Both the position numbers and the translations under genes were made by a program. Shown here piece after piece: positions 1 through 53,566 of a DNA stretch of 53,566 bases. The DNA lies in the IMG/VR virus record IMGVR_UViG_3300025133_000143, positions 1 to 53,566 of that record. One strand, written 5' to 3'. Each line of letters opens with the position of its first letter. Positions within the stretch are counted from its first letter, which is position 1. The notes under the pieces were generated by a model, which had not been told where the DNA came from, ran no database searches, and was given only the letters and a program-made list of their open reading frames with translations. Source of the DNA: a virus.

Positions 1-351
1 GGGGCGCGAAGCGAGTCGGACAACAGTGCACCCGGGGATTTCCCGACTACGAATAATGGGAAGCATCACTTTGTGAATATAATACTTGGCCCCCATGCTG
101 TCTTTGTTGGGATGAAATTTAATACGAATACGACTTACATATTTTTTCTGGAACTCGTTATACAACGACTCCATGGCAGTCACGATCGTGACACCGGGGA
201 TCGACCGAATATCCGCGAGAGTTTCTTCAATACCATACGACGACTCAATGGACAAAATTAATTCTACCTTGAACTGGCGCAGGTGATATTTATTCTCCTT
301 CAATAAATCCAAGTGATAATCTATAATGTCATCCAAATAAGTTTCCATCAT
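1..351 (-). CDS. Hypothetical protein, 3' end beyond window (partial)
   Basis: An open frame of 117 codons starts at an ATG ATG pair (351 and 348) and runs off the low-coordinate edge without a stop, so the C-terminus is missing. The N-terminal half is acidic and helical-looking; the middle reads SIPGVTIVTAMES and is followed by a basic stretch ending in RSREIPGCTVVRL. I do not recognise the family. The start lies 16 nt after the stop of the upstream membrane-protein gene. No strong ribosome binding site is visible. A copy of the late-type motif ACTATTTA ends only 3 nt before the ATG, too close to serve that ATG as a normal promoter. Confidence 0.6.
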   Translation of the reverse strand, partial: MMETYLDDIIDYHLDLLKENKYHLRQFKVELILSIESSYGIEETLADIRSIPGVTIVTAMESLYNEFQKKYVSRIRIKFHPNKDSMGAKYYIHKVMLPIIRSREIPGCTVVRLASRP

Positions 352-354
352 CTA

Positions 355-362
355 TAAATAGT
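355..362 (-). promoter_or_regulatory. ACTATTTA motif copy (doubtful promoter)
   Basis: The coding strand reads ATGAACTATTTATAG here, a full match to the 8-nt motif seen before virion genes. It lies only 3 nt upstream of the next start codon, so if it acts at -10 the transcript would begin inside the gene. It may be a chance match. Confidence 0.25.
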
Positions 363-367
363 TCATC

Positions 368-715
368 TCATTTCCAAAATACTTGAATCCCAACTATCGC
401 GAAAGATAAAGCAATACATACTAAAGTTTTGGGCGCGAACATATTTTCGTTAAAATAATAATAAGTGAGGAGGGGGAACACTAAATAAGAAAGACCGAAG
501 CCAACGAGTCGGGCGCCCCAGGCTTCGCCCAGTTCCTCCACGGCGAATTTCATTCCATACAGGAAAAAATATTGAGTGGGAATAGCAAAGATAAAAGGCA
601 ACCAATGGATATTATCCTTGCACCATTTCCAAATAAAAATACTATATGTTCCATACCATGCGGCGATGTGTCCCGCCGTGATCAAGAGCGCGGCGAGATA
701 AAGCTTGGTTGTCAT
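368..715 (-). CDS. Small integral membrane protein (four predicted helices)
   Basis: A 115-residue hydrophobic protein with about four membrane segments: roughly residues 5-28, 38-56, 70-88 and 95-113. The lysine-poor helices, the FIWKW and GARLVGFG motifs and the final QVFWK recall small four-helix (EmrE/DUF486-like) membrane proteins common in marine phages; that resemblance is from memory. Its start codon follows directly on the stop of the cupin gene (TAA then ATG), so the two are probably translationally coupled. Transport, membrane modification or superinfection exclusion are all possible; nothing here decides between them. Confidence 0.7.
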   Translation of the reverse strand: MTTKLYLAALLITAGHIAAWYGTYSIFIWKWCKDNIHWLPFIFAIPTQYFFLYGMKFAVEELGEAWGARLVGFGLSYLVFPLLTYYYFNENMFAPKTLVCIALSFAIVGIQVFWK

Positions 716-1054
716 TTAGTCGCGCTCGTAGTCATCAGAGAGCCGCACCACATCATCCAAATGATCGGTGCTAACTTCCATAAAGTCCACCGATCCAGAG
801 AGAGCCTGAAAGCGGTGAATCTGGCCCGGGCTGACATGAAACGAATCACCACACTCTATTTTTAGAACTATGCCTGATTCGTCTGTGTTATACAAGGTCC
901 CATTTATAACATACACCGTTTCTTCTTTTTCTTCGTGGTACTGTTTAGATAAGCGATGACCTGCATCGATATGCAAAAGCTTGCCCACATAATTTTTAGT
1001 CTGGGCCCAAATTATTTCATAACCCCAGGGTTTTTCAATTCTCTTCTGTTTCAC
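716..1054 (-). CDS. Single-domain cupin (mannose-6-phosphate isomerase type II-like)
   Basis: A 112-residue single cupin barrel. The KPWGYE start, the metal-site motif with QYH and the following acidic residues (residues ~39-47), and the second motif PGQIHRF (~77-83) match the C-terminal sugar-isomerase half of type II phosphomannose isomerase / GDP-mannose pyrophosphorylase proteins. The predicted metal-binding His and Glu are present, so an isomerase or epimerase acting on a hexose phosphate is plausible; the substrate cannot be read from the sequence. It starts with GTG and overlaps the preceding metallopeptidase gene by 20 nt. The next gene starts immediately after its stop. Confidence 0.75.
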   Translation of the reverse strand: MKQKRIEKPWGYEIIWAQTKNYVGKLLHIDAGHRLSKQYHEEKEETVYVINGTLYNTDESGIVLKIECGDSFHVSPGQIHRFQALSGSVDFMEVSTDHLDDVVRLSDDYERD

Positions 1055-1469
1055 ACATCACCCACTTTATATATTTAACCAGGCTCGAAGAATAGTTATA
1101 CTCAAACAACTCCGGGTCCAGTGAAATTCCCAATTGCTCACTTAATTTATATCCTTCATACCACGCCATCACTTCTTCTTCTAGTACAGCCATCTTGTCC
1201 TCCACCGTTTTGCGGCGGATCTTAGTCCGAGGCTTCTTGTTTTTATGTCGATATACCACATGGCCTGCCTCGTGCAATAATATTATTAATTGTAACTCAT
1301 CAGAGTGAGTATCATTAATAGAAATAATACCAGGATCGTCTGGGTCTTCAGGAACAAACCAATACTCATCCATCCCATCGCTATCATAATCCACATATAT
1401 ATCGTGCTCGTCTATCAAAAAAGCTTCTACGCATAACAAATCGTCGCACAGTTTCTTACTTGCGTCCAC
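1035..1469 (-). CDS. HExxH metallopeptidase-like protein (ImmA/IrrE-like)
   Basis: A 144-residue protein with the zinc-protease motif HEAGH at residues 66-70, preceded by the hydrophobic run LQLIILL. The glutamate-rich helix around 96-99 (LEEEVMAWYEG) is in the right place for a third ligand. This is the size and layout of ImmA/IrrE-type zinc peptidases, often found next to phage regulators, but no helix-turn-helix partner is visible nearby. The N-terminus is very acidic. The start is GTG at 1469, chosen because GGAGG lies just upstream. It overlaps both neighbours by 14-20 nt, suggesting a coupled run of small genes. The target is unknown. Confidence 0.65.
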   Translation of the reverse strand: MDASKKLCDDLLCVEAFLIDEHDIYVDYDSDGMDEYWFVPEDPDDPGIISINDTHSDELQLIILLHEAGHVVYRHKNKKPRTKIRRKTVEDKMAVLEEEVMAWYEGYKLSEQLGISLDPELFEYNYSSSLVKYIKWVMCETEEN

Positions 1470-1893
1470 GCTTCCTCCGCCCCTTCGGAGAATAGCCCTG
1501 CATGTTTCCGGATACGCCTTTTCCCCAAAAGTGTTTGTTTTTCTTTTGGTCGGTCAATAGAGAGATGGAAATTCTATTTTTATCTTTCTGGAAGTGGAAC
1601 CTATAACTTTCTAATGTTCCATACAAGGATTTCCGATGCCGCTTGGTTGGGGGTTTGTTTAAAAATATAAGACATCTTTCCACGATATCTTGTTCTTCCA
1701 ACCCCTCATTTAAATAATAGGCTATCCCCTTTGTGGGAACGAGGTAAGCGACCACGGACCATTTTTTAAATCCAAAGTTTTCGATGGGCAAATAACATCC
1801 CTCATATATTCCTAATTTTTTCTTTTCATCTGGGCCACCCGATAAAACCTCACCGTATTCCCCAATGGGTTCGAAATAACATTCGATTTCCAT
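1456..1893 (-). CDS. Hypothetical protein with basic C-terminus
   Basis: A 145-residue protein that I do not recognise. Residues ~60-90 contain a YYLNEGLEEQDIVERC stretch that looks helical, and the last ~15 residues are almost all Lys, Arg and Gly, suggesting RNA or DNA contact. An upstream GTG at 1899 is possible, but it abuts the AGGGG ribosome site, while the ATG at 1893 sits about 5 nt from it, so I chose the ATG. It overlaps the downstream metallopeptidase start by 14 nt and begins right at the stop of the upstream gene. Confidence 0.55.
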   Translation of the reverse strand: MEIECYFEPIGEYGEVLSGGPDEKKKLGIYEGCYLPIENFGFKKWSVVAYLVPTKGIAYYLNEGLEEQDIVERCLIFLNKPPTKRHRKSLYGTLESYRFHFQKDKNRISISLLTDQKKNKHFWGKGVSGNMQGYSPKGRRKRGRK

Positions 1894-1895
1894 TT

Positions 1896-2195
1896 TCACC
1901 CCTGCAATAGCTGTCTTTGGTTCACATGAAGCTTTTTATGTACCTCGGCTACAGAACCTATAACAATAATATCTTGCCCATAAGTTCCCTTGTTCAATGA
2001 GAGGGTTGTAAATTCTTGACGACTATCTAATTCTTGCGGTAGGCGCCCCTCCTTTAATAATCCTAGCATGTCATAACTTTCACGAATACAGACTACATGG
2101 ACTGGATTAATAAAAATAGTGCGGACCGAATAGGCTTGGCCGCGTTGAGTGTTTCCTTCGTTTCTGTCGAAAATTTCGACGAGTTGCACATTCAT
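1896..2195 (-). CDS. Hypothetical protein
   Basis: A 99-residue protein with alternating beta-type hydrophobic stretches (VQLVEIF, TIFINPVHVVCI, DIIVIGSVAEV), suggesting a small beta-rich fold. I do not recognise it. A GGAGGCACA site precedes the ATG at 2195. It overlaps the upstream gene by 4 nt (ATGA) and is part of the same tight string of small genes. Confidence 0.55.
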   Translation of the reverse strand: MNVQLVEIFDRNEGNTQRGQAYSVRTIFINPVHVVCIRESYDMLGLLKEGRLPQELDSRQEFTTLSLNKGTYGQDIIVIGSVAEVHKKLHVNQRQLLQG

Positions 2196-2422
2196 TGTGC
2201 CTCCTTTAGTGGATAAGTGTGTTGTTCATTTACGCACCACAATTCTCCATCATAAAAAACTTTCAACCAAACTTGATTGGCTTGGACTTTTTTAATAAAC
2301 ATTAAATGTTGTGGTGTTTTAGTTATATGTGTTTTTTCTATGTCTGAGGTCTGGGCCGCAAATCTATAGAGCGTAACCTCAGAAGGGATATATACATATT
2401 CCCCTTGTTTAAAATTATTCAT
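2192..2422 (-). CDS. Hypothetical small protein
   Basis: A 76-residue protein starting MNNFKQGEYVYIPSEV. The pattern of short strands (EYVYIP, HLMFIKKVQ, QVWLKVFYDGELW) suggests a small SH3-like barrel. The function is unknown. GGAGG lies 9 nt before the ATG. It overlaps the upstream gene by 8 nt and the downstream gene by 4 nt. Confidence 0.55.
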   Translation of the reverse strand: MNNFKQGEYVYIPSEVTLYRFAAQTSDIEKTHITKTPQHLMFIKKVQANQVWLKVFYDGELWCVNEQHTYPLKEAQ

Positions 2423-2726
2423 CTTTTATTTCCTCCGTAGGAACCGCTGGATACTCAGGAGCGACAGCTTCCACCGAGGGAATCTGCGCTAAAGTTTGAG
2501 CATAGCCGCTCAATAATTTCATGCATTCTTCTAGACGGATATCGGCTGTAGCCATTTTCATTCTCACCTTATCCAGTTCATCAATGCATGTCAATGCATC
2601 CCGACCGATAGCGCGTGATAACTGTCCATGCAGTGAGCGAATTTCCTCATTGCATTCTATTAACATTCTCTCTATTTCGCGAGGCACGTCTTCCAATTCA
2701 GCGGAATAAACAATATTTACTCTCAT
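2415..2726 (-). CDS. Helical hypothetical protein conserved in aquatic phages
   Basis: A 103-residue protein beginning with a strand (MRVNIVYSAELEDVP) followed by two long amphipathic helices (about 17-45 and 50-82), likely forming a coiled coil, and a proline-rich acidic tail. From memory, short proteins of this layout are frequent in marine T4-like phages; no function is assigned. The start is ATG with GGAG 5 nt upstream. Confidence 0.6.
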   Translation of the reverse strand: MRVNIVYSAELEDVPREIERMLIECNEEIRSLHGQLSRAIGRDALTCIDELDKVRMKMATADIRLEECMKLLSGYAQTLAQIPSVEAVAPEYPAVPTEEIKDE

Positions 2727-2737
2727 CTAAGCTCCGT

Positions 2738-3013
2738 CTATTTAAAAAATGTATGCCAGATAGTAGCGCATCCCAAGCCGATAATAGCTGTGATGATGGC
2801 CCAGCCAATTTTATCCGTTTGGGCTTTCCACAACTCTAGTGCTCGCAAACGTGCATATAATCCCTCTTCGGGATTATAAATGGCATCTTTAATTTTGCTA
2901 ACATCTTCTGACATTTTCGACTGACATAGCAGGATATTATCAATCCCGTCCGCCATTCTTTCTAGTTTACCATCCAACTCTACAATATCAATCTTGGTTA
3001 CCTCATCACTCAT
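2738..3013 (-). CDS. Coiled-coil protein with C-terminal membrane anchor
   Basis: A 91-residue protein. The first ~65 residues form an amphipathic helix (VELDGKLERMADGIDNILL and following), and residues ~70-88 are a single hydrophobic membrane span (WAIITAIIGLGCATIW). I chose the ATG at 3013 because GGGAGG lies 9 nt upstream; an earlier in-frame TTG at 3031 has no such site. The shape recalls XhlA/holin-associated or tail-anchored small phage proteins, but no endolysin is seen nearby, so a lysis role is only a guess. Confidence 0.6.
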   Translation of the reverse strand: MSDEVTKIDIVELDGKLERMADGIDNILLCQSKMSEDVSKIKDAIYNPEEGLYARLRALELWKAQTDKIGWAIITAIIGLGCATIWHTFFK

Positions 3014-3057
3014 GAGTCGAAGTCCTCCCAACGTTCGTAAGTAGTTCCATAAGTTAT

Positions 3058-4626
3058 CTATTTCTGGATAATTGCGTAATTGGTAGTTAGAAGAGTACCG
3101 GCCACCGAAGCTGCATTTTCGAGAGCCGTCCGCGTAACCTTAACAGGATCTACAATTCCTGTGGCCACCATATCCACAATACCATCCGATATAAAATCCC
3201 ACCCACACCCGGGTTCACAATCTTTCAGAGCCGCAAAAATTAAATCTGGAGAACTCCCTGCGTTCAGGGCCATTTGGCGCAGAGGTGCACCGAGCGATTG
3301 TTTAAGAATCTCTGCTCCCACTCGCTGGTCTTCGTTTTCGGGCTCGATTCTAATAGCATCAGCACAACGTAATAGAGTTACGCCGCCGCCTGGGATAATC
3401 CCCTCCAACTGGGCCGACTTAACTGCCTCAAGTGCATCCTCAATACGATGCTTCTTTTCTATCATTTCTATGGCAGTGGGCGCCCCAACTTGAATAACTG
3501 CTACCCCGCTCGCTAACCGAGCGATGCGCTCCTGTAGTTTTTCACAGGCATGTAAGTCATCCTCATGTTTAAACTGTTCCTTCAGAGACTCCACGCGCAA
3601 GTCCAACAAGTCAGTGTTTCCCTTCCCCCCCACAACGGTGGTCTGATATCGTGTTACTTCTATCTTTTGGGCGCTTCCGAAATCCACAAGCTTTACTTCC
3701 TTGAGGCGCTTCCCATCACCGCGACTTACAAAAGTGGCGCCACATGACAGTGCAAGGTCGCGTAAAATATTAATTCGATCCTCTCCATATGAAGGGGCTT
3801 TGATAGCGGCGATCTTGAGAGTGCCCCGAATAGCGTTCATAATCATGGCCGCCAGCGCTTGGCCTTCTATTTCGGGAGCGAAGAAAATTAGGGGTCGACC
3901 TTCCCTAGCCGCCAGTTCCAAAATAGGAAATATCTCCTGGACATTATCAATCTTTTCATCGGTCACCAAAAGCATAGGATCTTCATAAAGAAGAGTGCGC
4001 CGTCGCTCGTCAGTTACAAAAGCTGACGCGGCGTAGCCCGCTTGGAGAATAAAGCCCTCTTTTAAATCAAGTACCGTCTGATTAGAACTCGATTCCTCTA
4101 CGGTGATAGCGCCGTCTTTCCCTGCACAATCAACGGCGCGAGCGATAAGCTGCCCTAAATAATTATCATTGTTGGCAGAGATGGCGGCAACATTAGCTAT
4201 TTCATCAATAGAGGAGATGGGCTCGGCCAACTCTTTAAGTCTGCGCACAACTTGGTTGACTGCTTTGTCAATGCCGCGCTTTAATTCGATGGGGGCTGCT
4301 CCAGCGGAAATATATCTTTGGGCGCTTTGCAAAATTGCCCGGGCTAAAATCGTTGCTGTTGTAGTTCCATCCCCAGCATCTTCGTTGGTCTGACTGGCTG
4401 CAAGTTTAATTATTTGAACTGCAGCATCCTGGAACGGATCATCAAGATCCACAAAGCCTGCGACGGTTACGCCGTCTTTTGTTATAATGGGGACTTTCCC
4501 CTTCTCTTGCAAAATAACATTCCTCCCCCTTGGACCAAGGGTTGAAGCTACGTTATCTGCGAGAACATTGATTCCTTCTAGAATCTTCTGGTTTAAGTTA
4601 GAACCAGAGTCATAATGTTTAGTCAA
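3058..4626 (-). CDS. groEL: Chaperonin GroEL (phage-encoded, 60 kDa)
   Basis: A full-length group I chaperonin of 522 residues that folds proteins in an ATP-driven double ring. Visible hallmarks: TLGPRGRNV near residue 30, Asp51 in TKDGVTVA, the nucleotide loop GDGTTTATIL (85-94), the IEDALEAVKSA segment matching the catalytic Asp398 region of the E. coli protein, EGIIPGGG, and a C-terminal ENAASVAGTLL. The usual GGM-repeat tail is absent; the protein ends soon after the last equatorial helix. The start is a TTG with GAGGT just upstream, and no in-frame ATG exists there. It overlaps the 645-residue upstream gene by 8 nt. A GroES-like gene lies 16 kb away. It probably folds phage virion proteins (inference). 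Confidence 0.95.
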   Translation of the reverse strand: MTKHYDSGSNLNQKILEGINVLADNVASTLGPRGRNVILQEKGKVPIITKDGVTVAGFVDLDDPFQDAAVQIIKLAASQTNEDAGDGTTTATILARAILQSAQRYISAGAAPIELKRGIDKAVNQVVRRLKELAEPISSIDEIANVAAISANNDNYLGQLIARAVDCAGKDGAITVEESSSNQTVLDLKEGFILQAGYAASAFVTDERRRTLLYEDPMLLVTDEKIDNVQEIFPILELAAREGRPLIFFAPEIEGQALAAMIMNAIRGTLKIAAIKAPSYGEDRINILRDLALSCGATFVSRGDGKRLKEVKLVDFGSAQKIEVTRYQTTVVGGKGNTDLLDLRVESLKEQFKHEDDLHACEKLQERIARLASGVAVIQVGAPTAIEMIEKKHRIEDALEAVKSAQLEGIIPGGGVTLLRCADAIRIEPENEDQRVGAEILKQSLGAPLRQMALNAGSSPDLIFAALKDCEPGCGWDFISDGIVDMVATGIVDPVKVTRTALENAASVAGTLLTTNYAIIQK

Positions 4627-6556
4627 TTATTACCTCGTCTTTTTTATATTCTTTCTGTTCGCGAATCCCCCGGCCGCCTGGAACTCGTTTCCCGGTCGAG
4701 CCCGGTTGCTTGCCACGGCTGAAGTTATATTTGCCAGCGTCAGGTACATCGCCTTTCATCACCTGCTCGGTTTTCTTATCAATATTTTTAGCGGCGTCCT
4801 GGGCCTGTTTTGCCACATTGCCATCCTTCATGCCGTCGGAAACATATTTGTTTAAACTATCGGTGAGAGTTTTGAGGCTCGTAAAAATTTCGAAGATGGC
4901 CGCGTTTAAATTATTAACTGTGCTCTGGAGTACATCTTCTACAGTTTCGCGACCAATCTGGGTCTTCCCCACGATGTATTCATTCCCATAAGGATAAAGG
5001 TTGGTTTGGTCGACCTTGCCCATATTTTTTCCCAAGCTGGCGCCAGACAAACTAAAACGGGATCCCGTGTCGAGCGCTCCCTTAGTATGAGCGAGGGCAA
5101 ACTTATATAACTCTTTGTTCTTTTTCCGGAAGTCAGCGAGGAGTTCATAAGAAATCTTAGCATCCATCGTGTCATATAATTCCGCTTTAAAAGTATTACG
5201 CTCTTTGTTCTTCGGAGTGGAGGCGCCAAATTTCTTGTACCGCTTCATTGCGTTACTGAGAGCATCCAAAACAAGAAGTTGTTTATTGACCTCTTCGGTG
5301 CTCGGCGGCGCCTTTTCTTCTAGGACGAGGTCGGAGGTACCCTCCACAAACCCCTGATATCGGCTGCGGATTTTCTTCTTGTCATCAGTAAAAACAGAGG
5401 GAAGTTTTTTAAATTGAGCTTGAGTCGAAGGAATAAATGAGGAACTGGTCGCGGTGCGCCAAGTACCATCTACCGGGTTGATAACCGTGGCATAAAAGAG
5501 ATCCACCAACTCATCGATCTCTTCTTTTGGAATCCCTTGGGCCAAAAGAGCCTCTTCGAAGGCCAAATTAAAATACTCATAATATATGGTATGAGTCCGA
5601 GTTCCGGGTTCGGGAATGGTTATGGATTTTAAAAATTGAGGATCCTTAAATTTATTTTCTATATCGGCATCTTGGAATTGTTTGGGCAATATAAGATTAC
5701 TGACATACTTGGCGTTGCCAACGTAATATAGGATGTCGATTACATTATCTAATGTAAAATTAAAAGCCATCCACTTAAGTGCACCTGTTTTCTTCAATGC
5801 ATCGCCACCTGTGAAATCTTTAGTTACAAGAATATACTCCATTATTGGCTTGCGTAATAGATCTTGCATTAATTGTCTTAAAGAACCACCCACCTCTAAA
5901 CCAGCCTCGGCATATAACTTAAGAGAAATGGGGTGAGTTGCTCCCTCCATGGGAAAAGTCTCTGATTTATCATCATCGCTGGTAGGGGGGTTATCTTCGC
6001 GTTCATATTCCACATCAGCAATAGTACTGGCGCCAGCGGCTGGTACTTGTCGGCCAGTTTTTGCGTCTATCAAAACTGCCACAAAAGATTCAAAAGCAAA
6101 ACCTGCTGCCGATGGGTTAAATCCCACAACAATCTCTGTCAACGTTCTATAAAAAACAAGATAAGAAATAATTTTAGAAATCTTATCACTAGCGGAAGTA
6201 AAATCGGTGGGCTCCATCTCTCCATCAAAGAAGCGATTCAAGGTTTGTAGTTTGGCTCGCAAGTCAGTGCCCGAGATATTTTTCAAATAAGAAGCCAGTT
6301 CAGTCCTGAACCCGTCAGCCTCATTACCCTCCGAGGATGCTAAATGTCCCCATCCAATTTCCGATATAGTCGGAAGAGGAATCAAATCAAGAGTAAAAGT
6401 CTGACTTGTCGTTTTCAGGTTCTCTCTCTCACTCAAGAGAGCGTGCAGTGGAATTGCCTGTTCTAATACCTCATCGATCATTTCCAAAATAAGGTGGAGG
6501 GAGTTACCCTCCGCACGTCGCTTCTGTTCTTTTAAAATAAGTTTATCAATATTCAT
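4619..6556 (-). CDS. Large protein with possible PD-(D/E)xK nuclease core
   Basis: A 645-residue protein of unknown family. Residues ~150-215 contain Glu156 in GFAFESF, Asp181 in TIADVEY and Lys213 in PISLKLY, the order and local strand context of a restriction-endonuclease-like (PD-(D/E)xK) core with Ser in place of the second acid. The rest is helical, with a Lys/Gly-rich disordered C-terminal ~60 residues (GKQPGSTGKRVPGGRGIR). Its last 8 nt overlap groEL, so it may be a client or partner. Proteins of this kind occur in marine phages as unassigned or virion-associated proteins (memory only). It could equally be a structural protein with a chance motif. Confidence 0.6.
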   Translation of the reverse strand: MNIDKLILKEQKRRAEGNSLHLILEMIDEVLEQAIPLHALLSERENLKTTSQTFTLDLIPLPTISEIGWGHLASSEGNEADGFRTELASYLKNISGTDLRAKLQTLNRFFDGEMEPTDFTSASDKISKIISYLVFYRTLTEIVVGFNPSAAGFAFESFVAVLIDAKTGRQVPAAGASTIADVEYEREDNPPTSDDDKSETFPMEGATHPISLKLYAEAGLEVGGSLRQLMQDLLRKPIMEYILVTKDFTGGDALKKTGALKWMAFNFTLDNVIDILYYVGNAKYVSNLILPKQFQDADIENKFKDPQFLKSITIPEPGTRTHTIYYEYFNLAFEEALLAQGIPKEEIDELVDLFYATVINPVDGTWRTATSSSFIPSTQAQFKKLPSVFTDDKKKIRSRYQGFVEGTSDLVLEEKAPPSTEEVNKQLLVLDALSNAMKRYKKFGASTPKNKERNTFKAELYDTMDAKISYELLADFRKKNKELYKFALAHTKGALDTGSRFSLSGASLGKNMGKVDQTNLYPYGNEYIVGKTQIGRETVEDVLQSTVNNLNAAIFEIFTSLKTLTDSLNKYVSDGMKDGNVAKQAQDAAKNIDKKTEQVMKGDVPDAGKYNFSRGKQPGSTGKRVPGGRGIREQKEYKKDEVIID

Positions 6557-6588
6557 GTTAATAATTAGTCTCTTAAATTTCGTTTGGC

Positions 6589-7176
6589 TTATACAATTAT
6601 ATCTGCGATTCCATAATCTACAGCTTCTTCAGCAGACAAATAAACGTTTTGATTTTTAGATACCAGGCGCTTTAATTGAGAATATTTTAAGTTAGTCTCT
6701 GCTTCGAGCGCGCGAAAATATTGTTCTTGAAGTTTGTTTACCTCCCTCATCTCCACCTTGAGAGTGGAGACTGACCCAATGTTCGCCGCACTGCACTGGT
6801 GAATCATCACTCGGCAATATTTCCCTATTTTTCGATGGCCTGGTGTCCCTGCCGCCAAGATTAATACCCCGGCTGACATCACTTTACCGATGGCGAATGT
6901 TTCGATGGGCTGCGAGGCCCGGTGATAGCGCATTATATCATAGATGGCAAACATTTCACTCGCGTGTCCGCCAGGAGTGGAGATTATAATCTCAATGGGT
7001 TTTTCGGTCTCTGTGTCCATCGCCAAGGCGTGAATCCCAAAAATTACTTCCGAAGCCACCTCTTCATTAATTTCTCCAAACAACCCAATAGTACGAAACT
7101 TCTCCTCTACTTGGGCAAAGTTCTCTTCGGGGCCCTTTTCTTCTTCTTCGTGTGCATCTTCTTCATGAGTTAACAT
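6589..7176 (-). CDS. ClpP-like serine protease subunit with altered triad
   Basis: A 195-residue protein of the ClpP fold: STPGG at 66-70 (oxyanion strand), nucleophile Ser101 in KVMSAGVLI, His126 in CRVMIHQ, and the LSAEEAVDYGIAD end shared with ClpP. In E. coli ClpP the third residue is an Asp in the sequence just before LSA; here that position reads NVYLSA, giving Asn177. The first ~25 residues are acidic and could be a leader. It may act in prohead maturation, in hijacking host ClpX/ClpA, or as an inactive subunit. GGAGAG precedes the ATG. It overlaps the upstream gene by 14 nt. Confidence 0.88.
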   Translation of the reverse strand: MLTHEEDAHEEEEKGPEENFAQVEEKFRTIGLFGEINEEVASEVIFGIHALAMDTETEKPIEIIISTPGGHASEMFAIYDIMRYHRASQPIETFAIGKVMSAGVLILAAGTPGHRKIGKYCRVMIHQCSAANIGSVSTLKVEMREVNKLQEQYFRALEAETNLKYSQLKRLVSKNQNVYLSAEEAVDYGIADIIV

Positions 7177-7495
7177 TAACTCTCCTTTTTTGAATAGACT
7201 GGTAAGCTAGTCCCAGTTTGTAGGCTTTAGGCTTGCCGCTACGAGGGCCGATTTCCACCAAATTAAAAGTGGCCGATCGAGCCCAGGATTTCCAGGCTTG
7301 CTCTGTTTCAAATTCTCTTTTAAAAAGCAACGTGGATTCTTTGGTTTTGGGATTGTATCCCTCGCCGTGGGTTATCCACTCCTTAAATGCTTTGCGAATT
7401 CTGTTTTCTTTTCTTTTGCCAGTAATGTGATCAACCTGCAGTATGTAGGTTGTTGTGGTTCCTGGTACGCTATGTTTCCATGCTGTTGCTTTCAC
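7163..7495 (-). CDS. Hypothetical basic protein
   Basis: A protein of about 110 residues, rich in Lys, Arg and Trp, with a central HITGKRKENRIRKAFKEW helix that could bind nucleic acid. I do not recognise it. An ATG at 7519 opens the frame, but it directly follows the -10 box of a good promoter (7520-7525), so a transcript from that promoter would begin inside it. A GTG at 7495 has GGGAG about 6 nt upstream and fits the promoter, so I chose it; the longer form remains possible from read-through. Confidence 0.5.
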   Translation of the reverse strand: MKATAWKHSVPGTTTTYILQVDHITGKRKENRIRKAFKEWITHGEGYNPKTKESTLLFKREFETEQAWKSWARSATFNLVEIGPRSGKPKAYKLGLAYQSIQKRRVNVNS

Positions 7496-7519
7496 TTCTT
7501 TCTCCCAAATAGTACTCAT

Positions 7520-7548
7520 ATTATAACACCTTTTTTAACTAGATGCAA
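7520..7548 (-). promoter_or_regulatory. Sigma70-type promoter before the ClpP operon
   Basis: The coding strand reads TTGCAT, 17 nt, TATAAT, with GTGT just before the -10 (extended TGn). It would drive the basic protein, the ClpP-like gene and possibly the genes down to groEL. Positions: -35 at 7543-7548, -10 at 7520-7525. Confidence 0.65.
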
Positions 7549-7924
7549 GCATTTTCTTTCTTTCTTTTTCTAAAAATTGCATCGCTTCCTTCCAATCATC
7601 GTATTCAACGATTCTCTTATAGGTAGGTGGGTAACGATCCATTAGCCTTTTAATTGATTCTTTTTGCCATCTTTCTAAATTAAATTCGTCCTCGTTGATG
7701 GTAATTTTAACCACATTTTTATTATAATCAAGTTGTTTCATGAATCGTTGTTTGATTACTTTTAAAAAAACAGCGTCCTCCATGGATAGGGCCAGCATTT
7801 GAAGGCACATGTATTCTGTTTCTTTAAACATGAGAATGCTCAGGCCTGACCCGAGCGCATAACTCATAAAAATAGTGACCATGACACCACAGCCGAAGCC
7901 TACCAGTAACATTACTATCTCCAT
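7535..7924 (-). CDS. Membrane-anchored hypothetical protein
   Basis: A 129-residue protein with one N-terminal membrane span (about residues 3-30, VMLLVGFGCGVMVTIFMSYA) and a charged cytoplasmic domain of ~95 residues. I chose the ATG at 7924 because TGGAG lies 5 nt upstream; a GTG two codons earlier is the alternative. The family is not recognised. It follows the internal head protein gene, separated by a perfect 10-bp hairpin, so its expression from that operon may be reduced. Confidence 0.6.
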   Translation of the reverse strand: MEIVMLLVGFGCGVMVTIFMSYALGSGLSILMFKETEYMCLQMLALSMEDAVFLKVIKQRFMKQLDYNKNVVKITINEDEFNLERWQKESIKRLMDRYPPTYKRIVEYDDWKEAMQFLEKERKKMLASS

Positions 7925-7942
7925 TTCCACTCCACATACAGT

Positions 7943-7970
7943 TAAACCACGGTTTTAGAACCGTGGTTTA
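7943..7970 (-). terminator. Perfect hairpin, possible terminator or processing stem
   Basis: A 10-bp perfect stem (TAAACCACGG / CCGTGGTTTA) with an 8-nt loop lies between two minus-strand genes. The minus-strand transcript lacks a clear U-run after it; the plus-strand reading has a short T-run (ATTTTT). It may be a weak bidirectional terminator or an mRNA-stabilising stem. Confidence 0.5.
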
Positions 7971-7993
7971 GATTTTTAAAACATACGGAAATT

Positions 7994-8749
7994 CTATTTC
8001 CGGCGCTTAGTTTGACGCTTCCGACGACGGCTTTCCTTTACGAGGTTGGCCAAGCGCGTCTTGACACGGCGAGAAACTTCTTGCATAATATATTCGTCAT
8101 CTAGCACGCGGATATGCCCCTCATCGTAAGCCAATCGCTCGCCAGCGTGACCCGCATCTTTCCGACGGCCACCCTTCTTGGTGCCTTCATCATATGCCAG
8201 TCGTTCACCAGCGTGACCCGCGTCTTTGCGGCGGCCGCCTTTCTTGGTGCCTTCGTCTCGGCGTTCATCAAAGTCCATATCCTTTTCGAGGTCATCTAGG
8301 TGTTTCCGGTCTTCTTCTTCATTATCACGATAGTGATCTTCCTCTTCGTCTTCTTGGAGAATGCGATTAATTAATTCATCGAGAGTCTCATCTTCGATGG
8401 CGTCTTCTTCGTCGTCAATGAAGCCTTCTTCGTCGTCAATGGCGTCTTCTTCACCTTCGAGGCCACCGATTTCGTCTTCGATCTCATCCTCTTCGCCTTC
8501 GAGTTCGCCAAAGTCACCTTCGAGATCATCAATTTCTTCCCCGGCGTCTTCGCCACCTTCAACGTCGACGGCTACGTCAAGACCGAGTGTATCGGCCATG
8601 GCTTCGGCGCCAGCGGCGAGAGCATCAGCAAGTTCATCTTCACCGACTTCCACTTCGGTTAAAAATGTAGAGGTTGTGGCTGGTTTGATACCGGCAAGTC
8701 CCCCAAACCGGCGAATGGTTGCTTCATTCAGTAAAGTTTTCTTACTCAT
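7994..8749 (-). CDS. Probable internal head protein with capsid-targeting leader
   Basis: A 251-residue protein in four parts: a basic N-terminal leader (1-32) ending in TFLTE; a highly acidic region (33-160) of Glu/Asp repeats such as GLEGEEDAIDDEE; two identical 22-residue basic repeats (165-186 and 187-208, starting DEGTKKGGRRK); and a very basic C-terminal tail (RRRKRQTKRRK). T4 internal proteins carry a short leader cut by the gp21 protease after L-x-E; FLTE-VE at 29-34 matches that rule and resembles the cut site of T4 gp23. The gene lies among accessory genes but is preceded by the late-type ACTATTTA motif. I infer a prohead core or injected DNA-binding protein. It could instead be a scaffold relative. 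Confidence 0.6.
   Translation of the reverse strand: MSKKTLLNEATIRRFGGLAGIKPATTSTFLTEVEVGEDELADALAAGAEAMADTLGLDVAVDVEGGEDAGEEIDDLEGDFGELEGEEDEIEDEIGGLEGEEDAIDDEEGFIDDEEDAIEDETLDELINRILQEDEEEDHYRDNEEEDRKHLDDLEKDMDFDERRDEGTKKGGRRKDAGHAGERLAYDEGTKKGGRRKDAGHAGERLAYDEGHIRVLDDEYIMQEVSRRVKTRLANLVKESRRRKRQTKRRK
8126..8257 (-). repeat. Two tandem 66-bp coding repeats, identical protein
   Basis: Units 8192-8257 and 8126-8191 each encode the same 22 residues. The DNA differs at 11 of 22 codons, one base each, and every difference is synonymous. This means an old duplication held fixed at the protein level, not recent slippage. Confidence 0.95.
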
Positions 8750-8796
8750 GTTAGGTTTCTCCTTAAATTCGACTCATGAATTGCAAATTTCAGTAA

Positions 8797-8804
8797 TAAA
8801 TAGT
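8797..8804 (-). promoter_or_regulatory. Late-type promoter motif before internal head protein
   Basis: The coding strand reads AAATACTATTTATTACTG in the 83-nt gap upstream of the gene starting at 8749. It matches the motif found before sheath, tube, neck and scaffold genes. It lies 47 nt before the ATG, which has AAGGAG upstream. Confidence 0.55.
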
Positions 8805-8832
8805 ATTTGATTTGGTGAAAAACCCATTTCTT

Positions 8833-9162
8833 TTATAAGTCTGGGTGCTCTTTTTCAAGGAGATCGAAAATATTTTCCACCTCCTCTTCATTAAGAGAAA
8901 ACTTTCTCTTAACAGTGTTCCCCTTCTTTTGTAGATCCTTCACAATCTTTGCTTGTGCTTTGCTTTGTGCACCAGAAGAAATCTTGAGGCGCTCTATAAA
9001 ATCTACCACAGCATAGTCTTGTTCTATATATCCTTTAATTAGTCCCCTAAAAAATTTCGACATCGTTAAACCATCGTGCTTGAGCCGAATAATTAAATCG
9101 GCATGATTTTTATCTTTATCTACAAAGGCTATCTTTTTTTCTTGATTCCCATAGTCGGCCAT
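8833..9162 (-). CDS. Small protein with possible ribbon-helix-helix segment
   Basis: A 109-residue protein. Residues ~18-48 (ADLIIRLKHDGLTMSKFF and the next helix) have the strand-helix-helix rhythm of ribbon-helix-helix DNA-binding domains; the remainder is a Lys-rich helical region. Similar proteins occur in marine myophages from memory. The ATG at 9162 overlaps the stop of the IMP dehydrogenase gene (TGATG), so I preferred it to the GTG one codon earlier. A repressor or DNA-packaging role is possible but unproven. Confidence 0.6.
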   Translation of the reverse strand: MADYGNQEKKIAFVDKDKNHADLIIRLKHDGLTMSKFFRGLIKGYIEQDYAVVDFIERLKISSGAQSKAQAKIVKDLQKKGNTVKRKFSLNEEEVENIFDLLEKEHPDL

Positions 9163-10202
9163 CACTTCTTCTCCAGAATATGGGTGCGCGATTCAGCTTG
9201 CCCAGCATTAGTTTGCTTAACAAAAGACGCTGCGGCCTGGAATTCTAAAATAGAGCGGCATCCCGAATAGGAAAGGCCGCTTCGAATGCCTCGTTTAAGC
9301 TCCTGGAGGATTGGATACACCGAACCTTTGTAGGGAATGAAAGTAGAAATACCCTCATTGGAACCTACCTTCCCTCGCCATTCTGTCTGTGCTTCTTGGC
9401 TTGCCATCCCTCGATAACTCTTAACTTGTTCTCCGTGGATATTAGTATAAAGCTCCCCCGGAGATTGATCAGTCCCTGCCAACATAGAACCCAGCATCAC
9501 GAAGTCTGCTCCGGCAGCAATAGCTTTTACAATATCGCCACTAGTTCTTAACCCGCCGTCTGCAATAATTTTTACATCTCGATCAATGTCCGCCTTAAAA
9601 CATTCTAATACTGAATGGAAGGTGGGGACGCCATGGCCCGTCTGAATTCGCGTCGAACAAATAGAGCCGCCGCCAATTCCTACTTTAATAGAATCTGCGC
9701 CCCAGTTAGCCAGGTCCTCGAAAGCGGAGCGCATGGCTACGTTCCCAGCCATAAGATGAACTTCGTCTCCAAATAGAGCTTTGAGCTTTAAAAGAGCATC
9801 GCGCATCAATACATGATGACCATGAGCAACGTCTAAACATAAAATTTTAGCACCTGCGGCGTGGAGTTCTTGTGCTCGTTCATAAAAATCATTTGTGATT
9901 CCAATGGCTGCAGCGGGACGCATGTGATGAGTGGAGGGGAAATAGTGTAAAACATCTTTTACAATCTCCGCCTGTTCCTCGATAGAATTATAACGATGAA
10001 TTACCCCGAGTCCGCCCGCTTCGCTCATAGCCACACACATAGATGCTTCGGTAACAGTATCCATGGGGGCTGAAATAACAGGGAAGTCGAAAGATAGATC
10101 ACCCAACAAACTTTGCAGACTCACTTCGGAGCGCGACTTAATGTCACTGCGGCGGGGAACCAAGAGCACATCGTCATAAGATAAAACTTCTTCGATTTTC
10201 AT
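9162..10202 (-). CDS. IMP dehydrogenase-type protein lacking CBS domains
   Basis: A 346-residue TIM-barrel enzyme of the IMP dehydrogenase/GMP reductase family. It shows SYDDVLLVP, the SAPMDTVTE strand, GIGGGSICSTR with the catalytic Cys, the IADGGLRTSGD phosphate site, and IPYKGSVYPIL with GIRSGLSYSG. The TRIxTGxGVP and PYKG forms favour IMP dehydrogenase (IMP to XMP with NAD+) over GMP reductase. The regulatory CBS pair normally inserted in the barrel is absent. The frame can be read 11 codons further upstream, but the ATG at 10202 overlaps the dUTPase stop (ATGA) and is followed by the conserved start. It probably raises guanine nucleotide supply during infection (inference). Confidence 0.9.
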   Translation of the reverse strand: MKIEEVLSYDDVLLVPRRSDIKSRSEVSLQSLLGDLSFDFPVISAPMDTVTEASMCVAMSEAGGLGVIHRYNSIEEQAEIVKDVLHYFPSTHHMRPAAAIGITNDFYERAQELHAAGAKILCLDVAHGHHVLMRDALLKLKALFGDEVHLMAGNVAMRSAFEDLANWGADSIKVGIGGGSICSTRIQTGHGVPTFHSVLECFKADIDRDVKIIADGGLRTSGDIVKAIAAGADFVMLGSMLAGTDQSPGELYTNIHGEQVKSYRGMASQEAQTEWRGKVGSNEGISTFIPYKGSVYPILQELKRGIRSGLSYSGCRSILEFQAAASFVKQTNAGQAESRTHILEKK

Positions 10203-10738
10203 TTGTGTGGGCCTAAAGTATCCCCCAACTCCCATGCCGAGGGCATGCTGAATGGATCGATAGATTTAACACTTGTAACATCACTGGAGCCCAGGGACCG
10301 GTCCGCCCGGTCGCTCATGCTGATGGGATACCACTTATAAAGATTATCTTCCCTCGTTTCGAGGGCTCGAAAATGTACTACCGGCACCATTACAATTTGG
10401 GCAATTTTCATACCCTTCTCAATAAATTGGGACTGGCTTCCCACGTTATGAAGATTTACAAAAACTTCGCCATCATAACCAGCGTCGATAACACAAGCGC
10501 CAACCAACAAATTTCTTTTCGCAGCATTGCCGCTCCTATTTTTTACTTCTAACATATACCCGTGGGGAACACCAAACTTCAATCCAGTTTCAAAAAGTTT
10601 ACTTTCGCCCGGTTCGAGATACACTCCTGTAAGTGATGCGTCTTCGGGGTTATAATAAACATCCAACCCAGCGTCCGACGGATTCACGCGGCTGGGAGGG
10701 ATTGCATCTTCTCGGGTTCGGTAATATTCTAACATCAT
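10199..10738 (-). CDS. dut: dUTPase (trimeric dUTP diphosphatase)
   Basis: A 179-residue protein that hydrolyses dUTP to dUMP, giving ThyX its substrate and keeping uracil out of DNA. Motif 1 is SDAGLDVYY, motif 2 is KNRSG, motif 3 is GACVIDAGYDGEVFV with the catalytic Asp, and motif 4 is KGMKIAQIVMVPV. Motif 5, normally RGxGGFGS, is weak (RSLGSSDV) and is followed by about 25 extra residues. The ATG pair at 10738/10735 has GGAG 8 nt upstream; the frame is open 40 codons further back, but that stretch overlaps the methyltransferase and has no dUTPase-like sequence. Confidence 0.9.
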   Translation of the reverse strand: MMLEYYRTREDAIPPSRVNPSDAGLDVYYNPEDASLTGVYLEPGESKLFETGLKFGVPHGYMLEVKNRSGNAAKRNLLVGACVIDAGYDGEVFVNLHNVGSQSQFIEKGMKIAQIVMVPVVHFRALETREDNLYKWYPISMSDRADRSLGSSDVTSVKSIDPFSMPSAWELGDTLGPHK

Positions 10739-10739
10739 T

Positions 10740-12242
10740 TTAATTTCTCCTTTGATGACTGCAAGCAAGATGCTGCGGTCCTTTTTTGTTAAACGATTGA
10801 GGAAGCGTGACGCAGGGGCTAGACCACTCGGACGGTTGCGAACCCAAGCCGTCGGCACATTTAATGTTGCGATTTACTATGCCATGTAACATAGAGATGT
10901 CTACCGCCCATGGGCTCGCTAAATCTAAAATTCTTCTTTTACATTCAGCTACGTTATCCTCCATGATATCAATGCCATACACTGTGGAGAGGGCGTCGAT
11001 GGGCGCAATTCCATGGGCGACTCGCTTCTTAATTATTTCGATAATAAAATTACCATTTCCACAGGCGGGATCAATAAAAGTTTTATCCTTATCGCTCCAG
11101 TGGCGGGGAGCCACGCAGTCCAGCATCTCCCGGACTAACTCCACGGGCGTGAAGACCTCTCCCAATTTTTTAACTCGTTGAGAGGTTCTAATTTCAGATT
11201 TAGGAGTTTCTTTTTTCTTTGCTTTCCTTGGAGAATAATTTTCCAAGTATTCTACCTCTTGCGCCGTCAAAGAGAACAAAGCGTAGTAATCAGTGTCGGA
11301 CATGTCCACCGTTAAATCAATGTGAGGGATCGATGAAAATACTATTTCATTTCCAAAACCCGACCACTTCGCAGTTTTAAAAATATAAGACATCAGCTTG
11401 CTTTTTAAAAAAGCTTCGAGTCTCTTTCCTTCGACTTCATTATTTACTAAAATATAATATCCCATATCGGTACATCCGTAGCGTCCGTCATCATAAAAAG
11501 GCTTCGTGTACCCGCTTCTTGACCACATGACTTTCTTTTTGTCTGCAAAACTCTGTTTAATCGATGAAAACCAAATCTTATTGTTAGTATGAAAAACTGG
11601 ATATATATGATCGGGCGACGGTCGCTCGCTAAGAGTTATGTCACAATTGTGTAGGCGCTCCCTCCATAATAGAAGACTCTTCTCGCGGCGTTGGCGAACT
11701 TTCTCAGAAACAGACTCCTCTAATTGTTTCTCGATAGAGGTTATCTTTTTAAGGGTAAGTTTTCTTTTGTGTCTTATAACATTGTGACAAGTAACATAAT
11801 CGTAGTTTAAAGATACTTTGCGAGGCGGCTGGAACATAACCTTCTGGTGAATAGAAATGGATTCTCCGCAGAAGTCGTTGGGAAAATATTTTATGCTCGT
11901 GCCCACATCTAGAGCGAACTGATTCTCAGAATTTTTAATCACCGTAGTTATATTATTATTACTCTTTTTAATATGATAAAAGCTAAACGTCGAACCAATC
12001 CCGGGGAAGTGGTTTTCGATATCTAAAGATAGTTGTAACACATCGTTTTCTTTAAAAAGGTTAAGAACCTTATTGCTGGGAGATCCCCACGAACTAGGAG
12101 AAATCCAGATCAATTCTCCCTCCTCAGTCAAGAAATCCGAGAACCACTTGGTAGTAAACTCAATCCATAATTTATGTTGGGTCTTCTTTCTATTTTCAGT
12201 GTCTTGGAAGGGGGGATTCCCAAAAATAAAATCAAAAATCAT
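10740..12242 (-). CDS. Adenine-specific DNA methyltransferase, domain-permuted
   Basis: A 500-residue SAM-dependent N6-adenine methyltransferase with its halves in unusual order. The catalytic motif NPPF is at residues 9-12, at the very start. About 340 residues follow that probably hold the target-recognition domain. Only then come motif X (GEVFTPVELV, ~361-370), the SAM-binding motif I (DPACGNGNF, 391-399), the acidic motif II (YGIDI) and a CADG motif III end (462-465). In gamma-class enzymes these come first. Both halves are intact and in one frame, so I read a circular permutation rather than a broken gene. The start ATG overlaps the stop of the nuclease-like gene (ATGA), forming a coupled pair. 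Likely role: modifying phage DNA. Confidence 0.85.
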   Translation of the reverse strand: MIFDFIFGNPPFQDTENRKKTQHKLWIEFTTKWFSDFLTEEGELIWISPSSWGSPSNKVLNLFKENDVLQLSLDIENHFPGIGSTFSFYHIKKSNNNITTVIKNSENQFALDVGTSIKYFPNDFCGESISIHQKVMFQPPRKVSLNYDYVTCHNVIRHKRKLTLKKITSIEKQLEESVSEKVRQRREKSLLLWRERLHNCDITLSERPSPDHIYPVFHTNNKIWFSSIKQSFADKKKVMWSRSGYTKPFYDDGRYGCTDMGYYILVNNEVEGKRLEAFLKSKLMSYIFKTAKWSGFGNEIVFSSIPHIDLTVDMSDTDYYALFSLTAQEVEYLENYSPRKAKKKETPKSEIRTSQRVKKLGEVFTPVELVREMLDCVAPRHWSDKDKTFIDPACGNGNFIIEIIKKRVAHGIAPIDALSTVYGIDIMEDNVAECKRRILDLASPWAVDISMLHGIVNRNIKCADGLGSQPSEWSSPCVTLPQSFNKKGPQHLACSHQRRN

Positions 12243-13384
12243 CCGGCCTCCGCAACTGCGTTGAGCGCTGCGCCTAACTTAAAATAAGTGTTGATGGAAG
12301 TCGCTAGCTCTTTAGATTTTTTGGGCCGTCTGTCGCCCCAAAAGAGATTTTTATTTTCTTTCGCATGGTACTGAGTACCAGAATATTTATTATTGCTGGG
12401 CCGGTGCCATGCGCCATTGGCTTGTAACGTAAAGGGCATTTCAATACTTACTACCTTTCCCTCATCATCAACGAAACAAAATTTAAGACTTTGCCCCATA
12501 GCTTTATAAGTAACCCGACAGTTTTCGGAATTAATACGGCGGAGGATTTCGGCATATCTATCATCTAGAAACGAACATAAATATTTTCCCTTCGGGCCAA
12601 TCAAGAGAAGTTCTTCTTGATAATCGAGGCCGGCCATCTTCATGATACGCTGACGAATTTGGGGCTCGGGGAGTTTTTCCAACGCTGCTTGCATACGCAC
12701 AGCAGCGGCATGCCCACGAGTCGTGCAATCTTTTTTCCACTCGTCCTTAATATTATTCCAATTGGAGGCTTCAGGGCCGTAGGCATACTTCGCTCTTATT
12801 TGATTGTTTTGCTCGGCGAGCCACTCATAATCCGCGAGCAGATTGCCATACCCCATCTGCTCCAACAAAAAATTTCTCCTCTCATGGTGTCTGGAACTGA
12901 ACTTTATATCTGTCCCTGGCTCATAATATGTTCCGACGCCAGCTGATTTAAACATGCATCCCGTTAGGAAGGATAGCCACGTACCCGAACACAGCTGGAT
13001 TCGACTGTATCCTTTTTTATAGTTTTTGAGGGAAACCGAAACTTCATTTCCGTCGCTCATCTTAATAAGAAAATCCCCCTTCTTCTGTATGTTGCGATAC
13101 TGCGCCTCAACATCAATGAAGTCGAACGACTGATCAGGGTACTTCTTTAGAAGTGCTGAGAAAAAGTCGCAAAGGATTGCATCTACGTTTGTTTTGTAGG
13201 GGCTTTTTTTAAATTGATCCACTATATCGCGCTTTTCGCAATATTGCTCGAAGTGAAGCTTCTTTTCCTCAACGTCCAAAGAAATGGCGCGCCCCTGTTG
13301 GACCGCCATTAATTGGAGCAAGTAGACTACATAAGCTTCAGCAGCATCTTGGATATAATGTTCTCTTGCGTTCCCGGCTCCCAT
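12239..13384 (-). CDS. Probable restriction endonuclease partner of the methyltransferase
   Basis: A 381-residue protein with a nuclease-like core: Asp104 in KKGDFLIKM, a DGN turn, then Ser118 and Lys120 in VSVSLKNY. This D...SxK form is a known variant of the PD-(D/E)xK site, as in Cfr10I-type enzymes, where the second acid lies elsewhere. A preceding helix (~45-100) carries several acids. It sits directly before a DNA methyltransferase and overlaps it by 4 nt (ATGA), the usual layout of a type II restriction-modification pair. No ATPase domain is present, arguing against types I and III. The assignment rests on context and one motif. Confidence 0.65.
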   Translation of the reverse strand: MGAGNAREHYIQDAAEAYVVYLLQLMAVQQGRAISLDVEEKKLHFEQYCEKRDIVDQFKKSPYKTNVDAILCDFFSALLKKYPDQSFDFIDVEAQYRNIQKKGDFLIKMSDGNEVSVSLKNYKKGYSRIQLCSGTWLSFLTGCMFKSAGVGTYYEPGTDIKFSSRHHERRNFLLEQMGYGNLLADYEWLAEQNNQIRAKYAYGPEASNWNNIKDEWKKDCTTRGHAAAVRMQAALEKLPEPQIRQRIMKMAGLDYQEELLLIGPKGKYLCSFLDDRYAEILRRINSENCRVTYKAMGQSLKFCFVDDEGKVVSIEMPFTLQANGAWHRPSNNKYSGTQYHAKENKNLFWGDRRPKKSKELATSINTYFKLGAALNAVAEAG

Positions 13385-13385
13385 C

Positions 13386-13679
13386 TTATTGGCTCTTTCC
13401 AGCTACAGTTGTAAGAGTATCTAGAATTTTAGTAAATTCATCCATGTCAAAATTCTTTGTATTCATCATGCGATAAGCCTTTGTGGTCATAGAAATTTCA
13501 TCGCGGGTGAGCCACCCTTGGTCTTTGAAATCTTTACGCAATTCGCGCTTCTGCTCTTTGTACGGTTCCATAGCTTCTTCTAGGGCTCGGAATGAGCGGA
13601 TAAAATCCACCATCTTTTCTTGCCTATCATCAAGTTCGGGGGTTTGAGTTACGGGTTCTACTACGTGTAAGTTGGACAT
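13386..13679 (-). CDS. Helical hypothetical protein, first gene of R-M/dut operon
   Basis: A 97-residue protein, mostly helical: QEKMVDFIRSFRALEEAMEP, then KEQKRELRKDFKDQGWLTRDE. The spacing of acidic and basic helices loosely recalls GapR/DUF2312 nucleoid proteins, but the match is weak. It follows a strong promoter (13709-13737) and AAAGGAG, and its stop is 1 nt before the ATG of the nuclease-like gene. It might be a control protein for the restriction-modification pair, though I see no helix-turn-helix. Confidence 0.6.
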   Translation of the reverse strand: MSNLHVVEPVTQTPELDDRQEKMVDFIRSFRALEEAMEPYKEQKRELRKDFKDQGWLTRDEISMTTKAYRMMNTKNFDMDEFTKILDTLTTVAGKSQ

Positions 13680-13708
13680 TTAAGTCGCTCCTTTGTTTTT
13701 ACATCTAT

Positions 13709-13737
13709 AATATAACATATATTCTTCTCATCGTCAA
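13709..13737 (-). promoter_or_regulatory. Strong sigma70-type promoter of the R-M/dut/IMPDH operon
   Basis: TTGACG (13732-13737), a 17-nt spacer, and TATATT (13709-13714) preceded by ATGT. It lies in the 85-nt gap before the gene at 13679, the only non-coding gap for several kb on either side. Confidence 0.85.
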
Positions 13738-13764
13738 GAAAAAAAATGTTAAAAATAAGTTAGG

Positions 13765-13959
13765 CTAATCATCCGGCCATGCATTTTTAGCATAGGGACG
13801 ATGCCCATGGGCCTGATAAATTCGTAAGACAGATTTCATGGCGTCTCGGGCTGTTTCGGCGTGACGTAGTTGTTCCTGCGTATGCTGCAATCTTCGGCGC
13901 AAATCGTCAATTTCATCATCACGGTATTTACAACCACGGCATTTATCATCTTCATTCAT
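13765..13959 (-). CDS. Small coiled-coil protein with Cys pair
   Basis: A 64-residue protein: a CRGCKYRDDE start, then a heptad-like helix (about 15-50, DDLRRRLQHTQEQLRHAE), then a His/Pro-rich tail. It may be a zinc-stabilised small dimer. Its ribosome site is poor. It lies just upstream of the 13.7 kb promoter region and ends the previous transcription unit. It is plausible as a gene but not recognised. Confidence 0.45.
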   Translation of the reverse strand: MNEDDKCRGCKYRDDEIDDLRRRLQHTQEQLRHAETARDAMKSVLRIYQAHGHRPYAKNAWPDD

Positions 13960-14011
13960 TCATAAGTAACTATAAAGGGATTGACCAAAGACGCCAAAGA
14001 CTACACCATGT

Positions 14012-14200
14012 TTATTCTGGCTTGCTTTTTACGTCCAAAACAAACATGCCATTTGCTGAAGGAGCGCGGGAACATTCGTTTGCAAGAATCTTCTTTGCCA
14101 ATTCGGGCTTGTTGTGATAAAAATCAACATAATCCGCCAGTGCTTGGCGAATATCATTCCTGTCAAAATATATTCGTGTTTGTAAGTTTTTAAATTTCAC
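14012..14200 (-). CDS. Small hypothetical protein
   Basis: A 62-residue protein beginning MKFKNLQTRIYFDRND, with a helix DIRQALADYVDFYHNK. It overlaps the upstream FeoA-like gene by 11 nt. It is unrecognised, and its reality rests on the tight overlap and lack of any better frame. Confidence 0.45.
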   Translation of the reverse strand: MKFKNLQTRIYFDRNDIRQALADYVDFYHNKPELAKKILANECSRAPSANGMFVLDVKSKPE

Positions 14201-14393
14201 TTTTTTCCTCTTCTAATTTTAGTTGATTAAACATCTCTGTGCGCAGAAAGTAAAGTGCTCCTCTGCAACGCACTCTTATTAAATTTGTCCGCCATGGATC
14301 ACGAATGATTTCAATCGGAGTCCCTGGTATAAATCCCACTCTTGCCAATTCGTATGGCACACTCGACTCAAGTGCTATAATTTTTCTTTCCAC
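14190..14393 (-). CDS. FeoA-like SH3-fold small protein
   Basis: A 67-residue protein whose pattern matches the FeoA domain: a loop-helix YELARVGFIPGTPIEII, then IRVRCRGALYFLR and a helix ending FNQLKLEEE. In bacteria such domains pair with the ferrous-iron transporter FeoB or dimerise regulators; no FeoB is here. It starts with GTG right after the stop of the DNA polymerase gene, so it may be coupled to polymerase translation. It may simply use the SH3 fold for protein binding. Confidence 0.5.
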   Translation of the reverse strand: MERKIIALESSVPYELARVGFIPGTPIEIIRDPWRTNLIRVRCRGALYFLRTEMFNQLKLEEEKSEI

Positions 14394-14395
14394 CT

Positions 14396-17300
14396 CTATC
14401 CCAGCAATCTAAAGTTTCTACCGATGCTGCGTGTACTGAAACCCCATTTTTCATTGAATTCAAGTTTAGCAAGATAGGGTCGGTTTACTAAAATGCGGTC
14501 GCTCTTTTTCAGACCCCAGCATCGGATCTTTGTCATCGCATTGGTATCATCAATAACTTCCATAATCCAATAAGATTTACCATGTTTGGTTTGCTTTTCG
14601 ACAACTTTGCGAGGGATAAACCAAACGGCCTGACAAAGCTCTGGATCGTAATTTGCAATAGCTGGAATATATAACTCACTCAAGCGATCATATATTTCTT
14701 GATTCATAACTCTCTTGAATGGGAAGACCCCCGTCAACTCAATAATGTGTGAGATTTTCTCTTCGTTGGAGAATTCCCCCTCGGGGGCATAGAGTTCAAT
14801 ATTTTCTTCTAGATTCTTAAGTTTGCGCGGTCTATCGATAGCTACCGCAGACCAGAAATGCTTTTCACCTGTGAACCTTTTGTCGACCAAACTTTTCAAG
14901 GCGCCACACCTACATAATACATCTAGGGATTTTTTATTTAATTTAGAGTAAACGATGTTATCATTGAATAGAAAGTCCTCTACTTTGGCGAACGGTCTAT
15001 TAACAATAATCTGATCGATAGCCACCTCTCCGAGTCCCTTGATCGAAGAAAGGGGCTGAATCAGCGTAGAGCCATCTTCCGAGATTTCCCAAACTTTACC
15101 CGATGAGTTGATATCCAGTCCTCGAATTTCAAAGCCAAAAGACTTAGCGATCCCAATTGCTTTTTCTTTTTTGGCTTCTGGTTCTTTATCGAGAAATGCC
15201 GCCATCCATTCGGCTGGATAGTAGTTTAGCAACCACGCGCACTGATAGGAGAGGAAACAATACGACACTGCGTGACTCTTATTAAATCCATAACCTGAGA
15301 AATATTCGAATGTTTCCCAGAGTCTTGTCCCCTCTCGTTTGGTTAGTCCCTTCTCGGTACAACCAGTGATAAATTTGGTAAAGAGTTTTTTCTTAACCTT
15401 GGCTTCTTTGCCTGTTCCTTTCTTGGTCAAAACTTTGCGTAGTAAGTTCCCCTCGTCCAATGAAATATCTTTGCCCAACTGGTGTGCCAAAAGTGCTATC
15501 TGTTCTTGGAAAATTAAAAAACCGTGGGTTTTCTCAGTTACTTCACGAACCGTATCGTGGACATACTTGATAAGATGCGGGTGCTGTTTGGCCTCAATAT
15601 AATTATTGTGAACATTGGCGCCCAATGGTCCTGGGCGATAGATAGAAGTGATGGCGGCTAAATCAATTAAGCTTGTTGGCTTTGCTTGGACACAGAAGTT
15701 TTGTGCTCCACCTTCAGTGAACTGAAAAATTCCTCCCCACTTACCTTTGTGGAAAACATTTTTATAAACTTGTTGATCATCCAGATCAATCTTATCGGGG
15801 TGAAGATAATTATTATAATAAGCTTGGACATCTTCGAAAGAAGGATCCTCGTTCCCATAGTGGCGCTTAAGAATATGGCGGATAGACCCCTCGATCATAC
15901 GCAAGGTTGAAAGGCCAAGAATATCAAACTTAATGAAGCCCATAGGTTCCAAATGTCGGACATTTTGTCCTTCGCTCCATGGAGTTTGGCGAACGCCTCC
16001 CGAGTTAATTAAGGGCATCCGACTATTTAAGTTTTCTCCGACCACAACTCCACCAGCATGTCGTGAACATGATCTAACCTGACCATATAATGCATCTACA
16101 TGAGTTTTAACATGAGGATATTTGGCCAAAAAGGTCTGCAATGTCTGGCTGAACTCCATCACCTCTTCAAAGGTCGGTGTATAAACTCCAGTTTTAATCC
16201 CATGCCTAATTTTAGCCGGATTGACTGCTTCATAAATCATCTTTCCTGTCACTTCATTAGATTCAGTAAAGGGAATGCCATAAAATTTAGAAATGTCTTT
16301 AATCAAACTTCTTAGCTGCAGTGTGTTCCAGTTCGAAATAGGTACAACTTTATCGTCACCCCACTCCTCGATAAGAATATCTTTTAATACCATAGGATCG
16401 GATACATCATAATCAATGTCGGGATAATCTGTGGCATCTGCGCGGAGAAACCGAGCAAACTGTAGATTCCACTTAATGGGGTCGACCTGCGTGATATTCA
16501 AAGCATAAGCCACCAACGAACCCGCAGCAGAACCTCGTCCCGGTCCAGCGATCATTACCTCGTTGGCCTTTAAACTAATCTGATTCATTGTCAGGAAATA
16601 TTTAGAAAAACCTCTATCCGAGATTACTCCCAATTCCATCCTCAATCTGTCAGTATATTCTTGACTGGTATGTAAGTTTTTGTTTCTCAGACCCTCAAGG
16701 CAAAACCTTTCCAAAGCCGTGTCGGCAGTTTCGCCGGCTGGAATAACAAAGTCTGGCAATTGGACTTCATTGTTTGGCAAGAAGGATTCGATCCGGTCGT
16801 GTGCAATGAAGTGGGTAGTCGTCATAGAGTTATAAACAAGATCGTCGTCATAATCTACTCCGCAGGATTTAGAATACTTCTTATACGCGGCCCACATTTG
16901 GTCGCCATTCCGAGGATAAAGTTCATAGCCAATTTCCTCTACTCCTTCGGGAAGCTCTCCGGTCATATAGTCGGGTTTAGATTTACCAAGCCAGCCAAGT
17001 CTTTTGTAAAGTTCCCGGTCTTTCCAAGCAGTTGGATTCGGATAGTGAGAATCGCACGTTGAAATTAAATCAATTCCAAATTCCTCATGCATCTTAATAA
17101 TGTATTTGTTAAGTTCATGTTGCTCGGGAATATTGTTCCATTGAAGTTCTCCATACCAGCGGTCTCCGAAGATATCCAGCATTTGTCTTGTTGTCCCACG
17201 CATAGCCTCTAGAACGGCTTCAGGGCCATTGTCCCGGTTCTCCCAGTAGTTTCCGGCGTATACTCCTCCTAGACATGCGGACGACGCTATGACCCCTTGA

Positions 17301-17815
17301 GAGTACTTTTTCAAGAGTTTGTAGTCTACGCGAGGGAATCTATAATAATTTCCAGGCTCAAAGGATTCGGAGATAAGAGAAAAGAGATTGTTTAGCCCCT
17401 CTTGATTCTGCGCCAAAAGAACAAGATGGCGCCTTCGATTGAGGATGTTTCGCACAGCCTTCTTTGATGCCTCTTCATCTTCCACGGTGGTTGCCGTCAC
17501 ATCTTTACTCAATGCCTTTTTGCGTTTCTTGTCTTCTTTAGCCGCTTCATAATCAGCTTTCCAGTCTTCCATTGAAGGTAGGAAATAGGCTTCAATGCCA
17601 AAGATGGGTTTAAAATCTCTCCCCTCTTCTTTCATTTTCTTTGCGTGCAGAACTTGATGAGGTAATCCATTCATATTCCCATGATCTGTCAATGCCAGGG
17701 CATCCATTCCATTTTCATATGCAAAATCCATATGTTCCTGTGGGTAGCCGATGGCATCAAAGATGCTTCCTGCTACACTGTGTGCATGTAATCCAATAAA
17801 GGGGATTTCACTCAT
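14396..17815 (-). CDS. dnaE: DNA polymerase III alpha subunit (C-family, DnaE-type)
   Basis: A 1139-residue C-family replicative polymerase. The N-terminal PHP domain shows LHAHS and TDHGNM (residues ~11-50). The palm has PGRGSAAGSLV and the catalytic PDIDYD (about 465-470 from this start), followed by KFDILGLSTL, the third acidic site. The C-terminus carries an OB-like domain after the helix-hairpin-helix region and ends at RLLG. Length matches bacterial DnaE. I preferred the ATG at 17815, 9 nt after AGGAG, to the ATG at 17821, which is only 3 nt from it. No separate exonuclease or clamp gene is in the window; the PHP domain may proofread. A strong promoter lies 160 nt upstream inside the previous gene. 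Confidence 0.96.
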   Translation of the reverse strand: MSEIPFIGLHAHSVAGSIFDAIGYPQEHMDFAYENGMDALALTDHGNMNGLPHQVLHAKKMKEEGRDFKPIFGIEAYFLPSMEDWKADYEAAKEDKKRKKALSKDVTATTVEDEEASKKAVRNILNRRRHLVLLAQNQEGLNNLFSLISESFEPGNYYRFPRVDYKLLKKYSQGVIASSACLGGVYAGNYWENRDNGPEAVLEAMRGTTRQMLDIFGDRWYGELQWNNIPEQHELNKYIIKMHEEFGIDLISTCDSHYPNPTAWKDRELYKRLGWLGKSKPDYMTGELPEGVEEIGYELYPRNGDQMWAAYKKYSKSCGVDYDDDLVYNSMTTTHFIAHDRIESFLPNNEVQLPDFVIPAGETADTALERFCLEGLRNKNLHTSQEYTDRLRMELGVISDRGFSKYFLTMNQISLKANEVMIAGPGRGSAAGSLVAYALNITQVDPIKWNLQFARFLRADATDYPDIDYDVSDPMVLKDILIEEWGDDKVVPISNWNTLQLRSLIKDISKFYGIPFTESNEVTGKMIYEAVNPAKIRHGIKTGVYTPTFEEVMEFSQTLQTFLAKYPHVKTHVDALYGQVRSCSRHAGGVVVGENLNSRMPLINSGGVRQTPWSEGQNVRHLEPMGFIKFDILGLSTLRMIEGSIRHILKRHYGNEDPSFEDVQAYYNNYLHPDKIDLDDQQVYKNVFHKGKWGGIFQFTEGGAQNFCVQAKPTSLIDLAAITSIYRPGPLGANVHNNYIEAKQHPHLIKYVHDTVREVTEKTHGFLIFQEQIALLAHQLGKDISLDEGNLLRKVLTKKGTGKEAKVKKKLFTKFITGCTEKGLTKREGTRLWETFEYFSGYGFNKSHAVSYCFLSYQCAWLLNYYPAEWMAAFLDKEPEAKKEKAIGIAKSFGFEIRGLDINSSGKVWEISEDGSTLIQPLSSIKGLGEVAIDQIIVNRPFAKVEDFLFNDNIVYSKLNKKSLDVLCRCGALKSLVDKRFTGEKHFWSAVAIDRPRKLKNLEENIELYAPEGEFSNEEKISHIIELTGVFPFKRVMNQEIYDRLSELYIPAIANYDPELCQAVWFIPRKVVEKQTKHGKSYWIMEVIDDTNAMTKIRCWGLKKSDRILVNRPYLAKLEFNEKWGFSTRSIGRNFRLLG

Positions 17816-18692
17816 TATCATTTACTCCTATTTCGTTCCATTCGTGGTACGATAAAAATATGGGGTGTGGTCGTTGGACCTGTTTACTTTCGGGGGATCC
17901 TAGATAAGTACAATACTTATCCCATGCGTCTATGTTGTAATACCATGGGAGAGTAACTACTTTCTTATTATCTATTATAACACAATTGAATACTTTGTCA
18001 AGAGAAAAAAACCGTGCTGACCAGCGCTCTTCTTTTGGTAGTTTCTCTCTGGGGAATAAACCGTCCTCTAAAACTTTTGAGTTATACATTCCAGTCCCCT
18101 CCCGAATAACGTGGCGCGCATTGACAAAATCATCTTTGTCAAAGGTGAAGCCCAAGTATTCTCCATCTCGGATAGTCTTCCCCTCGTGTTCTAAAAGAAA
18201 ACCTTGGTCGCTCGAAATAATCTTCCGATGCTCTCGCAAGATGCTCGGGTCGTAAACCCCCCACGGGAAGGCTACATAGTTTCTTTTGGGGATGACCCAC
18301 TTACTTAATTTAGAACTAATCTGAAAAGCAGTCATGGCTCCATGGAGGATGCTCCAAGCGAGACAATCTCGCTTTCCAACGTCCTTTGCTTTGATGGGGA
18401 CGTAATAGATCGGAATAGGCTTCCGAGATTCCGAAGGGAAAACATCCAGTCTTCGCCCGATCCACACGGGGTCTTGGACGTACTCGCCAAGCCTGTGTCT
18501 GATAAGGGGCTTTGTATCATCATTACAGACGATCCAGATCGTTTCGCATCCAGCCCACGCACATTCATATACGGCTCGCTCAATGGCGAGATAGTTGGGG
18601 GCGATGGGCATCATAGCATCGCCCCAGTCAAAGTCAAAGTCTAGGGGCTCTCCCGCTACCGGGACAATACCAGCTAAATGATAACTACTCAT
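17808..18692 (-). CDS. Conserved phage protein, possible nucleotidyltransferase fold
   Basis: A 294-residue protein. The opening AGIVPVAGEPLDF resembles the nucleotide-binding start of sugar-nucleotidyltransferases (GT-A fold), and ERAVYECAWAGCETIWIVC followed by a HRLGEYVQDPVW stretch fits the next helix-strand. From memory, such proteins recur in marine T4-like phages without an assigned role. The ATG overlaps the stop of the upstream gene (ATGA), so the two are coupled. A near-consensus promoter lies inside the 3' part. Possible roles are nucleotide-sugar synthesis or base modification. Confidence 0.65.
   Translation of the reverse strand: MSSYHLAGIVPVAGEPLDFDFDWGDAMMPIAPNYLAIERAVYECAWAGCETIWIVCNDDTKPLIRHRLGEYVQDPVWIGRRLDVFPSESRKPIPIYYVPIKAKDVGKRDCLAWSILHGAMTAFQISSKLSKWVIPKRNYVAFPWGVYDPSILREHRKIISSDQGFLLEHEGKTIRDGEYLGFTFDKDDFVNARHVIREGTGMYNSKVLEDGLFPREKLPKEERWSARFFSLDKVFNCVIIDNKKVVTLPWYYNIDAWDKYCTYLGSPESKQVQRPHPIFLSYHEWNEIGVNDNE
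17974..18001 (-). promoter_or_regulatory. Intragenic sigma70-type promoter for dnaE
   Basis: TTGACA (17996-18001), a 16-nt spacer, and TATAAT (17974-17979) preceded by TGTGT: both boxes match the consensus fully. It lies inside the coding region, about 160 nt upstream of the polymerase start, and would boost polymerase over its upstream neighbours. Confidence 0.75.
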
Positions 18693-19561
18693 AAGCGTCG
18701 TGCCAATCTTGAACTATAACTTTCCAGCTCTTCAGGAAAGTTTTTAATTATTTCTTCGGCAGTGTCGTAACGGAACTCAAATCTTTCATCCGGCTCGTAA
18801 TAGTTTTTAATATCTCTCACTATTTCCCTCTGGGCTGATTCAATCTTGGGGGAGTAATACCGATAGAGCTTCGGGTTATAAGTATCTCGGCCGTTCCGTG
18901 CTCCACGGATCCCGGCGTCCTTCATCAACTGGGTTATTTTAAACCTTGCCATGGTGGAAGAATAGTCGAAATTGTTTAATTGAGCAGCCTCCAAATAAGA
19001 AACGGCCACCAAGTCTTTACGGATCCTCTTTCCTTTGGCGCCATCCAGCCTATCTGAAGGATAGAAGTATACCCGATTAATAAAATGATCATGGGTGTCG
19101 ATGACATCATGGTGATGTTCCATCCCGCTCCGGACATTGAACCAATCAATAACTTTGGCCGGCCGCTCGATGCGGCTTTTTATAAAAGGGAGTCCGCTTA
19201 CTTTTTCATCATCAAATATTATAAGTTTTTCAAACTCAAAGCGCCCCAGGCGAGATACGTGGGTGACCGCTTTTAGTATATTTTTGTTTATGGTGATACT
19301 CGCGGTTTTGTCTGCCATCGGCAATAGGCCTGATAAACCAAGCACCCGAATCAATCTTTCCCAAAGTTCGAGTTTCGAAGAGGTTGTCACTCCCAGAGAA
19401 CGGAAATCATAATCTTCAGCGAAATCGTCAAAGCGGAAAGGAGGGTCAGCGCAGGCAAAGATACAAGGACAATCATTAAGATACGCATAAAGGAGAGCAT
19501 TTAATCCTCCCCCTATGACGATTTGGTCGTACTCGAAGACCTGTTGATGGATTTTTTCCAT
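18689..19561 (-). CDS. Rossmann-type (flavoprotein-like) conserved phage protein
   Basis: A 290-residue protein. Residues ~10-35 (YDQIVIGGGLNALLYAYL) form a beta-alpha dinucleotide-binding start with GGGxxA. The rest lacks the usual second FAD motif and contains conserved-looking patches such as DWFNVRSGMEHH and RVYFYPSDRLDG. It may be a degenerate oxidoreductase or a NAD/FAD binder. It overlaps the 3' end of thyX by 49 nt, unusually long for this genome, and is coupled to the next gene. Its placement beside thyX and the polymerase hints at nucleotide metabolism (inference). Confidence 0.6.
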   Translation of the reverse strand: MEKIHQQVFEYDQIVIGGGLNALLYAYLNDCPCIFACADPPFRFDDFAEDYDFRSLGVTTSSKLELWERLIRVLGLSGLLPMADKTASITINKNILKAVTHVSRLGRFEFEKLIIFDDEKVSGLPFIKSRIERPAKVIDWFNVRSGMEHHHDVIDTHDHFINRVYFYPSDRLDGAKGKRIRKDLVAVSYLEAAQLNNFDYSSTMARFKITQLMKDAGIRGARNGRDTYNPKLYRYYSPKIESAQREIVRDIKNYYEPDERFEFRYDTAEEIIKNFPEELESYSSRLARRL

Positions 19562-20241
19562 GCTTCAACCGTGATGGGGAAAAGTTCTTCGCAGATTTCC
19601 AATACCGCATTGGCGACTTTCTGCATCTCCCACTGTGCTCCAGCGTGTTTGCGTAATTCGATAAACTTCAAGAGATTATTTAAGTTAGCTGTGCCATAAT
19701 ATTGAGTATACATATTTTGAGGGAGAATTCCTCGGGCTTGTTCTCGACAGACGCCAGCACCTAAAAGATTATTATACAACAAAATAGATTCTTTGTGATG
19801 AGCCTGGACCGCATTGACCAGGTTCATCCGGCAATCAATGGAAGGAATATATTTGTGAGGAATAAAAGTCTCTTCAGTTGAGGCTTGGCGATTAGATTTG
19901 CTTTGCTCTCGGTATTCCGTGGGAGAATAAAATTTAATATCTACGTCTGTATAACGTCGAGAAATTTCATTGTAACTCCAAGTGCGATGACGGTGATGCT
20001 GACTCCTAATAAATAAAGGAACAACAAATCGGAAGGTGACAAGAGAATGCTCAAGTGTTGAAGTGTGTCGGTGTCCAACCAAATAATTGATAAGTCTTTT
20101 ATCCCCGTCATCTACTTCCTCCTTTTGTACGCCAAAAGAGACACGCGCACTATTAACCACAGTGATATCACCGCCCATATGGTCCACATATTCTACCCTC
20201 CCCACATCATCATCGTACAAATAGATGGTTCTATTTTCCAC
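19513..20241 (-). CDS. thyX: Flavin-dependent thymidylate synthase ThyX
   Basis: A 242-residue enzyme that makes dTMP from dUMP using FAD and methylene-tetrahydrofolate. The signature RHRTWSYNEISRRY is a full match to RHRxxSxNxxSxRY. TSTLEHSLVTFRF and CREQARGILPQ match other conserved ThyX segments. I chose the GTG at 20241, with GAGGA just upstream, because the preceding in-frame codons lie over another small gene. It works with the dUTPase (dUTP to dUMP) and ribonucleotide reductase to supply DNA precursors. Confidence 0.94.
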   Translation of the reverse strand: MENRTIYLYDDDVGRVEYVDHMGGDITVVNSARVSFGVQKEEVDDGDKRLINYLVGHRHTSTLEHSLVTFRFVVPLFIRSQHHRHRTWSYNEISRRYTDVDIKFYSPTEYREQSKSNRQASTEETFIPHKYIPSIDCRMNLVNAVQAHHKESILLYNNLLGAGVCREQARGILPQNMYTQYYGTANLNNLLKFIELRKHAGAQWEMQKVANAVLEICEELFPITVEAWKKSINRSSSTTKSS

Positions 20242-20383
20242 GTTTTCCTCTTTTGTTTTTCTTTTCGTTGATGGCACGGAGTTTACGCTTGGAGGGCGAA
20301 TCCAACAGAATTTCATCTCCCCCCACATGCTCCTTAATTAACTCTTTAATGGTTTTAATAAAATTTTCATTCTCTGTATTCAT
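20231..20383 (-). CDS. 50-residue basic protein
   Basis: A short frame of 50 codons starts with ATG at 20383, has GGGAGGAG 5-6 nt upstream, and stops at 20231, overlapping the ThyX start by 11 nt. The protein is a helix (NFIKTIKELIKEH) followed by a very basic tail of Lys, Arg and Gly. It fills the gap between the GroES-like gene and thyX, and its good ribosome site supports it. It may bind nucleic acid; it could also be only a translational link to thyX. Confidence 0.6.
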   Translation of the reverse strand: MNTENENFIKTIKELIKEHVGGDEILLDSPSKRKLRAINEKKNKRGKRGK

Positions 20384-20385
20384 TT

Positions 20386-20664
20386 TCACTCCTCCCTCAC
20401 GATGCCTACAACGTGGTTTTCTAATATTAAGTAGACCTTCCCCTCTCCAAAATCCACCTCTTCGATCATATGCCCTAATACAACAGCCCTATCTCCGACG
20501 GCCAACGGCGGCTTTGTTCCGGCTGCAATGGCCTTAATAGTCACCATCTCATGGGTGGGTCCACTCGGTTTAAATCCTTCGGGCACCTGGATTAAACTCT
20601 CGACTTCCAAGGTTTTTTCAGCTTTTTGAATTAGTAGATAACGATTACATGGTTGAAATTTCAT
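20386..20664 (-). CDS. GroES-like co-chaperonin
   Basis: A 92-residue protein with the GroES order: an N-terminal strand (PCNRYLLIQKAE), a flexible mobile-loop region with a hydrophobic tripeptide (ESLIQVPEG, ~22-30), VTIKAIAAG, the VGDRAVVLG turn, and the last strand LILENHVVGIVREE, like ILAIVEA of GroES. It would cap the GroEL ring, probably the phage GroEL 16 kb downstream, the host GroEL, or both (inference). GGAGTAAGAG lies before the ATG. It is placed right after the ribonucleotide reductase gene. Confidence 0.8.
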   Translation of the reverse strand: MKFQPCNRYLLIQKAEKTLEVESLIQVPEGFKPSGPTHEMVTIKAIAAGTKPPLAVGDRAVVLGHMIEEVDFGEGKVYLILENHVVGIVREE

Positions 20665-20675
20665 CTCTCTTACTC

Positions 20676-22916
20676 CTATTTATTCTCTTGAGAAGCCGCA
20701 TACAGCAACTCCACATACTCAGTTGGTAATTCACACGCCCCTCCTGCACAAGCAGAGTCTTGAGTAAATTCTATATTATCATCTTCTTCGACCATTGCGG
20801 TCCAGTCTATATCTCGATATTCCTTGGACAACTTTTCCCACAATTTTAAATTATAAATATCTTTTAAACAATAAGTCATCTTCCTCACATCTCCCTCAAA
20901 ATGACTTTCAGCAAATTTAATTGCTGCGTTCGCCCACGATCGTTTAAGCAAATTAACTTCCAATAAACATTCGCCGGTTCCCAAGACTGCATCGGACGCA
21001 GACCAAAGGTCTCCCTCGAAAGCAATTAAGGCGGCTTCGATGATGCCGCTCGCAAAAAAAGATCCCGGTCCATATTCTCTCAAGATATCATTTGGATAAG
21101 GCACCGCACAGAAGGGAGCTTGTACATAATCCTTATCTCCAGAATAGGGCAACAAACTTACACCAGCAAAATCCTTACGATTCTTATAAATGAAATCAGC
21201 CACTTCGTCCCATTCGTGCTCTTTGACATGGATAGTATTCGAAACATTGTGTCGCATTCCACTCCGGGCGCAGAGATTAACATTAGTCCCATAGCGAACC
21301 CAATTCTGCTGTGTTGACTTAACACTTTCTAGTAATTTTAAGGCATCAATTTGATTTTTAGTTTTAGCTCCCACGGGAACTTCACATAAAAAAGTAATAA
21401 CTTCAGTAACACCGTTGGGATCCCATGCGCTTCCTTCCACTGCACGTCGATTAATTTTCTTAAAATGCTGAACAGGATTTTCTTGTTTGTTGGCCTGAAC
21501 TCTACGAAAATATCGTTTAGCGTGATGAGGGTGAATGCCACTAGCTGTTCCCAGAATGCAAGATGTGGACCCCGCAGGTTTCACACAGGTGGTGCGTGCG
21601 GCCTGATTAATCCCAATGATGTCCGCGATGCGCTTATTCATTTCTTTAACAATTTTGGCACCATTGCGTTGAATAGCTGGATCGAATAGAATATCTGGGC
21701 TGTCCATCATGCCAGTGATAGAGACTCCCAATAGAGCTTCCCGGCTGGTAATGTTTTCGGTTACGGACCCCACATATGGAAAGCTAGTGTAAGCCGCCTG
21801 AAGGGATCCAATAATAGCCCCTACTCGGCAAGCTCTATAAAAATTTTCTTCTGTGTCAGCTTTTTTCCCATTGATCTCGGTCAAATTGCAAAACTGCCAC
21901 CCAGGGTTTCCATGCTTATCAACCGGATAAAGACTAATTTCAGCGCATGGATTAAAACCGCATTCGGCATCTTCAGCCCAGATGAACCCGGGCTCTCCGA
22001 ATTCTCTAACCCATTCCATTAATTGATTAAAATCCTGCTTAGATGTTTCGTCGCGGACGAGCAACGCACTATTGTTAGAGCGCCCCCGTTGGGGATTTTC
22101 TAATTGCCAGCGGCCTGTTTTGGCTGTAGCCATTTCTTGATCATCGGGGGAGAACAGAGCTATAGTAGCCGAGCGCCGTACCCCTCCCGAAATAACTGCA
22201 TCAGCCGCGTGCATGATTGTATCATACACTTGAATTGGCCGGAGGTTCGCTTGTGCTGTCCCCGCCAGTGCGTCATCAAAAATTCGACGAATTAGTTCCA
22301 ATGATCGCCGCAGACCATCTGGCCCCGGTGCCTTTGACCCCGAGCTAAGGGGGGAACCAGCGGGACGAATTAGGGAATAATCAAAATTAACTCGGTGACC
22401 CCTGTATTTGGGTGAGCCGGGAGCATCCTGAGAGCGCGCAAAATAACTTTTTACCAAAACACCTATAGCATCGGCCCACCCTTCAATTGTGTCCGGTACG
22501 ACAAAAGTTTTCTCACCTCTGTGGGGCTGCCGAATGGGTGGAAGCTGCTCAACGTGGTGTCGTTGAACACTGAACCCTACTCCACAGCCACACAACAAAA
22601 GATACATTAGTTCTTGGAAAGCACGAGGGCGGTTGATGTGCCCAAAAGCACAATTATAGAGTCGTGCGTTATGTTGAAAGATGGGGTCGCCGCCGAATTG
22701 GAGGACGCGTTGGGAGCCTAGAACCTCTTTACGTCTTACAGCAATTTCCGCCTCGTCAATATATTTGTGTACTTCTGGAATATCTTTAAATTTTTCTCTA
22801 TGCATGTCGAAAACACGTTTTACTTGTTCGGCCCATGTTTCTCTGCGCCTCTCTTCGGGCAAATATTTAGCATATTTAGCGATTCTCGTATATTCCTGTA
22901 AAGTACTAATTGACAT
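20676..22916 (-). CDS. nrdJ: Class II (B12-dependent) ribonucleotide reductase
   Basis: A 746-residue monomeric adenosylcobalamin-dependent reductase of the Lactobacillus leichmannii type, making deoxyribonucleotides without a metal cofactor subunit. Seen: YLPEERRRETW at the start, ARLYNCAF with the active-site Cys, CGCGVGFSV, FNPCAEISL, the VKPAGSTSCILG motif, and a C-terminal CAGGAC pair spaced as the redox-active cysteines that exchange with thioredoxin. Length is as expected and no intein is seen. The ATG is 1 nt after the helicase stop. It needs host cobalamin, so the host makes or imports B12. Confidence 0.95.
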   Translation of the reverse strand: MSISTLQEYTRIAKYAKYLPEERRRETWAEQVKRVFDMHREKFKDIPEVHKYIDEAEIAVRRKEVLGSQRVLQFGGDPIFQHNARLYNCAFGHINRPRAFQELMYLLLCGCGVGFSVQRHHVEQLPPIRQPHRGEKTFVVPDTIEGWADAIGVLVKSYFARSQDAPGSPKYRGHRVNFDYSLIRPAGSPLSSGSKAPGPDGLRRSLELIRRIFDDALAGTAQANLRPIQVYDTIMHAADAVISGGVRRSATIALFSPDDQEMATAKTGRWQLENPQRGRSNNSALLVRDETSKQDFNQLMEWVREFGEPGFIWAEDAECGFNPCAEISLYPVDKHGNPGWQFCNLTEINGKKADTEENFYRACRVGAIIGSLQAAYTSFPYVGSVTENITSREALLGVSITGMMDSPDILFDPAIQRNGAKIVKEMNKRIADIIGINQAARTTCVKPAGSTSCILGTASGIHPHHAKRYFRRVQANKQENPVQHFKKINRRAVEGSAWDPNGVTEVITFLCEVPVGAKTKNQIDALKLLESVKSTQQNWVRYGTNVNLCARSGMRHNVSNTIHVKEHEWDEVADFIYKNRKDFAGVSLLPYSGDKDYVQAPFCAVPYPNDILREYGPGSFFASGIIEAALIAFEGDLWSASDAVLGTGECLLEVNLLKRSWANAAIKFAESHFEGDVRKMTYCLKDIYNLKLWEKLSKEYRDIDWTAMVEEDDNIEFTQDSACAGGACELPTEYVELLYAASQENK

Positions 22917-22917
22917 T

Positions 22918-24285
22918 TTATTTCTTTCCTCTTTTCTTCTTAAATTTGGCGTATTTTTCTTTTAATTTAACTTCTTGCCTCTTTTTGGCGCTCTCTTTAA
23001 CTTCCCCAATTGTTTCCCCGGTTGAGGGTAATACTTTAATTTTAACATTTCTGGTGTCCATAATAATAGGGAATATAATACCGTCGGGACCATTCCTGTT
23101 CTTTGCAACAAAAATACGTCCGGTATTTGTTAACTTATCCTCCACGGTTCTGGAAATGGTGAAAATAAAATCTGATACAAAACACTTATTAAAGGCCTCC
23201 GAAATTGATTCCATTGTAATGACTTCAGCATTTAATCCAGAACGATTAGTTTGAGATGCTGTCCAAACACAGCATTGTTGTGTTTGAGCCAAAGCGCGTA
23301 GCTGTTCATAAATAGTCTCTAACTCATGCCTTTTCTCTCTTAATACAGAATCGGGACGTAATAAATCTCCATAATCTACAATGATCATATCGGGCTTTAA
23401 CTGCCGATTTGCTAATTTTTCTACATGATTTTTAATAGTCTGAACTGTCGCCGATTTGGTGGGATATTCCTTCACAATGAGAGTCCCATCTAACGATTCG
23501 ACCTTTTCATATATTTCTTCCTTAAAAGAACTTAAATCATTGAGAGGGATACCGGTGATACAACTATCAAAACGTGAGCCAACGACAGTGTCTGCCAATT
23601 CTAATGTATAATATACTACCGTCTTTCCGGCTAACAGGGCTTCGGTACCCAGATGAACGAGTGCCATACTTTTACCGGCGCCGGTTGGGGCAATCACCAC
23701 CCCCAACTCTCCTTTCCCGAGACCTTGGGCAGAAATTTCATCAACATAATCCCACCCGGTAGAAACGGGGTCTCGTACTTTGAGAATGAAACGTTGCTCA
23801 AAATCTTTTAAATAGTCGTGGCCATAGTCGGAATCTGCACCAAGTTTTAATGCCTCGTTGATGACTCCGGCGATCTCATCAAAAGATGAATCCTGAAGGA
23901 GTTTTACCGATTTAAGCATGGCTTCTTTTAGCTTTTGTTTTCTACAAAAATCTAGAGTAGTGGTGGTGATGTACTCTTTATTTTCTATGTCGACTCTATG
24001 AATTCTCGCAAAAAAGTCTCTTATTTGTTTTTGAATTGCCTCACTATGTGAGTCCAGTTCTGTTCGAAGAATAGACTTCATTATCTGCTCAGAGGGATGA
24101 ACTGAAAATTTCTTTCTGTATTCGAGAATCAGTTCTACGAAAACCTGCAGATAGCGCAGTTCTAAAAAATTAATATTCAGAACCTCAGAGATTTGATCGG
24201 CGAAGGGTCGATCTAATAAAATTAGATGGCAGAGGTTTTCTTGAAAATCTTTTCCATACCGACTAAAGTTTTCTTTTTGGGCCAT
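22918..24285 (-). CDS. Replicative DnaB-type helicase
   Basis: A 455-residue hexameric helicase: an N-terminal helical domain (1-150), then a RecA-type ATPase with Walker A APTGAGKS (199-206), an ELADTVVGSR motif, Walker B MIIVDYGDLL and an arginine-containing WTASQTNR segment. The basic tail (KFKKKRGKK) is phage-specific. It would unwind duplex ahead of the polymerases (T4 gp41 equivalent). It has its own promoter and an inverted repeat across its -10. GGGAGG lies 4 nt before the ATG. Confidence 0.94.
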   Translation of the reverse strand: MAQKENFSRYGKDFQENLCHLILLDRPFADQISEVLNINFLELRYLQVFVELILEYRKKFSVHPSEQIMKSILRTELDSHSEAIQKQIRDFFARIHRVDIENKEYITTTTLDFCRKQKLKEAMLKSVKLLQDSSFDEIAGVINEALKLGADSDYGHDYLKDFEQRFILKVRDPVSTGWDYVDEISAQGLGKGELGVVIAPTGAGKSMALVHLGTEALLAGKTVVYYTLELADTVVGSRFDSCITGIPLNDLSSFKEEIYEKVESLDGTLIVKEYPTKSATVQTIKNHVEKLANRQLKPDMIIVDYGDLLRPDSVLREKRHELETIYEQLRALAQTQQCCVWTASQTNRSGLNAEVITMESISEAFNKCFVSDFIFTISRTVEDKLTNTGRIFVAKNRNGPDGIIFPIIMDTRNVKIKVLPSTGETIGEVKESAKKRQEVKLKEKYAKFKKKRGKK

Positions 24286-24298
24286 GCGGCCTCCCGTA

Positions 24299-24322
24299 GT
24301 ATCAATATAACACCATTGATAC
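24299..24322 (-). promoter_or_regulatory. Inverted repeat across the helicase promoter -10
   Basis: Perfect 8-bp arms GTATCAAT (24299-24306) and ATTGATAC (24315-24322) with an 8-nt spacer bracket the -10 box. It looks like an operator for a dimeric regulator. Confidence 0.5.
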
Positions 24323-24332
24323 GGAGCGTCAA
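24304..24332 (-). promoter_or_regulatory. Sigma70-type promoter for helicase/RNR
   Basis: TTGACG (24327-24332), 17 nt, and TATATT (24304-24309) preceded by GTGT, in the 43-nt gap before the helicase gene. Confidence 0.85.
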
Positions 24333-25285
24333 GCTGAAATTATGATTCTTTTGAATGTTGTGAATAAATCTGAAGTGTTCCAGTCTCCGAAGCCATCCTC
24401 TATCATTCTCTTAATGGCTTCCATTTTATTAAACTGTGGTTTAAAGTTTTTAATTGTTTCATTAATATAAGTCTTCCCCACGATCGAAATAGAGGGGGAG
24501 TATAATTGCATAATCTTATAATTATCTCGAATCACTTCTTGACATTCGACGATATTGTCAAATACTTTAAGGCCGCTGGCATCTCTCTCGCAACTTTCTA
24601 TTAATTGCGGGATCGTCACATCCTCTCCCTCTTTAAAGAAAGGAAATCGCTTGGAGATCGTCTTTAAGCCAACTCCAGGAACTCCGTCTAGATTATCCGA
24701 CTTGTCTCCCACCACCGCTCTGGCCATGGCAAAATTAGTAGGATGGATCCCGAATTCGTCGATGATGGTATTCTTATTGAGGAACTTCTTCTGGATAGGT
24801 CGATAAAGAATAGTTTCTTCATCGCAAAGCTGAAAGAAATCCTTGTCGCTGGAGATGATTAGTTTTTGCCAGCCCCTGTAATGCGCGGCTTGCGAGACAT
24901 GAGCGATGATATCGTCAGCCTCCACCCCATCTATCATTAATTGTATAATTGGCATCTCATTTAAAAGCTCCATCAGGCGCATCTGTTGCCATACTTTATT
25001 AGCTAGTTCTTCATCGGGAGTTAAATTTCTAACATTGCGGTTCAAGCGGATAGGTTTGCGCCCCGCCTTATAATTTTTATTTGTTATTTTTCTTCGCTGA
25101 GAACCTCCTGCTCCATCCCAAGCAATAATAATTGCGTCGGGCTTCATCTCTCGACACAGCTTCTGTAAGATTTTGACGAAACCTTTGTAGCCACCAATGG
25201 GATTCCCCGTTGGAGACAAACTTGGGTCTACAATATAAGCACGAAAATACGCATTAAGCGCATCTATAATCATTAAGCGTTTCAT
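24329..25285 (-). CDS. 5'-3' exonuclease (flap/RNase H type)
   Basis: A 318-residue PIN-fold nuclease of the Pol I N-domain / T4 RNase H family that removes RNA primers. It shows IDALNAYFRA, IIAWDGAGGSQRR, KNYKAGRKP, VEADDIIAH, the acidic cluster SSDKDFFQL, and the DNA-binding VVGDKSDNLDGVPGVGLKT helix-hairpin-helix. Most metal-binding Asps expected are visible. It has its own promoter. GGAG lies 5 nt from the ATG. Confidence 0.93.
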   Translation of the reverse strand: MKRLMIIDALNAYFRAYIVDPSLSPTGNPIGGYKGFVKILQKLCREMKPDAIIIAWDGAGGSQRRKITNKNYKAGRKPIRLNRNVRNLTPDEELANKVWQQMRLMELLNEMPIIQLMIDGVEADDIIAHVSQAAHYRGWQKLIISSDKDFFQLCDEETILYRPIQKKFLNKNTIIDEFGIHPTNFAMARAVVGDKSDNLDGVPGVGLKTISKRFPFFKEGEDVTIPQLIESCERDASGLKVFDNIVECQEVIRDNYKIMQLYSPSISIVGKTYINETIKNFKPQFNKMEAIKRMIEDGFGDWNTSDLFTTFKRIIISA

Positions 25286-25307
25286 TTTAACTCCATAAGA
25301 TAGGAAA

Positions 25308-25342
25308 GCCCTTTCTACATTACTAATATAACATAAAAGGGC
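25308..25342 (-). promoter_or_regulatory. Inverted repeat around the exonuclease promoter
   Basis: Arms GCCCTTT (25308-25314) and AAAGGGC (25336-25342) flank the -10 box and transcript start. It is a possible operator or leader structure. Confidence 0.35.
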
Positions 25343-25353
25343 CGGTTTTGCAA
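25325..25353 (-). promoter_or_regulatory. Sigma70-type promoter for exonuclease
   Basis: TTGCAA (25348-25353), 17 nt, and TATATT (25325-25330) preceded by TATGT, in the 100-nt gap between the recA-like and exonuclease genes. The -35 box is weaker than in its sister promoters. Confidence 0.7.
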
Positions 25354-25385
25354 TCTAAAAGATGTAAATTTAGTGTGCGGGGGTT

Positions 25386-26495
25386 CTACTCTTCATTATC
25401 ATAAAAATCTTCCGCTTTGCCTTCGCGCTTGTCAAACTTCATAATAACTTCTTCGTCCATAATCTGGAAAATTCTTTGGCGGAATTTTTCTTCCTGCATC
25501 TTTTCTAACCACTTAGATGCCTGAAATTTTTCGGTCGACGCGTCTTCAAAATTCAGTGTATACCAGGCACCCGCTTGTTCGATATTTTTAGAACCTTTGA
25601 CGGCATCAAACAAAGATTCGTCATCCTGGATAGCCACTTCGTCACTACCCCATAAAATTCTAAAATTACATCTGCGCCCCGCTGTTCCAAACCGTGATTT
25701 TTCTAACTTAACTTTAACTTCGGATCCAATCCGAAATCCATTATCGTCCAACACGAAACTAGCCTTGGCTTTCCGGCCAGTCAACCAGATACGCAAAGAA
25801 TAAGTATAATTCATAGCCTTTCCTCCGGGGGTTACATACGGAGTTGTCATAGCCTCGGCTGCAAATCTAGTAATGTTAGTTTTAAGTTGGTTTAAAACCA
25901 AGAAGGTACACTTATGTTGAGCAATAGATAAAGTTAATTTTGCCATCCCCTTGGCTAAAATCCTAGCCTTGACGGCCATTGAGGATTGAGGATTAAAATC
26001 TCCCTCAACATCGGAAATAGCCGGAGTCTGAGCTAAAGAATCCCAGATAAAAAGGATCTGACTTGGGACGCTGGCCAATAATGTTTCGATTGTTTCAAGA
26101 ACAAATTCGACCGAAGTGGGTTGAATGTAGAGAATTTTATCTACATCGCACCCAGCGCGCTCAAGGAACGCAGGATCCAAGGCCGATTCCGAATCAAAAT
26201 ATACTACATCGATGCCCATCTTTTGGGCGTTGGCGGCAATTTGTGCCGCCATATATGACTTCCCAGTCGATTCCAGGCCGGCGATTTCAGTTACTTTACC
26301 AACTGGGATGCCAGCAAGCTGACCTCGGCAGATAATAGAGTCCAACCATCGTGAGCCAGTGGGGATCCATTGGCGCACTTCGGTCGGGTTTTCCTCTTGC
26401 AAGTTGTGAGCCACTGTCATGCCGGCTTTTTTATTAACCAGCTTGCGCATGTCATCGATAGACAATTGACCAGTCTTTTGTTTTTTACGCATCAT
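25386..26495 (-). CDS. RecA/UvsX-type recombinase
   Basis: A 369-residue strand-exchange ATPase. Walker A GLESTGKS is at 73-80, the DSESALDP segment at ~101, Walker B ILFIWDSLA near 147-155, a MAVKARILAKGMAKLT helix, and the DNA-binding loop region with PYVTPGGKAMNY. It is closer in layout to bacterial RecA than to T4 UvsX, with an extended acidic C-terminus. It would support recombination-driven replication and repair with the gp32-like SSB. Two ATG codons open the frame; the first is listed. Confidence 0.94.
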   Translation of the reverse strand: MMRKKQKTGQLSIDDMRKLVNKKAGMTVAHNLQEENPTEVRQWIPTGSRWLDSIICRGQLAGIPVGKVTEIAGLESTGKSYMAAQIAANAQKMGIDVVYFDSESALDPAFLERAGCDVDKILYIQPTSVEFVLETIETLLASVPSQILFIWDSLAQTPAISDVEGDFNPQSSMAVKARILAKGMAKLTLSIAQHKCTFLVLNQLKTNITRFAAEAMTTPYVTPGGKAMNYTYSLRIWLTGRKAKASFVLDDNGFRIGSEVKVKLEKSRFGTAGRRCNFRILWGSDEVAIQDDESLFDAVKGSKNIEQAGAWYTLNFEDASTEKFQASKWLEKMQEEKFRQRIFQIMDEEVIMKFDKREGKAEDFYDNEE

Positions 26496-26530
26496 AGCCC
26501 CTAAGCAATCCCGCAGCTACAAAAATTAAA

Positions 26531-27004
26531 TTAAGAATTTTCATTTGTAGCTGTATTATCGTCCTCGGTATCCTTCTCAATTTCCACCAATTCAATATCG
26601 AATTGTAAATCTTGGCCCGCTAGAGGATGATTTAAGTCTACTGTAACGCTGTTTTCATTCAGTTGAGTAATTCGACCCATAAGAGATCGGCCTTCAGGTG
26701 TAGCCAAGGGAACTGGCAGACCTTCAGCTAAAGTAATGTGGTCTGGGAAAGCACTCCTGTCAATTTCGGTATGAGCTTCTGCCACAACATCACCATATGC
26801 TTCATCTTTCGTCAAGGTGACGCTTTTCTTTTCTCCGACTGACATGCCTACTACGGCGTCGTCAAATCCTCGAATCATTTGGCCTGCGCCAACTTGAAAT
26901 CCGATTGGCTCGCCACGTCCATACGAGTTATCGAATTCGGTTCCATCAGTTAGACTACCGCGATAATGAACCTTTACCTGCGTGCCTTTTTGTGCTTTTA
27001 ACAT
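26531..27004 (-). CDS. SlyD-like FKBP peptidyl-prolyl isomerase
   Basis: A 157-residue FKBP with an insert-in-flap domain, the SlyD/FkpB arrangement. It shows GTQVKVHYRGSLTDGTEFD, GAGQMIRGFDDAVVGM, the insert region DRSAFPDHITLAEGLPV, and DLNHPLAGQDLQFDIELV closing the FKBP fold. It catalyses proline isomerisation and can act as a holding chaperone; the His-rich metal tail of E. coli SlyD is missing. I chose the ATG at 27004 over an open frame 17 codons longer that lacks FKBP sequence. It lies between ssb and recA. Confidence 0.9.
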   Translation of the reverse strand: MLKAQKGTQVKVHYRGSLTDGTEFDNSYGRGEPIGFQVGAGQMIRGFDDAVVGMSVGEKKSVTLTKDEAYGDVVAEAHTEIDRSAFPDHITLAEGLPVPLATPEGRSLMGRITQLNENSVTVDLNHPLAGQDLQFDIELVEIEKDTEDDNTATNENS

Positions 27005-27075
27005 ATTGATTGTTTTCCTTTGTCTTGTTAAAAAAGTGAGGCATCTGTAACCCATGCCTCCCTGCGGATTAAAAA

Positions 27076-27843
27076 TTAAGTTCCTAGCAAATCTTGGAAG
27101 GCTGCGTCTACACTAGTGGTAGTTGTCGCACGGGTCACCGCCGCTTCGGCTGTTTCCGTAGCATCTCCAAGAGAATTCATAAACTCGTTAAAAATATTCT
27201 CAACTTCCTCTTGAGGCTTGCGAGTAAAAAGATTTTCCATATCTGGAACAGTCTTGAGAAGGCGTGCGCACTCCTCTTCTCCGCCAACTGCATCATCACA
27301 AAGCGGTGATGTGCGGCGCCGAGGGGTAAGAGTAGTCTTTGGAAACTGTGCTCCCGGTGGCTTTCCATAACCCAGCGTTAGGTCGGTTCCATCTTCGCAA
27401 TCGGTGATGTCACCATACTCGGGATTGAGAACCAGATTCAAGAGAGCGGTATACGCTTCCTTACCGTAGCCCCAAACTCGGACGCCTTCGGCTTCTTCGC
27501 CTCGAACGAGGACTGGTGAAAAGAAACGTTGTCGCGGTGACATATCCTTTGCCAACTTCAACGTGTCGGTATCTTGCGAATCGTTGTATTCTTTCCAGAG
27601 TTGGTCCTTAAAGTCGCAGATAGGGCAATCGTCTCCGAAATTCTTCTTGGGACAAAGAATACCAGAGCGATTCTCTCCACCAAGGTTATAGTGGAAGAAA
27701 TAATCCTTGAAGGGATCTCCATCGGCAGTCGGGACAATACGAATTACCTGCTGTCCGTCTTGGGGTTTCCAAAAACCTCCTGCCTTGTTTTTGTTTTTGA
27801 CTGCATCCAGTCGTGCTTTGATTTTAGTAATGTCTAATGCCAT
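27076..27843 (-). CDS. Single-stranded DNA-binding protein (T4 gp32-like)
   Basis: A 255-residue SSB. The basic N-terminus (KIKARLDAVKNKNKAGGFW) suits cooperative self-contact, the core holds a zinc-type cluster His51, Cys64, Cys73 and Cys76 (CPICDF), and the C-terminal ~60 residues are acidic then Thr/Ala-rich, for partner binding. This is the gp32 plan with its zinc-binding loop. It coats replication intermediates and supports RecA. Its promoter is one of the strongest in the window, and GGAG lies 9 nt before the ATG. Confidence 0.88.
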   Translation of the reverse strand: MALDITKIKARLDAVKNKNKAGGFWKPQDGQQVIRIVPTADGDPFKDYFFHYNLGGENRSGILCPKKNFGDDCPICDFKDQLWKEYNDSQDTDTLKLAKDMSPRQRFFSPVLVRGEEAEGVRVWGYGKEAYTALLNLVLNPEYGDITDCEDGTDLTLGYGKPPGAQFPKTTLTPRRRTSPLCDDAVGGEEECARLLKTVPDMENLFTRKPQEEVENIFNEFMNSLGDATETAEAAVTRATTTTSVDAAFQDLLGT

Positions 27844-27924
27844 GTTTCAATTCTCCTTGTGTTATTTTTAAATTGTGCTATGAGCTAAAGTAAAGACGAC
27901 AAATCTCTCGCCTTTCTGTATAAT

Positions 27925-27953
27925 AATATAACATAGATTTAAATGCTTGTCAA
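27925..27953 (-). promoter_or_regulatory. Strong sigma70-type promoter for ssb
   Basis: TTGACA (27948-27953), 17 nt, and TATATT (27925-27930) preceded by TATGT, in the 126-nt gap before the SSB gene, which otherwise holds only a palindrome over the -35. Confidence 0.88.
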
Positions 27954-27958
27954 GCATT
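27942..27958 (-). promoter_or_regulatory. Palindrome over the ssb promoter -35 box
   Basis: Arms AATGCTTG and CAAGCATT around one central base cover the -35 hexamer. It is a plausible repressor site that would block RNA polymerase, for example autoregulation of the SSB operon. Confidence 0.5.
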
Positions 27959-27969
27959 ATTTTGCTTTT

Positions 27970-28239
27970 TTATTCAAAATCTTTGATAAGTTCGAATTCA
28001 TCAACATTCTTAATGGTGAACTCTTTTACTTCACCAACTACTGTTTTTTGATTGAAGATACGAAAAGCTTGTTTATCTAAATCCCATACAAGTTGATGGC
28101 CTTCGACCAGTTGGCGTGGTTTACCAGTTCCTTTAAGTTGGGATGAAAGAAAATCTTCTGATAACTCAGAAATTTTTACAAACCTCATAGTTCTAAGACT
28201 TCCATCTTTTTTCATATATGTTCCTAAATTGGCTTTCAA
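27970..28239 (-). CDS. Small conserved hypothetical protein
   Basis: An 89-residue protein with beta-type segments (TMRFVKISELSE, HQLVWDLDKQAFRIF, VVGEVKEFTI), probably a small barrel. The frame is open to 28290, but a strong promoter occupies that stretch, so I chose the TTG at 28239, which has AAGGAG about 6 nt upstream. The function is unknown; it has its own promoter and lies next to ssb, suggesting an early role. Confidence 0.6.
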   Translation of the reverse strand: MKANLGTYMKKDGSLRTMRFVKISELSEDFLSSQLKGTGKPRQLVEGHQLVWDLDKQAFRIFNQKTVVGEVKEFTIKNVDEFELIKDFE

Positions 28240-28261
28240 GTTCTCTCCTTTTCTAATATAT

Positions 28262-28290
28262 AATATAGCATGATTTTTGGAGGGTGTCAA
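28262..28290 (-). promoter_or_regulatory. Sigma70-type promoter for small gene upstream of ssb
   Basis: TTGACA (28285-28290), 17 nt, and TATATT (28262-28267) preceded by ATGC. The TTG start follows ~22 nt later. Confidence 0.82.
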
Positions 28291-28322
28291 GGTTTTTTAA
28301 ATGACTTGACGTTCTTTTGACA

Positions 28323-29147
28323 TTAGGGTTGTATATATGAGGCGTGCGCGATACAATAGGAAATGTCATCTTCGTACTTAGTCTGGAATACCGCATATGA
28401 AACATTTGTAGTCTTGGATACTTTTGTTTTCATCTGGTTGACTATCGAGCGGAATAGGGTGCCGTCGTTTTGTAGCTTGTCTTCATTTACTCCATAAATA
28501 TAACATACATCACGGCGCATGTCAAGGGGAAAAAATATTTTTTCTTCATTTTTAGCAGCATCAAAAATTCCAAACGTTGAAATCTTACACACATCACGGG
28601 GTTCGTTTAATTTTCCCATCACGGGGTTCGAATTCTGAAAGATGTGGATCATATGAAGAGTAGTAATAAGGACTTCGTTTAATTTATCATAGTAAGACAT
28701 AATTGGCACATCCCCAATAATCTTTTCCAATTCTAGGTTAGAGACAAGATACAATCTCTTAAAGGCAGATGATCGGGCGTATTGCTGAAGTACGTTACGC
28801 ACCAAACGTTCTCGTAGAACTTGTACCTCTGTCAATAATTCAATTTCGGGCTGAATATAGAGGAGAGTAACGTTTTTGTGATCTAATTTTTCTAAAATTC
28901 GTAGAGAGGATACCGAAATTGCGCCTCCCCCTGCTAGAATGAAGAGGGTTTCTCCCTTTATTGGCTTAAGAAATGATGCCAAACAAGGAAGGATTGCCTC
29001 GTATTCTTCAGTTGTTTCATAGGCCGGGAAATTATAAGAGCGATCTCCTTCTATCCCCACATCTATTTGGTAACATTGGTACTGGGAGTATTTCTCAAAA
29101 CTTTTGGCTATCTTACACCCTGCATTTCCTAATCCCACTATATTCAT
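28323..29147 (-). CDS. Tubulin/FtsZ-superfamily-like protein
   Basis: A 274-residue protein that follows the FtsZ/tubulin GTPase plan. GLGNAGCKI (5-13) matches the first glycine-rich loop; LFILAGGGAISVSS (68-81) sits where FtsZ has its GGGTGTG signature loop, but is altered; LLYIQPEIELLTE matches the KPF...EG strand-helix; RLYLVSNLELEKI (131-143) matches VIPNDRLLEI; and SYYDKLNEVLITTLHMI (151-167) matches the FRKADDVL helix. About 100 further residues would form the second domain. Jumbo phages use such proteins (PhuZ) to place DNA in the cell. This one is shorter and may not hydrolyse GTP. It lies beside the A-family polymerase and is not a virion protein by context. Confidence 0.65.
   Translation of the reverse strand: MNIVGLGNAGCKIAKSFEKYSQYQCYQIDVGIEGDRSYNFPAYETTEEYEAILPCLASFLKPIKGETLFILAGGGAISVSSLRILEKLDHKNVTLLYIQPEIELLTEVQVLRERLVRNVLQQYARSSAFKRLYLVSNLELEKIIGDVPIMSYYDKLNEVLITTLHMIHIFQNSNPVMGKLNEPRDVCKISTFGIFDAAKNEEKIFFPLDMRRDVCYIYGVNEDKLQNDGTLFRSIVNQMKTKVSKTTNVSYAVFQTKYEDDISYCIAHASYIQP
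28497..28525 (-). promoter_or_regulatory. Intragenic sigma70-type promoter
   Basis: TTGACA (28520-28525), 17 nt, and TATATT (28497-28502) preceded by TATGT, inside the tubulin-like gene. It shares the extended -10 exactly with the ssb promoter and would add transcription of the genes below. Confidence 0.7.
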
Positions 29148-29154
29148 AACACTC

Positions 29155-30345
29155 TCATAATTTTAATTTCTTTAAATTTCCAAAATCGCGGCCGGCCCGG
29201 ACATTAACGATAAACTCTCCCAACTCCGTATCCCCAAAGATTTTAATTATATTGGGAAGTAAATGCCGGTCTTCGAAAGATAAATCAAGGATAATAGAAT
29301 CATGAACCGGGAAGGCAACGAATGACTCCTCTCCCTCTAAATAACTATTGACTTTGAGCATCTGTCGAAGAACGTTCTCGGCGCAGGTGCTCTGAATAAT
29401 ATAATTCAGGGCCGTCCTCTCTTCGGAGGGGATGACCTTGTCCCAAAAGGTTCTCACTTGGCCCTGAGTGAAGTACTTTTGTACCACAGAACCCCGGTCG
29501 TAAGCGCGGGAGGATAAATAATCCTTGCTATCCGGATTATATAGCCACGCAAATATTCTCTTTTTGGCTTCCTCTCGGGTGATAAGTCCTCGGTAAACAT
29601 TTTTAATATTCCATTCGTGAATATCTTCTTGAGGCTGTGCTTTCCCTTGCAAAGCTATTAGTGTTCTTAACTCGGCTGCGTTGAAATCTAGTTCTATAAA
29701 AAAATCATTGGTAGGTTCCACAACGCATCTATATTTTCGATCCATCGTCAAAATTGGAAAACTTCCCGCTTCCGTGGTCAGCCTTCCGGTTTTAGTACCG
29801 TAAGGGTTGAATTTACAAGAGATCACGGCCTTGTTTAAGTTGCGAGAAAATTGTCTAGCTCTCGGTTGATGCATAAGGGGAAATAAGTTTTTCGCATTTA
29901 TATTTAACTTTCGATAGCGCATTTCTCCCAGAGTTTTGGCCAATGCTACGCGGTAATCATAGTCAATAGGTTTCGAAAAATTATGAAAAACATGTTTACA
30001 AATCTGATCTTTCATATAACAATATTCAAGCAAAAATCGCTGCGGTACTAAATCGAAAAAACAGTTTTCTTCGAGCGACACATCGGCTATCTGGAATGAG
30101 CGCATAAAAGATTTGAGCTTGGTGCAAATGATCTGCCATCGCCCTAAAAGATGGTCCGGGCAAGCCTCCTCTAGAGTGAGACCTCCGGAGTATATTTTGG
30201 CATATTGGATATTTCCGCCTTTGAGGGAGGGAGCGTAAGACCATGTATGAGTTAGATCGAGAGGTGCCTCATCATAAAACAATTCCCCATCGACGTAGAC
30301 GCCTACACATTCGGATTTATCATCCAGAGTTTGAAAAAACAACAC
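29155..30345 (-). CDS. Minimal A-family DNA polymerase
   Basis: A 396-residue Pol I-type polymerase domain without the 3'-5' exonuclease domain. Residues 183-189 (GTKTGRL) match the TGRLS template-binding site; motif A is ELDFNAAELR with catalytic Asp220; motif B is diverged (TREEAKKRIFAWLYN, 256-270, lacking the usual KxxxFGxxYG); ALNYIIQST matches the later NxPIQGT helix; and motif C is FPVHDS with Asp349. Both catalytic Asps are present, so activity is likely. It would be a second polymerase beside DnaE, perhaps for gap filling with the separate 5'-3' exonuclease. It starts with GTG near AGGAG. Confidence 0.85.
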   Translation of the reverse strand: MLFFQTLDDKSECVGVYVDGELFYDEAPLDLTHTWSYAPSLKGGNIQYAKIYSGGLTLEEACPDHLLGRWQIICTKLKSFMRSFQIADVSLEENCFFDLVPQRFLLEYCYMKDQICKHVFHNFSKPIDYDYRVALAKTLGEMRYRKLNINAKNLFPLMHQPRARQFSRNLNKAVISCKFNPYGTKTGRLTTEAGSFPILTMDRKYRCVVEPTNDFFIELDFNAAELRTLIALQGKAQPQEDIHEWNIKNVYRGLITREEAKKRIFAWLYNPDSKDYLSSRAYDRGSVVQKYFTQGQVRTFWDKVIPSEERTALNYIIQSTCAENVLRQMLKVNSYLEGEESFVAFPVHDSIILDLSFEDRHLLPNIIKIFGDTELGEFIVNVRAGRDFGNLKKLKL

Positions 30346-30350
30346 ATCTC

Positions 30351-31646
30351 CTAATATCTTTTGTAAGTGCCGAGCGACACCACCTGTGTATAAAATTCCT
30401 CAAAATTCTTAAAAGACCACTTAGATTTATCTAAACTTGCGTAGTATCTCTTATACACATCGTAATTGAGGGATCCATTAATGAACCTTAAATCATCAAA
30501 CTTCTTATTAATATAACGTAAAGCCTGCGTCTTGTCAAGGGTCTTTACAATATTTTTAGAATTATTAAAAATATGATCTAGGCGCGCCTCTGAAAATTTA
30601 GTTCCCTTTTCCACATTCTTTAACTGAACATAGAAACGCAGCCAATGGAGATATGAAAAGTGATCTTCCACTTGGTCTAGGCGCACGGGTTGTCGCAAAA
30701 TAGTAGTCGTGCGCATTTTACCATTGCGATGTTGTTGTTTTTTTATTTTCGGTCGTGACCTCACTATGCCGTTATAGGTACTCACCGCCAAAAGCTGCAA
30801 CTCCGAGATATCCCGCAAGAAGGTGGGCTCAGTATAGGCCGAAAAAAAAGAAGTGGGACCGGTTGGTCCGTTGAGATAGAGACTCATGAATTTTTGCATA
30901 GCTGGAGAGGAGAGATTTGCAACCAAACGCCAAGGAGCGTTCATATCAATATAAAACCCATATTTAAGGGCTATATTTTTATAAAAGTTGAAAGCTAGGC
31001 TCCGGGTGAAATCTTTTATTTTTTCAATGTCAGAATCTGCGTCGTAATCCCCTATTTCTAAGGCTAGCCCGCTTGATAGGATGCCGGTGGCGGAACTGAC
31101 CACGCTTGATGACCGTGAGATGGAGGTCTCGACGGCGGCTTCTTTTAATAATTGTAAAAATCGAGGTAAAAAGTCGTCAAAGGAGGTGATAGTAGCATCA
31201 TTAGCCAACAGGCGAATCGATAGTTGTCGAATGTGCCTCTGTTGTCGATTATAATCCACCGTAGGCGCGATATATCCATATGTGGCCTTAAAGTTGGTAA
31301 TGGGAGGGGCGGGAGTGGGGAAGCGTCCTTTTTTGGCGCAATATTCTATCTCTTTTTTCATTTCACGATAGGCCGCAGCCACGAAATTCACTACCTTTAC
31401 ATTTTCCTCTATTAAAGAGAGAGAGCCGGGAGAACAGCTTGCCGGTACCATGTCGGTGTTCAGGCGCCCGTAAAAAAAATCCTCCTGATTCCAAAAATCT
31501 CGGATAGGGGCCGGAAGTGTAAATTCTGCGGGGTTGTCATTGTCGTAAAAAGCATAGGCTCTATAAATTTCTCTCTTTAAAAACAAATCAAAAGTAGTTG
31601 AGCCATTAGAGGCATCAAAAAAAGAAGATGGCAAAGGATCAGCCAT
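30351..31646 (-). CDS. Conserved virion or baseplate-associated protein
   Basis: A 431-residue protein without recognised motif. It is mixed alpha/beta, with an aromatic-rich start (FFDASNGSTTFDLF) and a basic central loop (RPKIKKQQHRNGK). It is encoded directly after the 1312-residue baseplate-type protein with a TAATG overlap, so it probably belongs to the tail module. A sigma70-type promoter lies inside its 3' end and serves the replication genes that follow. The function is unknown. Confidence 0.6.
   Translation of the reverse strand: MADPLPSSFFDASNGSTTFDLFLKREIYRAYAFYDNDNPAEFTLPAPIRDFWNQEDFFYGRLNTDMVPASCSPGSLSLIEENVKVVNFVAAAYREMKKEIEYCAKKGRFPTPAPPITNFKATYGYIAPTVDYNRQQRHIRQLSIRLLANDATITSFDDFLPRFLQLLKEAAVETSISRSSSVVSSATGILSSGLALEIGDYDADSDIEKIKDFTRSLAFNFYKNIALKYGFYIDMNAPWRLVANLSSPAMQKFMSLYLNGPTGPTSFFSAYTEPTFLRDISELQLLAVSTYNGIVRSRPKIKKQQHRNGKMRTTTILRQPVRLDQVEDHFSYLHWLRFYVQLKNVEKGTKFSEARLDHIFNNSKNIVKTLDKTQALRYINKKFDDLRFINGSLNYDVYKRYYASLDKSKWSFKNFEEFYTQVVSLGTYKRY
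30510..30538 (-). promoter_or_regulatory. Intragenic sigma70-type promoter for polymerase/tubulin genes
   Basis: TTGACA (30533-30538), 17 nt, and TATATT (30510-30515), inside the tail gene 165 nt before the A-family polymerase start. It marks the switch from the structural to the replication block. Confidence 0.75.
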
Positions 31647-34600
31647 TAGGGACTCCCCACGCCGCCGGCTGCTGTCTTTGGCGCGCTGAGATCAGTCTCG
31701 CTTTCTTCGGGACATTCTTCCGTGGATGCATTTAGGCCGGACGAGAGTCGCGACGATCCATCTCCGCTATTATCGAAGAGGCATTCGAGATCGGTCGAAA
31801 ATACATTATCGCCGCTTATTTCGTTTTTAACTTTAGTGATCAAATGATAGCCGCCGAGGCCTAACTGGTTGGCATGCGTGCCAGGAGTACTTGGGTGTCC
31901 CAGATCCTTTCCGAGGGGCTGCATATTTAGATAGACATATTGTCCTGGATGGAACATGGTATTACCTACCATGTTCACATTCGCTTTATAGACCGTTGCG
32001 AGTTCCGCAAGAGGATTATAGGAATCTTGCTCAAAACGCGCTTCTCTTAGGAAAGGCTGGTCAGTCTTTGCGAATTTAATTGCCTTTACCAAACCGTTTT
32101 CGGCGCCCATATAGAGATGATAAATGCCCCTCTTAAAGTCCGCGTCATGTTTGCCGGCCCAGCCTTTCTCGGGATTGGATGTTTCAGCGTAAAGATAAAT
32201 ATAATGAAACATGGAAGTAGTCTTCTTCCAAGGATCTACAGTATAAAGCGGCGCAGTGGGGGTAATGTGTTTTAAGTCCATGTTATTTTTATATGTCGAC
32301 TTTTTGATCGCCGGGTCTGTTGAGAAATCTCCATATGTTGTCCCCCTGGCTTCGATGGGGCTTTTGTCTCCGACAGAGGGCATCGAAACCATGCCCGTCT
32401 TAAAAGTAATCTTTTGCCGCATGGTTCCCTGGAAACATTCTGCATTAAAAATATCCACCAGCGATTCTTGGAGGAGGCTTCGAAGACATGGTAAAAGACC
32501 CAGACTGGTCCTATTAGAATCGGTCACATTTCTTACAAACCATTTACGAATGGCTCTAAGCGAAATTGGAATATCCCCCATATTTATAGTTTTATAGCCC
32601 GGGCCAAAGGGGTCCTTTAAAGTCAGAGGGCCCAATAGAAGTTTTACATTTTTGGACACACAGGGCGCATACGCCACACTAGTTTCCCCCACGTTGACAT
32701 CAGTATAATCCAGAGCATGTTTGGCGAGTTCTTCGAACAGATCGGAGGCGAAAACAAAATTAATATCCCAATGATCGCTATCCTTCTTCGCTGGGTCGTT
32801 GATACCACCCTTAGAATCTAAATCTAAAAATTCATCTACCGTGAGAGTGTCCCCTCCTTTGGTCACTGAGCCGTCAGTGATAAGAAGTTGGGTGGCGGCC
32901 TCATCTCTGATTTGGCCGGCCAAGACCGGATCCGTAAAGCTGCCGAACCAATTCGTCCAAGTCCCCTTAGCTTCTTCCTCCACTATCGCGCGGCGCTCTT
33001 TAACCGCCTCCTGATGGTCTTGGACTTGCTGCGCGTCTTGGCCTGCAACGTTTTTGACGTATTGACGATAATCGGCGTCATCAGTATCCGTTTTTAAATT
33101 TATGCCCTTTCCTCTGGCGAATTTCTGGCCGGCCAAATCTAAAGACTGTCCCACCATAACTGCCCGATTTTCAGTGAAGGCCTGCCAGGAGCTTTTAGCG
33201 CCCTGGATACCCAGCGCGCCCGGGTTGGTTATAGTAGTATTTTTAGAATCTAATTTAACTTTCGTTTGCTGCCACTGCGCCTGTTTAATCAGTTCTCGGG
33301 TTACCCGACCAGTATAGATCTGAGAATTGCCATCCATATCATACACCCCTTCGGCGAGTTCCGCCAACAAGGAGTCCGCCATCCAGGCCCTGGCCCATTG
33401 ATTAATATTATCTAATTTTGTCTCTGCTGTTTTGACCGCCGCCTGATCACAATAAACTTTAGCTTCGGCCAACTCATTATTTACCTCACTACGACGAGCG
33501 CGGACAAAAGGAGTGGCCAGAACATTGGCTTTGCTGTCCGATAAAAGTCCTTCGATTCGAGCGCGGTAGTGTAGAGTCAAAGTAAAGACCCCATCCTGGC
33601 CGATATCGAATTCATGATCAATCATCGTTAAGAATAGGGGTGTGATGTTATGTTTGACGCCGTCTTTCATATCGGAATCAAATATCGCGCCTTTTGCGGG
33701 CGCCCAGCCGACGACCATTTTCATTTCAAAATGTGTAATACCATCGCGGTCATTGAGAACGGGTTGTCGACCGGCGGCGCCGATTGTTCCTTTTGTGGGA
33801 GCCCCTTTAGCACATTTAGCTGCTGCCGTCTTTTTACGGCCGGCTTGGGCAGCGGCCACTTTCGCTTGGAGATCTTGCATGTCGCGAGCGGGGCGCCTCA
33901 AGAAATCTAAATAACTCCATTTTCGGCTGCCGGCGCCTTTGCGCGGTGTGGTTAGTTCATCAAAATTCTGAAAAAACAAAGTCACAGAAGCTCTCACGTC
34001 ATTGCGTATTGTAGCCGGGTTATCACTGATGTATTCCCAGGTGATATTTTTGATACCTACTTGGCCTTTCATGGCGTTGTCATTCGTCATGCTGGAGAAA
34101 TTTGTTTGTTGGGGAAATGTCATTTCTTGTTCATCGTGGGGGCAACCTTGGGCATTGTAAAAGACTTTATAAAATCTATAAACTGGTACCAAATGAGATA
34201 ATTGGATATTGGTGCTCTTTTGGATAAAGTTGGACCAACCTTTTTGCATAAATAATTTATTAATAAATTCAGGAGGGCTCCCATGGGCCATCTCTACTCT
34301 TTTGTAGGCTTCAATACGTCGATCTCGTTTTTGTTTCAGTTGAGCTAAATTTAATATGTTAGAGGCCAAAATACATTTCTCGCTCATAACGAGATCTTTC
34401 ATGGAAAGATCTAGCGACATGTTGGCAGTATCCAGAGTACTGCACGGGTCGCGGTTTTCTTTCTTTCGGAGGGCCAGCATCTTCTCCTTGAGTTTTTCTT
34501 TCTTGTCCTTATCCGTGGTTGCGGCATATTCCCGCTCTAATTCTCTCATCTCAGCGGGAGCGCGGAAGTCCTTTTTCGCCTGGTCTTTATTAATAACAAA

Positions 34601-35584
34601 ATAGTTATAAGATAAAATATCCTTCGCTGTGAGGCCGCCATAGCCTAACATTACATATCGGGCGTTTGAGCGGGGAAGGCCAGCCAACCCATCGGCTTTT
34701 TTTGCGTCTGCCTCCGTTCCGGTACCAGACGCGAGAAGGGCGCGAATATCAATCCCAGTCTCCACCAGGAAGTCCTCCAACGTCATCCGAAAATACTTGC
34801 CCTTAAAAGGTAACATATCTTCGGTAATAACTATTTGTGTTGGCACGCCCGGGCCGGATGGGACAAAGGACGCAAGATTCTCGTAATTATTAGCATCGAT
34901 TGTCTGACCCACCCGAGCCACCATTTGAAAGGGGTGGCTCATCACCGATTGGTATTTGTCGCCTGGGGCTACAGTGGTCGAGTGTGCCCGCGACGAGAAA
35001 GTACCCTTTGCGCGCGTATAGGGAAATCGGAGTGCATCTTGTCTTTCCACAACTGTGCCGGCGGTGTGGATGGAAACAAATGGATTATCTTGCATGCCAA
35101 AACTTGAAATATTTTGATAACGCACATTAGACGCCCCTACAAAATCCATAATGGCGTCCTGTAACACCACTTTGGAAAAGAAATTGGCAGCAATATTCTG
35201 GCGTATCCCTGGTACGTCTGCCCAGGCGCCGGTTCGAACACCCGAACTCGGGTTACTTGTGGCCTTAAATGGATCATCGTCGGGGGCGTATTTATCATAA
35301 AGATATTCCGCTTGATCTCTGGATGGTCCATCGAGGTTCTTCGCGCCAAAGATCTTTGTCAGGCCCTGGATCCTATCAAGTCCGACGGAACCTTCGAGTG
35401 CTATAAGATCAAAAACTGTGCATGGTTTGCCATTGAGTTCGCTCGAAACCTGAGTGTTGATAATCAGGGCCTGTTTTTGGCTCGTGGGATTCCAAGAAAA
35501 ATTGTGATACCCCTTGGGTGCCTGCCCCGTAGAAACATTTAGGCGCTTTTCTTTCTCGCGTTCTTCTTGGGTTTTGCTAGCCAT
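31646..35584 (-). CDS. Large tail/baseplate structural protein
   Basis: A 1312-residue protein, the longest in the window. It starts with a charged region (KTQEEREKEKRLN), has a coiled-coil stretch near 380-410 (rich in KDKKEKLKEK), several beta-rich repeats, an Ala/Lys-rich linker (~660-690) and an acidic C-terminus ending TAAGGVGSP. The size, position between the LysM baseplate gene and the replication block, and overlap (8 nt) with the LysM gene suggest a baseplate hub or wedge component. I cannot match it to one T4 protein. Confidence 0.7.
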   Translation of the reverse strand: MASKTQEEREKEKRLNVSTGQAPKGYHNFSWNPTSQKQALIINTQVSSELNGKPCTVFDLIALEGSVGLDRIQGLTKIFGAKNLDGPSRDQAEYLYDKYAPDDDPFKATSNPSSGVRTGAWADVPGIRQNIAANFFSKVVLQDAIMDFVGASNVRYQNISSFGMQDNPFVSIHTAGTVVERQDALRFPYTRAKGTFSSRAHSTTVAPGDKYQSVMSHPFQMVARVGQTIDANNYENLASFVPSGPGVPTQIVITEDMLPFKGKYFRMTLEDFLVETGIDIRALLASGTGTEADAKKADGLAGLPRSNARYVMLGYGGLTAKDILSYNYFVINKDQAKKDFRAPAEMRELEREYAATTDKDKKEKLKEKMLALRKKENRDPCSTLDTANMSLDLSMKDLVMSEKCILASNILNLAQLKQKRDRRIEAYKRVEMAHGSPPEFINKLFMQKGWSNFIQKSTNIQLSHLVPVYRFYKVFYNAQGCPHDEQEMTFPQQTNFSSMTNDNAMKGQVGIKNITWEYISDNPATIRNDVRASVTLFFQNFDELTTPRKGAGSRKWSYLDFLRRPARDMQDLQAKVAAAQAGRKKTAAAKCAKGAPTKGTIGAAGRQPVLNDRDGITHFEMKMVVGWAPAKGAIFDSDMKDGVKHNITPLFLTMIDHEFDIGQDGVFTLTLHYRARIEGLLSDSKANVLATPFVRARRSEVNNELAEAKVYCDQAAVKTAETKLDNINQWARAWMADSLLAELAEGVYDMDGNSQIYTGRVTRELIKQAQWQQTKVKLDSKNTTITNPGALGIQGAKSSWQAFTENRAVMVGQSLDLAGQKFARGKGINLKTDTDDADYRQYVKNVAGQDAQQVQDHQEAVKERRAIVEEEAKGTWTNWFGSFTDPVLAGQIRDEAATQLLITDGSVTKGGDTLTVDEFLDLDSKGGINDPAKKDSDHWDINFVFASDLFEELAKHALDYTDVNVGETSVAYAPCVSKNVKLLLGPLTLKDPFGPGYKTINMGDIPISLRAIRKWFVRNVTDSNRTSLGLLPCLRSLLQESLVDIFNAECFQGTMRQKITFKTGMVSMPSVGDKSPIEARGTTYGDFSTDPAIKKSTYKNNMDLKHITPTAPLYTVDPWKKTTSMFHYIYLYAETSNPEKGWAGKHDADFKRGIYHLYMGAENGLVKAIKFAKTDQPFLREARFEQDSYNPLAELATVYKANVNMVGNTMFHPGQYVYLNMQPLGKDLGHPSTPGTHANQLGLGGYHLITKVKNEISGDNVFSTDLECLFDNSGDGSSRLSSGLNASTEECPEESETDLSAPKTAAGGVGSP

Positions 35585-35930
35585 TATTCGCTTCCGTATA
35601 TAAACTTGCTAACCTTTCTGGCGGGAAAGGAATTAATATAATTTGGCCCAAATTCACATGATTCTCTGTAGGCATCTGGTTATACCAGGGAATGATCCAC
35701 CAATACTCTGGCTCACCGTAATATTTGTGAGCCAACTTATAAAATCGATCTCCTGTTTTCCACACATGCTGAATGGTAGTAAGGTTCTTGCGTTCGGTTA
35801 CAGTCAGGGTGTGAATTTCTGGCGTCAAGTATTGCTTAACCCTCTTCACTCCCCGCTTCGAAAGGATTTCATAATATAATTCTGCCTCGTTAAATCGCTC
35901 TTCCCTATTATCATATCTTCCTGATGACAT
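35577..35930 (-). CDS. LysM baseplate wedge protein (gp53-like)
   Basis: A 117-residue protein. Residues ~55-105 form a LysM-type motif: WKTGDRFYKLAHKYYG, YWWIIPWYNQ and VNLGQIILIPFP. T4 gp53 and related baseplate proteins of contractile tails carry this fold, which binds neighbouring baseplate parts. GGAGGAGGT lies before the ATG. It is flanked by other tail genes. Confidence 0.85.
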   Translation of the reverse strand: MSSGRYDNREERFNEAELYYEILSKRGVKRVKQYLTPEIHTLTVTERKNLTTIQHVWKTGDRFYKLAHKYYGEPEYWWIIPWYNQMPTENHVNLGQIILIPFPPERLASLYTEANNG

Positions 35931-36938
35931 TTAGCTACCTCCTCCCATTATCTTGCGCACTCGGGCCGCTTCTTCTTGAACATCTGTCATGGCTTCTTGT
36001 GCAGCTTCGTTGGCTTTTCGACTGTCTGCCAGGGCTTCGTCTGCCTGTCTCATGGCTTCTTTGATTTGGGCGTCGAGTTCTATGGCGTCCGGAATCGATC
36101 TAAAGGGAGCGTTGGCACCCTGGTCTTCGGATCCTTCAAATTCCGTACTGAATAAGCCTTTGGGAACAAAAGGAAAAGCACCTTCTGTTTCTCCGCGCCA
36201 CTCTTTAGCACTAGACCATCCAAGCTTTTCTTTATGTAGAACATCCCCCTCTAGACTCAAAGTGAAACTTTTGGGCCAGAGTTGATCATCGGGATCAAAG
36301 AACCCCGCGTCCAGATCTGGAGAAAAGTCTAATCCACCGACTACCACATAAAGGCCGTTGGAGTCCGCTCCCTGTAATAAATTAGAAAATTTTACTTGGA
36401 TGAGGGGAGGTCTCACGAGAGCTGATTGTCCAGCTGTGTTACCCAAACTCTCATAGCGTCCATAGAGCATTTTTACCAGTTGGGCGGTATTGGAGAGATT
36501 AACTTTGGCCTCGTGAATACTTGCGGCCGGCACAGTCCAGGCTAAAGATATAGTTCGCATGGTGTTTTTATAGGTTGCGATGATATCATTCCGCTGAATT
36601 AACTCTTCCTTGTTCCAGTTGACCGCATAACTGTCCGTAAATTCCGTGAGCATGCCCTTAAACTGAACCGTTTGATTAGAAGAAAGTCCGGTGATTTTAA
36701 TCCAATAACCTTTGTTAGCATATATATTAGTCGGGTCTGAAAATCCCGTTTGGCCAAAGGGAATATTATGATAGTCAGGCCTGTCGACTCCTGCACCCTG
36801 GAAGGGGCTTTGTTTTTGAACAGGCGCGTGCTCTGCATCAAATTTTTGTTGTTGTGCAGTCATCTCTGCCGGGTTGGCCTCTGTCTTGGGGCCCTGCTCG
36901 TCCGATAATGTCTTTAAAAGTTTTTTAGTTCTTCCCAT
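35931..36938 (-). CDS. Baseplate/tail-tube junction protein
   Basis: A 335-residue protein. Its middle part (YWIKITGL through SLAWTVPAASIHEA) resembles the tube-like hub proteins at the tail-tube base of contractile phages, by position and by the WNKEELIQRNDIIATYKNT segment found in similar aquatic-phage proteins (memory). The C-terminal ~60 residues form a helix with Ala-rich heptads (EAMRQADEALADSRKANE) and end GGGS. It lies between tape measure and LysM genes, the position of T4 gp48/gp54 analogues. Confidence 0.65.
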   Translation of the reverse strand: MGRTKKLLKTLSDEQGPKTEANPAEMTAQQQKFDAEHAPVQKQSPFQGAGVDRPDYHNIPFGQTGFSDPTNIYANKGYWIKITGLSSNQTVQFKGMLTEFTDSYAVNWNKEELIQRNDIIATYKNTMRTISLAWTVPAASIHEAKVNLSNTAQLVKMLYGRYESLGNTAGQSALVRPPLIQVKFSNLLQGADSNGLYVVVGGLDFSPDLDAGFFDPDDQLWPKSFTLSLEGDVLHKEKLGWSSAKEWRGETEGAFPFVPKGLFSTEFEGSEDQGANAPFRSIPDAIELDAQIKEAMRQADEALADSRKANEAAQEAMTDVQEEAARVRKIMGGGS

Positions 36939-36963
36939 TCCAATCTCCCGTGATCCTAATTAG

Positions 36964-39318
36964 CTATCCGTTTATATTCCCCGCTTTTTTAATTCTCCCA
37001 TCAGCAATTTCGCCAGCCCAATTGCCCATCTTAACAGAATCCATCATCAGCGTCACTTCTAATTTCTGAGGCTTCGGCTTTGCAGCCTTTCCTCCGGCGC
37101 CCTTGGCTCCTGCTGCTGTTGCGCCTACGGCGACACCGCCCATGATTGCGGGGGCCATCGCAAGAGCCAGGGGATTTACAGCCATCATGGTGAAACCTGC
37201 GCCCATGGCGTAAATCCCGGCGCCCATACGCGCAATGTTATCTGCCGCTTCACCCGTAACCAAAGATAGGGCAGTAAAAAGATCGGTTAGCGCAGAAAGT
37301 TTACTCACGTCCATTCTTTCTACAGAATCCGCTATCCAACTAAGACCTTTAGAGATAGCCCACATAGTCAATACGCCCAGTCCGAGAACAACCAAGGCGG
37401 CCGCGATGGCAAGAAGGCCAAATGCAAGTACTGGAGCCGCCCCGGCGGCCATATAAATAGCCACACCCATAGCGACGAAGATACTCCCGACCATAATAAG
37501 CAGTTCTACAAAGCTGGATCCCACCTGGGCCTCTACAAGCCAATATATCAACATAAGAATTCCCGTAACCACCAATGAAATAGCCGTGAAAATTCCCATA
37601 GATGAAGCGTGCATGAAAAGGAACGCGGCGCCGATTCCCATGAGAACCAAAGTTAAGATTCGGCCCGGAGTCTCCATCTGGGTAAATGCCGCGAATAGCA
37701 GTACCATGGCCCCGACTATTCCCGCTTTTCCCATCATAAGCAACTTGGTTTTAGTCATTTCAACATTCGCCAGGGAGAGTTGGAGCTTAAAAGCTAGGAC
37801 TGCAGCTGATATTCCAAATATAAGATATGGCACAGCGGGACTGATACTTATAAACTTGCCTATGATATCCATAAACTGTCCCAGAAGCTTGACGACGGGG
37901 AGCATGGAAGCGGCGAATGATCGCATAATCTGCGTGTATTCATCTTTTATAGAATTAAAATCTTTCTGTTGTTTGGCCAGTTCAAGTAATTCTGCTTGGC
38001 TCTTCTGGGCGCCGCCGGCCATATTATCAAAATCTCCAGCCATTACTTGAGCAAGTTCACTAACATCGGACAAACCCATCGCCTCAGTTAGGGCCTTCCG
38101 TTGGTAATAACCCATATCATCAAAAGAAACGCCCGCCTGATTTACAGCATCCGACAGCATCTTCATTCTCTCGCTTGGATCTGTGGTCGTAACCATCTCC
38201 ATCGAATTTAAAAATGAGCCGCCCAACATTGCATTTAATTTACCAACCGATTCTGCGGCGCCGTCGAAAGTATCAAATTTTTCAGTAATATTTAATAATT
38301 GTTCGACTTCCATTCCGGCTTTTTTTGCATTAATATATAATTTCTTAAAAACACCGGTGCTTGCTTTGCCAAATTTGGCCATCTGTTTTTTGCTGCTCTC
38401 AAAGTTCTGGGCCATTTCTTTGGCAGGTCGACCAAGTGACTGGGCCGTTAAAAACATTTCTGTTTGAAAGTTCGTAGCCTCTGTAGCTCCAAAGCCCATT
38501 ACTTTAGTGAGATGGTTAACGTTTTCCGAGGTGATATCAGCACTCACTCCGAACTTATTTAAAAGGGCCGTGGTTTGTTCTAGTTCGGTTCTAGAGGCTT
38601 TACTCATCGTTTCCAAAGTATAAACATTTTCCACCAAAGCCGTCATGGTTTCAGAGGCGCCTTCCATGGTGACTCCCATGGTATACATGTCGGCCTCAAG
38701 TTGGACTAGTTCATCTCCATATCGTTGAGCCTGCCCCGTATTCTGACTAAACCTAACTAAAGCCTCGTCCTGAGCCGTAGCTAGGGCTATCGTACTCTGA
38801 ACAACCTTCATCATACTTGAACCTGCGAGGTTTGCTACGGTCAGAGTGTCAGCAAGAGCGGCGCCGGCGTCGGCGGGGTTATTTAAAAAGCCACCGAGGG
38901 CGGTGTTTTTCCAGGAATCACCCACGCCCGAGAGGGCGGTGATTCTCATCGCTATATTTCTTTGATTTCTGGCAGATATTTCCGCCTCTGCGTCGAGTTT
39001 TGCACCTTCCTTCTTAGCATCATTTAGACGGTCTGTGGCAGCCGTTATCTCGTCTGTATCTTTCAGGATTTTAGCTAGCGCTAGCGCTTCTTCAGCCAGG
39101 GCTATCTTTCGTTGGCTATCAAGTTTGACGGCGTCAAGCCGCAACTTATTATAATCCTTCCCCATCTCGTTCATATTCTTGTGCGCCTCATGTTGCGCTT
39201 CCATGGTTGCGAGTCGTATACGCTCCGTCTCCGAGAGACGTTTGAGAATATCTAGGCTTTCCTGTTCAGCCTTAGTTTCTTCTGCCGCGTTGGGTTTTTT
39301 GGGATCGTCACCTGCCAT
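36964..39318 (-). CDS. Tail tape measure protein
   Basis: A 784-residue protein with charged helical N-terminal coils (1-130), a long helical middle, and a cluster of hydrophobic helices about residues 490-660, then an Ala/Gly-rich segment and a basic tail. This is the tape measure plan, and it is encoded between the tail assembly genes and the baseplate. At about 0.15 nm per residue (family rule of thumb) it predicts a tail near 115-120 nm. It probably needs the chaperone pair upstream. Confidence 0.85.
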   Translation of the reverse strand: MAGDDPKKPNAAEETKAEQESLDILKRLSETERIRLATMEAQHEAHKNMNEMGKDYNKLRLDAVKLDSQRKIALAEEALALAKILKDTDEITAATDRLNDAKKEGAKLDAEAEISARNQRNIAMRITALSGVGDSWKNTALGGFLNNPADAGAALADTLTVANLAGSSMMKVVQSTIALATAQDEALVRFSQNTGQAQRYGDELVQLEADMYTMGVTMEGASETMTALVENVYTLETMSKASRTELEQTTALLNKFGVSADITSENVNHLTKVMGFGATEATNFQTEMFLTAQSLGRPAKEMAQNFESSKKQMAKFGKASTGVFKKLYINAKKAGMEVEQLLNITEKFDTFDGAAESVGKLNAMLGGSFLNSMEMVTTTDPSERMKMLSDAVNQAGVSFDDMGYYQRKALTEAMGLSDVSELAQVMAGDFDNMAGGAQKSQAELLELAKQQKDFNSIKDEYTQIMRSFAASMLPVVKLLGQFMDIIGKFISISPAVPYLIFGISAAVLAFKLQLSLANVEMTKTKLLMMGKAGIVGAMVLLFAAFTQMETPGRILTLVLMGIGAAFLFMHASSMGIFTAISLVVTGILMLIYWLVEAQVGSSFVELLIMVGSIFVAMGVAIYMAAGAAPVLAFGLLAIAAALVVLGLGVLTMWAISKGLSWIADSVERMDVSKLSALTDLFTALSLVTGEAADNIARMGAGIYAMGAGFTMMAVNPLALAMAPAIMGGVAVGATAAGAKGAGGKAAKPKPQKLEVTLMMDSVKMGNWAGEIADGRIKKAGNING

Positions 39319-39335
39319 ATTACATTAAAATCCTT

Positions 39336-39680
39336 TTATTTAAAGGGCCAAATCAATCCTGTTTCGCCTTCGAAATTTTTAATGGCCATTTCCAGTTTAG
39401 ATTTATTTTTAAAAGTTCTAGGATCATCTAGGCCGTTTTTCGCCACTGATTCTAAATAATTCTTTTCTCTTCCTAATGTTCGAGCAAACGAATTCACATC
39501 GGAGCGTTTGCCTCGAATTCCTACCGGTACCTTTGGGCCTCCAAACATATCTTGCAGGATAATTTTAATTGTACTGCCAAACATGGCCAACCAACTTTCA
39601 TCCAGCCGGTCTTTATTTTTCTTCATTTCTTCCAAATCAAATTCGATTGAAACAAGTTGTTCTTCATTAAGGATCGCCAT
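39336..39680 (-). CDS. Conserved tail-module protein
   Basis: A 114-residue protein with MFGSTIKIILQDMFGG, FARTLGREKNYLESV, GLDDPRTFKNK and a GLIWPFK end. The set of motifs recurs in marine myophages from memory, always near the tape measure. The function is unknown; a tail completion or assembly role is likely from context. It starts a new unit after a terminator and a late-type motif. Confidence 0.7.
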   Translation of the reverse strand: MAILNEEQLVSIEFDLEEMKKNKDRLDESWLAMFGSTIKIILQDMFGGPKVPVGIRGKRSDVNSFARTLGREKNYLESVAKNGLDDPRTFKNKSKLEMAIKNFEGETGLIWPFK

Positions 39681-39705
39681 TTAAATAAATTCCTTCTTTC
39701 TCTAG

Positions 39706-39713
39706 TAAATAGT
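39706..39713 (-). promoter_or_regulatory. Late-type promoter motif before tape measure block
   Basis: The coding strand reads CGTAACTATTTACTAGAG, 25 nt before the ATG at 39680 and just after an intrinsic terminator. It is a full match to the ACTATTTA motif. Confidence 0.6.
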
Positions 39714-39729
39714 TACGTCGAGCAAATAT

Positions 39730-39766
39730 ATAAAAAATAAGACCAGACCTATAAAAAGACCTGGCC
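39730..39766 (-). terminator. Intrinsic terminator after tail chaperone genes
   Basis: Directly after the stop codon at 39767, a 9-bp stem with G-U pairs (GGCCAGGTC / GGTCTGGTC) is followed by TTATTTTTTATA. It separates the sheath/tube unit from the tape measure unit. Confidence 0.75.
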
Positions 39767-40048
39767 TTATCGGGGCTTGGGAGGGCGACGGGGTTGTCCG
39801 CCACCTTTGGATTTCGAAGCTTTATTCATTGCTTCGCTTTCTTCTTTAAGTTGCTTAACGAGACGATTTAGGAACCATCTGCGAATTTGTACCGGAAGAT
39901 TATAGGCCTCTATAAACGACCACCCCATGTGGTACTGTAACAAGAACATTTCTTCATAAACACCTTCAAGATATTCATCGTTTAGGCCAAAAAAAGTCCG
40001 TCGTAAACGGAACCTCCAATTCTTCGGTTTCAAAACCACAAAGGCCAC
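39767..40048 (-). CDS. Tail assembly chaperone second part (gp51-like), frameshift-linked
   Basis: The frame carries a conserved block: EDEYLEG-type helix, EEMFLLQYHMGWSFIEAYNL, PVQIRRWFLNRLVKQ and a Lys/Pro-rich tail. Tail assembly chaperones use a short second frame like this, reached by slippage at the end of the first. The first ~20 codons overlap the gp26-like gene and look like shadow sequence. No good start lies after the overlap, so I favour translation as a fusion through the T7 run at 39989-39995 by a +1 or -2 shift. An independent ATG at 40048 is the alternative. Confidence 0.65.
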   Translation of the reverse strand: MAFVVLKPKNWRFRLRRTFFGLNDEYLEGVYEEMFLLQYHMGWSFIEAYNLPVQIRRWFLNRLVKQLKEESEAMNKASKSKGGGQPRRPPKPR

Positions 40049-40841
40049 AGAGGAAGGGTTGTTTTAAGTCGATCGAGGGACAAATTCGATCATAAGCGGC
40101 TCGAAGGTACCGCGCGTCTCTGGCTGGCATATTCTCTATTAAGCTGGATATACTTTTTGAATCCGTCTTTCCACTGACTGACGAAATCATAATTTTAAAC
40201 TGATCGGTAGCCGTGGCTTCCGGCAGCTTCTTTTTCTTCTTATTCTCTGCCAACTTTACTAAATATTGTTCGTCCTTCCCAGTCAACAGGCGAACCTCCA
40301 CATCCACTTTCAGGATGGGCAATGAAATAGTATAAGTTCCCTCGGGGGTCTCCAATATTTTATAATCTTCATAATCATCCCCTCGATAGATAGTCTGTTC
40401 TTCTAAGTCGAACTCTACTTCTTGGTGACTAACACAAGCGGGGCACACGATTTGAGTTTTATAGTCTGCGCCATAGCCGCTAATTCTAGCTGCCACAAGG
40501 ACTGCGTTTTTATCACCCACATAAAGACTGGCGGGGGTGATTTTTTTATTTAAAATAATATTCTGTAGAAGGCGGTCTATCGCGATCCCTTGTTTAAGAA
40601 GGCTTCGCGAAGATAGAATATCCTCGTCTTTTGCCGTCATATGACGAATCTCCACATGTGTTTGTCCACACAAGGGATGACCTTCGGAATACAATTTCCC
40701 TTCGGAAGGAAGTTCTACGAATTCTGTAGGAGTAGAGAAATTGAGAGGCCCATCGCCTTTCATGTCTACCCCGGTGGCGGCTGGTGATGTGGCTCCTTTG
40801 TTGTGGGCCCCTCCCATTCGCTCGCTATTGTTTCTAGCCAA
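39975..40841 (-). CDS. Baseplate hub/assembly chaperone (T4 gp26-like)
   Basis: A 288-residue protein with VELPSEGKLYSEGH, EIRHMTAKDEDIL, LGDKNAVLVAARISGYG (here VGDKNAV), and two CxxC pairs (VCPACVS and CGLCGFE) that form a zinc ribbon-like end. The motif set matches gp26-type proteins in T4-like marine phages. The C-terminal PFTTDFFWPKR contains a run of seven T where a frameshift can give the longer form. It has a stop right after the slip site. It lies between tail tube and tape measure, as tail assembly chaperones do. Confidence 0.82.
   Translation of the reverse strand: MARNNSERMGGAHNKGATSPAATGVDMKGDGPLNFSTPTEFVELPSEGKLYSEGHPLCGQTHVEIRHMTAKDEDILSSRSLLKQGIAIDRLLQNIILNKKITPASLYVGDKNAVLVAARISGYGADYKTQIVCPACVSHQEVEFDLEEQTIYRGDDYEDYKILETPEGTYTISLPILKVDVEVRLLTGKDEQYLVKLAENKKKKKLPEATATDQFKIMISSVSGKTDSKSISSLIENMPARDARYLRAAYDRICPSIDLKQPFLCGLCGFETEELEVPFTTDFFWPKR
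39989..39995 (-). other. Probable programmed frameshift site (T7 run)
   Basis: Coding strand GAC TTT TTT TGG CCT. Reading GGC CTA AAC GAT after the run requires a +1 or -2 shift. A -1 shift gives a stop (TTG GCC TAA) within two codons. Transcript slippage on the run could also join the frames. Confidence 0.55.
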
Positions 40842-40876
40842 ATAACACCTCTATGTTATAATTAATATTAAAAATC

Positions 40877-41443
40877 TTAAGTTCCTGGTTTAAAGAATGT
40901 GTTACCATCGCTAGCCAAACCAGTCTCGGATGCAACTGCGGTCTCAAGGACTGCCCAGTCATACCGAATAGTTAAGCCAACTTCGGTCAAATCGTCGGCA
41001 CTGTAGTCCAAGTCACCAAAGGTCGCTCCGATGATGAAAGGATTCCATAGAGTCCAAGTTTCCAAAGAGTTCCCCTCGGAATCAATTTGAGTGATAACCA
41101 CAGTTCCCAATGCAGCGACGGCTGCTTGTTTGGACATGGTCGTTACATCATTGACATTCATGGGGGGAGTATAGCCAGAAGCTCGGATAATGGCTGCAGT
41201 ATTGGCAGCCGCATCAGGGGAAACTGGGTCGACCAAAGTAACTGTGCATTCTGCCCATTCTGCACGTCCGGGATAATAAAACTTATGATTAAGAAAATCA
41301 TGCTCACTCGTTGAAATGGTGATTTCGGGTTTCTTTACGGTTTTTGCGTACCAAGTAGCACCGTTGGGCATGTTACCCAGAGTTACCAAAAATCTATATT
41401 GTCTTTTCGGATCTTTATTTGTTGCGTCGGTCCAGAAGGCCAT
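40877..41443 (-). CDS. Tail tube protein (gp19-like)
   Basis: A 188-residue protein with PKRQYRFLVTLGNM, WYAKTVKKPEITIS, FYYPGRAEW and the closing YSADDLTEVGLTIRYDWAVLE. This is the beta-barrel monomer that stacks in rings inside the sheath; T4 gp19 has similar size and order. It follows the sheath gene after a late-type motif. AGGAG precedes the ATG. Confidence 0.92.
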   Translation of the reverse strand: MAFWTDATNKDPKRQYRFLVTLGNMPNGATWYAKTVKKPEITISTSEHDFLNHKFYYPGRAEWAECTVTLVDPVSPDAAANTAAIIRASGYTPPMNVNDVTTMSKQAAVAALGTVVITQIDSEGNSLETWTLWNPFIIGATFGDLDYSADDLTEVGLTIRYDWAVLETAVASETGLASDGNTFFKPGT

Positions 41444-41470
41444 TTATTAATTTCTCCTATTAACTATTAT

Positions 41471-41478
41471 TAAATAGT
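41471..41478 (-). promoter_or_regulatory. Late-type promoter motif before tail tube
   Basis: The coding strand reads TGGAACTATTTAATAATA, 27 nt before the tail tube ATG. The 47-nt gap holds this motif and the ribosome site only. Confidence 0.6.
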
Positions 41479-41490
41479 TCCAAATTATTT

Positions 41491-44469
41491 TTAATCTTCA
41501 AAAGAAGCCCCGGATCGAGTTATAACAAAATCAATTGCAATAAATTCGATAGCCCGAGCCGGTTTCAGAAAGATTTTGGCATATAAAATATTCCTATCAA
41601 TCAAATCCGGAGTTGTCGTTGTTTCATCAAGAATTACTTTAAACTCTGTGAGGCCAAGTCTAGATTGGACACTCGACAAGAATGGATTAACTTGCCCCAA
41701 GAATCGTTCCCAAGTTACCTTGACATTTTGGTCAAATAAGATGGTTGCAGCAATTCGAGACACCTCTTTCTTGATATATACCATTAGTCGACGGACATTA
41801 ATCCTATCTAAGGCCGACTGGGTAGTCTGAAGAGTTTTCTGGCCGAAGACGACGATCCCCTCACTTGGGAAAGACGCGATCGGATTAATGTTTGCTTCGT
41901 AAAGATTGTCTCGGTCTTTGGAAGTGAGTCGCTGAGTCACACCCAGTACTGGGAGCCCAGCAGAGCCGCCAGTGAGGCCTCCGCGATTAAATCCAGCGGG
42001 GGCGAACCATAATTCCGATTTAGCTTCCGAAGAAGCGAACGTTCCCAGAGCTATAACACTTGGGGGTACCCAAAGGAGATTGCCCTTAATCGTATCGCGC
42101 ACCTGAACCCATGGATAATAAGTACATCCATATGAGGAATTCAGTTGTCGGGACTCAAGCTCGCTTACCGCTTCTTGGACTGTTCCAATCCGGTCAGCGA
42201 AGGATTCGGTGTTTTCCGTAAACGGAGTATAAACGTAAGGGATATCTATAATTGCAAGTGCATCCCCTCGATCTTCGCAGATATCAACGATCTTAGTCGT
42301 TAGTGTTTGCTCGGTTAAACCCGGATAAGTGATGAGGTTGCACTCCACAAATTCAGGGTCAGCGATGGTATCAATAGCTCTCTTGACACTATAATATGCA
42401 TAGGAGTCATTTTCGCCCAAACCATCATCCAAGAGGCTGTTCCTGAAGGGTTCTAATTCGGTGATATCCAGGCCGTCGAAACCGCCATAAAGAGGAGTAG
42501 TAAATCTATCATATCCCACATCGATGACTGCTTTATAGGAAGCGGAGGTAGTCAATGACCCACTAGCCGTAATAGAGTCGCCATCCACTCGTGAGCCACT
42601 GGTCCATGTGGCGTCGACAATCTGGTCACCGGCCGTATTAAGAACAGCAACAACATCATCCAGAGTGAAAACCCACTGCGGGTCGACCAGGGCGCTGGTG
42701 TCAGAGTCCAAGCCTCCAGGCAGTGGCTGCAGATAATCCGCAAATTCCTGCTTGTACAAAAGACTAGCATCTCGCGGGAGACCAAGAGAAGTTTGGAGTC
42801 CAAAATAGGCATCCGTTGGGTCGGCGATGCCTCCCTGTGATGCGGTGAGTCGATGTGCAACTGTGGGGAACCAGAGGCTAGCGGTATAGGCGGGGATCCC
42901 GACGTAACCACCTCCGATTATGGTCGCGGATCCCGTTGAGATTCCGCCATGGACAGCGCCTGTAACTGGAAAGATTGCATCGTTGCCGCCTTGGACGATA
43001 CTTGTTGAGCACATGGTGCCCGAAGCATCAGTTCCCGTGGATCCGCTGACAAATCCTGTTGCCACACAGTCGATAAATTTCGGTGGTCCAAAGACTCCGA
43101 AGGGGAGATAGCCAGGATCGGTTACGCCTTCATTGACGTTTCGGTTCATGACAACCCGGATATAGGTAGACTGATTATTATATTCTCCGTATTGCCGCAT
43201 GCGTAGATCCACCGGATCCCATTCGAGATATCTATCTCCAATTTTGCGGGCAATATAATTTGGAGAAGTAGGATCTAAATTTACGTTACTAAATCGTTCC
43301 ACGATTCTTACAACATTATCATTATCCTTTGAGCTTCTCACTAGAACAGTGAAGGTTCCATAGGGATTTCTACCCGAAGTATCGCGGGAATATCGAAGAT
43401 CCTGGATTGAGATTTTTAAATTGTCTTGGGTCCATCGGCCGCCGTCTTGGGCCACGAACCTGAAAAGTTCTTGCATGTCTCCAGGTAGAAACGACCCCGT
43501 ATTCGTCGATATATCTTGCGAAAAGAACCATCCAGTTTGGGCCTCGGCGTATGGCATCCGATACTCGTCTTTGCCGATACCAGTTGATGTTTCGAGAGGC
43601 AATAAAAGTGCATAACAACTTTCCGGATCTAATCGCTGGCCGACTGGAGTAATCGTGCTGGCCTTATCATTAATAAAAGAAGAGTAACTTTCACCTAGCC
43701 AGTAGAGATCTTCGCCGTTGTTAAATGTTCCGCCAACGACCTCATTGTTTGTCAATTGTGGATTAGTATTAAAAACATTTCGAATATATTTGGCGGAGGA
43801 TTCATTAAAATTAAACGCGGTTGTATATAAGGGAGAAGTTGCAGTCGTATCGGTAGCGGAAATAACTTGTGCTTTCCACTCCATGTCGCTCCCAATATTG
43901 TTAAAGAGTCCGCAAGTTCCGCCAGTCACATAAGTGGCTGATGATGCGGTTGTTGCTAAACTTCCTGTCAAAATAACGGCGCCGGCGACTGAATAGAATA
44001 TAGCTCCGAGGTACCCCACTTGCGGGTTACCTGACCCGGATCGACAAATGAATAAACCATAAGCGCCGCCGTTGGTTGTGATGTCGTCGGTCGGTTCTTT
44101 TCCGGTCGACCAACCAGCGAGGCCTTTCGGGTTATTGGCTCCAGGAGCTTGACATCCCAGAAGTCTCAAATATGTGACGGGTCCTACTTGTGGTTGAAAA
44201 TAAGCTTGCGCTGCATAAGCTCCGTAAGTGGGTCCGCCAAGATTTCCGTTTCTCCAGATATCGCCCCCGGCTTTTCCGGGAATGGGATTTCCAAATGTTT
44301 GCACATATTCCGAGAAGGAGGTGATTTTGACGGGTCGCATACCGGGACCAAAAGGTGCACGACCAATGATGATCGGGCCCATGGGTTCTACGGGAGCGGG
44401 TAATTGTGAATTATCAACCTCACTAAGAAAAATTCCCGGCGATATAAATTTAAATTTCTTTACGGACAT
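41491..44469 (-). CDS. Contractile tail sheath protein (gp18-like)
   Basis: A 992-residue sheath subunit. It begins with KFKFISPGIFLSEVDNSQ and has the conserved last domain: PIASFPSEGIVVFGQKTLQ, DRINVRRLMVYIKKEV, then PARAIEFIAIDF and VITRSGASFED. The core ends match T4 gp18, but this protein is ~330 residues longer, with Gly/Ser/Thr-rich beta inserts in its middle that probably decorate the tail surface. It is a clear mark of a myovirus. Confidence 0.95.
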   Translation of the reverse strand: MSVKKFKFISPGIFLSEVDNSQLPAPVEPMGPIIIGRAPFGPGMRPVKITSFSEYVQTFGNPIPGKAGGDIWRNGNLGGPTYGAYAAQAYFQPQVGPVTYLRLLGCQAPGANNPKGLAGWSTGKEPTDDITTNGGAYGLFICRSGSGNPQVGYLGAIFYSVAGAVILTGSLATTASSATYVTGGTCGLFNNIGSDMEWKAQVISATDTTATSPLYTTAFNFNESSAKYIRNVFNTNPQLTNNEVVGGTFNNGEDLYWLGESYSSFINDKASTITPVGQRLDPESCYALLLPLETSTGIGKDEYRMPYAEAQTGWFFSQDISTNTGSFLPGDMQELFRFVAQDGGRWTQDNLKISIQDLRYSRDTSGRNPYGTFTVLVRSSKDNDNVVRIVERFSNVNLDPTSPNYIARKIGDRYLEWDPVDLRMRQYGEYNNQSTYIRVVMNRNVNEGVTDPGYLPFGVFGPPKFIDCVATGFVSGSTGTDASGTMCSTSIVQGGNDAIFPVTGAVHGGISTGSATIIGGGYVGIPAYTASLWFPTVAHRLTASQGGIADPTDAYFGLQTSLGLPRDASLLYKQEFADYLQPLPGGLDSDTSALVDPQWVFTLDDVVAVLNTAGDQIVDATWTSGSRVDGDSITASGSLTTSASYKAVIDVGYDRFTTPLYGGFDGLDITELEPFRNSLLDDGLGENDSYAYYSVKRAIDTIADPEFVECNLITYPGLTEQTLTTKIVDICEDRGDALAIIDIPYVYTPFTENTESFADRIGTVQEAVSELESRQLNSSYGCTYYPWVQVRDTIKGNLLWVPPSVIALGTFASSEAKSELWFAPAGFNRGGLTGGSAGLPVLGVTQRLTSKDRDNLYEANINPIASFPSEGIVVFGQKTLQTTQSALDRINVRRLMVYIKKEVSRIAATILFDQNVKVTWERFLGQVNPFLSSVQSRLGLTEFKVILDETTTTPDLIDRNILYAKIFLKPARAIEFIAIDFVITRSGASFED

Positions 44470-44522
44470 GTAATAAGTTCTCCTATCCTTCGTGGACTAC
44501 AACTTTCCCAGCTTTCAACCTA

Positions 44523-44530
44523 TAAATAGT
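44523..44530 (-). promoter_or_regulatory. Late-type promoter motif before sheath
   Basis: The coding strand reads TTAGACTATTTATAGGTT, 53 nt before the sheath ATG in a 96-nt gap. The leader between them contains AGGAG before the ATG. Confidence 0.6.
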
Positions 44531-44565
44531 CTAATGAAAACTCAAAATCTATATAATTATAAACT

Positions 44566-45477
44566 TCATTTCTTCTTGCCCGGGATTTTCCAGGGCCTTG
44601 GATCTCCAAAAATAACCCGTTCCCGAGGGATCTTAACTTCAACATAATTCTCTCGAATGGCCACCTTGGGGCGCTCTTCATTTTTGCCGCCTCCGAGTAA
44701 ATATCCCAATATTTTTAAATTAATGGTGGTTTTATATCGTCTCTCTTCGTCGCCCAAATTAGAAACATTGTTGTCTAAACTAAAGTCCCCTTCCAGAAAC
44801 CCCTCAAATTTATGGCCATCGGCATGAATAAAAAAGTTATTAATTTGCCCCGTTTTGGTAATAAACGGCTGGAACATTTCATTTAACTGTTGTTGATATT
44901 CTGCATGGAGAATGACTTCATAATTAGCCACGACATACGTGGGTACAGGAGAATAAACAGTATTATAAACAACTTTTTTATTATCGAGGGGGTAACTCTG
45001 GTCATGGCCACGCGTGAAACGATTGGCCGCCGATGATGCAAAATTGGAAGTTTTATCCGGATTGATACGGCGCGCCATCATAATAGCTCCTCCGCGCGCA
45101 TCATTCTGGGGAGGGATATGTGCCCAGGCTACTCCCTTCATGGCTGGGTCTTTTATGAGAGAGGTTCGATTGACTGTCATAAGCGGAAGAATGAGGCGCC
45201 CGTTTGCATCTCGTAGGTCTTTATTATCCTTGATCTGAAATGCTCTTTCGTTGGCTACCCACAACAAACTCACCTTTTTCCATCCTTTGTTAGTGGTGGT
45301 AAAAATATTTAACTCGCCGTTAAGCCACTCCACCAATGCCTTGTCGATTGTTTCGATAGTGGACGGCATCAATAAAATATCTTTTAGGGGTTCTTTGAGT
45401 TTCTCCGTAGGATCCCAAGTATTAGGCTCCTTAAACCACTCACGAAAACCTTTAAATTCGTCTTCTTCACTGGGCAT
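44566..45477 (-). CDS. Tail completion/sheath terminator protein (gp15-like)
   Basis: A 303-residue protein with LVEWLNGELNIFTTTNKGW, WVANERAFQIKDNKDLRD, RLILPLMTVNRTSL and the ending REKVIFG-type segment (RERVIFGDPRPW). The set matches proteins of T4-like phages at the head-proximal end of the tail that hold the sheath. The start is the ATG at 45477, 9 nt after GGGAGG; an upstream TTG is less likely. It overlaps the previous gene by 11 nt. Confidence 0.75.
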   Translation of the reverse strand: MPSEEDEFKGFREWFKEPNTWDPTEKLKEPLKDILLMPSTIETIDKALVEWLNGELNIFTTTNKGWKKVSLLWVANERAFQIKDNKDLRDANGRLILPLMTVNRTSLIKDPAMKGVAWAHIPPQNDARGGAIMMARRINPDKTSNFASSAANRFTRGHDQSYPLDNKKVVYNTVYSPVPTYVVANYEVILHAEYQQQLNEMFQPFITKTGQINNFFIHADGHKFEGFLEGDFSLDNNVSNLGDEERRYKTTINLKILGYLLGGGKNEERPKVAIRENYVEVKIPRERVIFGDPRPWKIPGKKK

Positions 45478-46003
45478 CAAATAATCCCTCCCGGGCCATC
45501 AAACAGATGGCTGTAATCTCAAAAGCGTGCTCGATTTGACCAAACAACATTCTCGGAAGGGATGTTTTCACGATTTCGTATAAAGTTTCCCCATACAACA
45601 CGAAATCTCCCTCCCGGACAAACGTGTCTTGGTCCTCACACAGGCGGCGCCTATGAAAGTGGATGGTCAAATGCCATTCCTTATCTAGCCCAATATTGTC
45701 GCTATAAACGGTAGTTGCGTCGGGCCACTCGACGAGGGCATAGACTCGCACCGGAGAGAGAAAGTTCTTTTCAATAGCCTCTCCATAGAGTGGATGGTAA
45801 TTGCTTTTATCTCTAGAAATAGGGTAGTATGCAATTTGCTGGCCAATTACCCTTTCGAGTAATTCGTCATTAACTTGCTTGACTAAGTTTCTTTCCTTCT
45901 CTCCCAAAAAGAGAGGAGGAGGGGGCGCGTCAGGTTGCTCCCATTTCCCATTATCGGGATTGGGTTTCCAGGGACCATCATTCCATTCATTATCATTGGG
46001 CAT
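45467..46003 (-). CDS. Neck / head-tail connector protein (gp14-like)
   Basis: A 178-residue protein: a disordered Asn/Pro-rich start, then QQIAYYPISRDKSNYHPLYGE, a long beta domain with EWHLTIHFHRRRLCED and FVREGDFVLYGETLYEIV, and a FGQIEHAFEITAICLMAREGLF end. The position between two neck-type genes supports the call. The precise T4 counterpart is inferred. Confidence 0.72.
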   Translation of the reverse strand: MPNDNEWNDGPWKPNPDNGKWEQPDAPPPPLFLGEKERNLVKQVNDELLERVIGQQIAYYPISRDKSNYHPLYGEAIEKNFLSPVRVYALVEWPDATTVYSDNIGLDKEWHLTIHFHRRRLCEDQDTFVREGDFVLYGETLYEIVKTSLPRMLFGQIEHAFEITAICLMAREGLFDAQ

Positions 46004-46011
46004 TCATTTAG

Positions 46012-47280
46012 TTATCCTTGATATATAACCATGGGAATTGTTTTAAAAATAGTCTCCACCGCCTCAGACAATTCGGCATCAGTCTTCATTAATTCCGTAT
46101 AAGTAACTTGATCTAAAATTTCTTTTAATTCGGTTCTAAGGCTTTCTTGTTCTTCTTTAGCTTGGCCCAGGAGTTCGGTGGCATTTAATTGAGTATCATT
46201 ACCTGGAATAGGGATGGAAGAAAACTTACCCCTAATTTGACCCAAAGTTTCCTTAGAGAGGGCCAAAGCAAAGCGGCGGATCCACTGTTTACCGATCGCG
46301 TTAATATTGGCGTAAGGAAGATTGTCAAAAGGGATAGTATTGAGGTTATTTATCCCGTCAATACCCATATCATAGGCATTGTCATTCTCCCAAGCATTTG
46401 GTTCGACATTAAAATCAACCCACATTTTATTATAAGTATCAATAAGTTCTGGGATTGGAAAGATTCTTAATCTAGTATCTTTTAATTCATAAGAGTAGTG
46501 AGATAGACGCGTCCACAGGTGATCTTCATAGGCCATGGCCTGTAATTTATTTTGCCATACAGGAATAATTTCAAAAGTAGAATCATCAGTATATTGACCA
46601 TAATACAACAGGTTGCCAACAACATTCAACCCCCCATAATATCCAAAAAATCTCCACATAGCTTGGGGCGTTTTATAATAAACTTTCCGAATAATACACC
46701 GCTTATCCCCAACTACACCAAAAAAATCCGAAGTAGGGTCGGTCGACGAGGCAGAAATAATACGCTGTAAATCATAATCCTGCTGTTTTTCTTTTAAAGT
46801 AAAGGAGGCTGAATAAATAGGAATTGTTCCTCCGAAGCCGGCTTCATGGGAGTAGCCATCACCGACGCGTCGAGAATATTGAAATGTAAAGCGAGGAAAT
46901 TTTAAATTGACTCCATCTGGACCAGTTAGCATTTGGCCATCTTGGTCAAAAGTGCCCGTTTGTTGCCCGAGAACATCCGACAAGACATTTTTAGTTTGGT
47001 GTAGATTTACCAAATAGCCATATTCTAAAACGGCCTCTTGGTAATTGGCATATACATTTCCTTCTTTTAGTTCTATATCTAGAACATCTCCTCCGAGTTT
47101 TTTATAAGTGTAGGCAACCTGATCGGAGGCGCCGGAGACGAAGTTGACATCATAGAGGGATTCTCCGAAAACTCCATAAAGTTGCAAAGGCAACGCGGGG
47201 CCCACATTGGCTGTGGTGCCAGTAACCGGCAAGATCGCCTTGCTCATTTGACTGCGCGGGGTTAAAACAGGTAAAGCCAT
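46012..47280 (-). CDS. Neck protein (gp13-like)
   Basis: A 422-residue virion protein. The C-terminal third (KQWIRRFALALSKETLGQIR, SIPIPGNDTQLNATEL, EEQESLRTELKEILDQ) matches T4 gp13-type neck proteins; the long N-terminal part is beta-rich and larger than in T4. It lies directly after the major capsid protein and its terminator, under its own late-type motif. Confidence 0.72.
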   Translation of the reverse strand: MALPVLTPRSQMSKAILPVTGTTANVGPALPLQLYGVFGESLYDVNFVSGASDQVAYTYKKLGGDVLDIELKEGNVYANYQEAVLEYGYLVNLHQTKNVLSDVLGQQTGTFDQDGQMLTGPDGVNLKFPRFTFQYSRRVGDGYSHEAGFGGTIPIYSASFTLKEKQQDYDLQRIISASSTDPTSDFFGVVGDKRCIIRKVYYKTPQAMWRFFGYYGGLNVVGNLLYYGQYTDDSTFEIIPVWQNKLQAMAYEDHLWTRLSHYSYELKDTRLRIFPIPELIDTYNKMWVDFNVEPNAWENDNAYDMGIDGINNLNTIPFDNLPYANINAIGKQWIRRFALALSKETLGQIRGKFSSIPIPGNDTQLNATELLGQAKEEQESLRTELKEILDQVTYTELMKTDAELSEAVETIFKTIPMVIYQG

Positions 47281-47297
47281 ATATATTCCTCCACACT

Positions 47298-47305
47298 TAA
47301 ATAGT
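47298..47305 (-). promoter_or_regulatory. Late-type promoter motif before neck gene
   Basis: The coding strand reads AAAAACTATTTAAGTGTG, 17 nt before the neck ATG and directly downstream of the capsid-gene terminator's U-run. Confidence 0.6.
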
Positions 47306-47310
47306 TTTTA

Positions 47311-47347
47311 CAAAAACAAAACCCCCCTCTGTTTCCAGAGGAGGGCA
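47311..47347 (-). terminator. Intrinsic terminator after major capsid gene
   Basis: A 10-bp stem (CCCTCCTCTG / CAGAGGGGGG, one G-U pair) with a GAAA tetraloop is followed by TTTTGTTTTTG. A strong terminator isolates the highly expressed capsid gene from the neck gene. Confidence 0.9.
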
Positions 47348-47374
47348 TAAATTTCAGGGAAGTTAATAATTAGA

Positions 47375-49159
47375 TTATTGTAACAGATCCGTGACAACGA
47401 CTAGGCCGTACATATCTGGACGAACCATCTTCTTGGCGTAGCGAGTCATGACACCCTTACGCGGCACGAAGTCTTCCGGTCCAAAAATGGTCGGAGTCAT
47501 TTGGAGTGGCACATACGGTGCATATACATATCCGCTTTCGAGGAAAGAGGATCCCTTACGACCTACCAGAACAACGTTCCTTGGGAAATAAGGATCTACA
47601 TACACGTCCCACTTCTTACTCAGATTTCCAACCTTAACGGTACCAATGGTACCTCGATCGTCGTCGTGAGTAACCTGACCACGGAATCCAGCCGTAAACT
47701 CAAGAATGTTGGCAACTTCAGGTGAACACACCACAAAGTTAGCACCACCACGCAGAGTCTTTCGGTGAATCTGAGCCGAGACATCATTGATAGTTTCAGC
47801 GAGGGTTTCATACCACTCACTTACGTTACCCGTGAAATCTGGGAACACTGCACCCGCGACCATAGCGGAAGTACCCGTTTGTCGATTCAGGAATTTACCT
47901 GGCGAGCGAGACCAATAGAGAGTATCAGCCGTAGCACCCTTGATTAGATCTTCGAGAATCTCTTGATCAATTTCAAGTGCAATCTGCTCGGATAGGATGG
48001 ATGTCAACTCAACCTCGGCATCGAGATTGTGATAAGCATTCAAGTCCTGAGCCAATTCTGGCGTCCACTTAGCTTTGAGCTTTTTGGTCATCGCTGTGAC
48101 AGCCACGGAATCAACTTGGATGTTGATTTCGGGGATAGCTGTCTCGTTTTCGAGACCCCATGTAGTCGCTCCAACAACAGCACCAATTGCATTCGGCGCA
48201 GCGTCAAAGTTATCATACATAGCCCAGCTAGCACCCGTCACCTGAAGCAACGAAGCCGACAGTATATCGGTCGTCTCTGATCCTGTTGCGGCGAGAACCA
48301 CATAGAGGTCTGTATTGACGTTGGTAGTCGGCGCAATACCGTCGCGATCATCGCGAGTCAAGCGTCGAACTTGCATACCAGCACCGGTACCAGGGCCACC
48401 AGCCCCTCCAGGGATTGGGTCAAAGGTAATAGTGACATAATCTTTGACGTTAAGCTGACCACCAGGCTCAATTAAGAATTGCCACAGAGGGATAATTCCC
48501 ACAGCCGCATTGGATCCAGAAAGATCCGGGTCAAAGCGCACCAACGCATCACCTAGAGATGCATAAGTGTTACCATTAAACATGGTCGGAGTACCAGTCC
48601 AGTTGGCGGCGCCAACAGTACCAGATGCAACAACGGCTACAGTAAGACCACTAGAAGAACCAGTTGGAGAAGAATAGCCGTTATTCAGAGAATAAAAACT
48701 CTCTTCAGCGAGAGCACCAGCCAGTGAAATACCACCAGTAATTTGGGCGCCGACTGCTCCACCACCATAAAGTGATGTACCATCCGGATATCCCAAGCGA
48801 TGATTCAAAGCCGGGTCCTGTTCATCAATAGTGAAGTCCAGGAAGAAAATCAGACCAGAGGGTAAACTCATAGGCTGAACGCTAACTAAATCGTTAGCAA
48901 TAAGTCCACCAAATACTCGGCGGACAATGGGAAATGCTACAGATGCGAAACCCTCCACGTTTCCACCAGCCATAGTGCTGGTTTCACGAAGAAGCTCCTT
49001 TGCTTGGTTCTCAAGCAATACTGCCATTCCATGTTGGCCTCGTTCGTTGCCCATCCCTTCTAAGAGACCGGTGCGTTTCCACTTATTTAAAAGTGCTTCA
49101 CCGTCCTTCGAAAGATCGCGACGAACAATGCCTTCAGTTAGTTTTTTTAAAACAGACAT
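47375..49159 (-). CDS. Major capsid protein (gp23-like)
   Basis: A 594-residue HK97-fold capsid subunit of the T4 gp23 type. LLENQAKELLRE (48-59), EGFASVAFPIVRRVFG, DLVSVQPMSLPSGLIFFLDF, a long beta-rich middle and DMYGLVVVTDLLQ at the end are clear. A prohead protease cut is likely after Glu59 in LLRE-TST (L-x-E rule), removing a 59-residue leader. It is followed by a strong terminator. It may depend on the phage GroEL/GroES, as T4 gp23 depends on gp31 (family knowledge). Confidence 0.96.
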   Translation of the reverse strand: MSVLKKLTEGIVRRDLSKDGEALLNKWKRTGLLEGMGNERGQHGMAVLLENQAKELLRETSTMAGGNVEGFASVAFPIVRRVFGGLIANDLVSVQPMSLPSGLIFFLDFTIDEQDPALNHRLGYPDGTSLYGGGAVGAQITGGISLAGALAEESFYSLNNGYSSPTGSSSGLTVAVVASGTVGAANWTGTPTMFNGNTYASLGDALVRFDPDLSGSNAAVGIIPLWQFLIEPGGQLNVKDYVTITFDPIPGGAGGPGTGAGMQVRRLTRDDRDGIAPTTNVNTDLYVVLAATGSETTDILSASLLQVTGASWAMYDNFDAAPNAIGAVVGATTWGLENETAIPEINIQVDSVAVTAMTKKLKAKWTPELAQDLNAYHNLDAEVELTSILSEQIALEIDQEILEDLIKGATADTLYWSRSPGKFLNRQTGTSAMVAGAVFPDFTGNVSEWYETLAETINDVSAQIHRKTLRGGANFVVCSPEVANILEFTAGFRGQVTHDDDRGTIGTVKVGNLSKKWDVYVDPYFPRNVVLVGRKGSSFLESGYVYAPYVPLQMTPTIFGPEDFVPRKGVMTRYAKKMVRPDMYGLVVVTDLLQ

Positions 49160-49186
49160 TGATTAATTCTCCTTTATTGTTAATAA

Positions 49187-50212
49187 TCATTTGTTTTTAA
49201 TGCCAGCCAAGATTTGCATTCGGGACACTTCTGGCCCTTCTGTTTCTCTCGGCTCTCGTCTCAAGGAAACGCTGGAAGTTCTCTGGATTACTTCGCGGAG
49301 TGATTTTGGTTGCTTTCGATTAGGAAGGCTACCCACTGCGCTTTGAAGGGTTTCAAAGATTACCTTTGCTTCTTCGATTGAATCGGCGTTGGACAAGGAT
49401 TCAACAATTTTTAATTTTTGTCGCTCATTCAGGGAGTTATTTGTCAAAACTCGATTCGTGTAAAGTAATCTCGCATTCGAAAGATTAACTTTATCAAACT
49501 TTTCTTGAAGGTTGCGGATGGCTCTAAGCAGTTTTTTGTTGGTAGAAACTAATTTTTTTCTATCCTCTGCGAGTCTTTCCGCTGCACTTCGTAAATCTTG
49601 TAGCTCTGCTTGGCGCGCGGTGTCGGCGATCGAAGCTAGCTTTAGTTGGTCTTGGTGATTTAATACACCATCGGGAGTAAATTTGCCAGTACCAATACTT
49701 TTGGGGTCTATGTCGACAATTAATTCTTCTAAAAGGTCGGCGATGTCGATTTCTTCGTCATCGCCCTCTTGGAGAGTAGCAGTGACCGGAACCGACGAAA
49801 CTGGCGGGGCTCCATCGAAAGAAGGTGGGGGTTGCTGTCCGTCGAGGGGTGCGGCCACCTCGTGGGAGATGGGATTACCCATATCCTCATCTGTTAACTT
49901 ATCCACCAGGGCGCTCAGTTTATCCATATCTAGATGAATAACGTCCGTTTCGCTTTCTGGTGTGGCTCCTATGGGAATAGTGTCCAATGTTTCCGAGTCT
50001 TCCATGCCACTCGACTCTTCTTCGTCGCCAAGGCCTCCAAGTCCAACATCTTCAGCGCCAAACTCCAATTCTCCTTCTTGCTCGAAGAGAGTTTCAACGG
50101 CTTTTTTAATATCCGTAGCATATTTCTCAATGACCGCGCTTTCGGCGTTCTTGATGGCAGCCTCTTTTAGGGCCGCCGCGTCAACAATGGCCTGATCTAA
50201 TAATGATGACAT
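49187..50212 (-). CDS. Prohead scaffold/core protein (gp22-like)
   Basis: A 341-residue protein, acidic in its first half and helical in the second: AERLAEDRKKLVSTNKKLL, KVNLSNARLLYTNRVL, NSLNERQKLKIVESLSNADS and EAKVIFETLQSAVGS. This block is typical of gp22 scaffolds in T4-like phages, which fill the prohead and are digested by the gp21 protease. It lies directly before the capsid gene and after a late-type motif. Confidence 0.88.
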   Translation of the reverse strand: MSSLLDQAIVDAAALKEAAIKNAESAVIEKYATDIKKAVETLFEQEGELEFGAEDVGLGGLGDEEESSGMEDSETLDTIPIGATPESETDVIHLDMDKLSALVDKLTDEDMGNPISHEVAAPLDGQQPPPSFDGAPPVSSVPVTATLQEGDDEEIDIADLLEELIVDIDPKSIGTGKFTPDGVLNHQDQLKLASIADTARQAELQDLRSAAERLAEDRKKLVSTNKKLLRAIRNLQEKFDKVNLSNARLLYTNRVLTNNSLNERQKLKIVESLSNADSIEEAKVIFETLQSAVGSLPNRKQPKSLREVIQRTSSVSLRREPRETEGPEVSRMQILAGIKNK

Positions 50213-50243
50213 ATATAATTCCCTCTAGAAATTTACTCATCAT

Positions 50244-50251
50244 TAAATAGT
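50244..50251 (-). promoter_or_regulatory. Late-type promoter motif before scaffold/capsid genes
   Basis: The coding strand reads AAATACTATTTAATGATG, 31 nt before the scaffold ATG. The motif overlaps the 3' arm of a small hairpin. Confidence 0.6.
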
Positions 50252-50272
50252 ATTTCGAAAGACGAAAATACT
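50249..50272 (-). terminator. AT-rich hairpin before scaffold gene
   Basis: Arms AGTATTTTCG and CGAAATACT (one bulged T) around a 5-nt loop lie in the 77-nt gap. A possible weak terminator just ahead of the late motif. Confidence 0.4.
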
Positions 50273-50289
50273 CTTTTTATGAGATGTTT

Positions 50290-50739
50290 TTACGGGTCCG
50301 TTAATCCAGAGCCCGTCAAACTAAACATCTCTGTTGGGTCAATACCTGTTAATTCAGCAAATAACTCGAAAGATCCATCGCCTCCGCCCGAGCCGGTCCC
50401 TGCCACATAAATTTCGCGGCACTTAACATCAAAAGTAACCGAGTCTTTATTACTCGGGAGAGTAATATAATGGAGTCCCGTGATGGGCGCCGCAGTCGGA
50501 TAGGTCTGGGTGCAGTCGGGACACCAACTATCGACGGGATTAGAGGCATTAAAGTAAACGCGCAAGCCAACCGCACTGGTATTAATTACTGTCACGCTTT
50601 TAGCTACCGTGGGGAATTCTACCTTAACCTCGCCATTTCCAGCGGCTGATACATCTACATCGCTACCAGTTATAAATGGATAACCCGAAACCTGATATGA
50701 TCCCACATTATGCAACCCGTTTTTATAATAAATTGCCAT
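50290..50739 (-). CDS. Small virion (capsid decoration-like) protein
   Basis: A 149-residue beta-rich protein starting MAIYYKNGLHNVGSYQ, with a CPDC pair and a Gly-rich loop (GTGSGGGDG). It resembles short capsid-associated beta proteins in aquatic myophages (memory). It lies between the S21-like gene and scaffold, in the head module. Decoration or head-fibre roles are possible. Confidence 0.6.
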   Translation of the reverse strand: MAIYYKNGLHNVGSYQVSGYPFITGSDVDVSAAGNGEVKVEFPTVAKSVTVINTSAVGLRVYFNASNPVDSWCPDCTQTYPTAAPITGLHYITLPSNKDSVTFDVKCREIYVAGTGSGGGDGSFELFAELTGIDPTEMFSLTGSGLTDP

Positions 50740-50750
50740 TGAAACTTCTC

Positions 50751-50996
50751 CTACCTCTTTCTACTATAATTAGTTTGTTGTTTTTCTTTATTCTCTTCAT
50801 TCGCTTTTTTAATAAGGCGATCCCTATTTTTTCTCTGTTTTCGGCGCTTTTCGGAGGGTTTTTCATATCTCAATTTTTCTCTACAGGTTTCGACAATCTT
50901 ATATTTTTTAGTTTTTTTAATAAATCTTTTGATCATTCGTTGGGGAGTATCATTTCTCCGTGGTCGGATAACCACATGTGCTGGTTTTTTAGACAT
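50751..50996 (-). CDS. Ribosomal protein bS21 homologue
   Basis: An 81-residue very basic protein. HVVIRPRRNDTPQRMIKRF matches the start of bacterial S21 (strand, then MIRRFKR-type helix), and LRYEKPSEKRRKQRKNR matches the diagnostic YEKPxxxRRR block; the rest is a Lys-rich helix. S21 sits near the 3' end of 16S rRNA at the Shine-Dalgarno helix and helps mRNA selection, so a phage copy could steer ribosomes to phage messages (inference). The ATG overlaps the previous stop (TAATG). Placed in the late head module. Confidence 0.82.
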   Translation of the reverse strand: MSKKPAHVVIRPRRNDTPQRMIKRFIKKTKKYKIVETCREKLRYEKPSEKRRKQRKNRDRLIKKANEENKEKQQTNYSRKR

Positions 50997-51238
50997 TATT
51001 TCTTCTTTACCTCCGTCAGAGTAACAGTTCCCTGTCTGATTTTTCCGGTGGAATATTTAACTTTAAAGGTCAGTTGGTTGGTTTTTTCATCGAGAAAAAT
51101 AGTCATATTGGCTTCTTCCAAAGAATCATTTTCCATTTCTTGAGAGATATTTATTTCGATGGATCCATCTACCACTAAATCTCCCTGAATTCTGTTATTT
51201 TGTTCAGTGCCGAACGGCGCGCCTCTAAAGTATCCCAC
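50996..51238 (-). CDS. Short head/tail protein, paralogue 3
   Basis: An 80-residue protein. Its start, FRGAPFGTEQNNRIQGDLVV, shares the F[KR]xxxFGxxxxN...G pattern with the two genes upstream. The rest is a short beta domain with an acidic middle. The start is GTG after GGAG. It is probably a truncated or specialised member of the same family. Confidence 0.6.
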   Translation of the reverse strand: MGYFRGAPFGTEQNNRIQGDLVVDGSIEINISQEMENDSLEEANMTIFLDEKTNQLTFKVKYSTGKIRQGTVTLTEVKKK

Positions 51239-51249
51239 TTTTCTTCTCC

Positions 51250-51672
51250 TTATATTGTTCCATTAAAATACTCCACGATCAGCCATCGAGTTCCATTATT
51301 ATAGAGGGTCACACTCTGCCACGCATTGTAGAAGCGCATGCCTGATAGCAACGGATAATCATCAATCTGGGCTTCGTTCCCAACAATTACTATTCGGTTG
51401 GCGGATTCGTCGCGTTTAAAAGTAACCGTGAGCCCGAGGGGTACCGTGGTTATAAGAGGCAAATGCACAGACCACTGTCCAACCACCAATGCCGCGTTTA
51501 GATTAATGAGGGGGGTCGTAATAGAAAGTAATTCAATAGATGGCGAGGCGCCTTGGCCCCGTAAAAAAAGAGTATCAAGGATGGTGTCGGCGTTGACTTC
51601 ACAAGTGCCATTGATGGTGTTTATGGCATCTTGGCCAAAAGTGGTTGGTCTAAATTTACGCGTTCGGCTCAT
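51250..51672 (-). CDS. Short virion protein, paralogue 2
   Basis: A 140-residue beta-rich protein. It shares the N-terminal module (FRPTTFGQDAINTINGT) and the C-terminal module (WQSVTLYNNGTRWLIVEYF) with paralogue 1, while the middle is different. Such small beta proteins are often fibre or decoration parts; the function is unproven. Its ATG overlaps the previous stop (TAATG). Confidence 0.62.
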   Translation of the reverse strand: MSRTRKFRPTTFGQDAINTINGTCEVNADTILDTLFLRGQGASPSIELLSITTPLINLNAALVVGQWSVHLPLITTVPLGLTVTFKRDESANRIVIVGNEAQIDDYPLLSGMRFYNAWQSVTLYNNGTRWLIVEYFNGTI

Positions 51673-52079
51673 TAAATCGTCCCATCAAAATATCTTATGA
51701 TATTCCAAACTGTTCCATTACTACAAAGAGTTACAGCTTGCCAAGGGTCGCGTAGGCGGCAATTAATACCTCCATCTACACCTTGTCCTGGTGCGGCGCC
51801 GTTGATAAACACTCGACTTCCTGGCCAAGCGGTATCCGTCGAAATTTTGAAAGAAATAGTGTGGCCCACCGCAACATCGGCTATATCGGGCAACATTAAA
51901 ATGATAGTAACCGGCGGTGGCGACGGGATATCAATAAGAACTAAGCTTGTGTTGACTGGGATTGTATCGTTTCCCGTAACGGTGATCGAGTTAACCACCA
52001 TGGCACCACCAACTGTTAGCGCGCCAGTAACGATATTATTCTCTGCATTCCCAAACCTCGCGGGCTTAAAGTCACTCAT
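51672..52079 (-). CDS. Short virion protein, paralogue 1
   Basis: A 135-residue beta-rich protein. N-terminal FKPARFGNAENNIVTGALTV and C-terminal WQAVTLCSNGTVWNIIRYF match paralogue 2. The Pro-rich centre (DIPSPPPVTIILMLPD) is distinct. GGGAGGAAG lies before the ATG. Likely a surface or fibre protein by composition (inference). Confidence 0.62.
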   Translation of the reverse strand: MSDFKPARFGNAENNIVTGALTVGGAMVVNSITVTGNDTIPVNTSLVLIDIPSPPPVTIILMLPDIADVAVGHTISFKISTDTAWPGSRVFINGAAPGQGVDGGINCRLRDPWQAVTLCSNGTVWNIIRYFDGTI

Positions 52080-52119
52080 TCTTCCTCCCTCATGCTGCTC
52101 ATAAATAATTCCATGTTCC

Positions 52120-52551
52120 TTAAATCAGGTGCTTCCAATTCTTGCCGCCAGCCATCTGCATAAGGCCGCTGATGTCCACGCCGGCGTCGTTCGGCGCGTA
52201 GGTCGCCAAAGGACTTTGAGCCTTGGGGCGCCCAACAGTACCTCCTCGGGTAAGAGGAGTGGTCTCGCTGAGAATCCCCTTGAATTGAGAACCCATAGAC
52301 TCTTCTAGTTTTCTTTTACTCTCCTGAAGAGATTGAAGGAATTCTGGGTCTGGGTCGACTGATTCGGTAGGGGTCGACTTGTCTGGGGGACTTGCTGCGT
52401 ATTGAGTATGTTCCCTGATGACTTGTTGTGGGCCGAGACCCTGAACTACTTCGCTTATCAAACCGGATAGAACTCCGTCTTCGAATATTACCTCTTTTAT
52501 ACATTCTTTAATAAGAGGTTTTAAAATTTTTTTTAATTCACTTTTTTTCAT
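52120..52551 (-). CDS. Small head-module protein, helical N-terminus
   Basis: A 143-residue protein. Residues 1-40 form two charged helices (KKSELKKILKPLIKECIKE and GVLSGLISEVVQ); the rest is Pro/Ser-rich and disordered, ending GGKNWKHLI. Similar proteins are frequent in marine T4-like phages (memory). The neighbourhood of the prohead protease suggests a head assembly role. It overlaps the next gene by 4 nt. Confidence 0.6.
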   Translation of the reverse strand: MKKSELKKILKPLIKECIKEVIFEDGVLSGLISEVVQGLGPQQVIREHTQYAASPPDKSTPTESVDPDPEFLQSLQESKRKLEESMGSQFKGILSETTPLTRGGTVGRPKAQSPLATYAPNDAGVDISGLMQMAGGKNWKHLI

Positions 52552-53093
52552 TTTTTTTCTTTTTGCGCTTCAAATTTGGGGTTACAAAACTCATACTGCT
52601 CTTGAGACCTAATATTGCGCTGATCATAACAATCAGCTGGGTCGAACTCTCCGCTGTCCTCGGAAATATCCGCTGGGGCTGGAGGTCCAGCGTCTGGTTC
52701 GGGTTCTCCCGCCGTTTGTGGGATGTTTAACTCTCCCGTCATTTGAGACCAACCTGACCAGCCAGGGAAATCAGGATGGGATGAAACTTGTTGTTTTAAT
52801 TCTGATTTGATCGCTTCGCCCTCTCTCTCCATCTGATCTTGAGTGTATCCTAAACTAGAAAGCCATTGTAAAAACTCTGGTTCTCGTCTACTTTTCTTCA
52901 TCGCATTATATACAATGTAAAGTCCTTTGTCAATATCGCTATCAAAATGAATTGTCATTCGTCCGAAGCGCGGGTCCGGGCGACCGGGAATGGGTGACAC
53001 TTCTCCGTGAATTCCTTCTCCCTCGCTTAGAAAGCCTCTCCAGCTTTCCGTTAATAGTTGTTGTTTTTTAAAACTTGAATATTTCTTACTCAT
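52548..53093 (-). CDS. Head-module protein, possible protease-cleaved leader
   Basis: A 181-residue protein. The N-terminus has two L-x-E sites (LLTE-SW at ~14-17 and FLSE-GE at ~21-24) that the gp21-type protease could cut, as in T4 internal proteins. The centre holds DKGLYIVYNAMKKSRREPEF, and residues ~125-165 are Pro/Glu/Asp-rich. A virion or core protein is likely; the exact role is unknown. Confidence 0.55.
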   Translation of the reverse strand: MSKKYSSFKKQQLLTESWRGFLSEGEGIHGEVSPIPGRPDPRFGRMTIHFDSDIDKGLYIVYNAMKKSRREPEFLQWLSSLGYTQDQMEREGEAIKSELKQQVSSHPDFPGWSGWSQMTGELNIPQTAGEPEPDAGPPAPADISEDSGEFDPADCYDQRNIRSQEQYEFCNPKFEAQKEKK

Positions 53094-53566
53094 TTATTTA
53101 TCTCCTAAAATATCGTTCAAAGCTCGATTGATTCTATCTGCTTTAGTAAAAATGTTGGGCTGCGATAAGGATCGGCCCTCTTTTAATTGCATAAAGGCAT
53201 TGGGGGTCGACGGCTCAGATACGAAATCAAAACAAATTAATTGGAAATCGTCCTCTACCATGGTCCCCTCCCTCCCTTCAGTGACAGAGCCGAGTCCACG
53301 GGAAGAGATGCCTAGTTTAACGCCCGAATCTACCAATGAGCGGAGAATTTTTCCCGCCGGCGTATCCAAGACTTTAGCCTTTCCCATCACCTTTGGCCCA
53401 TCCATATAGATATTAACAATCATGTGGGATGCGTTTTTAAGATTTATAACCGAGTCGTCGGGATGGTCTAGTTCCCCGAGCGCGCGTCGTTCGTCGACCA
53501 ATTTTTGATAATTCTTTATTTCACGCTCCAGCACCTCGGTGGGATAAATCCGGCCATTGCCGTTTT
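53094..53566 (-). CDS. Prohead protease (gp21-like), 5' end beyond window (partial)
   Basis: The frame is open to the high-coordinate edge and reads NGNGRIYPTEVLEREI, the hallmark start region of T4 gp21-type proteases, so the true start lies outside. The His of GELDHP and the Ser of LGISSRGLGS are the expected catalytic pair; DDFQLICFDFVSEPSTPNAFM matches the conserved C-terminal core. It cuts scaffold, capsid and internal proteins after L-x-E during prohead maturation. 157 codons plus the stop are visible. Confidence 0.92.
   Translation of the reverse strand, partial: NGNGRIYPTEVLEREIKNYQKLVDERRALGELDHPDDSVINLKNASHMIVNIYMDGPKVMGKAKVLDTPAGKILRSLVDSGVKLGISSRGLGSVTEGREGTMVEDDFQLICFDFVSEPSTPNAFMQLKEGRSLSQPNIFTKADRINRALNDILGDK

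Follow-up and report, generated by a model that had tools for sequence, protein, structure and literature searches.

The window is the whole stretch of viral DNA that was analysed (53,566 nt); all of its features given below are on the minus strand (-). The gene of interest lies at 28323..29147. It starts with ATG, its stop codon is included in these coordinates, and it encodes a signature-less tubulin/FtsZ-fold protein of 274 aa. The ATG is located seven bases past the stop of a gene encoding a 396-aa family-A DNA polymerase (PolA; 29155..30345; PF00476, 2e-11), in which motifs A (DFNAAELR), B (R-x3-K-x3-F-x3-Y) and C (HD) are intact according to the alignment. An SD-like GAGAG (29152..29156), read from the sequence, overlaps the PolA gene stop codon. 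The preliminary description of this DNA had pointed out five segments resembling FtsZ, the shortness of the protein and its adjacency to an A-family polymerase. The last two are confirmed, PolA being encoded directly upstream, and the five segments are all found in the ORF translation in the order claimed: GLGNAG (residues 5–10), AGGGAISVSS (72–81), QPEIELL (99–105), VSNLELEKI (135–143) and SYYDKLNEVL (151–160). The FtsZ-like protein at 28323–29147 is real and not a chance likeness.

The genes that follow are, in order, those encoding a small WYL_2-like protein (27970..28290), found after the tubulin-like gene in most relatives; a gp32-like ssDNA-binding protein (SSB; 27076..27843; PF08804, 1.1e-14; phrog_1192, 4.8e-27); a UvsX/RecA-type recombinase (25386..26495; PF00154, 6.6e-38; phrog_97); a 5'-3' exonuclease (24329..25285; PF02739, 3.9e-30); and a DnaB-like replicative helicase (22918..24285; phrog_19, 3.2e-75). 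An FKBP-type peptidyl-prolyl isomerase is encoded between the SSB and UvsX genes (26531-27055); its gene is also found in one relative (L042) and is missing from that place in most others. A DnaE-type DNA polymerase III alpha subunit of 1141 aa (PHP, alpha, finger and HHH) is encoded at 14396..17821 (PF07733, 4.1e-48; PF17657; PF02811). DnaE is thus encoded in the window, and it was found in 14 of 15 contigs of the clade; PolA as sole replicative polymerase was dropped on this account. Together with the separately encoded 5'-3' exonuclease, PolA resembles a split Pol I that accompanies a DnaE replicase. Phages of the tubulin-like clade yielded no family-B polymerase. No clamp (PF02916, PF02768) was found either, a weak result, the PF02916 search having no phage positive control.

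The gene order was read in relatives with enough sequence. It is: large structural genes, PolA, tubulin-like gene, usually the WYL_2-like gene, gp32-type SSB, UvsX, 5'-3' exonuclease, DnaB, RNR. The tubulin-like gene is located downstream of PolA and on the same strand in 79/80 PolA-anchored viral loci. The lone exception (L075) corresponds to a contig end, at the edge of which a profile search still finds the first ~36 residues. Conversely, PolA is upstream in all 66 tubulin-anchored loci with enough upstream sequence. The two genes overlap or are within 18 nt of each other in 59 of the 80 loci; in the others, an ORF of roughly 100 codons or an insert of 1–2.5 kb separates them, and the pair is kept despite distances of 0.3–2.5 kb. 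In two loci (L073:2639-2947 and L075:5185-5493), the intervening ORF has ~103 codons and is MazG-like by eye; an insert of similar size is found between the two genes in about 15 loci. The tubulin-like gene is a core gene of the replication module.

Single-sequence searches with the window protein gave nothing above noise in Pfam, NCBIfam, PHROGs, PADLOC and PDB sequences, and by tblastn none of 50,697 phage records, those of PhuZ phages among them, was matched. The Tubulin model PF00091 (cut-off: 33 bits) does not match the window protein; the best score shown for a member is 19 bits (E 0.0019), below the cut-off. No model of Pfam, NCBIfam, PHROGs or PADLOC recognises any member scanned. The first relatives were obtained by a degenerate DNA scan for GLGNAGCKI, which yielded 21 viral contigs. 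Each encodes a homologue over the length present (32–55% identity, except for one identical copy). A scan with the family motif [VI][LF]Q[EQ]Y[AT]RS[GA] then gave at least 598 confirmed viral loci. Residues were counted over 143 distinct members; the T7 motif was checked in register in 86. No cellular homologue was found in a scan of genome contigs carried out with the narrow GLGNAGCK pattern only. The median dN/dS of 43 close pairs is 0.09 (maximum: 0.14), a strong purifying selection that indicates a functional gene. A tubulin-fold protein devoid of hydrolysis machinery is encoded by a near-universal gene of the replication operon in hundreds of uncultured phage contigs.

The fold was predicted for two members. 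The AlphaFold2 model of the window protein (18 aligned sequences) has a pLDDT of 92.1 and a pTM of 0.91; that of a divergent member, L128 (63 aligned sequences), has a pLDDT of 94.9 and a pTM of 0.93. Both display a two-domain tubulin fold with a core helix H7. In Foldseek comparison of the window model with the PDB, the best 50 matches are all FtsZ or TubZ (E from 5.5e-12; TM 0.65–0.73 on the query; about 12% identity). The L128 model has the same PDB matches, CetZ among them. The tubulin/FtsZ fold claimed in the preliminary description is therefore borne out by the predicted structures, and by fold, as modelled, the protein belongs to the tubulin/FtsZ superfamily. The alternative of a plain Rossmann-fold dehydrogenase, or another nucleotide enzyme with a chance glycine loop, was looked for in the same structures. 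Weak TrkA_N matches occur in some members and, where the range is shown, cover the N-terminal strand-loop-helix; the matches of both models to FtsZ, TubZ and CetZ span instead the whole length, with H7 and the C-terminal domain covered. Judged by the predicted structures, a plain Rossmann dehydrogenase, the outcome named in the preliminary description as refuting, is itself refuted, and this class of explanation is considered extremely unlikely.

Among predicted viral structures, the best match of the window model is an 'FtsZ' of an uncultured phage, followed by other phage tubulins. This best match, A0A6J5RW92 (annotated 'FtsZ Cell division GTPase', uncultured Caudovirales phage, BFVD; E 4.1e-11, TM 0.80 on the query), is probably the nearest catalogued relative, the comparison being one of predicted structures between a protein of 452 aa and one of 274 aa. 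In profile–profile alignment (hhalign), P is 0.015 to FtsZ and 1.9e-4 to PhuZ; FtsZ against PhuZ gives 3.3e-6. As this significance is modest, the claim of homology rests on the fold, and the alignment supplies the register only. In this register, AGGGAISVSS is placed on the FtsZ signature loop, VSNLELEKI on IPNDKLLKV and SYYDKLNEVL on DAFGAANDVL.

The T1 glycine loop GLGNAGCK (residues 5-12; 29112..29135) is conserved: G5 and G7 in 143/143 members, G10 in 140/143. Residue 12 varies over the 143 members, with N in 72, K in 27 and A in 25; the invariant K12 of the first alignment was an artefact of the GLGNAGCK search pattern. The T4 loop AGGGAISVSS (residues 72-81; 28905..28934), located by hhalign, stands in place of the tubulin signature GGGTGTG. 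The loss of the canonical GTG, first noticed in the window protein, proves to be a trait of the whole family, the signature [SAG]GGTG[SAT]G being found in 0/143 members. The equivalent of the T7 loop (residues 173-188; 28584..28631) lacks GxxNxD/NxDxxD, and the catalytic motif NxDxx[DE] is found in 0/86 members checked in register. GxxNxD matches in some members are not T7: they lie within or past strand S7, from residue 192 onwards. In FtsZ, the GxxNxD of T7 triggers hydrolysis in the neighbouring subunit (PMC8456036). No helix is found by DSSP between H7 (149–171) and S7 (189–196) of the window model, nor in the L128 model: H8 is missing. The window model ends 5 residues beyond the last strand, devoid of an H11 helix or acidic knuckle tail. 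Two motifs are specific to the family: QQYARS (residues 121-126; 28770..28787), with Q121 and R125 in 143/143 members and S126 in 141/143; and, at the C-terminal end of H7, HMxN (residues 165-168; 28644..28655), with H165 in 142/143 and N168 in 136/143. The window protein has HMIH, i.e. H168, at this place. The HMxN motif is a candidate partner surface.

FtsZ (PF00091; bacterial and archaeal division) thus resembles the family in its whole-length fold (E about 1e-11) and shares with the window protein the T1 glycine loop, the PND-type Asn (N137) and the aromatic residue and Asn/Asp at the start of H7 (Y153, N157). The window protein differs from FtsZ by the absence of GGGTGTG, of the T7 GxxNxD, of H8 and of a C-terminal linker or peptide. 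Two sequence features by which the classical families are defined are absent, so that the family is best classed as a new divergent branch: neither FtsZ, nor TubZ, nor PhuZ.

The phage tubulins known to us (PhuZ and TubZ) form GTP-driven filaments moving DNA or the phage nucleus. As a group of phage and plasmid tubulins, they resemble the family in being encoded by phages, in their tubulin fold and in having the best sequence-profile affinity to it. PhuZ differs in its T4 signature, catalytic Asp and C-terminal H11, all kept; it belongs to phiKZ-like nucleus-forming phages, whereas the present gene is a core gene of the replication module of T4-like phages. The signature-bearing PhuZ is dispensable and found in about 66% of nucleus-forming phages (PMC10299810). 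The analogy with PhuZ and with DNA centring drawn in the preliminary description is not supported, given a family devoid of the T4 signature and present at 79/80 PolA loci versus 66% for PhuZ. A cytomotive filament of the PhuZ/TubZ kind, centring or segregating phage DNA, would agree with the shared fold, with the hhalign value to PhuZ and with phage FtsZ/tubulins as nearest predicted viral structures. It conflicts with the T4 and T7 counts given above, with a C-terminus that stops after the last strand, where phiKZ TubZ has the C-terminal helix H11 (PMC3678025), with the contrast between an accessory, patchy PhuZ and a core gene, and with longest contigs that are T4-like and not phiKZ-like. 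Such a filament is very unlikely.

The guanine pocket shows an all-or-none pattern. N137 (28737..28739) is aligned by hhalign with the Asn of the FtsZ PND motif (tubulin N206) and is predicted to contact the base or ribose. Y153-x3-N157 (28677..28691), at the start of H7, is placed by the same register and by family counts; Y153 and N157 align with tubulin Y224/N228 and S. aureus FtsZ F183/D187, and are predicted to stack on guanine and to form a hydrogen bond with it. The base contacts are mapped through this weak profile alignment and known FtsZ and tubulin structures; the contact roles of N206, of the H7 aromatic residue and of N228/D187 are taken here as established for these structures. 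The pair N137/N157 is complete in 132 of the 143 members, the window protein included, and wholly absent from 11; no member is mixed. Such a distribution is as expected when two residues serve a single ligand. Of the 132 members that keep the pair, 131 have G/S/A at position 75 (T4 loop); all 11 pocket-lost ones have Glu/Asp there. On the trees, the loss of the pair corresponds to one to three events, not to eleven independent ones, and a Fisher p-value is for this reason not usable as a measure of evidence strength. Natural pocket-plus and pocket-minus proteins make the role of the nucleotide directly testable.

The pocket-lost members are maintained. Within one such clade, dN/dS is 0.06–0.07; the modelled pocket-lost member (L128) keeps the fold; Q121 and R125 are invariant also in these members, and the seven examined in detail all keep Q121, R125, S126, H165 and R188. 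Selection, together with the retention of fold and family residues, indicates that the conserved job is not nucleotide-dependent in every lineage. A job done without nucleotide in some lineages argues against a GTP-driven motor.

Phage inhibitors of FtsZ are known; as a rule their genes are early, accessory and patchy. With this precedent, the protein might act as a decoy or poison on the FtsZ of the host, capping host protofilaments through the intact nucleotide-side face and so blocking division. The fold match to FtsZ speaks for such a role, as does the retention of top-face elements (T1, base pocket) with loss of bottom-face ones (T7, H8). The identity to FtsZ is, however, about 12%, the loops around the nucleotide are rebuilt, the gene is near-universal in its replication module where inhibitors are usually patchy, and pocket-lost lineages keep it under selection. 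A decoy of this type is unlikely; it is the second strongest rival.

What computation establishes (the fold, the loss of T4, T7 and H8, an Asn pair kept or lost as one, the constant position in the operon and the purifying selection) leads to a favoured explanation to which about even chances are given: a tubulin/FtsZ-superfamily protein, divergent and signature-less, that would serve in the replication module as a guanine-binding, non-hydrolysing protein docking on a partner, and not as a treadmilling filament. In most members, a guanine nucleotide would be bound and not hydrolysed by the tubulin mechanism. The sequences, which keep the Asn pair and lack the T4 signature, the T7 loop and H8, are best read as the preliminary description suggested, namely as those of a protein that may bind GTP without hydrolysing it. 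The bound nucleotide would be a structural cofactor or a sensor of GTP/dGTP. Docking on a partner in the replication machinery would involve the family surface Q121-x-Y-x-R125-S126, H165-M-x-N168 and R188. The neighbouring PolA (split Pol I) would be the first candidate partner, because of its adjacency. The order of genes is kept across the whole module, so that PolA is not singled out, and the same phages encode DnaE, which speaks against PolA as a special partner. In one to three lineages, the pocket would have been dismantled and an acid placed in the phosphate loop, giving a nucleotide-independent version locked in one state.

The strongest rival is a static, non-hydrolysing tubulin-like polymer that scaffolds the phage replication factory, the nucleotide or its acidic substitute locking an assembly-competent state. 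Its position as a core gene of the replication module suits this role, and the covariation of the Asn pair with the acid swap in T4 is expected if the site controls one state. In other tubulins the loss of the T7 acid stops dynamics and not assembly, which makes a static polymer possible: filaments are still formed by PhuZ D198A, whatever its expression level (PMC10299810). On the other side, the absence of the T7 loop and of H8 removes half of the canonical longitudinal protofilament interface, and no C-terminal tail follows the last strand; non-canonical longitudinal contacts are possible. A static scaffold is judged doubtful. A bolder reading is held only tentatively, at clearly less than even chances: a tubulin-superfamily protein recruited as a non-cytoskeletal, near-obligatory part of a phage DNA-replication machine, in which guanine would be sensed or used structurally without hydrolysis, some lineages being nucleotide-free with an acid in the phosphate loop. 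If the protein is a replication factor, the tubulin fold is usable outside the cytoskeleton.

The phages carrying the gene form a large uncultured T4-like clade. Their capsid, protease, tail sheath and tail tube are of T4 type, and their longest contigs have 159–204 kb. The contigs are presumably marine, judging by IMG dataset numbers. A resemblance to the uncultured Far-T4 phages serves as a lead on their placement; genes of T4 type seen in this respect encode capsid, protease, sheath and DnaB. Far-T4 phages were recently linked to Flavobacteriales, and the main text of the papers describing them does not mention tubulin or FtsZ (PMC4360716, PMC13037479). The best cultured matches to the DnaB helicase are Flavobacterium phage immuto and Microcystis phage Mel-JY01. 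Both carry collinear genes for PolA-like protein, SSB, UvsX, 5'-3' exonuclease, DnaB and RNR, but no tubulin-like gene was found there or elsewhere in the record. In Mel-JY01, the PolA-like gene of the module (L144:13561-14787) is present but diverged, and a family-B polymerase is encoded elsewhere in the genome. In Rhodothermus phage RM378, p023, located downstream of the 'DNA polymerase' gene p024, was compared by eye as a possible homologue and rejected. The family profile has no match in RM378, immuto or Mel-JY01, and DnaE was not found in these three cultured phages. PF00623 (multi-subunit RNA polymerase) was not found by a search that also missed PF00623 in phiKZ.

Other genes of the window encode a phage GroEL-type chaperonin (3058-4626; PF00118, 2e-66), a ThyX thymidylate synthase (19513-20328; PF02511, 7e-46) and an IMP dehydrogenase (9162-10235; PF00478, 2e-106). 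The last catalyses a step of guanine nucleotide synthesis and is encoded by the same genome as the putative guanine-binding protein. A 1312-aa protein (31646-35584) has no family match; it has a fixed place in relatives, where its counterparts are poorly conserved and have about 710-1310 aa. A DNA methyltransferase-like protein (phrog_3689, phrog_21201) is encoded at 10740-12242.
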